Source: Astropecten irregularis
Taxonomy: Eukaryota; Echinodermata; Asteroidea; Paxillosida; Astropectinidae
Assembly: GCA_963971285.1 (NCBI GenBank)
Contig: OZ020262.1
Coordinates: 4,342,082-4,406,081, forward strand
Direction of reading: 5' to 3'
Length of the DNA: 64,000 bases
How positions within the stretch are numbered: the stretch's first letter is position 1; each line of letters starts with the position of its first letter. Positions 1-64,000 of the stretch are shown in pieces. The notes beneath the pieces are model-generated. The model was given only the letters and a program-made list of their open reading frames with translations. It was not told the DNA's origin and ran no database searches. The position numbers and the translations under genes were made by a program.

Positions 1-167
1 TACGTGTCCAGTGATCTACGCCAAGAGAGCGCGAAAAAACAAATTTCACATGTTTACTTTTGCGTCCATCTCGTCTAATCCTTCAGTGTCCTCGGCGTAT
101 TGTTACGTAATCCAGCGTAGACTACCCTAGAAACGGCGTGGGAATAGCATATAGCGCAGCTTATTTG

Positions 168-413
168 ATTAATTTCAGGGCGCTGCTTAGCAGAACAATT
201 TCCTAAGCATGACATTTCTGTCTTAATTCAAACAGGATTAACAACCAAATGTTCATGTGTTGTGGTTCACTTGTGACTGTTCTTTGGCTGATGTTCGCTG
301 ACCTTGAATTTCAAATGGAATTTTTAACGGTGTTTTGTTTTTCACTGGGTAAAACATTTTTTGTGCTTAGCATTTTGTTGTGCTTAATTAGCAGCTCCAT
401 GAAATTGGCCCCT
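168..413. mobile_element. MITE family A copy
   Basis: Non-coding element with terminal inverted repeats reading GGGGCCAATTTCAT inward from each end, followed by motifs such as GCTTAGCA. The left end is eroded here. Better copies lie at 39,701-39,952 and 5,513-5,750. No coding capacity was seen. Confidence 0.65.
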
Positions 414-483
414 GTAGGCTACGTAAGGCCAGGTGTGAAAGGGGCTTCAGGAGTAAATGGCTACAGTGACAGTCATCTGTGAA

Positions 484-770
484 ATTGTCAGTCCCATGCG
501 GTGCCCACTTTTTAAGGAACAGAAAAAAAACACGGTATTTTCAAAATCGTTTCACCGTTATTTTTTATCTTTAAAAGATCAACATTATTTTCGGTCGTTG
601 GTTTTATTCTTTTCTGAATAAATACAACATTTCAGGCAAAAACACTTTCATAGTATGTTTCTACCATCACCATCTTTATACCCTGTAAGATATGTGTAAA
701 TCTATGGAGATTTCTGTTTTGGTATCCTACCAAAGTATGATAGTTCCTTTTAAGAACAAGAACAATCTTT
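484..770. mobile_element. TTAA-flanked MITE family B, left-truncated copy
   Basis: This matches the right part of the elements at 9,660-10,019 and 24,956-25,297 and ends in the family's right terminus (a CCAAAGTATGAT-like motif, then CCT and TTTTAAG). The left terminal repeat is missing. It lies just upstream of the discoidin exon at 785. Confidence 0.6.
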
Positions 771-784
771 GGATTTATTTGTAG

Positions 785-3700
785 TTGTGGCCGAAAACGA
801 ACATACATTGAGGACGAGGTACTTCGGTCCTCCTCCGAAGCCAGTTCCTGGGGAACACTGGATGCAAGCAGCCGTACGAGAGCTTAGCAAACAACACTGC
901 CCCGGTAAGCAGATCGATTTGAAATGTAAACCTGAATAAAAGTTATTAACAACTACAGTTTATGGCTGTTGGAAACACCTCATAAGGCTTTTCCGCACAT
1001 GAAATTATAAATTGATATATAAATATATAATGTGCTATACAAAGAAAGGGATCCCTCATACGGACAAATGAAAAAAATTATGATCCTAGCTTTTCCCTCT
1101 TTTGAATGAGGAGCTACTTCCTGTTTGGCCGGACGAAGAGGTCACAGAGGTCAACCAATGTGTCACAAAGAAAGACCTTGTCAAACATGGACTCAAGTTG
1201 GTGAAAGAATTATGATCCTAGCCGTCTTACCAATTTTAAATGAGGAGCTACTTCCGGTTTGACCGGAAGTAGAGGTCACAGAGCTCAAGTAATGTGTCAC
1301 AAAAAAAGACCTTGCCTAACATTCACTTTTGGTGAAAGAATCAACTTAATATCTCAATCCGTTGATTTTTTCAAATCGCTTGTAATTTGACACCTGATGA
1401 CGTCATGATGACGAAAAGTTTCGAGAGACAACTACCCTATATGGACTTCCTTCAGACCAAGTTTGGTTAAAATCGGCTGTTTAAATGTGACCAAAGTGGG
1501 GTCTAGAATGACCCTATGCTTTGTCTAGGGATTTTGGCGACAAGAAGAGGAAGAGGAAGAAGAGGAAGAAGAGGAAGGAAGAAAAAAAAACAGAACAAAA
1601 ATAAAGGCTCTTTGCTTGCGCGAAAAAGCCAATTATATCAATCTTTTCACCCCCAAATTGGCTGGGCCAAAACGACAAAAGGTTTCATGGCGTGTAGTAG
1701 GGTCCATTCAGCTTTCAAGGGATGGTTGTTGGGATGTGTTATCTGTGCAGCAGGCTAAAATAGCTAGAACTTAGAGTAATATATTTACATGATCAAAGTT
1801 TGAGGAATTCTCTATGACCATAGAATTTGGATGTTTCCCGGACGCAGACGTGAATACCAAGGGTGTGTAGTAATACAATGAGTGTTTCAATTGTGGGTGC
1901 ACCCAAGTAAATAGTCCCAAAATCCGTCCGCCCAGCTCATTAATAAAAGTTAAGCAGTCAATATATTTTAAATAAGAGAGTTCTGAGAGCTATACAAATG
2001 AGGGATTGGAGAAAATGGAACTGGACCTCCTGCCTGGACTCTTGGCTTCCATTTGAGACCATTTGTGATGCAATTGGGTGAGAAAGAAGTGGGTCTATTT
2101 CAGCCGCTTTGCAGAGGGATGTTTTTTGAAAATGGCTTCTTTGACTGGAGTGATCCATACCTTGTTTTAGGGGTGGTCAGCTGAGAATGAGTATATCTCA
2201 AAAATTAAATGGTCAACCCACCATAAAATGAAAAGAAAATGAAAGGTGACATGTTCATCATCATTTTGCTGTGCAACTTGAACAGCTGTGAGAGTTCTGT
2301 ATATTTTTTAATGATTTTTGAAGTATAAGGATTTATCACTGTTGTCTATGGGAGTTTATTTACTTGCGTGCAACCTTGTTATGCTTATGCAAACAATGGG
2401 AGACTTTGGAGAATCGGTCTTCAAATCAACAGCGCATGCGCACGCACGCTCAAAACAACGCGCGCATGCTCACAATTGCGTGCGCGTGCGCTGTTGACTT
2501 GAAGCCCGTTTCTCAAAAGTCTACCATTTATTGCACTTCAACGACGTAGTTTTAAGCACTTCAGTAAGTGCCTTTTAAAGTGCTATGTTAGTACGAATGG
2601 AAAGCATACCACTGAGCTTATTAATTAATAAAACTGGAAAGTTTATCGAGCTGTATTGAGTTGAAGTCGCCAAGCGCCCCTTTAAAGGTATAATACATAA
2701 TAATTGGTAAAGGTAAAAAAAAAACCAGCACCCACACTTTGTCTGATCCACCATGTACATGAAATAATAAACCTGTGCAAATTTGAGCTCAATCGGTCAT
2801 CTGAGTCACAAGAAAATAGCGAAAACCCAGCTCATTTTTTCCTCATTAAACATAAAGAATGATTTTGATCTTACCCCGAGATCAAATCTCTTTTCGGTCT
2901 TTGTTCTACTATTTTCTGGGAAATTACACCATTCCAGGCGGAAATATTTTACCGGTATGTTTCTACCAGCACCATCTTCATACCCTGAAAGTTCTATTTA
3001 AATCTGTGAACATTTCTGTTTCGGTATGTTACCAATACTGTACTGTACTGTACCTTTAATACAGTTTTTCCCCCTGGTTTTCAATACGTACATGAAAATG
3101 CGTGTGTAAATTACAAGCACAAGAAAAAGTTACTGGCGTCATACGGCGATTCAAAATAGTGCGCCACCACGAGTTTGCAACGCGTTGGCCAATTACAATT
3201 CAGGAATTTTTTTTCTCGACAAACTGCGCATCTTTCCACATGTGCAGTTTGTCGGCAAGATTAATTCCCCGCATTGTGATTGGCCAACGCATTGTAAACT
3301 CATGGTGGCGCACTATTGTGGGAATCGCCCGTATTGTTCGTACGTAGAGATCCATAGATGATGTTAAATCGACACATAAAGATTTCATGATGTGTTTTTA
3401 TGTTCATGTGTTCACTAAAAGGTGCAGCTGCGTGCTCGAAGGAGGAACCTCTTGGTATGGAGGATCGACGCATCCTGGATGACAGCATCACAGCTTCGTC
3501 TTATTTTCGCAATAATGCATGTTGTACACCGGCTAGGGCACGGTTAAATACCCAAGGTACTGAATATTAATTGTTTTGTGATATTCTGTTTTGTTCCTTT
3601 TTCATTTGATTGTTTTATTTATAAATTATTATTTTATTGTTTCTATTTGATCTTATTTTACTTATTCTTATTTAAATTTAATATCGTGCTTTGGTTTAAT

Positions 3701-4902
3701 TTGCCAAAGAAATGCAGCTTTAATGGGCAGAAATATCAAGGCAGTGTCCACCTTTTTGGAAAACGGTGAAACACGCCTACAGTATTTTTCAAATCTTTTC
3801 ACTGTTATTTTTGATCTTTAAAAAATACAGCATTTTGGCCAAAAAATTGAATAAAATAACGGTATGTTTCTACCATCACCATCTTTATACCATCTTAAGC
3901 TATAGGTAAATCTGTGAAGATTTCTATTTTGGTTTCCTACCAAAGTATGATACATGTGTATCTTTAAAATGAATGCAGAAAGTCATGGAATCCGACGTGA
4001 TGCTGATCTACTTCTTGATAACGTTTTTGAGGCCGTGTCCCAATTCTCTGGCTGCGGCTGCAAATTACGAATGTACCTATGGCAGCCACTAGCCAGTGAC
4101 TGCAGCCATTTCCATAGACTTATGTGTTATTTGCGGTCGGAGCCAGAGAATTGGGACACGGCCTAAGCATTCTATTTTATTGGTTGCTATATCTTAGCTA
4201 AATTGAAAATTGGCAAATCTGACTTTATATGAGCAGGTCCCGCTGCAGCATGGGTTGTCCAAACAATCGATACCAATCCGTGGATTCAAGTGGACTTCAC
4301 TACCACAGTCACCATCACCGGACTCATCACTCAAGACCGTGGAGAAGATGGATTTCCCAATGACCAGAGAGTGACCAAGTACCAAGTGGCGCAGAGTGAC
4401 GATGGTCAGTCATGGGATCACGTGACATATTCAAACGGGGCAATGATAACGGTCAGTAACTTTGAAATACATGTAATGAACATAAAGATCATCGATATAA
4501 GAACAATTAACAAGTAACTTTTAACCCCAAATGTTCGTCTTTCCTTTTTCTGTTTTTTCTTAAGCACATTGAGGAATCTTTCATAATGCGCTATTATTTT
4601 GAACTGTGTATATGTTTCCTTCAACATTTTAAAGCAAATTTTGACAAAAACATTTGAGACTTTTTCGACCATCAAACAACCACGCCTAAACGACTTAGAT
4701 TATTCTGACAAAGTTGACTCTTGTTATCCATCACTTTATTCGTTGTTTTATCATTTACATGCAGTTCCCTGGTAACACCGAGGAAGGCACTAACGTGACC
4801 ACTAGATTCCCAACCGCCCTGCAGACCAGATCCATTCGTATTCTACCCACTGAGTGGAACGAGCACTGCAGCATGCGCTTTGAGGTGATTGGTTGTTATT
4901 AA
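785..4902 (+). CDS. Secreted discoidin (F5/8 type C) domain protein, copy 1; exons 2-5 of 5, 5' partial
   Basis: Exons are 785-904, 3428-3556, 4237-4451 and 4765-4902 (stop TAA), all with AG/GT borders and phases 1,1,1,0 that join into one frame. The missing first exon should match the signal-peptide exon at 8,679-8,742 of the sister copy, giving 221 residues. Exon 2 encodes a proline-rich linker (FGPPPKPVPGEHW). Exons 3-5 encode one complete discoidin domain: the opening Cys and PLGMED motif, ITASSYF, WIQVDF, GLITQDRG, the FPGNT motif, IRILPTEW and the closing GC followed by Tyr and stop. Discoidin domains are extracellular sugar- or lipid-binding beta-barrels, so a secreted lectin-like role is likely, but the ligand is unknown. 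The usual Gly of the GMEDG motif is Arg here (GMEDR), whereas copy 2 keeps Gly. Exon 2 lies between repeats and intron 2 carries a Helentron-like element. Confidence 0.87.
953..1632 (-). mobile_element. Short Helentron-like element in intron 2 (reverse orientation)
   Basis: Read on the minus strand it starts TTGGCTTTTTCG, contains a CTT-rich run, then two 130-bp satellite units, and ends with a hairpin (CTGTT loop AACAG) and CTGTAG; the sister copy at 10,224 ends CTCTAG. These are the termini of the large concatemer at 12,901-20,880. Because both gene copies have it at the same place, it inserted before the gene duplication. It has no helicase or Rep coding sequence, so it is non-autonomous. 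Confidence 0.7.
1890..2420. repeat. Repeat block shared, inverted, with 16,440-16,920
   Basis: This stretch runs from the GTGCACCCAAGTAAAT motif through AATAAGAGAGTT and is present in the sister intron at 11,160-11,690. It appears again in reverse complement inside the third unit of the Helentron-like concatemer. It contains no convincing coding sequence. It may be part of a longer element of the same family or a captured piece. Confidence 0.65.
2686..3055. mobile_element. TTAA-flanked MITE, subfamily B2
   Basis: The element starts AGGTATAATAC, ends GTACTGTACCT, and is flanked on both sides by TTAA (2682-2685 and 3056-3059). Its internal sequence matches 11,954-12,318 (also TTAA-flanked), 24,572-24,923 and 6,605-6,895. 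The right half is shared with family B. It is too short to encode a transposase. Confidence 0.75.
3700..3966. mobile_element. MITE family B derivative
   Basis: Internal motifs such as AAAGAAATGCAGC and the right end CCAAAGTATGATAC match family B elements. The termini are eroded. The sister copy is at about 20,950-21,262. Confidence 0.55.
4030..4164. mobile_element. MITE family C with perfect 24-bp terminal inverted repeats
   Basis: The 135-bp element begins AGGCCGTGTCCCAATTCTC and ends with the exact reverse complement; the perfect arms are 24 bp. It lies in the intron before discoidin exon 4 and is also present in the sister copy, so it predates the duplication. Confidence 0.8.
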
Positions 4903-4977
4903 ACAAAGTAAACTCGAAATGAGATTAAGAGAAATGAAACAAGGTCAATGCTTGTGCACTCAGTTATGAATGATATT

Positions 4978-4983
4978 AATAAA
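4978..4983 (+). terminator. Candidate polyadenylation signal AATAAA
   Basis: A canonical AATAAA lies 75 bp after the discoidin copy 1 stop codon. It is also present in copy 2 about 80 bp after the stop. No transcript evidence is available here. Confidence 0.5.
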
Positions 4984-5059
4984 ATATTTAAACGAAGTAA
5001 TACGATATAAACGAAATAAGTTTTCCACTCAGTAGTTCACAAGCCGATAGGAGAGTACC

Positions 5060-5373
5060 GAGGGATCAATTCCATGGAGCTGTTAAGCACGAAAAAAATG
5101 CTTAGCACAAAATGTCTAAGGGAAACCATTTTGGATTCTGTATTTCGTTCTTTATTCAGAACATCATTAGGAATGAAGATCTAGGCTCAAAAAAAACAAA
5201 CCACCATTAAAGATTCCATCTGATATTCATGGTCAGTGAACAGCAGCCAAAGAACAATCACAAGTGAAACAAACTAATGGAAATTTGGTTGTTAATCCTG
5301 TTTTTTTTTTATTAGACAGAAATGTTATGGTTAGCAAATTTGTGTGCTGAGCAGGGTCGTGAAATTGGCCCCA
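5060..5373. mobile_element. MITE family A copy
   Basis: Imperfect inverted ends (CAATTCCATGGAGCTG-like on the left, GTGAAATTGGCCCCAG on the right), with family A internal sequence that includes GAACAGCAGCCAAAGAACAA. The matching copy is at 22,189-22,500. Confidence 0.65.
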
Positions 5374-5512
5374 GATCACAGGAGGAGATTTTTTCAATTT
5401 TTTCAAAAGAAAAGCACCAAAAAATAGTTATTATATCCTGAAATGTATTAATGTGTCGTGACTTGTGTATTTATTATGTAATGTAAAGATATTGTGCTTA
5501 GTGAGGCAACCC

Positions 5513-5750
5513 GGGTCCAATTTCATAAGCAGCAAAATTTGCTTAAGCACCAAAAACCGTGGTAAGTAAAATCAGTATGCAAGCCAAAACTCATTGTGAA
5601 TGTTATACTCGGCAAACAATGGCTGAATACAAGTCAAACGCAACAAACATCACATGGAAATTTGTTTGGCAATCTTGTTTGATTATTAAGGAAGACTTTT
5701 TACTCTTAAGCAAAATTTTGTGCTTAAGCAGCTCTATGAAATTGGCCTCA
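5513..5750. mobile_element. MITE family A copy
   Basis: The left end GGGTCCAATTTCATAAGCAG and right end GCTCTATGAAATTGGCC form the family A terminal inverted repeat. In copy 2 of the duplication only the first few dozen bases of this element remain before a deletion junction. Confidence 0.7.
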
Positions 5751-6604
5751 GATGCTTGTGCATAGAGCCGGTGGCGAAGACGATTCTCTTAGTATCGAAT
5801 CTTTTATTCTCGATTATTCTGAATTTACTTAATATTTCTACTTCTACTTCTACTCTTAATGAGCTATTAATAGCTCCATGCTTATACACATCAAAGCCTG
5901 TTCAGCATCCAATGTTCATTACGAACATTTCACATGGAACAAGTTCATTGACGAAAGGCTAGGGAAGACAGCTTCTAACTGTATTCGAAAATATTACCAC
6001 TTCATTACTTATCACTTAATTCAGTCAAACATTTATGTGCAGTTAAAAAAACAATGAATCGATTTTCATTTATTTATTATCTTTGATCTGATGTTGAGAT
6101 ATTAATGATAATTATGTTAAGTATTTAGGATAGTCAATGTATTATAATGCTGCCTGATTTTGCACATTAATGGTAGTTATTACACCGTATTATTTGTATG
6201 TATAAGAATCGTTCTTGCGATGTGCTAAAATGATTTGATATCGAAATTTTGGATTATTTATTAATATGTCTACATTGTGAGATGTACAACCTTACCTTTC
6301 ATCTGTTTTGACTGATGAACGTTCAACACCAAAAATGAGAACTGTTTGGATGTGTCACATTTTGATGTTTGACTTGATTAAAAGCCACAAACAAAACAAT
6401 GATGGGTTGAAATTTATCATCTGCCAGTGTTCATGTATCTCATGTAATATCGCAATGCATGATTATGTACATAATGATCATCGTACAAACTTGAAACATT
6501 ATACTACATGCTCTTGCTGAGTGTAGAGTGTATAGGCCTCCGTAAACATATCGTATGCAATTGCTTAACTATGTGACTTTATAATGATAATTAACCACCT
6601 TTAA

Positions 6605-6895
6605 AGTACAATACATGATTGGTAAAGGTCACAGGACAGCACTCGTACTTTGTCTGATCAAACATGTACATGAAATAATAAACCTGTGAACATTTGAGCT
6701 CAATCGGACATCTGAGTCACGAGAAAATTGCGAAAACCCGACTACATTTGTCTTATAAAACATGAAGAATGGTTTTGATCTTACCCCGAGATCAATTTTG
6801 TTTTCGGTCTTTGTTTTACTAATTTCTGGATAAATACAGCATTTCAGGCGGAAATATTTTAACGGTATGTTTCTACCAGCACCATCTTCATACCT
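6605..6895. mobile_element. TTAA MITE subfamily B2, right-truncated
   Basis: It begins after TTAA (6601-6604) with AGTACAATACATGATTGG and matches the B2 elements at 2,686 and 11,954 until about 6,895, where the match stops. Confidence 0.6.
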
Positions 6896-6899
6896 TGAG

Positions 6900-8678
6900 T
6901 GAAAGGGGATAACCAAAACAACTCAAGTGAGGGTGTCATTTATGTTTGTTTCAAAAATCGTTCGGACGAACGATCTTTGGGAAAGACACTAAATCTTGAT
7001 TTCCTTGAAAAAACCCAGCATCTGATGAACTAAGATTTCCCATGGTGACTGTCTGCACTGTTTACGAACTGTTGAGTCCATTTTCTGTCTCAAACTCAAT
7101 AATGTTTTTATGGGAGGCCTTGCAAATCCTATATGCAACCTTTAAAGAAGATTCATACAGTTAATCATAATGTGTAGACTTCATGTTGGTGTTTTTACAG
7201 CACGATGACATGTTAGCAGATATTTATATCTTCACCAAGTGTTCTTAAAATCGACAAGACGCAAATTGCAAAGTAATAATTATGAAAATAACAAACACTT
7301 TGGATTGATCAATGATTAACAAATATTAGTGTGAATAAATGGATGTTAAATGTTTTTATGATAAAAATACCACAAGTCCACTATACAGAAAACTGAGGTT
7401 AGGAAATGCTTGAAATATGGACAAGTGTCATACCACTGTATTACCAGTAACCTTTTATAATGTTGAATTATTCAAATACTGAGAATGATATCGGTAATTA
7501 ACCTTTCCATTGCAAGCTGAAAAATGTTTGGATAAAAACCTTGTTACCCTTGTAGAATCCATGCCTTACCAAGTCTTGAGTTGAAGGAAGGTATTAATAT
7601 TCATTCCTGAATATAGAATTTATAACATGATTTGAAAATAGTTTGATGTTGAAATCACACACATAGATTTAACAGCCTGACTAAACAGCAACTTCATCTG
7701 CTACTTGTGTTGCTGCACTTAAATATTCTTTCATTATATAAATCCATGAATGAATGTTTTCTCTCAAACTCTAAGTATTGTTATTGTTACCCAAGATAAG
7801 TTATGAAAAGAATGATCCCAATGCTAGTTTGTAAAATGATGGATATTTTGAAATAAATCAAGCATTTAATGTGGTGAAATAATAATAACAATGTATTCAA
7901 TTTTGCATTAATTTGTGTTTGTCTGTGTGTCAGTGCTTACAGGTATTCATCATTTCCTTTATATTCATGACCCTGTTTGGGTGTTGCTAATGAATAATAC
8001 TCTTCCATGAAAAGGTTCATAATTATTGCCTTCAGTAATAATGTTGTAATTCGAATATCACAGCAGAAACAACATTGTTCAATTTGTAACATAATGTATA
8101 GGAATGCAACAAAGCTCAGAGCTATGATGATATATAACAGTTGTCAATGGAGAAAGTGAATAATGCTAACACCAATTATAGTGTGTATACGTTAAGCACT
8201 ATTATCATTTAGTTTCCTTTCTCTGGAAAATATGGTCAAATTTAGGTACAAGGGTATATAGCTAAATACCCTCATATGCATCATAATGTAAGATGTCTTA
8301 TTTGACAGGGATACATGTAACGATATGACATCATTTATTATTAATAATTGGCTTATTATGAATTCCCGTTGATGATGGGCACCGATCATGTCATGCTCTA
8401 TTAAGCAGCACAATAGGTAAATTACTGACTACACGACGCCCTGGCCTTCAATAGAAAGATAATGGCAAGTTCACGCTTCATTAGTGGTTTCCATCGGCAG
8501 GCAAGATCAGGTGATAAAGCTCAACCAATCAGATCGACAATGGAACCAATTGCGAACATGTTGATGGAAACGAAAGCTGAAATGAGAGGGTTTGAGGCAT
8601 TTTGTCGAGTAGCATCAGTTGATGGGTTTGAAGTAACCGTTATCTCTGAGATACTGTAGGCAGTGGACTGATTCAAAC
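6900..8678. other. Intergenic DNA between discoidin copies
   Basis: No coding exon, RNA gene or terminal-repeat element is recognisable. Positions 7,095-7,995 have a close counterpart at 22,680-23,552 and are probably 3' flank. The last several hundred bases must contain the promoter of copy 2. A CCAAT motif lies near 8,524, but no convincing TATA box was placed. Confidence 0.5.
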
Positions 8679-8802
8679 ATGGTGTCATCTCTGCGTTCTG
8701 TCGTGTTGATTATTGTCACCTTACTTGTCTATGAATTCAAAGGTAAGATATTTAGGTTTTTTAGGCAAGAAGATAAAGGATGAGCTGCATACTCAAGGTG
8801 GG

Positions 8803-9185
8803 CCTATACGTAGATGTGCGTAGTGCGATGGCGTATGGTTGCGTACCCTGTGCAGTGGCACCGCGTGCAAACCAGCACATTATAATTGGCGTACAGTCGC
8901 GTAGGATTGCGTATCACACGTAGGGTATCGTACTATTGTGTAGGCATGGCGTACAGTAGCGTAGTATCAAGTAGACTTGCGTAAAAACTGCGTACGTCCG
9001 GTCCGTGTCCAGTGATCTACGCCAAGAGTGCGCGAAAAAAAATTTTTTCACATGTTTAATTTTTTGCGTCCACCTCGCCTAATCCTAGTCCTCGGCGTAT
9101 TGTTACGTAATCCAGCGTAGACTAGCGTAGGAACAGCGTAGGAACAGCATATAAAGCAGCGTATTTGCTACGCAACGCTGCGCAA
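8803..9185. mobile_element. Element with dispersed GCGTA motifs
   Basis: A stretch dense in GCGTA/TACGC on both strands (for example GGCGTACAGTCGCGTAGG, then CTACGCAACGCTGCGCAAC) in opposite orientations towards the two ends. This resembles the subterminal repeats of a DNA-transposon derivative. The right half is also at the start of the window (1-160), so the repeat spans the duplication border. The family is unknown. Confidence 0.45.
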
Positions 9186-9189
9186 CTGG

Positions 9190-9592
9190 GACCAATTTCA
9201 CGGCGCTGCTTAGCACAACAATTTGCTAAGCATGACATTTCTGCCTTAATCCAAACAGGATTAACAACCAAATTTCCATGTGAATATAAGTAATAAACTG
9301 CTGCAAACTGCTCATCAGCCAAAATGACCTGAAATATATCAAATGCTTAAAGTTAGGAGGGCCTGACGCGTTTCGATCCTAACAGGATCCTGTTAGGATC
9401 GAAACGCGTCAGGCCCTCCTAAATTTCCATGTGTTGTGTTTCACTTATGACTGTTCTTTGGCTGATGTTCGCTGACCAGGAGTATCAAATGGAATTTTTA
9501 ACGGTGTTTTTGTTTTCATTTGGGCAAAACATTTTTTTGTGCGAAGCATTTTGTTGTGCTTAGCAGCTCCATGAAATTGGCCCCTGTACGTA
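9190..9592. mobile_element. MITE family A, interrupted by a later insertion
   Basis: The left end (CCAATTTCACGGCGCTGC) and right end (GCTCCATGAAATTGGCCCC) are family A termini. The element is split at 9,283-9,420 by a smaller element with its own 13-bp target duplication. Confidence 0.7.
9283..9420 (-). mobile_element. 138-bp retroelement-like insertion with 66-bp perfect palindrome
   Basis: It is flanked by a 13-bp direct repeat AAATTTCCATGTG (9270-9282 and 9421-9433). Copy 1 at the corresponding place is uninterrupted, which proves an insertion. Positions 9355-9420 are an exact 66-bp palindrome centred between two 33-bp arms, containing GACGCGTTTCGATCC and its complement. The rest matches 35,696-35,760. 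The long variable target duplication suggests retrotransposition. Confidence 0.75.
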
Positions 9593-9659
9593 AGGCCAGG
9601 TGTGAATGAGGCTTGTAAATGGCTGCATGTACAAAAGTATGTAAGGGCTGAAGTCTTGA

Positions 9660-10019
9660 AGGCAATATCATACTTTTGTTTTTGTCAAAGAAATGCAGCT
9701 TCATGGGAAGAAATATCAAGTAACAGACAGTAACAGTCATCTGTGAAATTTTTACTCCCATACGGTGAGAAAACAGTGAAAAACGGCAACAGTATTGAAC
9801 AAAAATGTAACTATTATTTTTAATTTTTAAAAGATCAAAATTGTGGGGTTTTTTTGTCATTGGTTTTACTCTGGATCCTTTTCTGGATAAATACAACATT
9901 TCCGGCAGAAACACTTTCACGGTATGTTTCTACCATCACCATCTTTATAACCTGTAAGATATGTGTAAATCTATGGAGATTTCTGTTTTGGTATGCTACC
10001 AAAGTATGATATAGTACCT
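9660..10019. mobile_element. TTAA-flanked MITE family B, near full length
   Basis: Terminal inverted repeats (left AGGCAATATCATACTT, right CCAAAGTATGATATAGTACCT) are followed on the right by TTAA (10,020-10,023); the left flank is the near match TTGA. It lies directly upstream of discoidin exon 2 of copy 2. Confidence 0.7.
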
Positions 10020-10223
10020 TTAAAGAACAACAACAATATTTGGATTTATTTGTAGTTGTTGCCGAAAAAGAACATACATTGAGGATGAGGTACTTCGGTC
10101 CTCCTCCGAAGCCAGTTCCTGGGGAACACTGGATGCAAGCAGCCGTACGAGAGCTACGCAAACAACGCTGCCCCGGTAAGCAGATCGATTTGAAATGTAA
10201 ACCTGAATAAAAGTTATTAACAA

Positions 10224-10900
10224 CTAGAGTTTATGGCTGTTGGAAACAGCTCATAAAGCTTTTCCGCATATGATATTATAAATTGATATATAAATATATA
10301 ATGTGCTATACAAAGAAAGGGATCCCTCATATGGACAAATGAAAACAATTATGATCCTAGCTCTTACCACTTTTGAATGAGGAGCTACTTCCTGTTTGGC
10401 CGGAAGTAGAGGTCACAGAGGTCAAGCAATGTGTCACAAAGAAAGACCTTGCCAAACATGGACTTTTGGTGAAAGAATCATGATCCTAGCTCTTACCAAT
10501 TTTAAATGAGGAGCTACTTCCGGTTTGACCGGAAGTAGAGGTCACAGAGGTCAAGTAATGTGTCACAAAGAAAGACCTTGCCTAACATTCACTTTTGGTG
10601 AAAGAATCAACTTAATATCTCAAATCGTTGATTTTTTCAAATCGCTTGTAATTTGACACCTGATGACGTCATGATGGCGAAAAGTTTCGAGAGACAACTA
10701 CCCTATATGGACTTCCTTCAGACCAAGTTTGGATAAAATCGGCTGTTTAAATTGTGACCAAAGTGGGGTCTAGAATGACCCTATGCTTTGTCTAGGGATT
10801 TTGGCGACAAGAAAAGGAAGAGGAAGAAGAGGAAGAAGAGGAAGGAAGAAAAAAAAACCAGAACAAAAATAAAGGCTTTTTGCTTGCGCGAAAAAGCCAA
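10224..10900 (-). mobile_element. Short Helentron-like element, sister of 953-1,632
   Basis: Minus-strand order: TTGGCTTTTTCG start, CTT-rich run, two 130-bp satellite units with AGGTCACAGAGGTCA, 3' hairpin, CTCTAG end. Intronic in discoidin copy 2. Confidence 0.7.
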
Positions 10901-11159
10901 TTATATCAATCTTGTCACCCCCAAATTGGCTCGGCCAAAACGACAAAAGGTTTCATGGCTTGAAGTAGGGTCCATTCAGCTTTCAAGGGATGGTTGTTGG
11001 GATGTGTTATCTGTGCAGCAGGCTAAAATAGCTAGAACTTAGAGTAATATATTTACATGATCAAAGTTTGAGGAATTCTCTATGACCATAGAATTTGGAT
11101 GTTTCCCGGACGCAGACGTGAATACCAAGGGTGTGTAGTAATACAATGAGTGTTTCAAT

Positions 11160-11690
11160 TGTGGGTGCACCCAAGTAAATAGTCCCAAAATCCGTCCGCC
11201 CAGCTCATTAATAAAAGTTAAGCAGTCAATATATTTTAAATAAGAGAGTTCTGAGAGCTATACAAATGAGGGATTGGAGAAAATGGAACTGGACCTCCTG
11301 CCTGGACTCTGGGCTTCCATTTGAGACCATTTGTGATGCAATTGGGTGAGAAAGAAGTGGGTCTATTTCAGCCGCTTTGCAGAGGGATGTTTTTTGAAAA
11401 TGGCTTCTTTGACTGGAGTGATCCATACCTTGTTTTAGGGGTGGTCAGCTGAGAATGAGTATATCTCAAAAATTAAATGGTCAACCCACCATAAAATGAA
11501 AAGAAAATGAAAGGTGACATGTTCATCATCATTTTGCTGTGCAACTTGAACAGCTGTGAGAGTTCTGTATATTTTTTAATGATTTTTGAAGTATAAGGAT
11601 TTATCACTGTTGTCTATGGGAGTTTATTTACTTGCGTGCAACCTTGTTATGCTTATGCAAACAATGGGAGACTTTGGAGAATCGGTCTTC
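11160..11690. repeat. Repeat block, sister of 1,890-2,420
   Basis: Almost identical to the corresponding intron block of copy 1, and also related in inverted orientation to 16,440-16,920. Followed by a purine/pyrimidine-alternating GCGCATGCGCACG stretch near 11,700. No gene seen. Confidence 0.65.
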
Positions 11691-11953
11691 AAATCAACAG
11701 CGCATGCGCACGTACGCTCAAAACAACGCGCGCATGCTCACAATTGCGTGCGCGTGCGCTGTTGACTTGAAGCCCGTTTCTCAAAAGTCTCCCATTTATT
11801 GCACTTCAACGACGTAGTTTTAAGCACTTCAGTAAGTGCATTTAAAAGTGCTATGTTAGTACGAATGGGAAGCATACCACTGAGCTTATTAATTAATAAA
11901 ACTGGAAAGTTTATCGAGCTGTATTGAGTTGAAGTCGCCAAGCGCCCCTTTAA

Positions 11954-12318
11954 AGGTATAATACATAATAATTGGTAAAGGTAAAAAAAAAAACAGCACC
12001 CACACTTTATCTGATCCACCATGTACATGAAATAATAAACCTGTGCAAATTTGAGCTCAATCTGACATCTGAGTCACAAGAAAATAGCGAAAACCCAGCT
12101 CATTTTTTCCCCATAAAACATAAAGAATGATTTTGATCTTACCCCGAGATCAAATCTCTTTTCGGTCTTTGTTCTACTAATTTCTGGGAAATTACACCAT
12201 TCCAGGCGGAAATATTTTACCGGTATGTTTCTACCAGCACCATCTTCATACCCTGAAAGTTCTATTTAAATCTGTGAACATTTCTGTTTGGGTATGTTAC
12301 CAATCCTGTACTGTACCT
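11954..12318. mobile_element. TTAA-flanked MITE, subfamily B2
   Basis: Starts AGGTATAATAC and ends TACTGTACCT between TTAA at 11,950-11,953 and 12,319-12,322. Sister of 2,686-3,055. Confidence 0.75.
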
Positions 12319-13269
12319 TTAATACAGTTTCTCCCCCTGGTTTTTGATACGTACAGGAAAATGCGTGTGTGTACATTACAAGCACAAGAAAAAGTTACTG
12401 ACGTCATACGGGCGATTCACAATAGAGCGCCACCACGAGTTTGCAACGCGCTGGCCAATCACAATTCAGGAAATAATTTTTTTTCGACAAACTACCCATC
12501 TTTCCACATGCGCAGTTTGTCGGCAAGATAAATTCCGCGCATTGTGATTGGCCAATGCATTGCAAATTCATGGTGGCGCACTATTGTGGGAATCGCCCGT
12601 ATTGTTCGTACGTAGAGATCCATAGATGATGTTAAATCGACACATAAAGATTTCATGATGTGTTTTTATGTTCATGTGTTCAGTAAAAGGTGCAGCTGCT
12701 GCGTGCGCGAAGGAGGAACCTCTTGGTATGGAGGATGGACGCATCCTGGATGACAGCATCACAGCTTCCTCTTATTTTCGCAATAATGCATGTTGTACAC
12801 CGGCTAGGGCACGGTTAAATACCCAAGGTACTGAATATTAATTGTTTTGTGATATTCTGTTTTGTTCCTTTTTCATTTGATTGTTTTATTTATAAATTAT
12901 TGGCTTTTTCGATTTCAATCGGAAAAGGTATTGTTTTTGTTCTGATTTTTTTTCTTTTTGGCTTTTTCGATTTCAATCGGAAAAGGTATTGTTTTTGTTC
13001 TGATTTTTTTTTTTCTTCTTCTTCTTCTTCTTCTTGTCGTTTGAGTTACCATAGACTTTTTCTGGATGGCACTTTGGCTACTTTTAAATTGCCGATTTTA
13101 ACCAAACTTGGTCTGAAGGAAGTCAATATAGGGTAGTTGTCTCCCGAAACTTTTCGTCATTGTGACGTCATCAGGTGTCATGTGACAAGCAATTCAAATT
13201 TAAAAATCAAAATCTTCAAAAATCAACAAAAAATCAACGGTTTGAGATATTAAGTTCATTCTTTCACCA

Positions 13270-14215
13270 ATAGTGATTGTTAGGCAGGGTCTTTCTTTGT
13301 GACACATTGCTTGACCTCTGTGACCTCTACTTCCGGTCAAACAGGAAGTAGCTCCTCATTTAAAAGTGGTAAGAGCTATGATCATGATTCTTTCACCAAT
13401 AGACAATGTTAGGCAAGGTCTTTCATTTGTTACACATTGCTTGACCTCTGTGACCTCTACTTCCGGTCAAACAGGAAGTAGCTCCTCATTTAAAAGTGGT
13501 AAGAGCTATGGTCATGATTCTTTCACCAATAGACAATGTTAGGCAAGGTCTTTCATTTGTGACACATTGCTTGACCTCTGTGACCTCTACTTCCGGTCAA
13601 ACAGGAAGTAGCTCCTCATTTAAAAGTGGAAAGAGCTATGATCTTGATTCTTTCACCAATAGACAATGTTAGGCAAGGTCTTCCATTTGTGACACAATGC
13701 TTGACTTCTCTGACCTCTACTTCCGGTCAAACAGGAAGTAGCTCCTCATTTAAAAGTTGTAAGAGCTATGATCTTGATTCTTTCACCAATAGACAATGTT
13801 AGGCAAGGTCTTTTATTTGTGACACAATGCCTGACCTCTGTGACCTCTACTTCCGGTCAAACAGGAAGAAGCTCCTCATTTAAAAGTGGTAAGAGCTGTG
13901 ATCTTGATTCTTTCACCAATAGACAATGTTAGGCAAGGTCTTCCATTTGTGACACATTGCTTGACCTCTGTGACTTCTACTTCCGGTCAAACAGGAAGTA
14001 GCTCCTCATTTAAAAGTGGTAAGAGCTAGGATCATTATTCTTTCACCAAATATCAATGTTAGGCAAGCTCTTTCTTTGTGACACATTGTTTGACCTCTGT
14101 GACCTCTACTTCCGGTCAAACAGGAAGTAGCTCCTAATTTAAAAGTGGTAAGAGCTAGGATCATGATTCTTTTGTCAAAAGTCGATGTTAGGCAAGGTCT
14201 TTCTTTGTGACACAA
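13270..14215 (+). repeat. 130-bp tandem array A (7 units)
   Basis: The motif ACTTCCGGTCAAACAGGAAG recurs near 13,330, 13,460, 13,590, 13,720, 13,850, 13,980 and 14,109, so the period is 130 bp. Most units contain TGACCTCTGTGACCT. Units differ by only a few bases. Confidence 0.92.
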
Positions 14216-14689
14216 AAAATACAACCAATTCATGTGAGTTTATGATTAAAGGTGCACACTTCAAATGTATAAAACATAAGATCATAATCAACTGTCTTTT
14301 TGTGTGTATAAGGTTATGACAATTTTTCAATAAAAACGGAAACGGAAAAGCCTTGTGTTCTGTTTTCAACAGACACAACCTCTAGTTGGCTTTTTCGATT
14401 TCAATCGGAAAAGGTATTGTTTTTGTTCTGATTTTTTTTCTTTTTTCTTCTTCTTCTTCTTGTCGTTTGAGTTACCATAGACTTTTTCTACACGGCACTT
14501 TTGCTACTTTTAAATTGCCGATTTTAACCAAACTTGGTCTGAAGGAAGTCCATATAGGGTAGTTGTGTCCCGAAACTTTTCGTCATCATGACGTCATCAG
14601 GTGTCATGTGACAAGCAATTCAAATTTAATAATCAAAATCTTCAAAAATCAACAAAAAATCAACGGTTTGAGATATTAAGTTCATTCTT

Positions 14690-15640
14690 TCAACAATAGT
14701 GATTGTAAGGCAGGGTCTTTCTTTGTGACACATTGCTTGACCTCTGTGACCTCTACTTCCGGTCAAACAGGAAGTAGCTCCTCATTTAAAAGTGGTAAGA
14801 GCTATGATCATGATTCTTTCACCAATAGACAATGTTAGGCAGGGTCTTTCATTTGTGACACATTGCTTGACCTCTGTGACCTCTACTTCCGGTCAAACAG
14901 GAAGTAGCTCCTCATTTAAAAGTGGTAAGAGCTATGATCATGATTCTTTCACCAATAGGCAATGTTAGGCAAGGTCTTTCAATTGTGACATATTGCTTGA
15001 CCTCTGTGACCTCTACTTCCGGTCAAACAGGAAGTAGCTCCTCATTTAAAAGTGGTAAGAGCTATGATAATGATTCTTTCACCAATAGACAATGTTAGAC
15101 AAGGTCTTTCAATTGTGACACATTGCTTGACCTCTGTGACCTCTACTTCCGGTCAAACAGGAAGTAGCTCCTCATTTAAAAGTGGTAAGAGCTATGATCA
15201 TGATTCTTTCACCAATAGACAATATTAGGCAATGTCTTTCATTTGTGTTACATTGCTTGACATCTGTGACCTCTACTTCCGGTCAAACAGGAAGTAGCTC
15301 CTCATTTAAAAGTTGTAAGAGCTATGATCATGATTCTTTCACCAATAGACAATATTAGGCAATGTCTTTCATTTGTGTTACATTGCTTGACATCTGTGAC
15401 CTCTACTTCCGGTCAAACAGGAAGTAGCTCCTCATTTAAAAGTGGTAGGAGCTATGATCATTATTCTTTCACCAATAGACAATGTTAGGCAATGTCAATC
15501 AATTGTGACTCATTACCTGACCTCTGTGACCTCTACTTCCGGTCAAACTGGAAGTAGCTCCTAATTTAAAAGTGGTAAGAGCTATGATCATGATTCTTTT
15601 GTCAGAAGTCGATGTTAGGCAAGGTCTTTCTTTGTGACAC
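14690..15640 (+). repeat. 130-bp tandem array B (7 units)
   Basis: Same satellite in the second unit of the concatemer, with the CTTCCGG motif at about 14,760, 14,890, 15,020, 15,150, 15,280, 15,410 and 15,540. Confidence 0.92.
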
Positions 15641-15773
15641 AAATATTACCAATTCATGTGAGTTTATGATTAAAGGTGCACACTTCAAATGTATAAAACA
15701 TAAGAACAATTTTTTCAATAAAAACAGAAACGGAAAAGCCTTGTGTTCTGTTTTCAACAGACACAATCTCTAG

Positions 15774-17125
15774 TATTTTTTTTGAGTTTGTTCTGTGGCC
15801 CATAGACTTTGTACACAGATTTTTCTGCGCGGCACTTTGGTTACTTTAAAACAGCCGATCTTAACCAAACTTGGCCTGAATGAAGTCCGTATAGGGTAGT
15901 TGTGCCCCGAAACTTTTCATCATCATGACGTCAAAACTTGATTTTATATGATTTTTTTAAAATATTGTATAGCCCGTTCACTTTGTACACAGATTACGTG
16001 AACGTGGTCGTTGTACAAAACATAAAGCTCGATCAATTTCCCATACACTATGTACAGTGTACATGTAGGCCTACGTACGCAATTCACTGTGTATAACATA
16101 CAATGCACATGTCCGATTCCGTGACACAAAACGTCGTTTACACTTGCCATAGTTTGCACGTAATTCCTTTTATATATCATTAAATACCAGCACCAAATCT
16201 TAATCGAAATGCTATCGATGTAGGTTGCTCTGTACGCGAAAATATTGGTCCTTAAAAAAAACATACGATTTAAACAACATAAATCACAAGGCGCGATCAG
16301 ATCTTTGATTGCCTGGGTTATATATGCCGTTTTTTCATTTACTTCCTTATCATAGTTACCAGCAAAGCAGCGTAAATGCTGATTTTGACCCGTGTTTTGA
16401 CCAGACAACCACGCACGCGCAGCAATCTACTTATACCGTTTTCAGTACGTAAGGTTGCACCCAAGTAAATAAACTCCCGCGGACAACAGTGATAAATCCC
16501 CAAACTTCAAAAATCGTTGAAAAATATACAGAACTCTCACAGCTGTTCAAGTTGCACAGAAAAATGATGATGAACATGTAACCTTTCATTTTCTTTTCAT
16601 TTTATGGTAGGGTGACCGTTGTATTTTTGAGTTATACTCATTCTCAGCTGACCACCCCTAAAACAAGGTACGGATCACTCCAGTCAAAGAAGCCATTTAA
16701 AAAAAAAACATCCCTCTGCAAAGCGGCTGAAATAGACCCGCTTTCTCACCCAATTGCATCAAAAATGGTCACAAATGGAAGCCCAGACACCAGGCAGGAG
16801 GTCCAGTGCCGTATTTCTTCAATCCTTCATTTTCATAGCTCTCACAACTCTCTTATTTCAAATATATTGAGTGCTTAACTTTTATTCATGAGCTCGGCGG
16901 ACCCATTTTGCCACTACATGTATTTACTTGGCTGCACCCGTATTTTCCGAGCGCACGGTTTTGAATAACGCCCTCTTTTGATTAAAACGAGAAATCATTT
17001 CCCGAAGACGATATCATTTATTTGCTGAATCAAACAACATCAGCGATGTGTATTTAATTAGAGAAATATTCTATATCATATGCGGAAAAGCCATATGTGC
17101 TGTTTTCAACAGCCATAAACTCTAG
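15774..17125 (+). mobile_element. Third concatemer unit, divergent interior without satellite array
   Basis: It follows the CTAG at 15,773 and ends with a variant 3' hairpin (CTGTTTTCAACAG, then CCATAAACTCTAG). That terminus is the one used by the small intronic elements at 953 and 10,224. The interior has about 500 bp not seen elsewhere in the window (15,950-16,440) and then the inverted homologue of 1,890-2,420. No open frame resembles a known protein. Confidence 0.6.
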
Positions 17126-17883
17126 TTGGCTTTTTCGATTTCAATCGGAAAAGGTATTGTTTTTGTTCTGATTTTTTGGCTTTTCCGTGTTCAACGGAAA
17201 AGGTATTGTTTTTGTTCTGATTTTTTTTTTTCTTCTTCTTCTTCTTCTTGTCGTTGGAATTCCTATAGACAAAGCACATGTGCATTCTAGGTGCCACTTT
17301 TGCCACTTTTAAACTGCCGATTTTAATCAAACTTGGTCAGAACAAAGTCCCCACAGCGAAGTTGGTTGCCGAAACTTTTCGTCATCATGACGTCATCAGG
17401 TGTCACGTGACAGTGTCTTAAAGGGGCAAACTTCAGACATCAATTATGAACGAACCCTATGTCCGATTGAGTTGAAACTTGGTATGTATCTAAGTCGGGA
17501 AGTGTTATATCGAAAAATTGCAATGACGTCATCATGACGTCATTCCCTGATTTTTTATGATTTATTGAAATTTTGGGTCATTAAAGTTCTTTTAATGATA
17601 TCTAGTAAATGAAACAAGATATCTTTGAATTTCTTTTTGATAATTCTTCAGCATACACCATAGATGAACACTGCATAGACAAAAATTCAGTGACGTCATC
17701 ATGACGTCATAAAAAATGTGATTATTATAACACATAGTAGGAACGGCCGATGGCCTTGAAAATTGGTACATTGGTGAATTGGAGGTTCGGGGTTGTAATT
17801 ATGAAGTTACATCAAGACAGCGTCATTTTTTTTTTTTTTATGATTTTTTGAATATTTTTCACGCTATAGCCCATTGACTTGTA

Positions 17884-18250
17884 CAGGGCAAACAGGAAGT
17901 AGCTCCTCATTTAAAAGTGGTAAGAGCTAGGATCATGATTCTTTCACCAAATATCAATGTTAGGCAAGGTCTTTCTTTGTGACACATTGCTTGACCTCTG
18001 TGACCTCTACTTCTGGTCAAACAGGAAGTAGCTCCTCATTTAAAAGTGGTTACAGCTATGATCATGATTCTTTCACCAAAAGTGAATGTTAGGCAATTTC
18101 CTTCATTTGTGTCACATTGCTTGACCTCTGTGACCTCTACTTCCGGTCAAACAGGAAGTAGCTCCTTATTTAAAAGTTGTAAGAGCTAGGATCATGATTC
18201 TTTCAGCAAAAGTAAATGTTAGGCAAGGTCTTTCCCTGTGACACAAACAT
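17884..18250 (+). repeat. 130-bp tandem array C (about 3 units)
   Basis: A partial unit at 17,884 and full units with the CTTCCGG or CTTCTGG motif near 18,010 and 18,140, in the fourth concatemer unit. The leader of this unit has paired TGACGTCA motifs near 17,523-17,541 and 17,692-17,710. Confidence 0.85.
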
Positions 18251-18661
18251 GACCAAGTCAAGTGACTTCAGATTAAAGGTGCACTCTTCAAAAGTATAAA
18301 GTTTAATATCTTAATCAAATGTTTTTTTGTGTATAATGTTTAGAAAACATTTTAATATCATAAAACGGAAAAGCCATGTGTTCTGTTTTCAACAGACACA
18401 ATATCTAGTTTTTTCTTCTTCTTCTTCTTCTTCTTCTTGTCGTTTGAGTTACCATAGACTTTTTCTGGATGGCACTTTGGCTACTTTTAAATTGCCGATT
18501 TTAACCAAACTTGGTCTGAGGGAAGTCCATATAGGGTAGTTGTTTCCCGAAACTTTTCGTCATTGTGACGTCATCAGGTGTCATGTGACAAGCAATTCAA
18601 ATTTAAAAATCAAAATCTTCAAAAATCAACAAAAAATCAACGGTTTGAGATATTAAGTTCA

Positions 18662-19615
18662 TTCTTTCACCAATAGTGATTGTAAGGCAGGGTCTTTCTT
18701 TGTGACACATTGCTTGACCTCTGTGACCTCTACTTCCGGTCAAACAGGAAGTAGCTCCTCATTTAAAAGTGGTAAGAGCTATGATCATGATTCTTTCACC
18801 AATAGACAATGTTAGGCAAGGTCTTTCATATGTGACACATTGATTGACCTCTGTGACCTCTACTTCCGGTCAAACAGGAAGTAGCTCCTCATTTAAAAGT
18901 GGTAAGAGCTATGATCTTGATTCTTTCACCAATATACATTGTTAAGCAAGGTCTTTCATTTGTGACACATTGCTTGACCTCTGTGACCTCTACTTCCGGT
19001 CAAACAGGAAGTAGCTCCTCATTTAAAAGTGGTAAGAGCTATGATCTTGATTCTTTCACCAATAGACTATGTTAGGCAAGGTCTTTCATTTGTGACACAA
19101 TGCTTGACCTCTGTGACCTCTACTTCCGGTCAAACAGGAAGTAGCTCCTCATTTAAAAGTGGTAAGAGCTATGATCTTGATTCTTTCACCAATAGACTAT
19201 GTTAGGCAAGGTCTTTCATTTGTGACACAATGCTTGACCTCTGTGACCTCTACTTCCGGTCAAACAGGAAGTAGCTCCTCATTTAAAAGTGGTAAGAGCT
19301 ATGATCTTGATTCTTTCACCAATAGACATTGTTAAGCAAGGTCTTTCATTTGTGACACATTGCTTGACCTCTGTGACCTCTACTTCCGGTCAAACAGGAA
19401 GTAGCTCCTCATTTAAAAGTGGTAAGAGCTATGATCTTGATTCTTTCACCAATAGACTATGTTAGGTAAGGTCTTTCTTTGTGACACATTGTTTGACCTC
19501 TGTGACCTCTACTTCCGGTCAAACAGGAAGTAGCTCATAATTTAAAAGTGGTAAGGGCTAGGATCATGATTCTTTTGTCATAAGTCGATGTTAGGCAAGG
19601 TCTTTCTTTGTGACA
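18662..19615 (+). repeat. 130-bp tandem array D (7 units)
   Basis: The CTTCCGG motif recurs at 130-bp spacing from about 18,740 to 19,519. Two neighbouring units (about 19,030 and 19,160) are virtually identical, as expected from recent unequal exchange or slippage. Confidence 0.92.
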
Positions 19616-20024
19616 CAAATACAACCAATTCATGTGAGTTTATGATTAAAGGTGCACACTTCAAATGTAAAAAAATAAGATCATAATCAACTGTCTTTAT
19701 GTGTGTATAAGGTTATGCCAATTTTTTCAATAAAAACGGAAACGGAAAAGCCTTGTGTTCTGTTTTCAACAGACACAATCTCTAGTTTCTTCTTCTTCTT
19801 CTTGTCGTTTGAGTTACCATAGACTTTTTCTGGATGGCACTTTGGCTACTTTTAAATTGCCGATTTTAACCAAACTTGGTCTGAAGGAAGTCCATATAGG
19901 GTAGTTGTCTCCCGAAACTTTTCGTCATTGTGACGTCATCAGGTGTCATGTGACAAGCAATTCAAATTTAATAATGAAAATCTTCAAAAATCAACAAAAA
20001 ATCAACGGTTTGAGATATTAAGTT

Positions 20025-20720
20025 CATTCTTTCACCAATAGTGATTGTTGGGCAGGGCCTTTCTTTGTGACACATTGCTTGACCTCTGTGACCTCTACTT
20101 CCGGTCAAACAGGAAGTAGCTCCTCATTTAAAAGTGGTAAGAGCTATGATCATGATTCTTTCACCAATAGACAATGTTAGGCAAGGTCTTTCATTTGTTA
20201 CACATTGCTTGGCCTCTGTGACCTCTACTTCCGGTCAAACAGGAAGTAGCTCCTCATTTAAAAGTGGTAAGAGCTGTGATCTTGATTCTTTCACCAATAG
20301 ACAATGTTAGGCAAGGTCTTTCATTTGTGACACATTGCTTGACCTCTGTGACCTCTACTTCCGGTCAAACAGGAAGTAGCTCCTCATTTAAAAGTGGTAA
20401 GAGCTAGGATCATGATTCTTTCACCAAATATCAATGTTAGGCAAGCTCTTTCTTTGTGACACATTGTTTGACCTCTGTGATCTCTACTTCCGGTCAAACA
20501 GGAAGTAGCTCCTCATTTAAAATTGGTAAGAGCTATGATCTTGATTCTTTCACCAATAGACAATGTTAGGCAATGTCTTTCATTTGTGACACATTGCTTG
20601 ACCTCTGTGACCTCTACTTCCGGTCAAACAGGAAGGAGCTTCTGATTTAAAAGTTGTAAGGGCTATGATCATGATTCTTTCGCTAAAAGTCAATGTTAGG
20701 CAAGGTCTTTCTTTGTGACA
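20025..20720 (+). repeat. 130-bp tandem array E (5 units)
   Basis: Same satellite in the last unit, with motifs near 20,100, 20,230, 20,360, 20,489 and 20,619. The array ends about 160 bp before the terminal CTAG. Confidence 0.92.
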
Positions 20721-21322
20721 GAAATATTACCAAGTCACGTGAGTGTATGATTAAAGGTGCATACTTCAAAAGTATACAACTTAAGATCTTAATCAAATGT
20801 CTTTGTGTGTAAAGGTTATGTTGATTTTTCTATAAAACGGAAAAGCCTTGTGTTCTGTTTTCAACAGACACAATTTCTAGTTATTTTATTGTTTCTATTT
20901 GATCTTATTTTACTTATTCTTACTTAAATTTAATATCATGCTTTGGTTTAATTTGCCAAAGAAATGCAGCTTTAATGGGCAGAAATATCAAGGCAGATAC
21001 AGTGATAGTCATTTGTGAAATTGTCAGTCCCATACGGTGTCCACCTTTTTGGAAAACGGTGAAACACGCCTACAGTATTTTTCAAATCTTTTCACTGTTA
21101 TTTTTGATCTTTAAAAAATACAGCATTTTGGCCAAAAAATAAAATAAAATAACGGTATGTTTCTACCATCACCATCTTTATACCATCTTAAGCTATAGGT
21201 AAATCTGTGAAGATTTCTATTTTGGTTTCCTACCAAAGTATGATACATGTGTATCTTTAAAATGAATGCAGAAAGTCATGGAATCCGACGTGATGCTGAT
21301 CTACTTCTTGATAACGTTTTTG

Positions 21323-21457
21323 AGGCCGTGTCCCAATTCTCTGGCTGCGGCTGCAAATTACGAATGTACCTATGGCAGCCACTAGCCAGTGACTGCAGCC
21401 ATTTCCATAGACTTATGTGTTATTTGCGGTCGGAGCCAGAGAATTGGGACACGGCCT
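21323..21457. mobile_element. MITE family C, sister of 4,030-4,164
   Basis: Perfect inverted ends AGGCCGTGTCCCAATTCTC, same position relative to discoidin exon 4 as in copy 1. Confidence 0.8.
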
Positions 21458-22188
21458 AAGCATTCTATTTTATTGGTTGCTATATCTTAGCTAAATTGAA
21501 AATGGGCAAATCTGACTTTATATGAGCAGGTCCCGCTGCAGCATGGGTTGTTCAAACAATCGATACCAATCCGTGGATTCAAGTGGACTTCACTACCACA
21601 GTCACCATCACCGGACTCATCACTTAAGACCGTGGGGAAGATGGATTTCCCAATGACCAGAGAGTGACCAAGTACCAAGTGGCGCAGAGTGACGATGGTC
21701 AGTCATGGGATCACGTGACATATTCAAACGGGGCAATGATAACGGTCAGTAACTTTGAAATACATGTAATGAACATAAAGATCATCGATATAAGAACAAT
21801 TAACAAGTAACTTTTAACCCCAAATGTTCGTCTTTCCTTTTTCTGTTTTTTCTTAAGCACATTGAGGAATCTTTCATAATGCGCTATTATTTTGAACTGT
21901 GTATGAACTAACGCGACCACTAGATTCCCAACCGCCCTGCAGACCAGATTCATTCGTATTCTACCCACTGAGTGGAACGAGCACTGCAGCATGCGCTTTG
22001 AGGTGATTGGTTGTTATTAAACAAAGTAAACTCGAACTGAGATTAAGAGAAATGAAACAAGGTCAATGCTTGTGCACTCAGTTATGAATGATATTAATAA
22101 AATATTTAAACGAAGTAATACGATATAAACGAAATAAGTTTTCCACTCAGTAGTTCACAAGCCGATAGGAGAGTACCGAGGGGGTCAA

Positions 22189-22500
22189 TTCCATGGAGCT
22201 GTTAAGCACGAAAAAAAATGCTTAGCACAAAATGTCTAAGGGAAACCATTTTGGATTCTGTATTTCGTTCTTTATTCAGAACATCATTAGGAATGAAGAT
22301 CTAGGCTCAAAAAAAAAAACCACCATTAAAGATTCCATCTGATATTCATGGTCAGTGAACAGCAGCCAAAGAACAATCACAAGTGAAACACAACTAATGG
22401 AAATTTGGTTGTTAATCCTGGGTTTTTTTATTAGACAAAAATTTTATGGTTAGCAAATGTTTGTGCTAAGCAGGGCCGTGAAATTGACCCCAGTTCACAG
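22189..22500. mobile_element. MITE family A, sister of 5,060-5,373
   Basis: Family A interior and eroded termini in the 3' flank of the discoidin pseudogene. A second family A element starts near 22,634 but is cut off at about 22,655 by the deletion junction. Confidence 0.6.
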
Positions 22501-23649
22501 GAGGAGATTTTTTCAACTTTGTTAAAAAGGAAAACACCAAAAAATAGTTATTATATTCTGAAATGTATTAATGTGTCGTGTCTTGTGTATTTATTATATA
22601 ATGTAAAGATATTGTGCTTAGTGAGGCATCCCGGGGCCAATTTCATTAGCAGCAAAACTCAATAATTGTCTCAATAATGGGAGGCCTATATGCAACCTTT
22701 AAAGAAGATTCATACAGTTAATTATAATGTGTAGACTTAATTTTGGTGTTTTTACAGCACGATAGCATGTTAGCAGATATTCATATCTTCACCAAGTGTT
22801 CTTAAAATCGACAAGACGCAAATTGCAAAGTAATAATCATGAAAAGAACAAACACTTTGGATTGATCAATGATTAACAAATATTAGTGTAAATAAATGGA
22901 TGTTAAATGTTTTTATGATAAAAATACCACAAGTCCACTATACAGAAACTGAAGTTAGGAAATGCTAGAAATATGGACAATTGTCATACCACTGTATTAC
23001 CAGTAACCTTTTTTAATGTTGACTTATTCAAATACTGAGAATGATATCAGGAATTAACCTTTCCATTGCAAGCAGAAAATGTTTGAATAATAACCTTGTT
23101 ACCCTTGTAGAATCCATGCCTAACCAAGTCTTGAGTTGAAGGAAGGTATTAATATTCATTCCTGAATATAGAATTTATAACATGATTTGAAATTAGTTTG
23201 ATGTTGAAATCACACACATAGATTTAACAGCCTGACTAAACAGCAACTTCATCTGGTACTGTGTTGCTGCACTTAAATATTCTTTAATTATATAAATCAA
23301 TGAATGAATATTTTCTCTCAAACTCTAAGGATTGTGATTGTTACCCCAAGATAAGTTATGAAAAGAATTGTTCCAATATACTAGTTTGTAAAAAGATATT
23401 TTGAAATAAATGAAGCATTTAATGTGGTGAAATAATATAATGTATTCAATTTTGCCTTAATTTGTGTTTGTCTGTTCGACAGTGCTTACAGGTATTCATC
23501 ATTTCCTTTATATTCATGATTTGGGTGTTTGGGTGTTGCTAATGAATAATTCAGATTATCCATGTCAACATTGTGAACTATACAACCAACCTTTTAACTG
23601 TTTTGACTGATGAAATTCAATTTAAAAAAAGAGAACTATAACATCATAT

Positions 23650-23945
23650 ACTACCACAAGGGAAACTGACTAGATTGTTAGTCATTGAAAGGTGAACAAA
23701 AACAAATTGACTGGAGCGGCATTCGACCCGGCGACCTTCTGAATACCGTACATGCGCTTTACCAACTGAGCTATCCAGCCCTACGTTGGTGGTGTCCCCA
23801 ACAGTCAATTATCTTTGTTCGTTTGACAGTCAGAAGCCATGAAACCATGTACACACCGCTATATCCCAGAGATCATTTTTAGATTGACCACAAGATCTTG
23901 AGTTCAACACGCCAGACCACTAGGCCACGTCACCCATGATCGACA
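23650..23945 (-). repeat. tRNA-derived SINE-like sequence(s)
   Basis: On the minus strand a tRNA-like head contains TAGCTCAGTTGGTAAAGC (A box) and GGTCGCCGGGTCGAATG (B-box region). Related sequence occurs on the plus strand at 48,090-48,290 and the minus strand at 28,270-28,430. A second tRNA-like head (GGCCTAGTGGTCTGGCGTG on the minus strand) follows at 23,885-23,935. Neither folds into an obvious complete tRNA gene, so they are scored as SINE-like repeats. Confidence 0.6.
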
Positions 23946-24044
23946 ACAATATACTATTTCACCAATGACATCAAGTCTGTAGGAATCGTAACGGTATTGT
24001 AACTGTCCTTCAACCTTACTCATTGCCTAACCCACCTCAATCCT

Positions 24045-24315
24045 CCAAAATCCTTCTGGTAGTTTTGGAGGATTTCGGAGGATTCAGGATATAATGTGAT
24101 TTTCAAGTGAGGACCACTTGAGGAGTGGCAAGGATTCAGGATAAACGTATTTTTTGAGGTTGGGCCACTGAAGGATTCTGAAGGATTCAGGATTCAGGTA
24201 CCTCTCATTTTGAGTATAAGTAAGATCACTGGAGGACTGTGGAGGATTCAGGATGAACGTAGTTTTTTTTATAGTATGACCATAGGAGGATTGTGGAGGA
24301 TTCAGGACCGTACAC
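24045..24315. repeat. Degenerate tandem repeat with GGAGGATTCAGGAT motif
   Basis: The motif GAGGATTCAGGAT or AGGATTCAGGAT recurs at about 24,080, 24,130, 24,185, 24,245 and 24,295, with similar but diverged spacers of roughly 50-65 bp. No coding content. Confidence 0.6.
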
Positions 24316-24571
24316 AGTAAAATGCCCCCAGGGGGTTAGGGTTCAACAAAAAGAACTTCGGAAAAAAATCCTATACCTACCATCGATACATCGACTTATC
24401 ATAATTACAAACGATTGGGTTTTGTTAACACATTAATTGGTGATTTATAATTAAACGAAGGTCAGGGGAAATCAAACTTAATAAACCACCACAATTACTT
24501 AGTGAAGGACGAAATACTCTAACCAGAAACTGAAAAAAAATCAACCAAACCCCAAATAATCATATCTTTAA

Positions 24572-24923
24572 AGGGTGTGTACAACGTTGGTAAAGGTGAC
24601 AGAACAGCACTCATGCTTTGGCTTATCCAGCGTGTGTGTGAAATAGTAAGCCTGTGAATATTTGAGCTCAATCGGACATCTGAGAAAATAGCGAAAACCC
24701 GACTCATTTTTTCTTATAAAACGTCATAGAGGAGGTTTTTTTATATTGCCAAGATATCAAAAATGCTTTCGGTATTTGGTTTTACTCTTTCTGGATAATA
24801 CACCATTTCAGGCGGAAAATTTTTAGAATATGGTTCTACCAGCACCATCTTTATACCCTGAAAGTTATAGGTGAATATGTGAACATTTCTGTTTTGGTTT
24901 GTTAACAATTCTGTATGTGCCCT
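24572..24923. mobile_element. TTAA-flanked MITE, subfamily B2
   Basis: TTAA flanks at 24,568-24,571 and 24,924-24,927, with B2 internal sequence (GAGCTCAATCGGACATCTGAG). It lies 32 bp from the next family B element. Confidence 0.65.
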
Positions 24924-24955
24924 TTAAGTCGCCGCATTCAAATCCTTCAACTTAA

Positions 24956-25297
24956 AGGTACTATCATACTTTGGTAAGAATCCAAAACAGAAATGTTCAC
25001 AGATTTAAATTACAGGGTATGAAGATGGTTGTGTTAGAAACATACCGTTAAAATGTTTCCGCCTGAAATGGTGTATTTATCCTGAAATTAGTAAAACAAC
25101 GACCGAAAATCTTTTAAACGATCAAAAATAAAAAAGAAAAGACTTAAGAAATACTGTTACTGTTTTTCACTGTTTTCTCAAAAAGTGGGTACCGTATGGG
25201 ACTGAAATTGTCACAGATGACTGTTACTGTATCGTCCTTGATATTTGTGACCATGAATCTGCATTTCTTTGACTAAAACCAAAGTATGATATTACCT
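24956..25297. mobile_element. TTAA-flanked MITE family B, full length
   Basis: A 342-bp element with exact TTAA flanks (24,952-24,955 and 25,298-25,301). Terminal inverted repeats: AGGTACTATCATACTTTGG at the left, CCAAAGTATGATATTACCT at the right. It is the clearest copy of the family in the window. Confidence 0.8.
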
Positions 25298-25636
25298 TTA
25301 AAAACATTGATTGTCCTTCATTTCCTTCAAGTTTGATTGAATATTCGTTTGGTGATATCCACGGCCATTCAATGCCAGTATAGATTTGTTTCTGTCAATA
25401 AAATAATTTTCAAGCGCGAAACGCTAACTAGCAAGGTCATAATCATTTCACAGTATTTTCCCCATGCAGTTATAAAAGGTATAAAGTCAGTTTTGAAGTG
25501 GTGAGGGTACAAACGTCATTGATTCGTTTCAGTCTAAACTCGAGGGACTTCTACTCGCAAAACTGACACCAGAATCAATATTTATGCGAAAGATTTCACA
25601 CTTCTAATGCTGTCATATTCAAGAAAATGCCCTTAA

Positions 25637-26000
25637 GTTACTCTCATACTTTGGTAGCATACCCAAAATCTTCAAAGATTTTCCTGTAACCTACAGGGTA
25701 TAAAGACGGCGAGGATAGAAACATACTGTTGAAATCTTTCTGTCTGAAATGCTTTATTTATCCAGACAAATAGTACAGCCATAGACCCCCAAAACAGCTT
25801 TGATCTCAGGGAGATCAAAACTCATGTGAACAGATTTGAAAATACCGTGAGAGTTTTTTCACTGTTTTCTTAAAAAGTGGGCACCGTATGGGACTGGAAA
25901 TTTCTCAGATGACTGTTACTCTATCTTCCTTGAATATTATTGTGCCCATGCATGAATCTGCATTTCTTTGATAAAAATACTGACAAGGATAAAATGACCT
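25637..26000. mobile_element. TTAA-flanked MITE family B
   Basis: TTAA at 25,633-25,636 and 26,001-26,004. The left end GTTACTCTCATACTTTGG is clear and the right end has decayed. Interior motifs match family B. Confidence 0.7.
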
Positions 26001-26459
26001 TTAAAAAACACCCGACTGATTTTGACTCAGTATTCGAGATAAAATACATAGGCAACTTGCTTCAAGTCACAAACTTCATACATAAAAGATTCATACCGAT
26101 TTAGAGAGCATGGTTGATAATTTCTGATCATTAAAAAAATACCAAAATCGGTGTGTTGAATTTCCGATATGCGACTCACTTTTACCGAGGGCCATATTAA
26201 TCAAATTTGCTTACGAGTTTCGATTCGTCTGCTATTGAAGAAGAGCTTTTGGCCTTGTATTGAACAAATGAAAAAGAAAGAAAAGAAATAAGATTTTCAC
26301 AACCTTCTAAACAGTTTTCCCCATCAATTGTTTTTCCCCTTTTCTTTTTAACACAAAATCGATCGTATAAAAAGGCTGATTTCACAAAAAGCAACGCGCA
26401 TGCGTGTTCCTTTTTAATTTTTCCATGCGATTAGTCGAGGGTGACTGGAAATACGTCAA

Positions 26460-26547
26460 TGACGTCACACTGATCTCAACCAATGAGCAACGAGCCTTCT
26501 TTGTCAAAAAATAAAGGTATAGAAAAACTGCATCTCTGGATATAAAA
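26460..26547 (+). promoter_or_regulatory. Candidate promoter: CRE, CCAAT box and TATA box
   Basis: TGACGTCA lies at 26,460-26,467, CCAAT at 26,480-26,484 and TATAAAA at 26,541-26,547. The order and spacing suit a polymerase II core promoter with a start near 26,572, leaving about 165 bases of 5' UTR before the ATG at 26,739. The CRE suggests CREB/ATF-type input. This is read from motifs only. Confidence 0.55.
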
Positions 26548-26738
26548 TGATTTTCCCAGTAGACTTTGCTCACTTTACGCGCTCTGACTTCATTCAACTT
26601 CATCAGACTATAACAGCTATCGCTTAGTGAAACAAAATTAGAGATTAGACATTTGCAAAACTTGGTTCTTAATTTAATCATCAAACACTAAACATAGGCC
26701 GTAGGCCAACACAATCGGTTATAAGTACGACTGGAAAG

Positions 26739-29700
26739 ATGCTATCTTCAATTGTGGTCATTGCTATAACAACGGTAGTGGTGGTTACCGTTTCAAGCTC
26801 GCCAGAAAGTCCTCGGGATTGTCCAGCATCCCGAGACATCACGTTTCATGGCATCAAACACGCGGCCCTACGCGGGCACGCAGGCCAAGTTTACCGGGGC
26901 AAGAGCCGGCCCAGATGCGCTAAGCTGTGCGCCGGCACGGTCGGCTGTCGGTCCTTCAACCACGCTAGCAAGGGCGGCATCTGCCAGCTCAACCACGGTC
27001 GAGAGCGGGATTTCCCGGCCGATCTGCTGCCGGATGAGAGTTTCTCCTACTATGAAGCAATCGTCAAGGTACTGGAGTCGCCAACACAGGTATAGTGTTC
27101 ATGTCTACACGACTAGTTTTTAGTTTTTTGTTATTTGCTATTAATTTTCAACAAAACTGGCCGGGACTATATAAAAATTGAACGAAAATTCTTTTTCGTG
27201 GTGCATTTTGCAAGATCACAGTAAGTGAATCTTTCGCTTCAAAGCTAGGGCCTGTTTACGCACGGGATCCCAGATTTGCGGATTCATGTCCTATGCAGGG
27301 TACGCTAAAACGGAATCCGGATTAGCAAGATTCGTGATCTTGTGCGTTAAACAAACAGGCCCCTTGAAAGACATTAACGATTTCACGTACGTAGACTTTC
27401 ATGTATCTCTGATACAAGATATCATGTTCATGTTTCTTTGGTAAGCCAGAACAACACAGAGACCCTAAGGGGGACAGGTCTTACAAAATTACAGAAACAA
27501 AAAACGATTAACTGTAACTATTGTTGGCACTAGAATGAACTGAGTGGGAAGTGTTTTTAAAATGACACTTGGCCTGCTACATTAATTTTCTCTGCCTGCT
27601 AAAAAATAGTGATTTTTTATGTTATATGCCTACGTCACAAAAAGAAAGAAAATGCAAAACAAGACAGATTGCTTTGCATTTATATTCAGATTGTATGTAC
27701 AATTTAAAAAAAATACACCCACTTGTGATCGTGTACGAAACAAACTGAATTTTTCAAACTGAATTTTCGGCGAACCATAGGCATTTGAATTTTTTCACGA
27801 TGGAACTTTGACCGAATATCCCTTGAAATGTAGAAAATTATCTCATTTGTGAGAAAACTGTCGTTTGTCATTTCCTCAAAACCCTTCTGTAGGCATGTGT
27901 AAGTCCACATAACGTCTCGGGATCTTGCACTGTGAGGACATCGTGTGTCTTTGACGTCCTAGAAGACACTAAACAATGTTTTATAAACAATATAAAAACA
28001 ATAGGTCATATTGTGTTTCGTACGCAGAATCCAGCGTCGCTTGCAAGCACCGTGTTGAATACATCAGAGCCAGGTAGGACCTCTAGATGCAATACTTGCT
28101 ACAATTCTTATACCATTCTAGTATAAAGCTATTGAATATTCAGTTCCAATGCATTCATTGTAAAGCAACAGGTATTCAAATACTCTTGGGTTTTGCGCAA
28201 GCATTCGTTCCAATCATCTAGGTTCTTTTCAAACTGTTAATCAAAATTTGAAGCTAATAGTCATCAAATAACCACAAGGGAAACTGACTGGATTAATTTT
28301 AAGACATTGAAACGTGAACAAAGACAATTTGAAGGAGCAGGATTCGAACCAGTGACCTCAAGAATATCGCACCAAAGCTCAACCAACTGAGCTATCCAGC
28401 CCTATTCCATCTGCTCCTTGAACAGGGAGATACAAATATGCAGTTAATAGAAGTTATAGTTAAGGATAATATGGTGCAAATTCAATGCTGTAACAGGGAC
28501 ATCGTCAAAAATCAGCCCCCAACTTTGTGGAATGATAAATTTCGCATTTTTTTTTTATAGAAAATCTTACTTGGCCGTCGGGGAGCTACGGTTTACCGAT
28601 GGCGGTTGGGGGCTGCCCGAATGCTACTACCGTCGGCTTGACGTGGCAAACCGGTTACGTCTACCACCGCGCCACACCGCCCCCTGGTAATCATTGGTCG
28701 AATGGCTTACACCTGAGTGGCCCGTACGCGGCAGACTCTATGTACCAGCGATTTTGCATCAAGACGGGGGACGGAGTTGGCGAGACATCTACGCCCTGGC
28801 AGCCGGGGAAATACTGCGTGTTCAAGGTCGGACAAGCCTGTCCAACCGGTAAGTATAGATAGCGCGGCATATCAATATGGGGGAAATACATGACCTAGGG
28901 TGTTCTAAGGCATTGTTGTAGTCGAGTACCAAAATTCGAAAACCAAGTTTTTCTGAGTACACACAGTGCCGAGTACGGGCCGAGTACGAGTACTTTTTAA
29001 TCGAGTCCTGGGCAAAAAACCCGAGTTCAAGTTTTTCAGAGTCTGAGGCCAAGTTCGAGTACAAAGACATACATCCCGAGTACATTTCTAAATTAGAACA
29101 TCGCGACATGCGCCCATTAGAGATTGTGATGCGTTTGTTTACATTGTGCACAACTTCTCCCCCACATACGATCTTTCCTTACCTTGTTAGTTAGAAAAAT
29201 GCTGTATGTGATGAACGTGGTCCATAAAAAGAAGGTTGCAATATATTTCGTTGGTATTTTTGTAGTGTTCCATAGGAATCGGACGATACAAAATGCGCTG
29301 CATAGAGTGGATTACGCAATACTTTCAACATTATTAATTAGTAAGTTTAGTACCATATAGACAAATCCGAATTTTATTTTGAGTATTTGCAACTGGGCTC
29401 GAGTTCACCGAGTACAATTTGTCGAGTTCGGGAACGAGTCTGAGTATGAAACATAGAGAAACATACAAATAAACTAGAAGGCGGACGCACAATACTCCCT
29501 TGTACTGTGGCGCTGTGATCGCATGGGCCCGTGCCGCCATTACTATTAAAAGCACAAATTACGTATACGCACGCGTACCAGGGAAAAATATGCTGACGGA
29601 GCACTTGCATAAATTACAGTATAAATGCCTACGCCGGACGTACACATGAAGGATAGTAAAGCGCCGGCGCAGTGCCTTTTTTTAGTGATGGTGGATCGAT

Positions 29701-30849
29701 CCCCATGTTGTCAAAGAAATTTCGCCGAGCCCGCCCTCTAGTTTATTAGTATGTATCTCTATGGTATGAAATTACGAGTACGGGCCGAGTACTTAATATG
29801 ACCGAGTACGGGCCATGGTACTTTGTGATACTCGAGTTGTACTCGTATTCGAGTACGAGTACTCCAACACTGTTCAAAGGTAACCAACATAATTGGTTCG
29901 AAACGTCGAGTAATCGGCTAATTTCAGAGCTGCTTAATAAGCATCGAAATTTGCATTCATGCTCACCACAATCATGTTCGATCTAGTTTTTATCAACGTA
30001 AACTTTTCATTCTAAGCAAAATTAATTTGTGCGCCAGCGGTTCTATGAAAAAAAAATGCAGGAGCCGGCGGCCTGAGCCGGAGTCGAGGGTTATGAAAAG
30101 GACCCATATGAACACGAACGCCATGAAATTATGACATTTAAAACAATAAAGAAAGACATTAATTGCATCAGTGTCTTTTCCGCCACCCATATTATTTTCA
30201 GTATCTAGTTGGGTAAGAAACTGCTTTTTTTTCACTGGAATATTACCGAAATATGTTAATTTTAGGGTTTACAGGACCCATGAATAAATTTGCTTTAAGT
30301 AACAAATCCCATTTTGGAACAGAAGAAGGTAAATAAATACTGAAAATAATATGGGTGGCGCAGAAGACATTAACACCCCCCCCCCCCCTCCCCCACCGCC
30401 CAATAGGATTAATGGTCATTCTCAATTTTTGTTGCCATACCTGTTAAAATTCGTTGATCGCTCCTTGTCGTTTTTTACGCACAGGTATGTCGTCCGGGTC
30501 GATATTTTGGCCTGTTCAAGATAACGGCGATGGAATCACCACCGTGAACGGCGCCGTGCCATCGGGGCTGAACGCGTCGAACGACGGCGACACACGCATC
30601 GATTACTGCTGCATGACCACGGGAGACGTGAATCAGTCCGTGGCTCTGCCAACAGCAACTCCCTTTTTCCTCCTCGCGTACACCTCAGATTGTCAGGCTG
30701 TGCAAGGCATGGTAGTCCAATCCGAGTGGTTCAAATGGGATAACGGCCAAGGGGCAGTCCTGTCTGGACCGGTCGGGACATACCCAGACCACCTAGTGAC
30801 CGGTGGAAGATACCAACGAATTAACTACTGTTACTACACGTTTGTATAG
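26739..30849 (+). CDS. Secreted PAN/apple plus ApeC (apextrin C-terminal) protein, complete, 4 exons
   Basis: Exons 26739-27089, 28028-28073, 28561-28848 and 30485-30849 (TAG) have AG/GT borders and compatible phases (0,1,1), giving 349 residues. Residues 1-21 are a hydrophobic signal peptide. Residues about 28-112 form a PAN/apple domain with its cysteine pattern and the CRSFNHAS and CQLN motifs. A 15-residue linker exon follows. Residues about 133-349 form an ApeC domain: WPSGSYGLP, GGCP, NHWSNGLHLSG, FCIKTG, WQPGKYCVF, ACPTG, IDYCCMTTGD, the CQAVQGM motif and a terminal YCYY. Known ApeC proteins (apextrins of sea urchin and amphioxus) are secreted or stored; some bind bacterial peptidoglycan, so an immune recognition role is likely but inferred. 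The intron before the last exon contains a roughly 960-bp GAGTAC-rich repeat. No lesion was found. Confidence 0.9.
27248..27363. mobile_element. MITE family D in ApeC gene intron 1
   Basis: Inverted ends GGGCCTGTTTACGCAC and GTGCGTTAAACAAACAGGCCC bound about 116 bp. A related copy lies at 31,407-31,525. Confidence 0.7.
28270..28430 (-). repeat. tRNA-derived SINE-like sequence
   Basis: The minus strand shows GGATAGCTCAGTTGGTTGAG (A box) and GGTTCGAATCCTG (B box) 40-50 bp apart, followed by a tail shared with 23,650-23,700. It lies in the ApeC gene intron before exon 3. Confidence 0.65.
28913..29872. mobile_element. GAGTAC-rich interspersed element
   Basis: The ends are dense in CGAGTAC in inverse orientation (left GTTGTAGTCGAGTACC, right GAGTACGAGTACTCCAACAC), about 960 bp apart, in the ApeC gene intron 3. 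Short relatives lie in the GPCR introns at 43,771-43,925 and 51,340-51,460. No transposase ORF was seen. Confidence 0.55.
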
Positions 30850-31250
30850 TGTAAGGGCACTGCCCTGAAACCACATAGTGCAGCCATTTCCTCGAGTTCC
30901 CTTAATAATCCACAACAATTCTTAAAACGACGTACTACTATTATACGAACCGTAGCTCTGTAGCTCTCAATGCATTTGAAATATGACATGCGGTAGAAGT
31001 TTCTAATGGTGTATCATGTGAATGTAAACACGCTATATCCTGCTCCGTGTTGAAACTTAACAATAGGGTGTTCTTTAAAATTAGCATACTTAGACGCGCG
31101 TGTGCATAGCTGAAATACCGATGATACCGCACATGCTCACAATATAATTAGCAACCAAGCGCCCAAATGCGCGTGCGCACATTACATTATCATGAGAAGA
31201 GTACATTTTAGTGAATTTTTTTGGACTTTCCACTCTTTCTGTGTCACGAA

Positions 31251-31596
31251 GGGCTCTTCTCAAAGCTCATCTCCGGCTCCATTTCTCGAATCCATTCTGA
31301 AATTACAGGAATCAAAATAGAGGCTTTTGACTGCGGTTCGGAAGTAGATTCTCTGGTTTGAAAAGGAAAACAGAGGTTCACCATCAGTGAACAACCACAA
31401 CCTATCGGCCCGTTTGTTTAATGCACAGGATCACGAATACTGCGGATCCGGATCCCATTTTAACGTACCCTGCATAGGACGTGGATCCCTAAATCTCGGA
31501 TCATTTGCGTTAAACAAACAGGTCCTTCATTTTCAGCATATATTTTCAGAGACGAAGCCGGAGCCTGAACCGGAGCCGAGCTTTGAGAAAGACCCC
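31251..31596. mobile_element. MITE family E with a nested family D element
   Basis: Inverted ends GGGCTCTTCTCAAAGCTC and GAGCTTTGAGAAAGACCCC. It is interrupted at 31,407-31,525 by family D. A second, uninterrupted copy lies at 55,344-55,573. Confidence 0.7.
31407..31525. mobile_element. MITE family D nested in family E
   Basis: Ends GGCCCGTTTGTTTAATGCAC and GCGTTAAACAAACAGGTCC, related to 27,248-27,363. It splits the family E interior, so it is the younger insertion. Confidence 0.7.
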
Positions 31597-31599
31597 AGG

Positions 31600-32045
31600 T
31601 AATAATACATTTTGTAGAATAGGCATATTTTCACCAATGAGGGCGGGCTATTCATGCCATTTTTAGACCGCACAGACCTTTAAGTTATGTCCAAAATGTC
31701 AACATATCAGAATAGTGCATTGCATTGTTGTATTAAAATACGAGTTTATCAAATTTGTACAATTTATTTCATTTAAAGTACGTTCATGGAACTTATTTCA
31801 TCTTGACCATGAACGACAAAAATTAGACTTGTTGTTTTGTCCAAAATGTCAAAGTTTGAGAGTAATAAAAAATATTGTTGTACATGCATTAATAGATATT
31901 GAATTGATTGAAGTTGATTAAACTTTGAATAACATTCCGTCATTTCAAACGTTTTCATGAGGTTACGCATGAACGTAAAGATGATGTCAAATACAACGCC
32001 TCCATTAGACACAATATAATTAGGTTTGCTGGTATATGAGCTGCT
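31600..32045. other. Gene-free stretch
   Basis: AT-rich DNA with two partly similar short blocks containing GTCCAAAATGTC (about 31,689 and 31,841), also seen near 46,013. No gene or element border could be supported. Confidence 0.4.
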
Positions 32046-32313
32046 TTACACCGATCCGACGGCGCGACCATGGAGGTAGGAAATACCCGCCATTACTGCA
32101 GTGTCCCCGCCCGTACTTTGTCCGGCAACAAAAGATTTTACGTCTGCCGCACTCTATAATTACAGGGTGTACATCCCCTAATCATGGGACATACACCCTC
32201 ATAGAGTTCAGCGGAGCATAAATTATTTTGTTGCCGGACAAAATACGGGCGGGGACACACCAGTAATGGCGGGTGTTGTTTACCTTCATGTTCGCGCCGT
32301 CGGCCGTCGGTGT
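32046..32313. mobile_element. Foldback element with about 125-bp arms
   Basis: The left arm (ACACCGATCCGACGGCGCG onward, with GTCCCCGCCCGTACTTTGTC) is matched in reverse complement by the right arm (GACAAAATACGGGCGGGGAC to CCGTCGGTGT). The short spacer contains TACATCCCCTAATCATGGG. The arms are roughly 85-90% matched by eye. Confidence 0.7.
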
Positions 32314-32365
32314 ATAATTAGACCAAATCACATTTTAAATCAATCCATTCATACTAGGCTCCCGT

Positions 32366-32584
32366 TAGAATGTTTCCACCTGAAATGCTGTATCTTTCCA
32401 GAAATGAGTAAATCAAATGACCGACAACGGTTTTGACCTCCGAGATCAAAACCTCACAATGGCATAACAATTGCATGCCCCCAAAACCACAGGTTTCTTT
32501 TCTATTTCATGCCAAATCAAATTATGAACAGACCGTAGGTGTTCTATAAACTTTACCAAAGCATGATAGTAGGCCTATCTTTAA
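32366..32584. mobile_element. MITE family B-like fragment
   Basis: Motifs such as GAATGTTTCCACCTGAAATG and CCAAAGCATGATAGTAGG match family B in reverse and forward parts. The copy is chimeric or rearranged. Confidence 0.45.
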
Positions 32585-32693
32585 AGTCTCAAAAAACGAA
32601 GGGACTATTTCTCTTATACACGGGAGAGAGAAAGCTGAAATATGATCGACATCACTCCGATGTCGTTGCTCACCGATGGCACCGCATCACTCC

Positions 32694-32738
32694 TCAAGTG
32701 AGATTCATCCGCGAGTCTCCGGTCTCCTTCTTGCCAGC
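32694..32738 (-). pseudogene. Relic of the UNC93A last exon (45 bp)
   Basis: The minus strand encodes the C-terminal residues AGKKETGDSRMNLT and stop, identical to the end of the intact UNC93A gene at 48,470-48,515. The remainder of the exon is lost: after 32,738 the sequence switches directly to a non-LTR retrotransposon fragment. Confidence 0.8.
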
Positions 32739-33470
32739 CCCTGGGGTTGAAGTGTCTTGGGTGAAAACCAAGATACAGACCTTCAATAACTCTTTGGTAG
32801 ATGCACTTCAGTCAGTCTCCGTATGTGGTGAGAGTGGGGGGATTGGTCGATAGGTTCACTTATCTCGGCAGTGATATCCATTTATCTGCAAGCTGTTATC
32901 ATGAAGTCAACAAGCGGACTGGTATGACTTGTGGGGGCGATGGACTCACTGGACTAAACTGATATGGCGTTCGCGATAACTATGCAAGGGGACAAAGATT
33001 CGGGTCTTCAGGTCCCTGGTCTTGTCTGTCTTACTCTACGGCTGTGAGACATGGACCTTGACTGGGGGCCTGGGGAGACGACTCAATGTCTTCGGTACTG
33101 GGGCTCTGAAGAGGATCCTTGGGTGCCGCTGGTCGGACCGCGTGTCTAACGAGAGGTTACTCAGGGAGAGTCAGATGAGACCTATTAACTGCATGATACG
33201 TGAGCACCAGATGCGACTGTACGGTCATGTGGCTAGATTCCCTGCGAGTGATCCTGCCAGGCGGATTCTCTCTATGAGAGAACCAACCGGTAGGACTTAC
33301 CCGGTAGGGCGTCCGCATGACACGTGGTTGCGTCAGATGGATTGTAATTTTGCTTGGATAGGGATGGGTCGCATAGCTGCTTGGGGATGGCTATCTGAAG
33401 ACCGAAGGAGTGCCGTTCAAAGGTAGACGCGGCAACGCGCTACCGCGGCGCGTGCTCCCATTGATTCAGT
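32739..33470 (+). mobile_element. Non-LTR retrotransposon fragment, C-terminal reverse transcriptase region
   Basis: Translation shows VEVSWVKTKIQ, then after a frameshift RFTYLGSDIH, then in a further frame (33,004-33,426) VLLYGCETWTL, LKRILGCRW, RLYGHVARF and VGRPHDTW. These are the familiar motifs downstream of the LINE catalytic core. Several frame changes and a stop make it inactive. The upstream portion of a related element is present at 41,540-42,168 in tandem unit 2. Confidence 0.8.
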
Positions 33471-33509
33471 TTTTGGTGCGTAGAAGATGTTTGATGATTA
33501 ATTAATTCT

Positions 33510-33650
33510 ATGAAAATGGGACCAGGTAAGGACTGACATCCGATTAACACAGTGGCATCATTGACGGGATTTGAACCAGGGACCCCTCAGTAAGGTGGTA
33601 GGGAAGGAAAGGACAACACGTCACCATACGACAACCTAACCGCCAACTTA
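33510..33650. repeat. tRNA-like repeat fragment
   Basis: GGGATTTGAACCAGGGACC resembles a B box on the minus strand. The same block (AAGGACTGACA ... GGGAAGGAAAGGACA) recurs at 48,895-49,010 in tandem unit 3. Confidence 0.45.
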
Positions 33651-34271
33651 ACGTCTCCTTTAAGTCTTCAGTTTATGGAAAGAAAGATAAGTGGGTCTGA
33701 AACTTCTGCAGACGAGACCTGTGGTAGTATACACCGTTTCTCACCAAGTCCTACGAGACTGCATTAGTACGTAGCGGAGTAAGTGTTCTCGTGCGAAAAT
33801 GCACAAGACAGAATATTGATGACGTCATTATCCAACCCAGTACGGATTGCACCATGTTCTCTTCACTTGCTCTTCTAGGGAAAATGCAACAAAAGTTGCG
33901 AGGAAAATGTAATGAGAGTGTGATAGTTTTTATTATTAGATACAGAAATATTTGTGTTCCACGACTACACCCGTCTTCTTTATTTGTGTATTGTAATTCA
34001 ATATAATAGAAGAATGGGTACGAAGGCAAATGTATACTACATGTATAACTTAATACACTGCAATTTAGTGGAGGAAAAATACTCGTAGTTTCCTTTGTCG
34101 CTCTGTAAATTAATTTATGCGCGAATTACAGACACAGACGGGCAAGGTGAACGATCATTATATACATGCATTAAAGAAAAGACACATATTGAACTGTGTG
34201 TGACTGTAGAAATTGAACTTTATGAGATTATGGCATTCTATTCTGGGATGTATAACTTCGTGTAGTGTTGT

Positions 34272-34278
34272 TATAAAA
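34272..34278 (+). promoter_or_regulatory. TATA box of GPCR 1
   Basis: TATAAAA lies 113 bp before the first in-frame ATG. The same box at exactly the same distance precedes GPCR 2 and GPCR 3, and the flanking 150 bp are nearly identical in all three units. Confidence 0.6.
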
Positions 34279-34384
34279 CCAGCAAGTGGTGTGTGAATCT
34301 TGGTCATTTCTAAGGTGGAGACTGACGATGCGAACCAAGAGGCGATACATTGAATAGTCAAGTCATTTCCTTATCTCGTGGTTC

Positions 34385-36754
34385 ATGTACAACGCACAAC
34401 TTCACAGTCCACCACCACTCCTAACTAAACGACAGGGCACAATCATGGATACGACACATACAACGCAAACAAACTCCTCGGGATGGTGGACAGAGATCGA
34501 AGTCAGTCACTTTAATACAACACACGAAATCACTTCAGCACATTGCGACAATTCCTCCAACTTTACCGAGAATCCAACGACACCTCACCCGTCTGGAATC
34601 GGCCAAGTTCAGTCAATGGACGCGGTGCACATCGCTGTCGCCGTAATCTGCTGCACCGCGGTGTTAATCACTGTATTGGGCAATCTCCTTACTCTGTATG
34701 CGTTCTGCGTCGACCGTCGTTTACGAACATACACTAACTATTATATCGTTGGCCTTTCCATCGCAGATTTCGTTGTTGGTGCGTGCGTCATGCCAATTTA
34801 TGGCACATACGTGGTACTTGGGCACTGGCCGTTTAGTGATGTAATGTGCGAGATTACTGGATACGTTACCCACGTCGCTCTCCACACCTCCGAACTTGGC
34901 ATTATCAACCTGTCCCTGGACCGATACCAGGCCGTCTGTCACCCCCTGAAGCACCTACGGCAACGCTCCATGCGTCATGCAGTCACCAAGATCTTCATTG
35001 TCTACATCGGCTCCATCATCCTCTGGCTGCCCTACACCGCCCTGTGGCCTTCCATCGCCGGATTCCGTAGCATTCCTCCAGGATACTGCTACGCTCAGTA
35101 TGCGATAGATAGCTTCTTCTTCAGCGTCTTGGCCAAGTTCTTGGTGATCTGGATGCCAATGACCGTCATCACTGTACTGAACCTGTGCATTTTCCTGACC
35201 ATAAGAAAGACGAAGCGCCGTCGTAAAGGTCTCACACAGGACAAGGCAGTAAGAAGTGCGGTCAACTCTGCCAAAGTCACAGAAGGAGCGAACGCCACAC
35301 CAAATCAGACCGAGAAATGTCGAGATACCGAGATGGCGACGACCAGAGCCAGACGACAGGGGACGGCAAAAGCCAAGGAGAGCCACCGGGCCAACCTCAC
35401 CATGGCCCTCATCTTCATCGCCTTTCTGATCACCTCTACACCGTATTCCGTGTCCAGTTTCATCCACACCTTCTGCACGAATTGCATGCACCCAGTTATC
35501 TTTCCTGTAAGTATTATACCAATTATAATGTATGGTCTCGTACCACATACATATTGTTCACTATATAGGCCTATCCAGACTGTCTGATGTTCGAGGTAGT
35601 AATTTTCTTTTGACCAGATGATGCTATATCACTATGATGAAAATGCGACCCTACGGACAGCATATACTCAAACAAACCGTAATTGTACAAGCAATAAACT
35701 GCTGCAAACTGCTCATCAACCAAAAAAACGACCTGAAATGTATAACATGTTTTGAGTTCAAAGACCTGACGCGTTTCCTCGTAGGATCTTTATGGATAAA
35801 GATCCTGCTAGAATAGACACTCATCAGGCCCTTCTAACTCCAAGCAATGATCGCAACTGTACTGAATTTAACGCATTTAGCTTTGTTGTATCAAATAATC
35901 ATTTACAGCTGATTTAAATGTATCCATATCAGGAGAATTAGGAAAACCATGGGCAGGTCGGGAGTTGCACAAACGACTGGTCCTCGAAAAATGTAATAAT
36001 ATTATGACATTTATATTGCGCTCTACTCTACTGCGCATTACAAATTTATTATTATCCCTGGTCATCAGGCCATAATTAACATTCCTGCAAACATCTCAAC
36101 TCCCTGGGGAGTATACAGCTCCGTGATACCGTATTCAGTGCACAGAGGCTAATCAAACCACAAAGCCATCACTACCCTCAAATGTACCCATTTACACCTG
36201 GGTGAAGAGGAGCAATATGTGACAGAGCGTCTTTCCCAAGGACGCAAGCACCATTAACCCATGGCTGGATTCGAACCCACAATCTGTACATTGACAACAA
36301 GACTTTGAGTTCAACGCGCCAGACCACTAGGCCATAATACCCCGACACAATCGTGTAAGATGAAATGACTTGTGGTTTGACTTTGATACAACCACAAAAG
36401 GGTGAGCAAATGAAGTAGATCTCGTGACTGTCACATGTGTTGGTGAAGGAGGAAGAATATCTTTCATCTCATCAGATGACACGACTGAGATGGAGATCAT
36501 CCAAAGCAATCAAAGTCTCTGGTAGAAAACAGAGAATTTCTGTTTTTGTGTTACTGCCCTCACCAGTATGATAACTCCATGTCTTTGTATCATTTCCCCA
36601 GATGACCGCTTTTCTGGTATACATGAACAGCGCCGTGAATCCGTTCTGCTACGCCGTGGCTAACCCCCTCTACCTAGCGGCATTCAGCAAGTTGCTGTGC
36701 CGTAGCAGACGGCAGAAGTCAGGGAGCGACAGTTCGTCCAGGCGATTGCAGTGA
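34385..36754 (+). CDS. Muscarinic-like class A GPCR, paralogue 1 (2 exons, 424 aa)
   Basis: Exon 1 is 34385-35506 (donor GTAAGT after TTT CCT) and exon 2 is 36602-36754, joined in phase 0. The ATG at 34,445 has the better context (A at -3, G at +4) and could be the true start. The N-terminus has four or more N-glycosylation sites. Seven helices are visible: GN in TM1 (N100), LSIADF in TM2 (D128), Cys155 and DRY (179-181) in TM3, WLP in TM4 (W214), P258 in TM5, TSTPY in TM6 and NPFCY in TM7 in exon 2. Layout, the LTIRKTKRRRKG loop start and NPxCYA resemble muscarinic and other amine receptors. However, position 3.32, normally Asp in amine receptors, is Thr162, and 6.48 is Ser351 rather than Trp, so a classical amine ligand is unlikely. 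The third intracellular loop is 25 residues longer than in paralogues 2 and 3. G-protein-coupled signalling at the plasma membrane is inferred; the ligand is unknown. Confidence 0.9.
35696..35840 (-). mobile_element. 145-bp element with hammerhead-ribozyme-like core
   Basis: Flanked by an 8-bp direct repeat CAAGCAAT (35,688-35,695 and 35,841-35,848); GPCR introns 2 and 3 lack it. On the minus strand it contains CTGATGAG (35,827-35,820), a long self-pairing arm (AGGATCTTTATCC..AAAGATCCT), and GAAACGCGTC (35,777-35,768), the order of a hammerhead core. The other part matches 9,283-9,350. Similar ribozymes are known in Penelope-like elements and retrozymes. Confidence 0.55.
36225..36345 (-). repeat. 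tRNA-derived SINE-like sequence in GPCR 1 intron
   Basis: The minus strand reads ATGGCCTAGTGGTCTGGCG (A box) and, about 45 bases later, GGGTTCGAATCCAGCC (B box), as in a Leu/Ser-type tRNA head with a long variable region. It is not present at the matching place in the other GPCR introns. Confidence 0.6.
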
Positions 36755-39700
36755 CAGATGCAAGAGAAACATTGCCTGTAAATCAACCTCGTGGATGCTT
36801 CTCTAAGAAGAAAAGGCTGAACTTCTTCAAGTTCGTCCTCACCTTGAAAAGCACAAAAACGGACAATACACTGTCTGGATGCATAACAATGCGATATGTT
36901 ATAGCTCATAAAAGTGGGAAAAACAGCTCAAGTTTGCTGTATACTTTTCAAGCTCTGTTCCATCATTTAATTAAGCAACTCTCCACCTATTTTATGACGC
37001 CAGTTTACCTTATGTACAGCACTTGGTCAGACATTCTAATGCGTTTATTAAAAAAACAAAACCGGTTAGTGTCAATAATAGCTTTTCCTAGACTTAGAAT
37101 AATTAATGAGCTACTCCAACAGACCTTTCCAAGCACTGCTCAGGCTCTTTGGAAGTACATGCTTGATGTTTTATAAGATAAACTGAGTCGAGTTTTTGCT
37201 AATTTCTCGTGACTCAGATGTCCGATTGAGCTCAAATTTTCACAGGTTTATTATTTCATGTGCATGCTGCAACATACAATGTGTGAGTGCTGTTATGTGA
37301 CCTTTTCCAATCATTATATCTTTAAGAGGAGTAGCAGTTTCTGGTATTTCACTCTCTGAATTGAATTCTTCTAATTATTTTCGCTTTTCCATTATAACTT
37401 TTTCATTATAATATTTCCTCTCTTATCATTTCATATAATTTTCTAACTTTCAAATTTTTAACATTTCCACTTTGTAATTTTCTATCTTTATGATTTTCCA
37501 AATATTTTCTATCTTTATCCGAAAGCGCACATAGGCCACCCTCGCTATCTATAAGTGGCTGTGTGCAGGAAATAATAAGCATACAATGTATAACAACCAT
37601 ACATTGTACGGTCAATCACAAGTTTGAAAATACATGTAATTTTGATCACCAAAACTTAATACATATTTGGTAGCGAATAATTATTTCTCAAAAGATTTGA
37701 GGCTTTGCATGGTGACACTTGGTATGTGGATCGGTTTGCGGAAACACCATGTACTACATCGTTCGTACTTTCGCACTTCTATTTCGTTTGCACGTTTCGA
37801 CTAGCCTGCTCAAATAGCTCACTTTATAACTTGTAATGGACAAGACAGTTCACCAGCAGTTACAGAAGAAGTTTATACAGAATCTCAACCACAAAATGCA
37901 TCTGCAGTGACATATTTGTGAGAAATAAACTGCAAAACTGTCCCCAAGAATACATGCCTTACCTTTCAGCGTCAGCAGTCAATTCGCAGCGTTCGCGGTA
38001 ATGAGGCACACAGCGAAGTTTATTTGCATGGTGCAGACGCTCTCGGACCCTTCGAGAGTTCGCGACCTTTCACGAGAGTTCAGGAGTGGCCTGACAATTG
38101 AGCTGGAAACCCATTTAAAATGGCAGTGTTTGGCCAACATGGAATAGGATATGAAGCACAACGTTTACTGCGTCAAAAATATGTATTTTTACAGCTATTT
38201 TTGTACAGAACTTTATTATTTTGGCATTTGAATTGAGGTATATTTTTAAGACTGTTTTGGGGTGGCTGTAATCTTTTGCTTATCCTGACTGTTTCAAGAT
38301 ATTTAGGGACAAAAATGATCGATTTGCAAAATCTTAACGAGTTTTCCTTTCGATCAATACCAACTTCATTTCTGCAGGTTTCGCTGGTGGGTTTTTGTTT
38401 AATGCCAAAGTTTTGCAAAAAGCACATAAAAATAGTCGGCAACGGCAAATCTTATGACGTCACAAATGTAGTTTAATTGTGTGTAGCGAATTGTTGAATT
38501 GTTATTTAAAGTGCGAATCGCGAATAAATGGTGTATATGCCCACTATATGCAATGATACACTGTACATCGTATAGGCCTACGAGGCTTTACATATACTGT
38601 ACAATGGCACACAAAGCAGGGTACCAGTCTTGAAGAAGCTCCTTTACGTGGGCATGATTGGTCAAGCAACGGGATCGTTCCGCTTCTTGGCCAATCAGAC
38701 AAGCGCACCCATATTATTCACACGTGTTTCATGAAAAACAAATTTCGTTACTCGAAAATCTCGAAAAGGTCGCACTTTTTTACTTATCCTGACTGTTTCG
38801 AATAGGTTTGAGAAACAAAACTAAGACGACATGCTATACGAAGGTTGTGACTAGGTATACAATTGTATGTTTATTCTGCAGAATAACATTTAAGGAGAGA
38901 AAATTGCATATTTCCAGGTTCGTAATTTAAGAACAATTTTGGCATTTTTCGAGCTATATATTTCTCATTTTACAACGTTAGAAATTTATATAATTTCTTT
39001 GAACGACACGAAAGGAACCTTTCCTACTAATATTTCAATTAAATTTGTACTTTCAAAGACAAAATTAGGAGATAGCGAATTTTGAAAATACGTTCACTGA
39101 TCTCATTAAATATTCATAAGCAAACCAGTCATGCATACGCTGCAAATAAAACGAAGCACTTTCGGGAACACTGCGCACTGACTGTCAGCCATGATAGAGA
39201 ACGAGTCTTCATCCGGTGTCTGGAAAAGACGCATCACATGGTATCCATCCGCTATTATTCCCTCAAAATTGCCAAGACATGAAAGTGAACCGATTTACAC
39301 CCAATATTAATTATTAAAAAAGTCTGTACATTAATTACCTTTATTATTTGAATGTGAATTATAAATTGAAATGATACTTAATTACAACGTAATTGGACTA
39401 TTTTGTGTGTGGACGACGGACGAAGTTTCTGGAATACAATGTACTACATTACGGTGCCCTTGAGAAACCACCGACTCTCACATTACAAAACAGCTCTCAG
39501 TGCAATTGAAGACATGAGGCTTGTAACGGTGTATAATGTGAATTTGGAGACGCTATCCTGTTAAGTGTTGAAACTTTAGAATTAGCATAATTAGACATGC
39601 GTGTATACGTTGATGGCATACGTAACGATACCGCGCATGCTCACACGGTAATTACAAACAAAACGTATAAAATAATGCGTGTGGGCACGTTACATTAGCA

Positions 39701-41035
39701 GGGGCTAATTTCATAGAGATGCTTAGCTCTAAAAAAAAAAAAAAATGCTAAGCACAAAAATGGCTTGCCCAATAAAACAAACCGCCATTGAAAATTCGAT
39801 TTGACATTCATGGTCAGCGAACAACAGCCAAAGAACAATTCCAAGTGATACACAACACATGGAAATTTGGTTGTTAACCCTCTTTTTATTAAGGCAGAAA
39901 TGTCATGCTTAGCGTTTTTGTTGTGCTAAGCAGCTCTATGAAATTGGCCCCTGGTCATGAGAAGTGAATATTATTTTATGGACTTTCTACTCCTACCAAG
40001 TAATCATACATTTTGCAGAATGTTCACCAAATGAGGGCGCGCCATTCATGCCATTATTTCATACTGCACAGGCAATTAAGTTATGCCCCAAATTTGATGT
40101 ATATACAAATACATTTGATATTAGTTTATCAAATTTGTAAAATTAACTTCACTCCAAGCATAATCAATGGATTTTTTCAAATCCTACATGAACGTAAAAT
40201 AATAATTATTATTAATGGAGAATAATGAATGCAATGGCATATCGCTAATATTGCTAATATATAATGCATATTATTAGGTTTGTTGGTATGAGCTGCTTTA
40301 GTTAGACATAGGCGCATTTGAAATCAAAATCTATTCGTACATGGCAAAACAACACAGACACTTATGAAATTACAAACAAAAATCTGACAAACCTTATCAT
40401 GATTCTGTAGCAGACTTTCTTTCGCTCATAAAAAGCTGATGGTTGGCAGGAAGATCAAAATTAGGAAAATTTGATATACATGTACAATCTTCATATACTA
40501 AACATACTATACAAATTGGTACCAAATTGCAATATTTGGAAACATTACCATTTGAAGAAAACACACTTAAATGGTTTGTTTCCAATGTCTTCAAACTGTG
40601 ATTATAACTGTGAAAAAAAAAACTAGTTTGAAGTGCATACTAGGTTTGATCAAAATGCTAAAATGAAGGATTATAGGTCTCTATGAGACCAAGTTTCATA
40701 AGTTTTATCAACCGATCGATCGTGACTGGTATCCATGGACCTTTTCGTGTAATGGTTACCAGGCACAAATTCTCCAATGGTAGACAAATGGAAGTTGATC
40801 GATACTCAACAAAGGCTGCATACAAAACTAGTTGTCTTTGGCTAAGTCTAGTTATTCGCCCAAAGCAAATGGTTTGAAACACACTGACAATTGAAGTATC
40901 TTAGCTCTGGAAGCTTGTTTCTGACACGACCTTAAAAAGTAAAGGAATGAATTAAAAAAAACTGAAAAGGTCATAGCAACCTTTAGCTAATAAAAGACCT
41001 TCTGAAATACCATTCGTTCTTTTCAATTAACGTTG
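36755..41035. other. Gene-free downstream part of tandem unit 1
   Basis: The first 450 bp are probably 3' UTR; an open frame at 36,751-37,176 has no protein-like features. It also contains a Penelope-like fragment (CACGTTTCGACTAGCCTGC near 37,793), a block shared with 45,230-45,500, MITE A at 39,701, and a block at 40,680-40,910 that recurs at 47,540-47,960. No further gene was supported. Confidence 0.5.
39701..39952. mobile_element. MITE family A, best full-length copy
   Basis: Left end GGGGCTAATTTCATAGAG, right end GCTCTATGAAATTGGCCCCT, 252 bp, with TTAGC/GCTAA motifs inside both ends. It is absent from the corresponding area of tandem unit 2. Confidence 0.75.
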
Positions 41036-41127
41036 CTTCATTAAAGTCGCAAGAAAAAGAACGGACTATTTCGTACAAATCGATTTCACTCCGGTGCCGT
41101 TGCTCGCTAATGACACCGCATAACTCC

Positions 41128-41377
41128 TCAAGTGAGATTCATCCGCGAGTCTCCAGTCTCCTTCTTGCCAGCGAGTCTCTTGCCTTTCATGTACTCCCTC
41201 ATCTCGACGACGTAATAGAAGCCAATACTAAAGACCAGGACCCCGGCCAGCACGGCCAGCTTGATCTAGACACAGAGGAAGTTGCTGTAGGCGAAGGACG
41301 CTGTGAAGCCCACCGACTCCCACAGGCGGTAGTTGGAGAAGCCAGCCTCCTGTCAGGAAACAGCACGCCGTACAATG
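41128..41377 (-). pseudogene. UNC93A last exon, inactivated duplicate
   Basis: Aligned with the intact exon at 48,470-48,723, it keeps the acceptor and the start ALYGVLFPD. It then has a 4-bp deletion near 41,355 that shifts the frame, and a Trp-to-stop change in LCVWVKL (TAG at 41,266-41,268). No other UNC93A exon lies nearby, so it is a passenger of the receptor duplication. Confidence 0.88.
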
Positions 41378-41539
41378 CTGTTCCATGAAAACAACAAAAA
41401 CAACAACAAAAGCAACAAAAAAGGTGTTTCATTAGAAAATTGACAGACAAATTCGTTGCAGCAGTAAGACCTGGTGCATATTGGTGGTAGTTTTGGCAGT
41501 TGAATACTTAATTTCATTAACCGAGCGTAAGTTATAGTT

Positions 41540-42168
41540 CTTCTCTCGAAGGGCAAAAGATATCGCCAGGATTGCAATGCCTATCGAGGTGTGACATTGC
41601 TCCCTGTGCCAGCAATGTTCTTGCTAAGATTCTCCCGGCCAGGATTCGACCTCACTTGCTTAAGCATCAGCGACCTAAGCAGTCTGGATTCACTCCAAAG
41701 AGATCAACAATTGACCGTACTTTGGCCCTGCAGGTCCTCTCGGAGCCTATGCGCGAGTATCGTAAGTTCTTTGCGGCCTATATCGATCTCCGCAAGGCGT
41801 TCTACTCGGTGGATCGAGGTGCCCTCTGCCGGCTTCTGTGTTTCCGTGGGGTACCGCAGACTCTGGTGACTCTACTGTTCAAACTATACTCAGGTACCGA
41901 GAGTGCTGTGGAGTGTGGGGGTTCCATCTCCCAGGTCTTCCAGTTTCGACTGGTGTGGGACAAGGACGGGTTGAGGCTCCCACACTTTTCAACAGCCTGT
42001 GTATGGACTGGGTTATGGGGAGGACGGTGGAGGATGCAGACTGTGGAGTATCGTTCGGCGACGTCAGGCGACGTCAGGGGACGTAGGCGGAGACACTAGA
42101 GCTGCTGGTGGGCGGGCACTCTTGATACACTGAGCTCCGGCCTGGGGCTTAAAGTGTCTTGGGTAAAA
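41540..42168 (+). mobile_element. Non-LTR retrotransposon fragment, reverse transcriptase core
   Basis: Translation gives KQSGFTPKRSTIDRTLAL, AAYIDLRKAFYSVDR (motif A, the usual Asp of FDSV is Tyr), LYSGTESAVECGG, then after a frameshift FPVSTGVGQG and LFNSLCMDWVMG. The FADD catalytic region is missing. It ends with VSWVK, the point at which the fragment in tandem unit 1 begins. Inactive. Confidence 0.82.
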
Positions 42169-42521
42169 TGAGAGTGTGATAGTTATTAGATACAAAAATA
42201 TTTGTGTTTCACGACTACACCCGTCTTCTTTATTTGTGTATTGTAATTCAATATAATAGAAGAATGGGTACGAAGGCAAATGTATACTACATGTATAACT
42301 TAATAACTGCAATTTAGTGTAGAAAAAAATACTCGTAGTTTTCTTGGCCGCTCTTTAAATTAATTTATGCGCGAATTAAAGACGCAGACGGGCAAGGTGA
42401 ACGATCATTATATACATGCATTAAAGGAAATACACGTATTGAACTGTGTGTGACTGTAGAAATTGAACTTTATGAGATTATGGCATTCTATTCTGGGACG
42501 TATACCTTCGTGTAGTGTTGT

Positions 42522-42528
42522 TATAAAA
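42522..42528 (+). promoter_or_regulatory. TATA box of GPCR 2
   Basis: TATAAAA, 113 bp before the first ATG, conserved in position and context with GPCR 1 and GPCR 3. Confidence 0.6.
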
Positions 42529-42634
42529 CCAGCAAGTGGTGTGTGACTCTTGGTCATTTCTACGGTGGAGACTGACGATGCGAACCAAGAGACGATACAT
42601 TGAATAGTCAAGTCATTTCCTTATCTCGTGGTTC

Positions 42635-44525
42635 ATGTACAACGCACAACTTCACACTCCACCACCACTCCTAACTAAACGACATAGCACAATCATGGAT
42701 ACGACACATACAGCGCAAACAAACTCCTCGGGATGGTGGACAGAGATCGAAGTCAGTCACTTTAATACAACACACGAAATCACTACAGCACATTGCGACA
42801 ATTCCTCCAACTTTACCGAGAATCCCACGACACCTCACCCGTCTGGAATCGGCCAAGTTCAGTCAATGGACGCGGTGCACATCGCTGTCGCCGTAATCTG
42901 CTGCACCGCGGTGTTAATCACTGTATTGGGCAATCTCCTTACTCTGTATGCGTTCTGCGTCGACCGTCGTTTACGAACATACACTAACTATTATATCGTT
43001 GGCCTTTCCGTTGCAGATTTTGTCGTTGGTGCGTACGTCATGCCCATTTATGGCACATACGTGGTACTTGGGCACTGGCCGTTTAGTGATGTAATGTGCG
43101 AGATTACTGGATACGTTACCCACGTCGCTCTCCACACCTCCGAACTTGGCATTATCAACCTGTCCCTGGACCGATACCAGGCCGTCTGTCACCCCCTGAA
43201 GCACCTACGGCAACGCTCCCTGCGTCATGCAGTCACCAAGATCGCCATCGTCTATATCGGCTCCATCGTCCTCTGGCTGCCCTACACCGCCCTGTGGCCG
43301 TCCATCGTCGGATTCCGTAGCATTCCCCGGGGATACTGCTACGCTCAGTATGCGATAGATAGCTTCTTCTTCAACGTTTTGGGCAGGTTTCTGTTGATCT
43401 GGCTGCCAATGACCGTCATCACCGTACTGAACTTGTGCATTTTCCTGACCATAAGAAAGACGAAGCGCCGTCGTAAAGGTCTCACACAGGACAAGGCAGT
43501 AAGAAGTGCGGCCAACTCCGCCAAAGCCAAAAAGGGGACAACAAAATCCAAGGAGAGCCGCCGGGCCAATCTCACCATGGCTCTCATCTTCATCGCCTTT
43601 CTGATAACCTCTACACCGTTTTCCGTGTCCAATTTCATCCACACCTTATGCCCAGATTGCATGCCGCAAGTTGTTTTTCCTGTAAGTATATTGTAGTTCT
43701 ACTTGGTCTCGTCTCGTACCACAATCATGCACAGTGTTCGTTATCCAAATTGTCTGACAGTATTGCAGTCGAGTATTTTTTACGAGTATACGAGTACAAG
43801 TACTTCGCCATGAGTACGAGTACGACTAGTACGAGTACGATACGACTAGCACGAGTACGAGGCTTTTTTCTTGTGAGTTCGAGTACGAGTACAAACAAAT
43901 ACTCAAGTACGAGTACGAGTTTTGCAAGGAGGTTGTGATTTGTGGACCAGATGACGTCATTACTATGATGAAATTGAAGAGCAAAAAAATCACACAAATC
44001 GTAACTGAATTGTACTTATGTTGACACATTTATACATTTTTGTTGCAACAAATAATCATTTACAGCAAACGTACATTTATTCGTATTAGGACTGGAATCA
44101 TGAAATACATGGGCATGTATTGAGTTAGACACGACAGACGATTTCTGTTCGACTTTGGTTAAACAATCACTGAAGAATGGACATTTGAAGTAGATCTGGT
44201 GACTTGTACATTGTGTTGGTGCGTGAAGGAGGAAGAATATCTTCCATCTCATCAGATGACTCGACTGAGATTGAAATCATCAAGAGCAATCAAAATCTCT
44301 GGTCGATAACGGTGACAATATCTCACTAGGTGTGGTAACTCTACTATCCATGTCTTTGTATCATTTCCCCAGATGACAGCTTTTCTGGTATACGTGAACA
44401 GCGCCGTGAATCCGTTCTGCTACGCCGTGGCTAACCCCCTCTACCTAGCGGCATTCAGCAAGTTACTGTGCCGTAGCAGACGGCAGAAGGCAGGGAGCAA
44501 CAGTTCGTCCAGTCGATGGCAGTGA
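42635..44525 (+). CDS. Muscarinic-like class A GPCR, paralogue 2 (2 exons, 399 aa)
   Basis: Exon 1 is 42635-43681 and exon 2 is 44373-44525, phase 0. It has all structural landmarks of paralogue 1: GN in TM1, LSVADF in TM2, the TM3 Cys and DRY, WLPYT in TM4, WLPMT in TM5, TSTPF in TM6 and NPFCYA in TM7. Position 3.32 is Thr and 6.48 is Ser. The third intracellular loop lacks the 25-residue stretch of paralogue 1. The better-context ATG is at 42,695 (MDTTHT). The upstream region and N-terminus are nearly identical to paralogue 3, but TM3 to TM5 are closer to paralogue 1. No disabling change was seen, so it is probably functional. Ligand unknown; agonist class cannot be inferred because the amine-binding Asp is absent. 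Confidence 0.9.
43771..43925. repeat. GAGTAC repeat in GPCR 2 intron
   Basis: A run of GAGTACGAGTAC-type hexamer repeats directly after the start motif TTGCAGTCGAGTA. Related to the intron repeat at 28,913-29,872 and to 51,340-51,460. Confidence 0.75.
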
Positions 44526-47500
44526 CAGATGCAGGAGAAACATTGCGTGTACATAGACCTCGTGGATGATTGTTTGGACTTCTAAAAAGGTTTTTCGTCC
44601 TCACCTTGAATAGCACAAAAAGGGACAATACACTGCCTGGATGCATAATTATGAGACATTTTATAGCCCGAAAAAGTGGAAAAGAGCAGCTCAAGTTTCC
44701 TGCATCCTTTTCAGCCAGCTTGTTTTAAAGGCAATTTTGTCTCCCGTTTCAGCAACGCTCCACGCATGTTATTGTGTCAAGTCACCTTATGCACAGCACT
44801 TGGTCAGACATATTTACTAAGGGGCCTATGTGTTTATGAAAAACCCAATAGCGTCAACCATAGCTTTTCCTAGACTTAGAATAATGAGCTACTCCAACAG
44901 GTCTTTCCACGTTCTGCTTCTCTTTGGAAGTCGTACAAGCCTCATACATGTTCTTCTTCAACTTTTGACTCTCTGAATGTTATTCTTCTAACTATTTTCC
45001 CTTTCCCATTATTACTTCTCCATCATAATCTTTCCCTTATGTAATGTTCAATCTTTATTATCTTTCCATGAACGTTGGCATGCACCGCCCTCGCTCTATA
45101 TAAGTGGCTGTGTGTGCAGAACATATAAACATACAATGAACGTACAACAACCACGCACTGTACTGCACATGTAATTATGTCGACCCTACATTATTTTGAT
45201 CACCAAAACCTAATACAAAATTGGTTCCGAATTTGTAATGGGCAAGACAGTTCATCAGCAGTTACAGAGGAAGTTCGTACAGAATCTCAGCCACAAAATG
45301 CATCTGAAGTGGCATATTTGTGAGAAATAAACTGAAGAACTGTCCCCATTAAGAATGCATGTCTTACCTTTCAGCGTCAGCCATGATAGAGAACGAGTCT
45401 TCATCCGGTGTCTGGATAAGACGCATCACATGGTATCCATCCGCTATTATTCCCTCAAAATTGTCAAGACATGAAAGTGAACCGATTTACACCCAGTATT
45501 TATTATTAGAACATTCTGTAGATTAATTACCTTTATATTTGAATGTAAATTATAAATTGAAATGATACTTAATTACAATGTAATTGGACTATTTTGTGTG
45601 TGGACGACGTGCCCTCGGGCGGTGATCCGTCTTGCTGAAGTTTCTGGAATACAACGCACTACATTACGGTGCCTTTGAGAAACCACCGACGCCCGCATTA
45701 CAAAACAGCTCTCAACGCGTGCACACGTTACATAAGCACGTCGTGAGAAGTGAATTTTTACGGACTTTCCCCTTTTTCTGTGATATCAAGTAATCATACA
45801 TTTTGTAGAATAGGCATAATTATTTTTCACCAAATGAGGGCGCGCCATTCATGCACAAACAATTAAGGTATACCCCAAATTGTCGTATACAAATAGGCCT
45901 ACATTTGATATTAGTTTACTAAATTTGAAAAATTAACTTCACTCCAAGCATAATCAAGGGATATTTTTGATTAATCTACATAAACGTAAAATGATTAAAC
46001 TTGTTGTTTTGTCCAAAATGTCTAAGTTGGAATGAATCCAAATATGGCGCCCGAAATAGCGCCATCAATAGACGAACAAAAATTAGGTTTGCTGTTATGA
46101 CCTGTTTTAATAGATAAAAGCACATTTGAAATAAATCCATTCATGGCAAAAACCAAACTTTTGAAATTACAAACAAAAGTCAGGCAAACCTTCATATCAT
46201 TCTGTAGCAGACTTTCTTTCGTTAATAAAAACCTGCTTGTTGGCAGAACGATCAAAATTAGCAGACATTGATATGAAATCTTCTTAAAAGACTGCAAGTT
46301 GTTATACCAAAATGTAATAATTATTTGCAAACGTTAATTTCATTCGAAGAAAACACATCTAACTATTGAATGGTTTGTTTCCAACATCTACAAACTGTGG
46401 TTATCTATTTACTACTGTACATTGATAAATCCCAGTACATTTCACCAATCTTGGTTGCCACAAAACTAGAACTGTGACGTGACAAACGGAAAGCCATTTG
46501 TAAAACTGCGACGATTTGAAAATTGTTCTGTTTGACAATAAATTTGACTTTGAGTCTAACCAGCAAAAATGTCACGACTTTATTAGTTTTTTAAGAAAAA
46601 AAATCTGGGCCCAAGTTCATGGCTCTGCTGACCGTATAAGCGTTGAATCGGCGCTTATGGAAGCAGTTATTCTGTGCTTACGATATTTCATACATTGCCA
46701 AGTAATTTTTAGTTTTACGCATGCATAGACCTATATTGCGTAATGAAGAAATTCAAGTTAGCTTAATCATGTAAGCGGAGATCATAAGCCCAAAAATCTG
46801 CGGTAAGTTGAGCCACGACATTGGGCCTAGGTCCGTAATGTAGTCAAGAGATAGAAGAATTAGCCCTAGGCAACTAGTCTTGGGTGCAGCCTTTGTTGAT
46901 GAAGATGAAGATGTCTAAGCCAACGGAAGATTGAAAACTTTGTTTCAAAGTGCATGCTAGGATTCATCAAATGATCAATGATGATTAAAGGCTTTAAAGA
47001 GTTCATGCAGTGCTTTTTTCAGTCAGGTTATTTTATTGCCTTCATACAGGGAATATACTGACAGATAATGAATGGCAAGTCTTATTTTGGTTTCAAACCA
47101 GCATTTGGTTTTCTTTTAAACGGCTTTGCAAAATGGGGGATTTTCATGCATACTCATGTAGGGAACCAACAACCAAAATATAATGAAAAAACATAAACAA
47201 ATGAAGAGGCAAACATGGCACACAGAAATGGTTGGTCAAGAAAATTACACCACCAGTTGAGTGAAAGGAACATATTCAGAACAATAAAACCCATTGAGGG
47301 GAAAAGGTCTGTCAGAAAACTTATAAAACAACCCCAACTTTTTGTGCACAAAGCAATTGGACTACTGCTCTCAGTTACCCAGATGACATCACAGTTTTGC
47401 TCATGAATATGTAAATTCTAATTAGCATACAAACAAACAAAAACCTGTTTTTAACCCTGAAACAGTGTGGGGAAGTGGGTAAAATCAAAGGTCCATGTAA

Positions 47501-47636
47501 CAATTTATTTTTGGCACATGTTCAAGCCATAATATTAATATTGCATAGTTTCATAAGTTTATCAACCGATACAATATATTGTGCCTGGTATCCATGGACC
47601 TTTTCTTGTAATGGTAACCAGGCACAAATTCTCCAA

Positions 47637-47839
47637 TACACGGGTTTACACTTCCAAAAAAGCGCATGCGTGATAGTGCCTCGTTTTGAAGTCGCGATCA
47701 AAACTGCCGAAGCGTAAACCCGTGTACTGTCTTCGACAATGGACGGGCTTACACTTAGAAAAGTGCGCACGCGTGGTAGTGCCTCGTTTTGAAGTTGCGA
47801 TGAAAATCCAAGATGGCCGCCATGGTGTAAACCCGTGTA
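47637..47839. mobile_element. Two tandem copies of a TACACGGG-ended MITE
   Basis: Copy one is 47,637-47,726, from TACACGGGTTTACAC to GTAAACCCGTGTA. Copy two is about 47,741-47,839, from GACGGGCTTACAC to GTAAACCCGTGTA. Both contain GTGCCTCGTTTTGAAGT. The matching place in tandem unit 1 (about 40,775) is an empty site. Confidence 0.75.
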
Positions 47840-48089
47840 TGGTAAAGAAATGGAAGTTGATCGATAGTCAACAAAGGCTTCATCCAAATCTAGTTGTCGA
47901 GGGCTAAGTCTAGTTATTCGTCAAAGCAAATGGTTTGAAACACACTAACAATAGAAGTAGCTACTAGCTGTGGAAGCTTGTTTCTTTCATGGCCTTAAAA
48001 AGTAAATGAATAAATTAAAACAAAGTCGCATCCTCTTTGAGTGATCCCCATGTTCTGTTTTCAGGTTGCAGCATTACTGCGCGTATCGA

Positions 48090-48290
48090 TGAAAAGTGAT
48101 CCTTGGGGTATGGTGGTATGTGGCTGTGCGTGGTTTCATGGCTTCTGAATGCCAAACGAACAAAGATAATTGACTATTGGGGTCACCACCAACGTCGGGC
48201 TGGATAGCCAAGTTGGTAGAGCACCTGTACGTTGTTCAGGAGGTCGCCGGTTCGGACCCGCTCCAGGCAATTTTCTTTGTTTATTTTCAA
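48090..48290 (+). repeat. tRNA-derived SINE-like sequence
   Basis: GGATAGCCAAGTTGGTAGAG (A box) and GTCGCCGGTTCGGACCCGC (B-box region) on the plus strand, with flanks that are the reverse complement of 23,670-23,880. The anticodon arm is not convincing, so a functional tRNA is unlikely. Confidence 0.6.
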
Positions 48291-48469
48291 TGAATAGTTT
48301 TAAAAATTTAAAAGGTCATATCAACCTATAGCTAATAAAATACCTTCCAAACTATCATTCGTCCTTTTCAATTAACGTTGCTTCATTAAAGTCTCAAAAA
48401 AGAACGGACTATTTCGTACAAATCGATTTCACCCGATGCCGTTGCTCGCCGATGACACCGCATTACTCC

Positions 48470-51400
48470 TCAAGTGAGATTCATCCGCGAGTCTCCAGTC
48501 TCCTTCTTGCCAGCGAGTCTCTTGCCTTTCATGTACGCCCTCATCTCAACGACGTAGTAGAAGCCAATACCAAAGACCAGGACCCCGGCCAGCACGGCCA
48601 GCTTGACCCAGACGCAGAGGAAGTTGCTGTAGGCGAAGGACGCGGTGAAGCCCACCGACTCCCACAGGCGGTAGTTGGAGAAGCCAGCCTCCTGTTTGTC
48701 TGGAAACAGCACGCCGTACAATGCTGTACCACGAAAACAACACGAAAAACAATAACATCAGTTCTTTATCATAAAAAATTCACAGATAATTTTGTGCATG
48801 CAATGGTTGTGGTTTTGGCTGTTAAATACTTAATTTCTTTAAGCGAGTTCTATTTGCTGAGGTAAAGTTTGACGCTTCCGCTATATGAAAATAGGTTCAG
48901 GTAGGGACTGACAAGCAAGAAAACACAGTGGCTTTGAAGGGATTCGAACCAGGGACTCATAAGGGGATAGGGAAGGAAAGGACAGCCACATACGACAACC
49001 TGACCGCCCATACACAACGTAGCTGAAATAATATTTAATAACATTTAATAACATTTACCGAAATAATTTTATAAACTTTTTTTTTAATATATTAAATTTG
49101 ATTAACTTTGATTAACTGATTTTGTTTTCTCCGCATTTGTTCTCGAAATAAGCCGCACCCCATTAGTATTTTGTGTTCACGCCCCACCCCCTAGTACGGG
49201 ATTTTGATTGCCGTCAGTGACGCGGGAACCAGCTTAGCATTATTCGATGGCTTGTGAACCAGCTACCAAGTTCCCGAGATGACGTCACGACGTTCCACCT
49301 TCCCAGTTAATAAAATGATTTTAACACCAACACAAGGGAGGCTAAAACTACGACAGCCATCACACAACTGCGTTTTAAAGACTTTATTCCATCAAAATAT
49401 ACGTAAGCAAAAACGCCCATTGCGGCAATCCTTTAAGTGTACAGTTTCAAGAAAGAAATAGTAGTGGGTCTGAAACTTCTATGGAAATACAGCAGCATTT
49501 ACATGACATTTGAAGTTTTGTATGGTGAAGATAAGACCTATGGTTCCGATCCACACCTCCTCCGAAAAAAACCTACAACATTTGACACGGTTTCTCACCA
49601 AGCCTTACGAGACTGAAATAATATGTAGCCAAGTTAAATTTATTTCCCGCGCACTTGCACTGTGTTCTTTACACTTGCTCTTCCAGGGGAAATGCCATAA
49701 AAGTTGCGAGGAAAATGTAATCAGAGTGTGAACACATTTTGTTTATTATCAAAATATACAAACAATTTGTGTTCCACGAAAACATCCGTTTTCTTTATTT
49801 GTGTATTGTAATTCAATAGAAGAATGTGTACGAAGGCAAATGTATACTGTAACTTAATACGCTGCAATTATTTCGTGTGGGGAAAATATACGTAGTTTCC
49901 TTTGCCGCTCTGTAAATAAATTTATGCGCGAATTACAGAAGCACAGGGGCCAGGTAAACTTAATCAGAAGATCATAATAAACATGCATTAAAAGAAAGAC
50001 AAAAGTGTACGTCACTGTGAAATTGAACTTAATGAGATTATGGCATTCTATTCTGGGATGTATAACTTCGTGTAGTGTTGTTATAAAACCAGCAAGTGGT
50101 GTGTGACTCTTGGTCATTTCTACGGTGGAGGCTGACGATGCGAACCAAGAGGCGATACATTAAATAGTCAAGTCATTTCCTTATCTCGTGGTTCATGTAC
50201 AACGCACAACTTCACACTCCACCACCACTCCTAACTAAACGACAGGGCACAATCATGGATACGACACATACAGCGCAAACAAACTCCTCGGGATGGTGGA
50301 CAGAGATCGAAGTCAGTCACTTTAATACAACACACGAAATCACTACAGCACATTGCGACAATTCCTCCAACTTTACCGAGAATCCCACGACACCTCACCC
50401 GTCTGGAATCGGGCAAGTTCAGTCAATGGACGCGGTGCACATCGCTGTCGCCGTAATCTGCTGTACCGCGGTGTTAATCACTGTATTGGGCAATCTCCTT
50501 ACTCTGTATGCGTTCTGCGTCGACCGTCGTTTAAGAACATACACTAACTATTATATCGTTGGCCTTTCCGTTGCAGATTTCGTAGTTGGTGCGTACGTCC
50601 TGCCCATTTATGGCACATACGTGGTACTTGGGCACTGGCCGTTTAGTGATGTAATGTGCGATATTCTCGGATATGTTGCCCACGTGGCTCTCCACACTTC
50701 CGAACTTAGCATCCTCAACCTTTCCTTCGACCGATACCAGGCCGTCTGTCACCCCCTGAAGCACCTACGGCAACGCTCCCTGCGTCGTGCAATCATCAAG
50801 ATCTCCATCGTCTACATCGGATGCATCATTCTGTGGCTGCCCTACACCCTCCTATGGTCGACCATCGTCGGATTCCGTAGCATTCTCCCAGGATACTGCT
50901 ACGCTCAATATGCGATAGATAGCTTCTTCTTCAACGTTTTGGCTAGGTTTCTGGTGATCTGGCTGCCAATGACCATCATCTCCGTGCTGAACGTATGCAT
51001 TTTCCTGACCGTAAGAAAGACGAAGCGCCGCCGTAAAGGTCTCACACAGGACAAGGCAGTAAGAAGTGTGGCCACCTCCGCCAAAGCCAAACAGGGGACG
51101 ACAAAAGCCAAGGAGAGCCACCGGGCCAACCTCACCATGGCCCTCATCTTCATCGCCTTTCTGATCACCTCTACGCCGTTTTCTGTGTCCAATTTCATCC
51201 AAACCTTATGTCCAGATTGTATGCCGCAAGTTGTTTTTCCTGTAAGTATATTGTAGTTCTATCAATTATTATGTTGGGTCTCGTCTCGTACCACAATCAT
51301 GCTCAGTGTTCGTTATCCAAATTGTCTGACAGTATTGCAGTCGAGTATTGTTTTTTATGAGTATACGAGTACAACTACTTCGCCATGAGTACGAGTACGA

Positions 51401-54400
51401 TGCTTTTTTCTTGTGAGTTCGAGTACGAGTACAAACAAATACTCAAGTACGAATACGAGTTGTGCAAGGAGGTTGTGATTTTTGGACCAGATGACGTCAT
51501 CACAATGATGAAATTGTGGCTCTAAGAAGAGCATAATAATCACACAAATCGTAACACTTTATATTTTGACACATTTTGTAACATTTGTTGCAATAAATAA
51601 TCATTTACAGCTGACGTACATTTATTCGTTTTTAGGATAATCAAGAAATACATGGGCCATTTGAGTTTTAGAAACGACTGGTCCTCGGTAAAAGTCGGTA
51701 TGTTAGATGAAATGAGGAGGATTTCTGTTTGACTTTGCTAAAACATTCACAAAAGAGTGGACATTTGAAGTAGATCTGGTGACTTGTACATTCTGTTGGA
51801 GCGTGAAGGAGGAAGAATATCTTCCATCTCATCATATGACTCGACTGAGATTGAAATCATCCAGAGCAATCAAAATGTCTGGTCGATAACGGTGGCAATA
51901 TCTCACTAGGTGTGGTAACTCTACTATCCATGTCTCTGTACCATTTCCCCAGATGACAGCTTTTCTGGTATACATGAACAGCGCCGTGAATCCGTTCTGC
52001 TACGCCGTGGCTAACCCCCTCTACCTAGCGGCATTCAGCAAGTTGCTGTGCCGTAGCAGACGGCAGAAGGCAGGGAGCGACAGTTCGTCCAGGCGATAGC
52101 AGTGACACTGCGTGAACATCGACCTCGTGGCTTCTCTAAGAAGAAAACACTGCACGTGTATAGGCGTTAGGAGACTTCTCCAAGTTCGTCCTCACCTTCA
52201 ATAGCACATAATGTAACAATGCACTGTCTGTATGCACATGGGGCACAAGCTGGCTTATGAAATGGAAAAGAGCAGCTCAATTCTTCTTCACAAGCTCTCT
52301 TCCAGCTTGCTTTCAAATGCAATGGTGTCTGCAATTAGGATTCCTCGACTCTCCACCCATGGTATTGTGTCAAGCCACCTGATGCACAACACTAGGTCAG
52401 CACTTATGTTAAAAAAGGAAACATTAGTGTGAACTAGCTTTTCCCATACGTAGAACATTGAGCTACTCCAACAGCCCTTTGCACGTTCTGCTAATTCTCT
52501 TGGGCACTACCTTCCTGGTGCATGATCTTCTTCAACCTATAGTAACAAGAACTTGACAGTTCACTGTATCGACTCCCTGAATTTGATTCTTCTTTAGCAC
52601 CTTACTTAGGTTGGTTTTCAGATTTAGGGGCAAAGTTGCATTAAAAACCCCAAAACGATAGATAGGCCTAGAGATCTTGTTTAAGACGTCACGTGAATGA
52701 GGCACAGCTTCTTTGTTAAAGACTTGCACATCGATGACCACCCGTTACAAGGGTCTGTACCACTGTGAATTGTAAGATCCGTCTTCTGCACCTTTTTCCT
52801 CACTCGAGTAGCTTCATTATCAGATGCACCGCGTTGAATCTGTACACTCAAGTTATTTTCACTGATTCAGTTAAGAACCCCGACACAGCACATCCAAAAC
52901 CAAGCACTGACATAAATATTTAGGCCAACCAAGTTGTCTTTCAATAGCTTGACAAAGGCTAGCAGTCCGCAGCCGAATCGTCGCTACTTATTAGCCAACA
53001 ATAATGTAGGGCACTGAACAATCTTTCTTCTTTTGATTATGCACGATGAACAACCTCTTTTTGAAATATAATCACTGTCTTCTGCAACTTGATCTCAGCA
53101 CTTTAACAAAGAAAATGTTAGATTGAGTTTGGTTTGAAACCCGACTTTATCCTTCGCACACATTTAACAGGACACCTTTCACTTTGTATATATCAGTTGG
53201 GTTTTTTGCATGGTGCAGATACTATATAGAATGAGTCTTTGGAAGATGTGTGGTCCTCAAAAGGACCGATGAGAGTAGAATCTCGACGTTTCGACTAGTG
53301 TGCTCAACTGTGCTCTAGAGTCGTCCTCAGGAGAGAGAGAGAGAGAGAAAGATGCGATTCTTTGTCAATATCGCATGATGTGGACAGAGTAGTACTTGAG
53401 TAACAACAGTGATTTTGTTGAGTGTCAAAGACGTAGTTTAGCACTAAATGTCCAGCACAGAAGGACTAGGCCTAATAGACAACAGTCATTATAATTAAGG
53501 TGCTTGAGGCATTTTGGGAAGACAACAACAGACTTTCCGTTGGTATACCGATTCTTTTAGGTGTAGCACCTCACAGGCTTTGGGGACACCCTATATCGTT
53601 TCGTATGGTTAGAAACTGCTACCAGATGGCATGAATTGTTAGAAAAATACAGCCACTTTGTCAAGACCGAGAGTCCATTACGAAGTACTTGCTTCTTCTC
53701 AAGATACTTTTGCTGCCTCTAAGATTCACGAATGTTCACCAATTTACCTTAGTTCAGTTCAAACCAGAGGTCTGTTGGAAACCTCAGATATCCTCATGGA
53801 AGTCTGAGAGTCTCAATACTGATACCTATACGCTGAGTTCCCTCACAGGATTTTAGATCTAGATCCAGGAATCTTTGGCCTTTTCGAAAGAAACATCAGC
53901 CGCATGGGGGCTCTGACTTAAGATATATTTCGTTCACTCATTTCAAAGTAACCGATTAGAGTATTTTGTCTGCTGTTTGGAAGTAGATTATCTAGCTACA
54001 TTGAAGAAGAACAACGAAGCTTCGGTTTCAACGAATAACCAAATGTCATACTTTCAACGTTTGGATAATGGAGATACTGTAAATCAAAGTTAGGACCGAA
54101 ACCAAAATGTAGAGAAGGCCATTATGTTCATACTTGAATTAGTCTATCAATGTGTATCTTAAAGATAATTATTTTATAACAAGCTGTGATGTAATCCTTA
54201 TAGAAGCAAATACATGTAGTACAATCAATGATTTCCTTCAGTGGCTCAGGTTGTTTCATACAGAACCGGATCTCAACCAGTGATTCTGCCTCTAATCGCG
54301 AAGTTCACTTCATTACATCGATAGGGTCAGGGGCCTAGTTCATAGAGCCGCTTAAGCACAAACTTTGCTTAAGAATGAAAAGTCTTCCTTGATCAAACAG

Positions 54401-57400
54401 GATTACCAACCAAATTTCCATATAGTGCTTTTGACTTGTATTCAACCTTTGTTTGCTGAGCAAACCATCCATAAGTAGTTCGGGCTGCTGGTATAGGCCT
54501 ACTGATTTTGGTTTTTGGTGCTTAAGTAAATTTGTGTGCTTAAGCAACTATAATTGGCTCCTGGTGTGAAAGCCAAGAAAAATTGATATTGGTCGAAATG
54601 TGGATCAGTGTAAAACATACTGTAGTTTGGTAGGTCGTATGAATGTGTGTGCTTTGAGTGTTAAATAGACGATCAATCATATTTATTATAAGTAATTAAA
54701 TCCCAGCTGCGGCCATTTTACGAAGTTACAGCCAATCCAAGTAATGCCATAAAGGAAACCACTGAGCATCACTTGTAAATTAAGCTTACGATTCTTGTGA
54801 TTTGTTTGGTCTGCCTTACCGTTAATCTGTGTCTGCCATACGGCGTCAGCTGCTCCCCAGCACGCTGCGATGACGAAGCACACCACCAACTGATCCTTGG
54901 AAGGTACCCAGAACAGCAGGGTAAAGATCAGGGCCATTTGGACTGCTGCGCCGAAGGTGAAGAGCGGTATACGACCGATGTACTTGACCAAGCGACCGGC
55001 CACGAAGGAACACAGGGCGTCCGTTACACCGTAACATATCATGACGTAACCAACCCAGCCAACGCCCATGGTACACGTCACGTACGACTGAAATAATAAT
55101 TTAGTACGAATTGCATATTATTCAATAATTCCTGGATGTCTAAAGTAGGCCAATTACTGTCTAGTTTGGGATGGGACTCCTTTTGGGGCAAGCAGAATTT
55201 GAACAGCTTACCTCACTTCAAAGTGCATGTCATTCTGTATGTACCATGGATGGTATTTTGATACTTTGAGCGAAACTTTAGCCGCCGTCATTACTCGAAA
55301 CTAAGGCTACCTTATATGGCTATGAATAATTACTGAGTGCGTTTCGAAGCCTAAGCCGGAACCGAAGCCAAGCTCGGCTCCGGCTCCAGCTCCATTTCGT
55401 GAAACCATCCTAAAATAACAGTTAATAAAATAGAGACTTTTGGCTGTGGTTTGCAAGTAGATTATCTGGTTTGAAAAATCTGGGTTTTTTCAGTTTCAAT
55501 GAAAAGCCACAACATATATTTTCGGAGACGAAGCCGGAGCCTGAACCGGAGCCGAGCTTTGAGAAAGGCACTTGAGCTTCGAAAAGATCCGAGCCCCTAA
55601 AGATGGCAAAGATACAAGGTCACCATTAGGTCAAACACGAAACTCCTAACAAGACGAAACTCCTCAAAATCTGAACTCTCTCACCCTTGTGAAATCGCCA
55701 GTGATGAAAGCCTGTTCAAGACCACTGTATATGGTCAAAGGAATCAACAATAACATCCTGTAGTCTTTCCACAAACGCAACGTAGCCATCAGAAGCTGAC
55801 AGGGATTCTCGGTTTGCGTTCGCCGGCTGGTCTGGAGTCTACGTGGACAAACAAAACAAAACAAATCGAAACATTCACCACAGAGCAAAACATTATTTCC
55901 AGACAAACTTAACATTTCTAGTCTTTCCCCGAGGTCAAACACGAATCAAACACAGATAGCCTACTGAAATTGTAATTTCCAATTTATTTACCATTTCCTT
56001 CAGAGAGTTCATCTTTAGATTCGGTGAAATACGGACAGTAATATTGACCTTTGGCCACAGAGTCCGAAACGTCTTCATAACGAGGTCATTATCAAAATCC
56101 CTTCACGATTTTCAAAGAATCATCAAATAGTCTAAGACGCGCATCACACATTATTGCATGAAAATTGTTTAGCTTTGATTTCGTCTGCTGATAATTACCC
56201 AACATGCAATGGTAAAAAAAACTTGCTGTCCAATCAAAAGCGTGGAAGTGCGCGTATCGTGAACCGCGTGTACTTTGGTTGTGGCTTGATACCATTGCTT
56301 GATACTCACTTGTCCAGAAATATGGAGACAATGGCCATTGCAGTCAACCCGCAACCCAGATAAATCCCAAGTAATGTGTACGTCAGGTTCTTCTCCGGTG
56401 GTTCGCAATAACTTGTGGCGTTGGTGGCAGCTGTATTATGTGGTAAAATGTAAAATATTAATACAACTGAGAGAAAGGCAAAGGAACTTGGAATGGTTGG
56501 TCGATTTCGTAAAGATTTGCGATTCGTCTTTCCGATGAGTTGTTCATGTTTCCATAGCAGCTAGTATTGTGACATCACACTTTGCTTAGCAATTAAGATT
56601 GATACGCATGTTGCGACCTGTCTTAGCCTTTCGTGAAATCGAGCCCGAAATCGGTTTAGTTTGTTTTTTCTTTATAGCGTATTTTTCAGGTCTCAAAACA
56701 CTTTACAATAATATTGTTACAATAATAATATTATTATGCGGATGCGGAAACACCATTGTACGAATCGTTCGTGCTTTCGCACGTATTATTTCGTCGCACT
56801 TCTTGTAATTGGTCTCAACGTTTCGACAAGACTGATCTGGTCATCATCAGGAGACTTTACAATATTCCCAATCATGATCTCTGAGACAAATTATCACATC
56901 TGAAACCATATCCGATCCCTCTGGATTATACAAGCTCACCTTAGTTGAGCTGGAACCTTAATCTTGGGCAAGGGACAGGCCAGATAAATACACACTTCCC
57001 ACGACATCACCTCTTTCATAAATCAGTGCTAAGAAGTTCAAGATAGTCAGGATTTTGTTGTTGTCACTCGGTATAACGTAAGCATGCTTTGTAAGGGTCG
57101 GCCTAATCATTTACTTTCTCTAAACCATCGATGTTAGGCCTATCACTTTTTTAATGAATCATGTTGTTTACTTGGACAGTCGTTGGCACCGCAGACAAAC
57201 TCCTGCGTAGAATTCACTGTACTCTGTTGCAGCACCAAGGACGAGATGAGATTCCCAAGAACCTGACTCGACTGGAAGAAGAGGAAGAACACACCGAAGA
57301 AGCGGTTGACTATGGCGTTGGCGGTATTACCAGTGATCTCAGCGTACCTCCTAGCGATGGTGGTGACGTAGGTGCTCTTAGAAGCCCAGAGCGGGGCGGC

Positions 57401-57850
57401 GGCCAGACCCACCAGTGCCGAGGTGGGGATGAGGGTTTCCCAGGAGGGGTAGAAATTGGCGGCAGTGTAGATGGCATAGCACAGCATGCTGAGCGACAGC
57501 GTCCACTTCATGCCCATCAGGCGAATGGCCACCGACGGAACCAGAATGGCCGACAGGACCAAGGTACCGTAGATGGTGCTGAGGGAGGCGAGACCCAGCC
57601 CGGCGTCGCAGTTGATGCTGCTCTGGAGGTTGGAGAGGGCCTGGAAGGCCGTGAAGAGGAACAGAAAGGCCATGCAGATCACGAGGAGATTCTTGAAGAT
57701 TTTCGTGGTGCCCCAATCGGCCGAGTCGTCACTGTTTATCCCACTTCTGCCACCATTCGGTTCCTCAGCAATATCTACTTGTTCAATGCCACCATCATCC
57801 TGCTTCTCCATCTCCATCGCGGGCTTTTCATCCACACTGTCATCTGTCAT
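48470..57850 (-). CDS. UNC93A: UNC93A-like multi-pass membrane protein, complete, 5 coding exons (491 aa)
   Basis: Minus-strand exons: 57850-57172, 56430-56310, 55838-55685, 55087-54820 and 48723-48470 (TGA), all with GT/AG borders and phases 1,2,0,1 that join exactly. An acidic cytosolic N-terminus of about 50 residues precedes the first helix. UNC93 motifs follow: KNLLVICMAFLFLFTAFQAL, LQSSIN, LWASKSTYVT, GNTANAIVNRFFG, NDCP, PPEKNLTYTLLGIYLGCGL, LLLIPLTIYSGLEQAF, SYVTCTMGVGWVGYVMI, WGAADAVWQTQINALYGVLF and YRLWESVGF. Family members have 11-12 membrane spans; UNC93A is a poorly understood putative transporter or channel regulator, and its relative UNC93B1 escorts Toll-like receptors. A splice acceptor at 57,863 suggests a further 5' UTR exon. 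The last intron, 6.1 kb, contains the GPCR 3 gene on the other strand. The last exon has been copied twice further left with the receptors. Confidence 0.92.
50082..50088 (+). promoter_or_regulatory. TATA box of GPCR 3
   Basis: TATAAAA 113 bp before the first ATG, same spacing and context as in units 1 and 2. It lies inside the last UNC93A intron. Confidence 0.6.
50195..52099 (+). CDS. Muscarinic-like class A GPCR, paralogue 3, nested in UNC93A intron (2 exons, 397 aa)
   Basis: Exon 1 is 50195-51241 and exon 2 is 51953-52099. It is two residues shorter than paralogue 2, because CGA TTG/TGG CAG became CGA TAG. The N-terminus and TM1-TM2 are almost identical to paralogue 2 (3 differences in about 154 residues), while TM3 to the end of exon 1 differs at about 29 of 195 positions. 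Position 3.32 is Ala and 6.48 is Ser, so the amine-binding Asp is again absent; DRY follows Phe here (SFDRY). TM7 NPFCYA and the palmitoylation-type Cys in LLCRSRR are kept. It lies wholly inside the last intron of the UNC93A-like gene on the opposite strand, so antisense transcripts could overlap. Open and apparently functional; ligand unknown. Confidence 0.9.
51340..51460. repeat. GAGTAC repeat in GPCR 3 intron
   Basis: Same hexamer-rich repeat as at 43,771-43,925 but shorter, lacking one internal block of GTACGAGTACGA units. Confidence 0.75.
52100..54819. other. UNC93A last intron downstream of GPCR 3
   Basis: Contains the end of tandem unit 3, a Penelope-like fragment near 53,270-53,330 (CTCGACGTTTCGACTAGTG), a GA dinucleotide run at 53,331-53,350 and MITE A at 54,331-54,563. 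No exon-like stretch with splice sites was recognised. Confidence 0.5.
54331..54563. mobile_element. MITE family A in UNC93A intron
   Basis: Left GGGCCTAGTTCATAGAGC, right CAACTATAATTGGCTCCTGG, with GCTTAAGC motifs inside. Eroded full-length copy. Confidence 0.65.
55344..55573. mobile_element. MITE family E in UNC93A intron
   Basis: GC-rich inverted ends (CTCGGCTCCGGCTCC on the left, GGAGCCGAGCTTTGAGAAAG on the right), uninterrupted relative of 31,251-31,596. Confidence 0.65.
56738..56860 (-). mobile_element. Penelope-like terminal fragment with hammerhead-like motif
   Basis: The minus strand contains CTCCTGATGATGACCAGATC, a short spacer, and GTCGAAACGTTGAG. CTGATGA followed by a paired arm and GAAAC is the hammerhead core order. 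Upstream GGAAACACCATTGTACG and GTTCGTGCTTTCGCAC match 37,737-37,800. No protein-coding part is present. Confidence 0.45.
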
Positions 57851-59785
57851 TTTTAGAATCTGTATTCAGGAGAAAACAGTCATAATCATCGTACAATTTA
57901 ATTATTTTCACTGTCTAGGGAATCGCACATAATCTAGGCCTGGCACGGGATGTAAACGATAACCCCACAAACTTATGAATGATTCCCTTGATGAATTTCA
58001 ATTTTCATCTTAACGAGTCATTTATGCCTACAGTCAGTTTCCTTCAACAGTGTGTCGGGTTTATTTATCTATAGGTATGCTCTCAACATGTTTCTAATGA
58101 CACCTACTTCTCAGCAACGTTATGGAAAACAATTAAAAGAAAAGTATTTTCAAAGTGTACTTCAAAGTGTACATCACCATTCTTCAATTTTTTTTTCTTT
58201 TCTGAAATGGTGGAGATGGTCACTTATAATGATAATGTACATGTACTGTATGCGTTACTGGATTCGAATGCACACCGTGCGAAATACTTGTCTACTAGCC
58301 GCGGCTACGCCTTGAAATGACACGTAGGCCTATACGCCTATAAGACAGTATGAGACAAGCCGTAGCCAGGTTACGAATAACCTGCCTACGGCTTCAACTG
58401 GATGGGAAGTACGTGTTTTTTCGGAGTTAAACATTCTAAAACCAATGCTTTCATGAAGAACATTTATATCCATGAAATATTGGTGTTTAATTCCGATCGA
58501 GACTATCGTTTTTGGAGGTATATCAGACGCACATTTCTCAATATCGACTGAATTTCAAAGGGAAATACCGCACAGGAGTACAGTTTGTACAATTTGTATG
58601 AAGCTTTCGCCCATAGGAACCAATTCTGCGCCGTGCCATCAAACAAATAAAGGATATAGGCCTACGTATTTGTTGCTAGTTTATGGTAACTAAGATTTAT
58701 GATCAGAGTTCAGACCTTGATCGCTTTGTGAGTGCTCTCTAAAACTATTAATAGCATGCTTTGCAAGTTACATATAGGGCCTTATTATCATATAAAACAG
58801 AGACCATAAAAGCGAATTAACATGCCATATAGTAGCTGCAGTAACTGTAGCCCTATATTACTCCTTGTTTACAATTCTGTCATTGTCGTCGTATATAGGA
58901 CGACAATGTCAGAATTGTAAACAAGGAGTAATATAGGGCTACAGTTACTGCAGCTAGCCATATAGCACCAAGGTCCGCGGCTCCTAAACAGTTTTCAAAT
59001 GAATTCAAGTTCTTTAAAAATTGAATGTTTTCTAGTTGAAGGCTAGGCCTACTACTGTTCAATCATAGACTACGTACCAAAATGTTATCGGCTATAACAT
59101 ATTGAGGAATGCACCTCCATGATACTGATACTACGTAGGCCTACGATTATAAAACGTTTCGGTACGATCTCTTGGGTCAATCACCTTTCCGATATACCCA
59201 GTTATTCTCAGGAATCAATAGACAGAATCCATAGATTGTTATACTTGTCAACCTCGCAGCTGTGACTTTTAGCTTCAAGTTCCCCTTGGTACTGCATTGA
59301 GTGTACATGTACATTAACATTCCACAATATGGCCAAATGCATACGCTTATTATGCAGTGTGTAATACAAAATATAGGGGCCTATACCAAAGGCATACTGA
59401 TCTTGCATCACCGGGGAACTTAAAGCACTTTTACAGTTTATCAATTTGTGTTTCACTCACCGTTTGACCTCCACCAAAACACGACACTCAGAAGGCTGGT
59501 CACTGGCAACCTGTAGTAACTTTTCAAAACACCAGGAAAAGCTCAGGTCTCTGTATCCTAAACACAAGCGTCGCCATGTACTTCTGTGCTCGTATGCAAG
59601 TTGGTGTATTATAGTAACCCCATCAGTCTATAGTCATATCTTCTGTTGGCATGGGTGGGCTTATCTGGGTTAAATTGTTATTTGAAAGATCTGATAGCGC
59701 CTGGGCAAATACGATGAGGTCAAAGGTTAACTGATTTTGGCGGCCTCGACACCCGGTGTATTTTGAACCGCGGAGTTGCCGCGTG
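57851..59785. other. 5' flank of UNC93A-like gene
   Basis: The UNC93A promoter and any 5' UTR exon should lie here, but none could be fixed. The only strong structure is the palindrome at 58,833-58,956. Short open frames present show no protein signature. Confidence 0.4.
58833..58956. repeat. Near-perfect palindrome, 58-bp arms, 8-base loop
   Basis: Arms 58,833-58,890 and 58,899-58,956 are reverse complements with one mismatch (TGTCATTG against TGACATTG). The loop is GTATATAG. No target duplication or known terminal motif was found. Confidence 0.85.
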
Positions 59786-59789
59786 TTAA

Positions 59790-60138
59790 AGGTAATATCA
59801 TACTTTGGTTTCTGTCAAAGAAATGCAGATTCATGGGCAAAATTATCAAGACAGATACAGTAACAGGCATCTGTGAAAATTTCAGTCCCATACGGTGCCC
59901 ACTTTTTGAGAAAACAGTGAAAAACAGCCATAGTATTTCTTAAGTCTTTCTCTTTTATTTTTGATCTTTAAAAGATCAAAAATAATGTTGGTCATTGGTT
60001 TTACTCTTTTCTGGATAAATACAGCATTTCAGGCAGAAAAATTGTAATGGTATATTTTTCTACTATCACCATCTTTATACCCTGTAAGTTATAGCTATGA
60101 AGATTTCTGTTTCGGTATATGCTACCAGTATATGATAA
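59790..60138. mobile_element. MITE family B
   Basis: Left flank TTAA (59,786-59,789) and left end AGGTAATATCATACTTTGG are intact. The right end is decayed (CCAGTATATGATAAGGG). The interior matches 9,660-10,019. Confidence 0.7.
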
Positions 60139-60631
60139 GGGTGTTTCATCCCGACCAAATTAAAGTAATCTCACAAAGGCTCTATCACATTCACACACAC
60201 AAACAAAAGTATAGTTCGGACTTTCCATTTATTCTTTCCAGAAATACAAGAACTACGATGGGCGTTAATGAGGAAAAAACCACGCCCCCAGTCAGTGAGA
60301 CGTGTTTATATACCCCCACGTGACCTTGAATTTGAACTATGGGATAAAATAATAGACCCTTCTTTTATTTACAAATAACTGCTCGGTTTTATGTATGCAA
60401 ATCACTTGAACTTCTTCGCAGACAATTTGCCCAAATTCAACATTTTTTTTTACACATTTCTTATATTAGCTACACAAATTACATCCCAAATTGATTGCTT
60501 TGTTTGAAATACAGCCAACACTATACCTCTGAATGATATCTGAAATCTACAAATTATGGTTATTTTGGTTTTGCATTGCATCAAAGCTTCGATCCATAGT
60601 ACCGTTTTCTTATAATGTCTATAGATGCCTA

Positions 60632-61048
60632 TACAGGGTGTGCCAAAAAAACGCAACACTTGTGTTGAGAACTATGAACATTAAACCGTTTATCACTTCA
60701 AGATTCAGATATGTGATACAACCATGTCTTGGCTATCACCATGTAGAATGTGAGCAAAATTTGACTAATTGAGTGAAAAAATTGACTGAATTACCCAACC
60801 TCAAAACCCGATTTTCATCTTTCTTTCATACACATTATGTTTGTATTGACCACTTGGAAATTTGTTTTAAGGAGTACTCTTTCGATTGGTCATATTTTCG
60901 CTAATTTCAGCCCAAATGTGCTTACATTCTACATAGTAATAGTCAAGACATGGCTGTATCACATATCTGAATCTTGAAGTGATAAACAGTTTAATTTTAA
61001 CACAATGGGTCCCGACACAGTGTTGCGTTTTTTCTGAGACACCCTGTA
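60632..61048. mobile_element. Mariner-type foldback MITE
   Basis: Ends TACAGGGTGTGCC and GACACCCTGTA, with adjoining AACGCAACACT and GTGTTGCGTTTTTT. Arms of about 145 bp pair nearly throughout (for example CACTTCAAGATTCAGATATG with CATATCTGAATCTTGAAGTG). TACAGGGTG ends are typical of Tc1/mariner relatives inserting at TA. No transposase. Confidence 0.75.
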
Positions 61049-63150
61049 TAGTCCCCATAGTTCCCACCATCTTGGTTGGAAAAAATATCGGGCTGTGATG
61101 TTGCAAAAGAAAAAGCAAGAGGGAGGGGCCCCTATATTTCACTACAATGACTGAAGGGTGCACCACACTAAATAGTGTCCCATTGACTTTAGTGTAAAAT
61201 ACCTCTACTTCACAATTCAAAATATCCCATCCAGGAGTCTCTCAGTGATTAGTGCAATAATGCAAAAACAAAGTTTGAACCATCATCCACCTGATTCCTT
61301 TCAATTTTTGGTTTGTTAGCCGATCAGATTTTTTGCTAATGGCCCCAGGAAAAAAACACCCCCCCCCCCCCCAAAAAAAAAAAATTAAATTTTTCCAAAC
61401 CAACTTGCAGCCGGGTTTCATGAAGCAACCCTCCACGTTCAAAACAATGTAGGGCCACATTTGAAGCCAACATTTCTCAAGTCTCCACAACAGGCTGAAG
61501 CGCTGAACCCCCAGGATGTGATAACCAGTCATAATTACACAATATATTAATTGCACGACCCCCAAGTTGCATAAATACAAATTGAGGGTACAAAGAATAT
61601 GGTAATCAGCTGGGCGCATTGATTTTTGAGCTATTTAGTGGGGTGAACCCTGAACTATTTTACATTACAAAAAATGGAAGCAAAACAATGGATGACGTTT
61701 CAAACAAATACATTTCAGAACAACAATTCTACTCTGGCTACATTCATTGCAACAGTAAAATATAATAAATATATTACATCCTATATATTAAGCTAAAACT
61801 AATAACTTGGAAAAATTAAGTACTTTCACTAAAATGTTTCTTCAGTCTAAGGAAATGATATTTGCCTACCATGAAAGAACAAGGGAGTTGGAAATGTTTT
61901 TGTATGGTCAATTCTAAAGAATATAAAATATCTATAAAAAAAGAAGTTTAAAGAAATTGGTAAGATAACTCAACTTGTTCACATTAAACCTAGTAGTTTG
62001 AGTCTACTGGCTGTAAATATTTCATTATGCTCTTTGTCTAAATAAAAAGAAATATTAGAAAACAGTAATATTTTAATTTACAATTTCTACCATCATAATT
62101 TTCATACCCTGTAAGTTGTGCAAATTTGGAAATTTAATATATATGTTTTTTTAAATTTTTTATTTATTTTTTTTTTTTTACAAGAGGCTGAAGTTATTGC
62201 CCTCATTGTTTTTTTTTGTTTTTTTTGCGGTTTCCAGGTTCTTTTATTCCTTCCATTTTTGTCACCGGTATTCTCTCTGTTTTTAAATCCTGGTTTCATC
62301 TGGAGTCAACATGTTTCACACCGTTTCTACCTATGTCATTCAGCCTTTGATAAAAAAATGAAATACCTGTTAGCAATGGCGTAAACAGGCCACCATACCA
62401 AAGGGGGGAGGGGTTGATCCTGTAGCTGGGTCATACTTTCATATAAACAACTACATATTGCAGTATAGGGTGACATTTCCATAGGGTTGTGCACAAAACT
62501 TTACTTACCTATTTCTGAACATCCTCCAAACCAGTGAACTTGAAATTGACATTTGTTCATATTGAGAGTATTCTCTGTCTACTATAAAAAATTTGGACAG
62601 TAAAAAGTGTCTTAAAAAGGTAGCTAGGACATTAAGTCGACCTCCAGATGTCGCCCTAAGTACCACGGTCGCCATATCCTTCGCTAACATACGAAAACCA
62701 GTCGCACTATGCATTAATAGGCCTATGTACGTACATTATACATACACAAACAAGCTGTATGTTTGACAACGCAAGACAGTTATTACTTCTATAAACCTTA
62801 CAAGTTCTAACTGTAATTGACAGCATAAAAGTCCAAATCATGTTTCCTATTGTTGTTCTTTATAATTATTACTACTAATTGTATTTTTTTGGGACATACA
62901 TGTATTGCATTATTGCTATAGTTTTGCTTTTTACCCGATAGAAACCTGGAGGATAATTTTCAAAACCATCCTTTACCAAAAATTCTACGGGAGTGCATAC
63001 ACCCCCCCCCCCCACCACCACCCCCTGCGCTACCAACGCCCCTGCCCATTGGACTGGTATGCCAAGCCATTCTTACATCTTAATTTGAATGTTGTTAATA
63101 CATGATTCAGCTGAAACTACTGGAGCCTACCAGTGACACAGTGATGGGTT
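61049..63150. other. Gene-free stretch
   Basis: AT-rich DNA with a homopolymer C run near 61,362 and another near 63,002, an A-rich tract, and a family B right-end remnant near 62,085-62,110. Open frames at 61,242-61,619 (minus) and 62,118-62,384 (plus) are low-complexity and not gene-like. Confidence 0.45.
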
Positions 63151-63160
63151 GATTTGACCA

Positions 63161-63430
63161 GGAGCGGATCCAGGATTTTCCTAAAGGGAGGATGTGGAAA
63201 TAAAATGCGCCAATTCAATAGAGACGGATGCATTTCGAGGCAATCAAAGCTAGCTAATTTTGTCTCTCCCCCATCTTTATCTTCTCTTTTTGAGTCTTTC
63301 TCCCTCCCTATAATATTGTTTTTTCTTCTTTCTTTTTTTTTTTTTTCCTTTTCTTTTCCTTTTCTTTTTGCTGGAAGAAAAGGGGGGGGGGGGGGGCGTA
63401 CACCCCCACGACCCCTGGATCCGCCCCTGA
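63161..63430. mobile_element. MITE with GGCGGATCCAGG-type ends
   Basis: Left GGAGCGGATCCAGG and right CCTGGATCCGCCCCTGA are inverted repeats. TTGACCA occurs on both sides (63,154-63,160 and 63,431-63,437) as a target duplication. The interior has a T/C-rich run and a G run that encode nothing credible. Confidence 0.75.
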
Positions 63431-63639
63431 TTGACCAATATTGCTTAATACATTTAGCTGTTACTATCCATTTATGTTGAGCAACCATGTACGTCTTGCA
63501 CAATGCTACCTCCACACTAGTCGATCACTGTATGCATTGACTCACTACACTGTCTTTACTGCGTAGGGTCGTCCATATAACGCACGGTCAGCGATCCTAT
63601 TGACAACAAACCATACAGGAAAGGTGCTTACTTTGGCAC

Positions 63640-64000
63640 ATGAACAAGATTTGTCATGAGTTTAGTCATCTGGCTGAGTCTTTTTGCCATGCTTGTGTCT
63701 ATTGACATGATTTGTTCAGTCTTTTTTGCCATACTTGTGCCTATTGACCTGATTGGTTCAGTCTTTTTTGCCATACTTGTGCCTATTGACGTGATTGGTT
63801 CAGTCTTTTTTGCCATACTTGTGCCTATTGACGTGATTGGTTCAGTCTTTTTTGCCATACTTGTGCCTATTGACCTGATTGGTTCAGTCTTTTTTGCCAT
63901 ACTTGTGCCTATTGACATGATTTGTTCAGTCTTTTTTGCCATACTTGTGCCTATTGACGTGATTGGTTCAGTCTTTTTTGCCATACTTGTGCCTATTGAC
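63640..64000. repeat. 42-bp minisatellite running off the window
   Basis: At least seven units of exactly 42 bp share TTGCCATACTTGTGCCTATT, starting at about 63,685 and still running at the right edge. Because 42 is divisible by three, the minus strand stays open and would read as a 14-residue repeat (AKKTEPITSIGTSM). Confidence 0.85.

Follow-up and report, generated by a model that had tools for sequence, protein, structure and literature searches.

Tandem Helitron arrays with repeated 5' termini are, in the literature as it was available to us, commonly attributed to replication past or without a terminator. The plant arrays of Xiong 2016, as summarised in PMC12628747, have multiple 5' ends, many of them with a single 3' end, and are explained there by rolling-circle amplification. 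In the accessible part of the Fusarium study (PMC5148889), the Helitron2-like FoHeli elements have multiple 5' termini, with short 5' ends duplicated; self-insertion is proposed, from a number of cases, and the mechanism is left open. Among non-autonomous elements, the closest are the HINEs or DINE-1-like elements which, in the available text of PMC4067079, have a TT target, a 5' inverted repeat, a 3' palindrome, a microsatellite, an autonomous partner and, in some, central tandem repeats. The oyster Cg_HINE (PMC7492417), as far as its accessible text goes, combines the same module order with satellite-like central repeats, and occupies T-rich TT sites without duplication, with some insertions into other elements.

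We analyzed a block with these structural likenesses, including the duplicated 5' ends, and with a candidate autonomous partner, in the window (the whole 64,000-nucleotide stretch of Astropecten irregularis DNA studied here). Its termini, TT(GG)...CTAG, are those given in PMC4067079 for the proto-Helentron, unlike those of the HINEs in that paper; its microsatellite is TTC, whereas that of Cg_HINE has mostly four-base motifs; and it has five 5' ends and six 3' ends, in contrast to the plant arrays. Stacks of detached 5' stubs and downstream bodies, found repeatedly in this genome, are not described in the accessible text of either HINE paper. We conclude, with a probability of about 0.84, that non-autonomous Helentrons (HINEs), inserting one after another, built the block as a nest, and that it is not one replicated concatemer.

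The inserted block and its empty site

The block measures 7,981 bp (12,901-20,881, forward strand) and lies at a T^T in an intron of an animal gene, in the second of two gene copies (copy B). Removing 12,901-20,881 from copy B restores the sequence of copy A over about 131 bp to the left and 41 bp to the right of the junction. The left flank may end at 12,899, 12,900 or 12,901, three equivalent placements; in the T^T register, TGGC...CTAGT is bounded by host AATTAT on the left and TATTTT on the right, and the empty target in copy A is T(3,629)^T(3,630), on the forward strand. No host bases were lost and none were duplicated beyond the dinucleotide, although the insertion can be described equivalently as a two-base TT duplication. 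The original prediction of a clean insertion of Helentron-like character, with its empty site in the same window, is thereby borne out. The block is also, as predicted, younger than the gene duplication, since copy A keeps the uninterrupted site; it is datable in the sense of an upper bound only, taken from the divergence of the gene copies. The left part of copy A (606-3,744, forward strand) corresponds to 9,875-12,900 joined to 20,882-20,996, with 86 mismatches in 3,151 aligned positions, and divergence is 2.7-4.3% in three of the four aligned blocks. Among 40 listed matches to a 201-bp empty-site query, 3 are the two window copies, and the remaining 37, at 78-87% identity, extend over no more than about 120 bases. 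Window comparison also identified an older single relative of the family in copy A (953-1,632, reverse strand) with a counterpart in copy B (10,224-10,900, reverse strand); being present in both copies, it was inserted before the duplication. The host genes are of animal type, with three 7tm_1 frames, PAN and F5/8C.

Units, stubs and junctions of the block

A motif scan of the block located six 3' ends (hairpin plus CTAG), finishing at 14,385, 15,773, 17,125, 18,408, 19,785 and 20,880, and five 5' starts, at 12,900, 12,958, 14,386, 17,126 and 17,176. The six 3' hairpins of the original prediction exist, but only five of them are internal, the sixth being the outer end. Recurrence of the termini elsewhere was confirmed in a search of the genome (475.7 Mb, 168 contigs): the 3' pattern occurs exactly at 1,048 places and the 5' core, with up to one mismatch, at 910, while the reversed controls gave 0 in both cases, so the terminal patterns are not due to chance. 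(Genome-wide intact 5' ends with a variable gap are left out because TTC repeats were counted several times.) The 5' sequence GGCTTTTTCG or GGCTTTTCCG has an inverted counterpart, CGGAAAAGCC, close to the 3' end. Both 5' hairpins fold better than 200 of 200 shuffles, and the 3' hairpin is weaker, with 10 of 200 shuffles folding as well. The units carry a run of TTC microsatellite and central monomers of about 130 bp.

All units lie on the forward strand. U1 (12,959-14,386), delimited by motif scan and unit comparison, is a complete HINE that runs from the 5' hairpin through the T-run, the TTC microsatellite and seven monomers of about 130 bp to the 3' hairpin and CTAGT; U2 (14,387-15,774; motif scan), also complete, directly abuts the CTAG of U1. 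U4 (17,177-18,409) is a complete HINE assigned by head comparison to another subfamily. The other three units have no 5' end: U3 (15,775-17,126; motif scan and start pattern), U5 (18,410-19,786; unit alignment) and U6 (19,787-20,881; copy comparison and identity with U2). Two 5' stubs of 50-58 bp stand apart from their bodies, which begin again further downstream within the T-run: stub a (12,901-12,958) is continued at 19,787 by U6, and stub b (17,127-17,176) is continued at 18,410 by U5. Stub a plus U6 is identical to the uninterrupted U2 across the 5' end, the T-run and the microsatellite, and stub b plus U5 aligns with U1 except for the lengths of the T-run and the microsatellite. The 5' hairpin and body of U4 differ from stub b and U5, which belong together to one subfamily. 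Given this identity of stub a plus U6 with U2, we read U6 as split by the interior of the block and U5 as split by U4, that is, as nested insertion. The outermost element (stub a plus U6) sits at the host T^T, and the remainder of the block interrupts its T-run some 47-60 bp in from the 5' end; U4 interrupts the T-run of stub b plus U5 in the same way; and the other junctions are 3'|5' joins (CTAG|TTGGC) or, before U3, CTAG|TATTTT.

The original prediction held instead that the units were joined head to tail. A rolling-circle concatemer, in which one element is replicated past its terminator and the multimer is inserted once, would account for the common strand of the units, for the complete 3'|5' joins at U1|U2 and U3|stub b, which could equally well be circle junctions, for the heads of U1, U5 and U6, which are merely 1.3-1.8% apart, and for the constant-period arrays that 5'-less U3-type units form elsewhere. 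At only these two of the five internal junctions are both the 3' end and the 5' end complete, and the block is mostly not a concatemer because three of its six units have no 5' end while two of these have a matching spare stub upstream. Nor are the units copies of one replicated element, since the heads of U4 (19.5-21.4%) and U3 (23-26%) diverge too far from those of U1, U2, U5 and U6, set beside the 2.7-4.3% between the gene copies in three of four aligned blocks; U4 and U3 are other subfamilies. One replicated circle cannot yield stub/body pairs across families, and the matches at U4-U5 and at stub a-U6 speak against it as well. We therefore consider a single concatemer very unlikely. The block also does not show several 5' ends per 3' end, as a multiple-5'/single-3' Helitron array would; with U3 set aside, there are five of each.

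In contrast to its head, which is as close to those of U1 and U5 as given above, U6 has a tail some 13% away from theirs, and the U2 head is 3.6-4.0% away; either recombination occurred, then, or the insertions had diverged sources. The tail/head contrast of U6, together with variants common to the monomer arrays (seen by eye), would also suit a history in which one or two insertions were followed by unequal crossing-over, or by gene conversion, among tandem units. However, crossing-over between homologous units neither mixes families nor leaves 5' stubs cut in the T-run whose matching bodies lie further to the right, and five other loci (L021, L022, L035, L039 and L045) suggest that the same stub/body grammar exists in isolated two-element nests. 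We regard this explanation as highly improbable.

Stub and body pairs across the genome

Stacks like the window block stand at many independent loci, which makes an assembly artefact less likely. Genome-wide, we counted 251 stub-to-5' junctions and 313 CTAG|5' joins (reversed control 0 for each), and 40 stretches contain 64 family-a 5' ends, 29 of them within another 5' stub and 10 directly behind CTAG. In 19 of 26 scored pairs (27 found, 1 no call), the innermost stub is of the same type as the first truncated body other than U3, against a shuffled mean of 9.66, and none of 20,000 shuffles reached 19. Seven pairs disagree (L009, L012, L013, L025, L028, L044 and L046). The pairing rule chose a body nearer than the stub's own in two rows: one L012 row, which counts as a disagreement, and stub a of the window, which was set against U5 and counts as an agreement. 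Among 47 truncated bodies that have an intact relative (from L002, L006, L009-L048 and the window), 39 begin again within a tract of T and C only; seven of the other eight start T-rich with another letter, and the one at L027 starts at a 5' end missed by the scan. The T-run and microsatellite together contain only 16-17 of an element's 174-185 TT sites. At L021, L022 and L045, a second-family 5' stub is followed by a GGCTTTT element and then by the second-family body, and at L038 the second-family 5' end and body are uninterrupted; at L034, two different stubs are closed in mirrored order (relatives 97.9% and 100%). Set against the FoHeli cases in the accessible text, the cross-family pairs and the stub/body agreement at many loci speak for nesting.

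Alternatively, the 8-kb nest could have been assembled at another locus and have arrived here in a single move of everything between its outermost 5' and 3' ends. In favour of this, the block has ordinary Helentron borders on both outer sides, combinations of a stub with U1 (at several loci) and of a stub with U4 occur elsewhere, so that a double-5' unit could have moved as one, and transposition of double-5' units is proposed in the available part of the Fusarium study (PMC5148889). Against this, of 40 candidates scored for stub b, U4 and the first 292 bp of U5, none among the matches listed but the block itself exceeds 89% from end to end (one reaches 93%, from position 48). The double 5' ends before U1-like units at L003 and L005 have the T-run broken at points other than that of stub a, and a composite would have had to pass five internal 3' terminators. 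We consider a single composite move unlikely. The counts of ends fit nesting less well: in the 29 clusters with at least two 5' ends, the 5' and non-U3 3' counts are equal in only 10 and within one in 20. These figures are rough, since some stretches stop before their cluster does and the scan covered one family's 3' ends. One cluster (L029) has 11 5' ends and 2 3' ends, so multiple-5' units may also travel or amplify.

The most likely account of the nest is that HINEs that prefer Helentron ends as targets accumulated at this site once the gene had been duplicated. Rolling-circle copies would be brought into T^T targets by the Rep/helicase of a co-resident Helentron, with a strong preference for those at resident Helentron borders: the T-run that follows the 5' hairpin, and the CTAGT^T edge. 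A landing in the T-run would cut a short 5' stub off the resident and leave its body downstream, giving the order 5'5'5'-body-3'-body-3'-body-3', in which the latest arrival is closed first; since only one strand carries the T-run, orientation would be fixed, and the block would have grown in place after the gene duplication. The many stacks with fitting stubs and bodies point to another route to tandem arrays, repeated landing in Helentron ends, which predicts clustering, allows the insertions of each stack to be placed in relative order, and suggests that resident ends are recognised as targets by the Rep machinery. Within the literature searched, the scale of the stacking and the 5'-less unit appear to be new.

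U3-type units and Rep-bearing relatives

U3 starts exactly behind CTAG (the register is ambiguous by one base), and the CTAG|TATTTT join is fixed at the start of 12 of 12 U3-type units (11 CTAG, 1 CTTG). Genome-wide, the head occurs right behind CTAG at 265 places (35-base pattern, one mismatch), against 271 matches to the head pattern alone (32 bases, one mismatch). Given the fixed start and these counts, we reject the reading of U3 as a body separated from a third stub; it is a separate kind among the 5'-less units. Elsewhere, U3-type units form true head-to-tail arrays with a period of about 1.35 kb. U3 contains a TIR-bordered piece (GGTTGCACCCAAGTAAATA / TATTTACTTGGCTGCACCC; 16,453-16,939, forward strand) with relatives at 1,918-2,377 and 11,186-11,645; a later insertion in the window only is unlikely, as the spacing elsewhere already fits a unit containing the piece.

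U3-type units could be rolling-circle parasites without a 5' end that pass from one terminator to the next, a proposal we consider possible but less likely than not. Replication would begin where the 3' end of an upstream Helentron is nicked, at CTAG|T, and halt at the unit's own CTAG, and the product would be placed into other CTAG|T ends, so that units would be found solely behind other elements and would grow as true tandem arrays. The 5'-less unit makes this route testable and, if the proposal is true, the U3 route and the T-run habit would together make all borders of resident Helentrons landing sites.

Rep-bearing Helentron relatives with the same 5' end, expected from the original prediction, do exist. 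Across 644 aligned positions, the first 636 bp of U4 match at 92.9% the 5' region of L032, which adjoins a Rep match. Eighty-two matches merged to 40 loci, of which 18 have a Helitron_like_N match (149 were used) within 15 kb downstream, compared with 2 of 40 upstream. All 18 are on the opposite strand, and opposite-running frames are likewise reported for some FoHeli transposases in the available text of PMC5148889. A smaller test with a partial Rep list, superseded by the full lists, linked 17 of 28 chosen 5' places to Rep, again all on the opposite strand. Exo_endo_phos in the candidate partner scores 22.3 bits, under the cut-off of 24.5. At C1, judged by position only, 5' ends at 12,936,403/456 are followed by Rep at 12,946,321 and by 3' ends at 12,955,090 and 12,956,203.

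Insertion into one copy of a duplicated gene

The block of inserted DNA at 12,901-20,881 lies in copy B of a tandem gene pair. Copy A aligns as copy B minus the block across ~131 bp to the left and 41 bp to the right of the junction, which bears out the original prediction of a clean T-T insertion (T^T in copy B) with an empty site in copy A; equivalently, the block can be described as a GGC...CTAG element with a two-base TT duplication. As had been proposed, the 8-kb block was probably inserted after the gene duplication, traceless loss from copy A being less likely. In the aligned blocks, the gene copies mismatch at 86/3,151, 6/868, 24/753, and 38/877 positions. The family itself predates the duplication, since an older single minus-strand member sits at the equivalent place in both copies (953-1,632 in A and 10,224-10,900 in B).

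The block consists, in order, of stub a (a detached 5' end), the complete units U1 and U2, the 5'-less U3, stub b, the complete U4, and the 5'-truncated U5 and U6, which makes one more 3' end (six) than 5' starts (five); with U3 set aside, there are five of each. Each complete unit opens with a 5' hairpin followed by GTTCTGA and a T-run; behind these come a TTC microsatellite, the head, the 130-bp monomers (seven in U1 and U2, three in U4), and a 3' hairpin ending in CTAG. The truncated U5 and U6 carry seven and five monomers. None of 200 shuffles folds as well as the 5' hairpin of either type; 10 of 200 do as well as the 3' hairpin, which is weaker.

When the interior is removed, stub a joined to U6 gives an uninterrupted U2 5' region that matches down to the unusual T8-C-T6 tract and the length of the microsatellite, while stub b joined to U5 gives a U1-like 5' region with different T-run and microsatellite lengths. 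U4, between stub b and U5, is ~21% from U5 in head and tail and has its own hairpin type. From these sequence comparisons, the block is most likely a nest of inserted elements, with a fit that is not tidy throughout: the U6 tail is ~13% from those of U1 and U5, yet their heads differ by at most 1.8%; the U2 head stands 3.6-4.0% away. The original prediction of a head-to-tail concatemer mostly gives way to nesting, given the stub/body fits and the diverged U4; head-to-tail arrays do exist in the genome, but for U3-type units, of which the window holds a single copy.

Growth in place is the simpler reading. Alternatively, the block may have come from a hidden donor elsewhere: the searches each scored ~40 candidates, among which stub-plus-U1 matches elsewhere reach up to 95%, but the double 5' ends of two other stretches read from the genome (L003 and L005) have their T-run broken at other points than in the window. 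A single query spanning stub b, U4, and 292 bp at the start of U5 gave, among ~40 candidates, end-to-end matches only to itself and to two places at 89%, plus one match of 93% from position 48.

Stacks of stubs and bodies across the genome

The termini recur elsewhere: in the 475.7-Mb assembly, the 5' core (≤1 mismatch) occurs at 910 places (reversed control 0) and the 3' pattern at 547 + 501 (control 0). A stub with the next 5' end ≤12 bases on is found at 138 + 113 places, and CTAG followed directly by a 5' end at 172 + 141 (control 0 for each). We read 40 stretches from part of contig C1 and from C8 up to 30.16 Mb, in listing order of the 5'-core places. The recurrent pattern is stubs, then one complete unit, then truncated bodies, as in L039 (two 5' ends and two bodies), L010 (three and three), and L043 (5-5-5-body-3-body-3-body-3). 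Of 64 family-a 5' ends in these stretches, 29 lie within another 5' stub, 10 right behind CTAG, and 25 elsewhere, several of these last sites being, by eye, Helentron ends of other families. Where an intact relative exists, the truncated body resumes in pure T/C sequence in 39 of 47 cases; seven of the remaining eight are T-rich at the start with another letter, and the one in L027 resumes at a 5' end overlooked by the scan.

The balance between 5' and 3' ends is not perfect: their numbers are equal in 22 and within one in 36 of all 47 clusters, many of which are single elements, and equal in 10 and within one in 20 of the 29 clusters with at least two 5' ends; these counts are rough, as some stretches stop inside a cluster and second-family 3' ends fall outside the scan. 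In L029 (C8:472,100-478,100), eleven consecutive 5' ends precede a single complete unit, with two 3' ends only, an excess which argues that another process also acts, such as travel of multiple-5' units.

For stub/body pairing, the innermost stub was set against the first truncated non-U3 body rightward, which was typed from its closest relative at a different locus; five 5' types were distinguished. Of 27 such stubs, 26 had a body that could be typed, and L001, L003, L004, L005, L007, and L008 (overlapping, or chosen for U1 likeness) were excluded. Types agreed in 19 of 26 pairs against a shuffled mean of 9.66, and 19 was reached in 0 of 20,000 shuffles. The seven disagreeing pairs are in L009, L012, L013, L025, L028, L044, and L046. 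The rule sets the window's stub a against U5, not U6, which scores as agreeing (U6, too, has type 5a), and one L012 stub against an inner body, which scores as disagreeing. The clearest cases are the cross-family nests L021, L022, and L045, with a second-family stub (AGGTGTTCGG...GTTCGAG) left of a GGCTTTT element and a second-family body right; L038 carries the second-family 5' end (AGGTGTTCGG...GTTCGAG) and body uninterrupted. L034 has two different outer stubs, and the bodies that close them come in mirrored order, with relatives 97.9% and 100% identical.

A Fusarium study proposes self-insertion as the origin of multiple 5' termini and, for one Metarhizium case, leaves both double insertion and circle replication possible (PMC5148889). 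The DINE-1 paper reports the view that tandem clusters arise by terminator bypass and notes distantly related Helitrons side by side (PMC4067079). A 2025 review describes plant arrays, many with multiple 5' ends and one 3' end, and, in flies, tandem formation through insertion-site preference (PMC12628747). In the literature searched, mostly non-subscription, we found no account of stub/body stacks at such scale or of a CTAG-tied 5'-less unit.

5'-less units and a candidate autonomous partner

Each of the 12 U3-type heads examined begins right behind a 3' end (11 CTAG, 1 CTTG), and these 3' ends have different tail types. Genome-wide, the U3 head occurs at 265 places with CTAG in front versus 271 for the head alone, the two patterns differing in length. 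A neighbor 1,300-1,380 bp away accompanies 52 of the first 100 listed places, in runs of up to nine; head-to-tail arrays of nine units (C2:522,770-533,594, spacing ~1,349 bp) and six units (C9:8,292,481-8,299,305, ~1,358 bp) are examples. This regular period points to a real head-to-tail mechanism in this genome for the 5'-less unit. Part of U4 is matched six times at C27:8,111,360-8,116,373, with a spacing of 910 bp, a further tandem array derived from a piece of a Helentron.

The Helitron_like_N (Rep) domain has 149 matches in the genome, many within frames of >3,000 codons. U4 matches the 5' region of L032 at 92.9% over 644 aligned positions, and a further part of that region gave, among the matches listed, 82 that merged into 40 loci. 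A Rep match lies ≤15 kb downstream in 18 of the 40, on the opposite strand in all 18 (one match counting for two loci); 22 have none, and in two a match lies upstream. Opposite-orientation frames are known in Helentrons and Helitron2, according to the Fusarium study (PMC5148889). On C1, a pair of 5' ends is succeeded by a Rep on the opposite strand and then by a pair of 3' ends; by position, this would be a HINE (a non-autonomous Helentron) with an autonomous element nested inside it. The L032 endonuclease match scores under the domain cut-off. Upstream of the C8 Rep, L049 (C8:2,456,600-2,459,400) has a 933-codon open stretch with OTU and Herpes_teg_N-like domains.

Other features of the window

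Between the gene copies, 3,744-4,611 (A) and 21,037-21,904 (B) are 99.3% identical, against 94-97% in neighboring stretches, with a 41-bp indel immediately to the left; gene conversion is perhaps behind this stretch. The F5/8 type C exon has an in-frame stop in copy B (21,526-21,807) and none in copy A (4,233-4,514), which may mean that copy B is decaying. Rhodopsin-type 7TM receptor frames occur three times in tandem (33,847-35,286, 42,167-43,825, and 49,655-51,400), with ~90-95% DNA identity. A ~145-bp palindrome-like stretch occupies 58,823-58,967 (inverted self match 93%), and a 42-bp tandem repeat with 96% matches at 63,677-64,000 runs past the window end.
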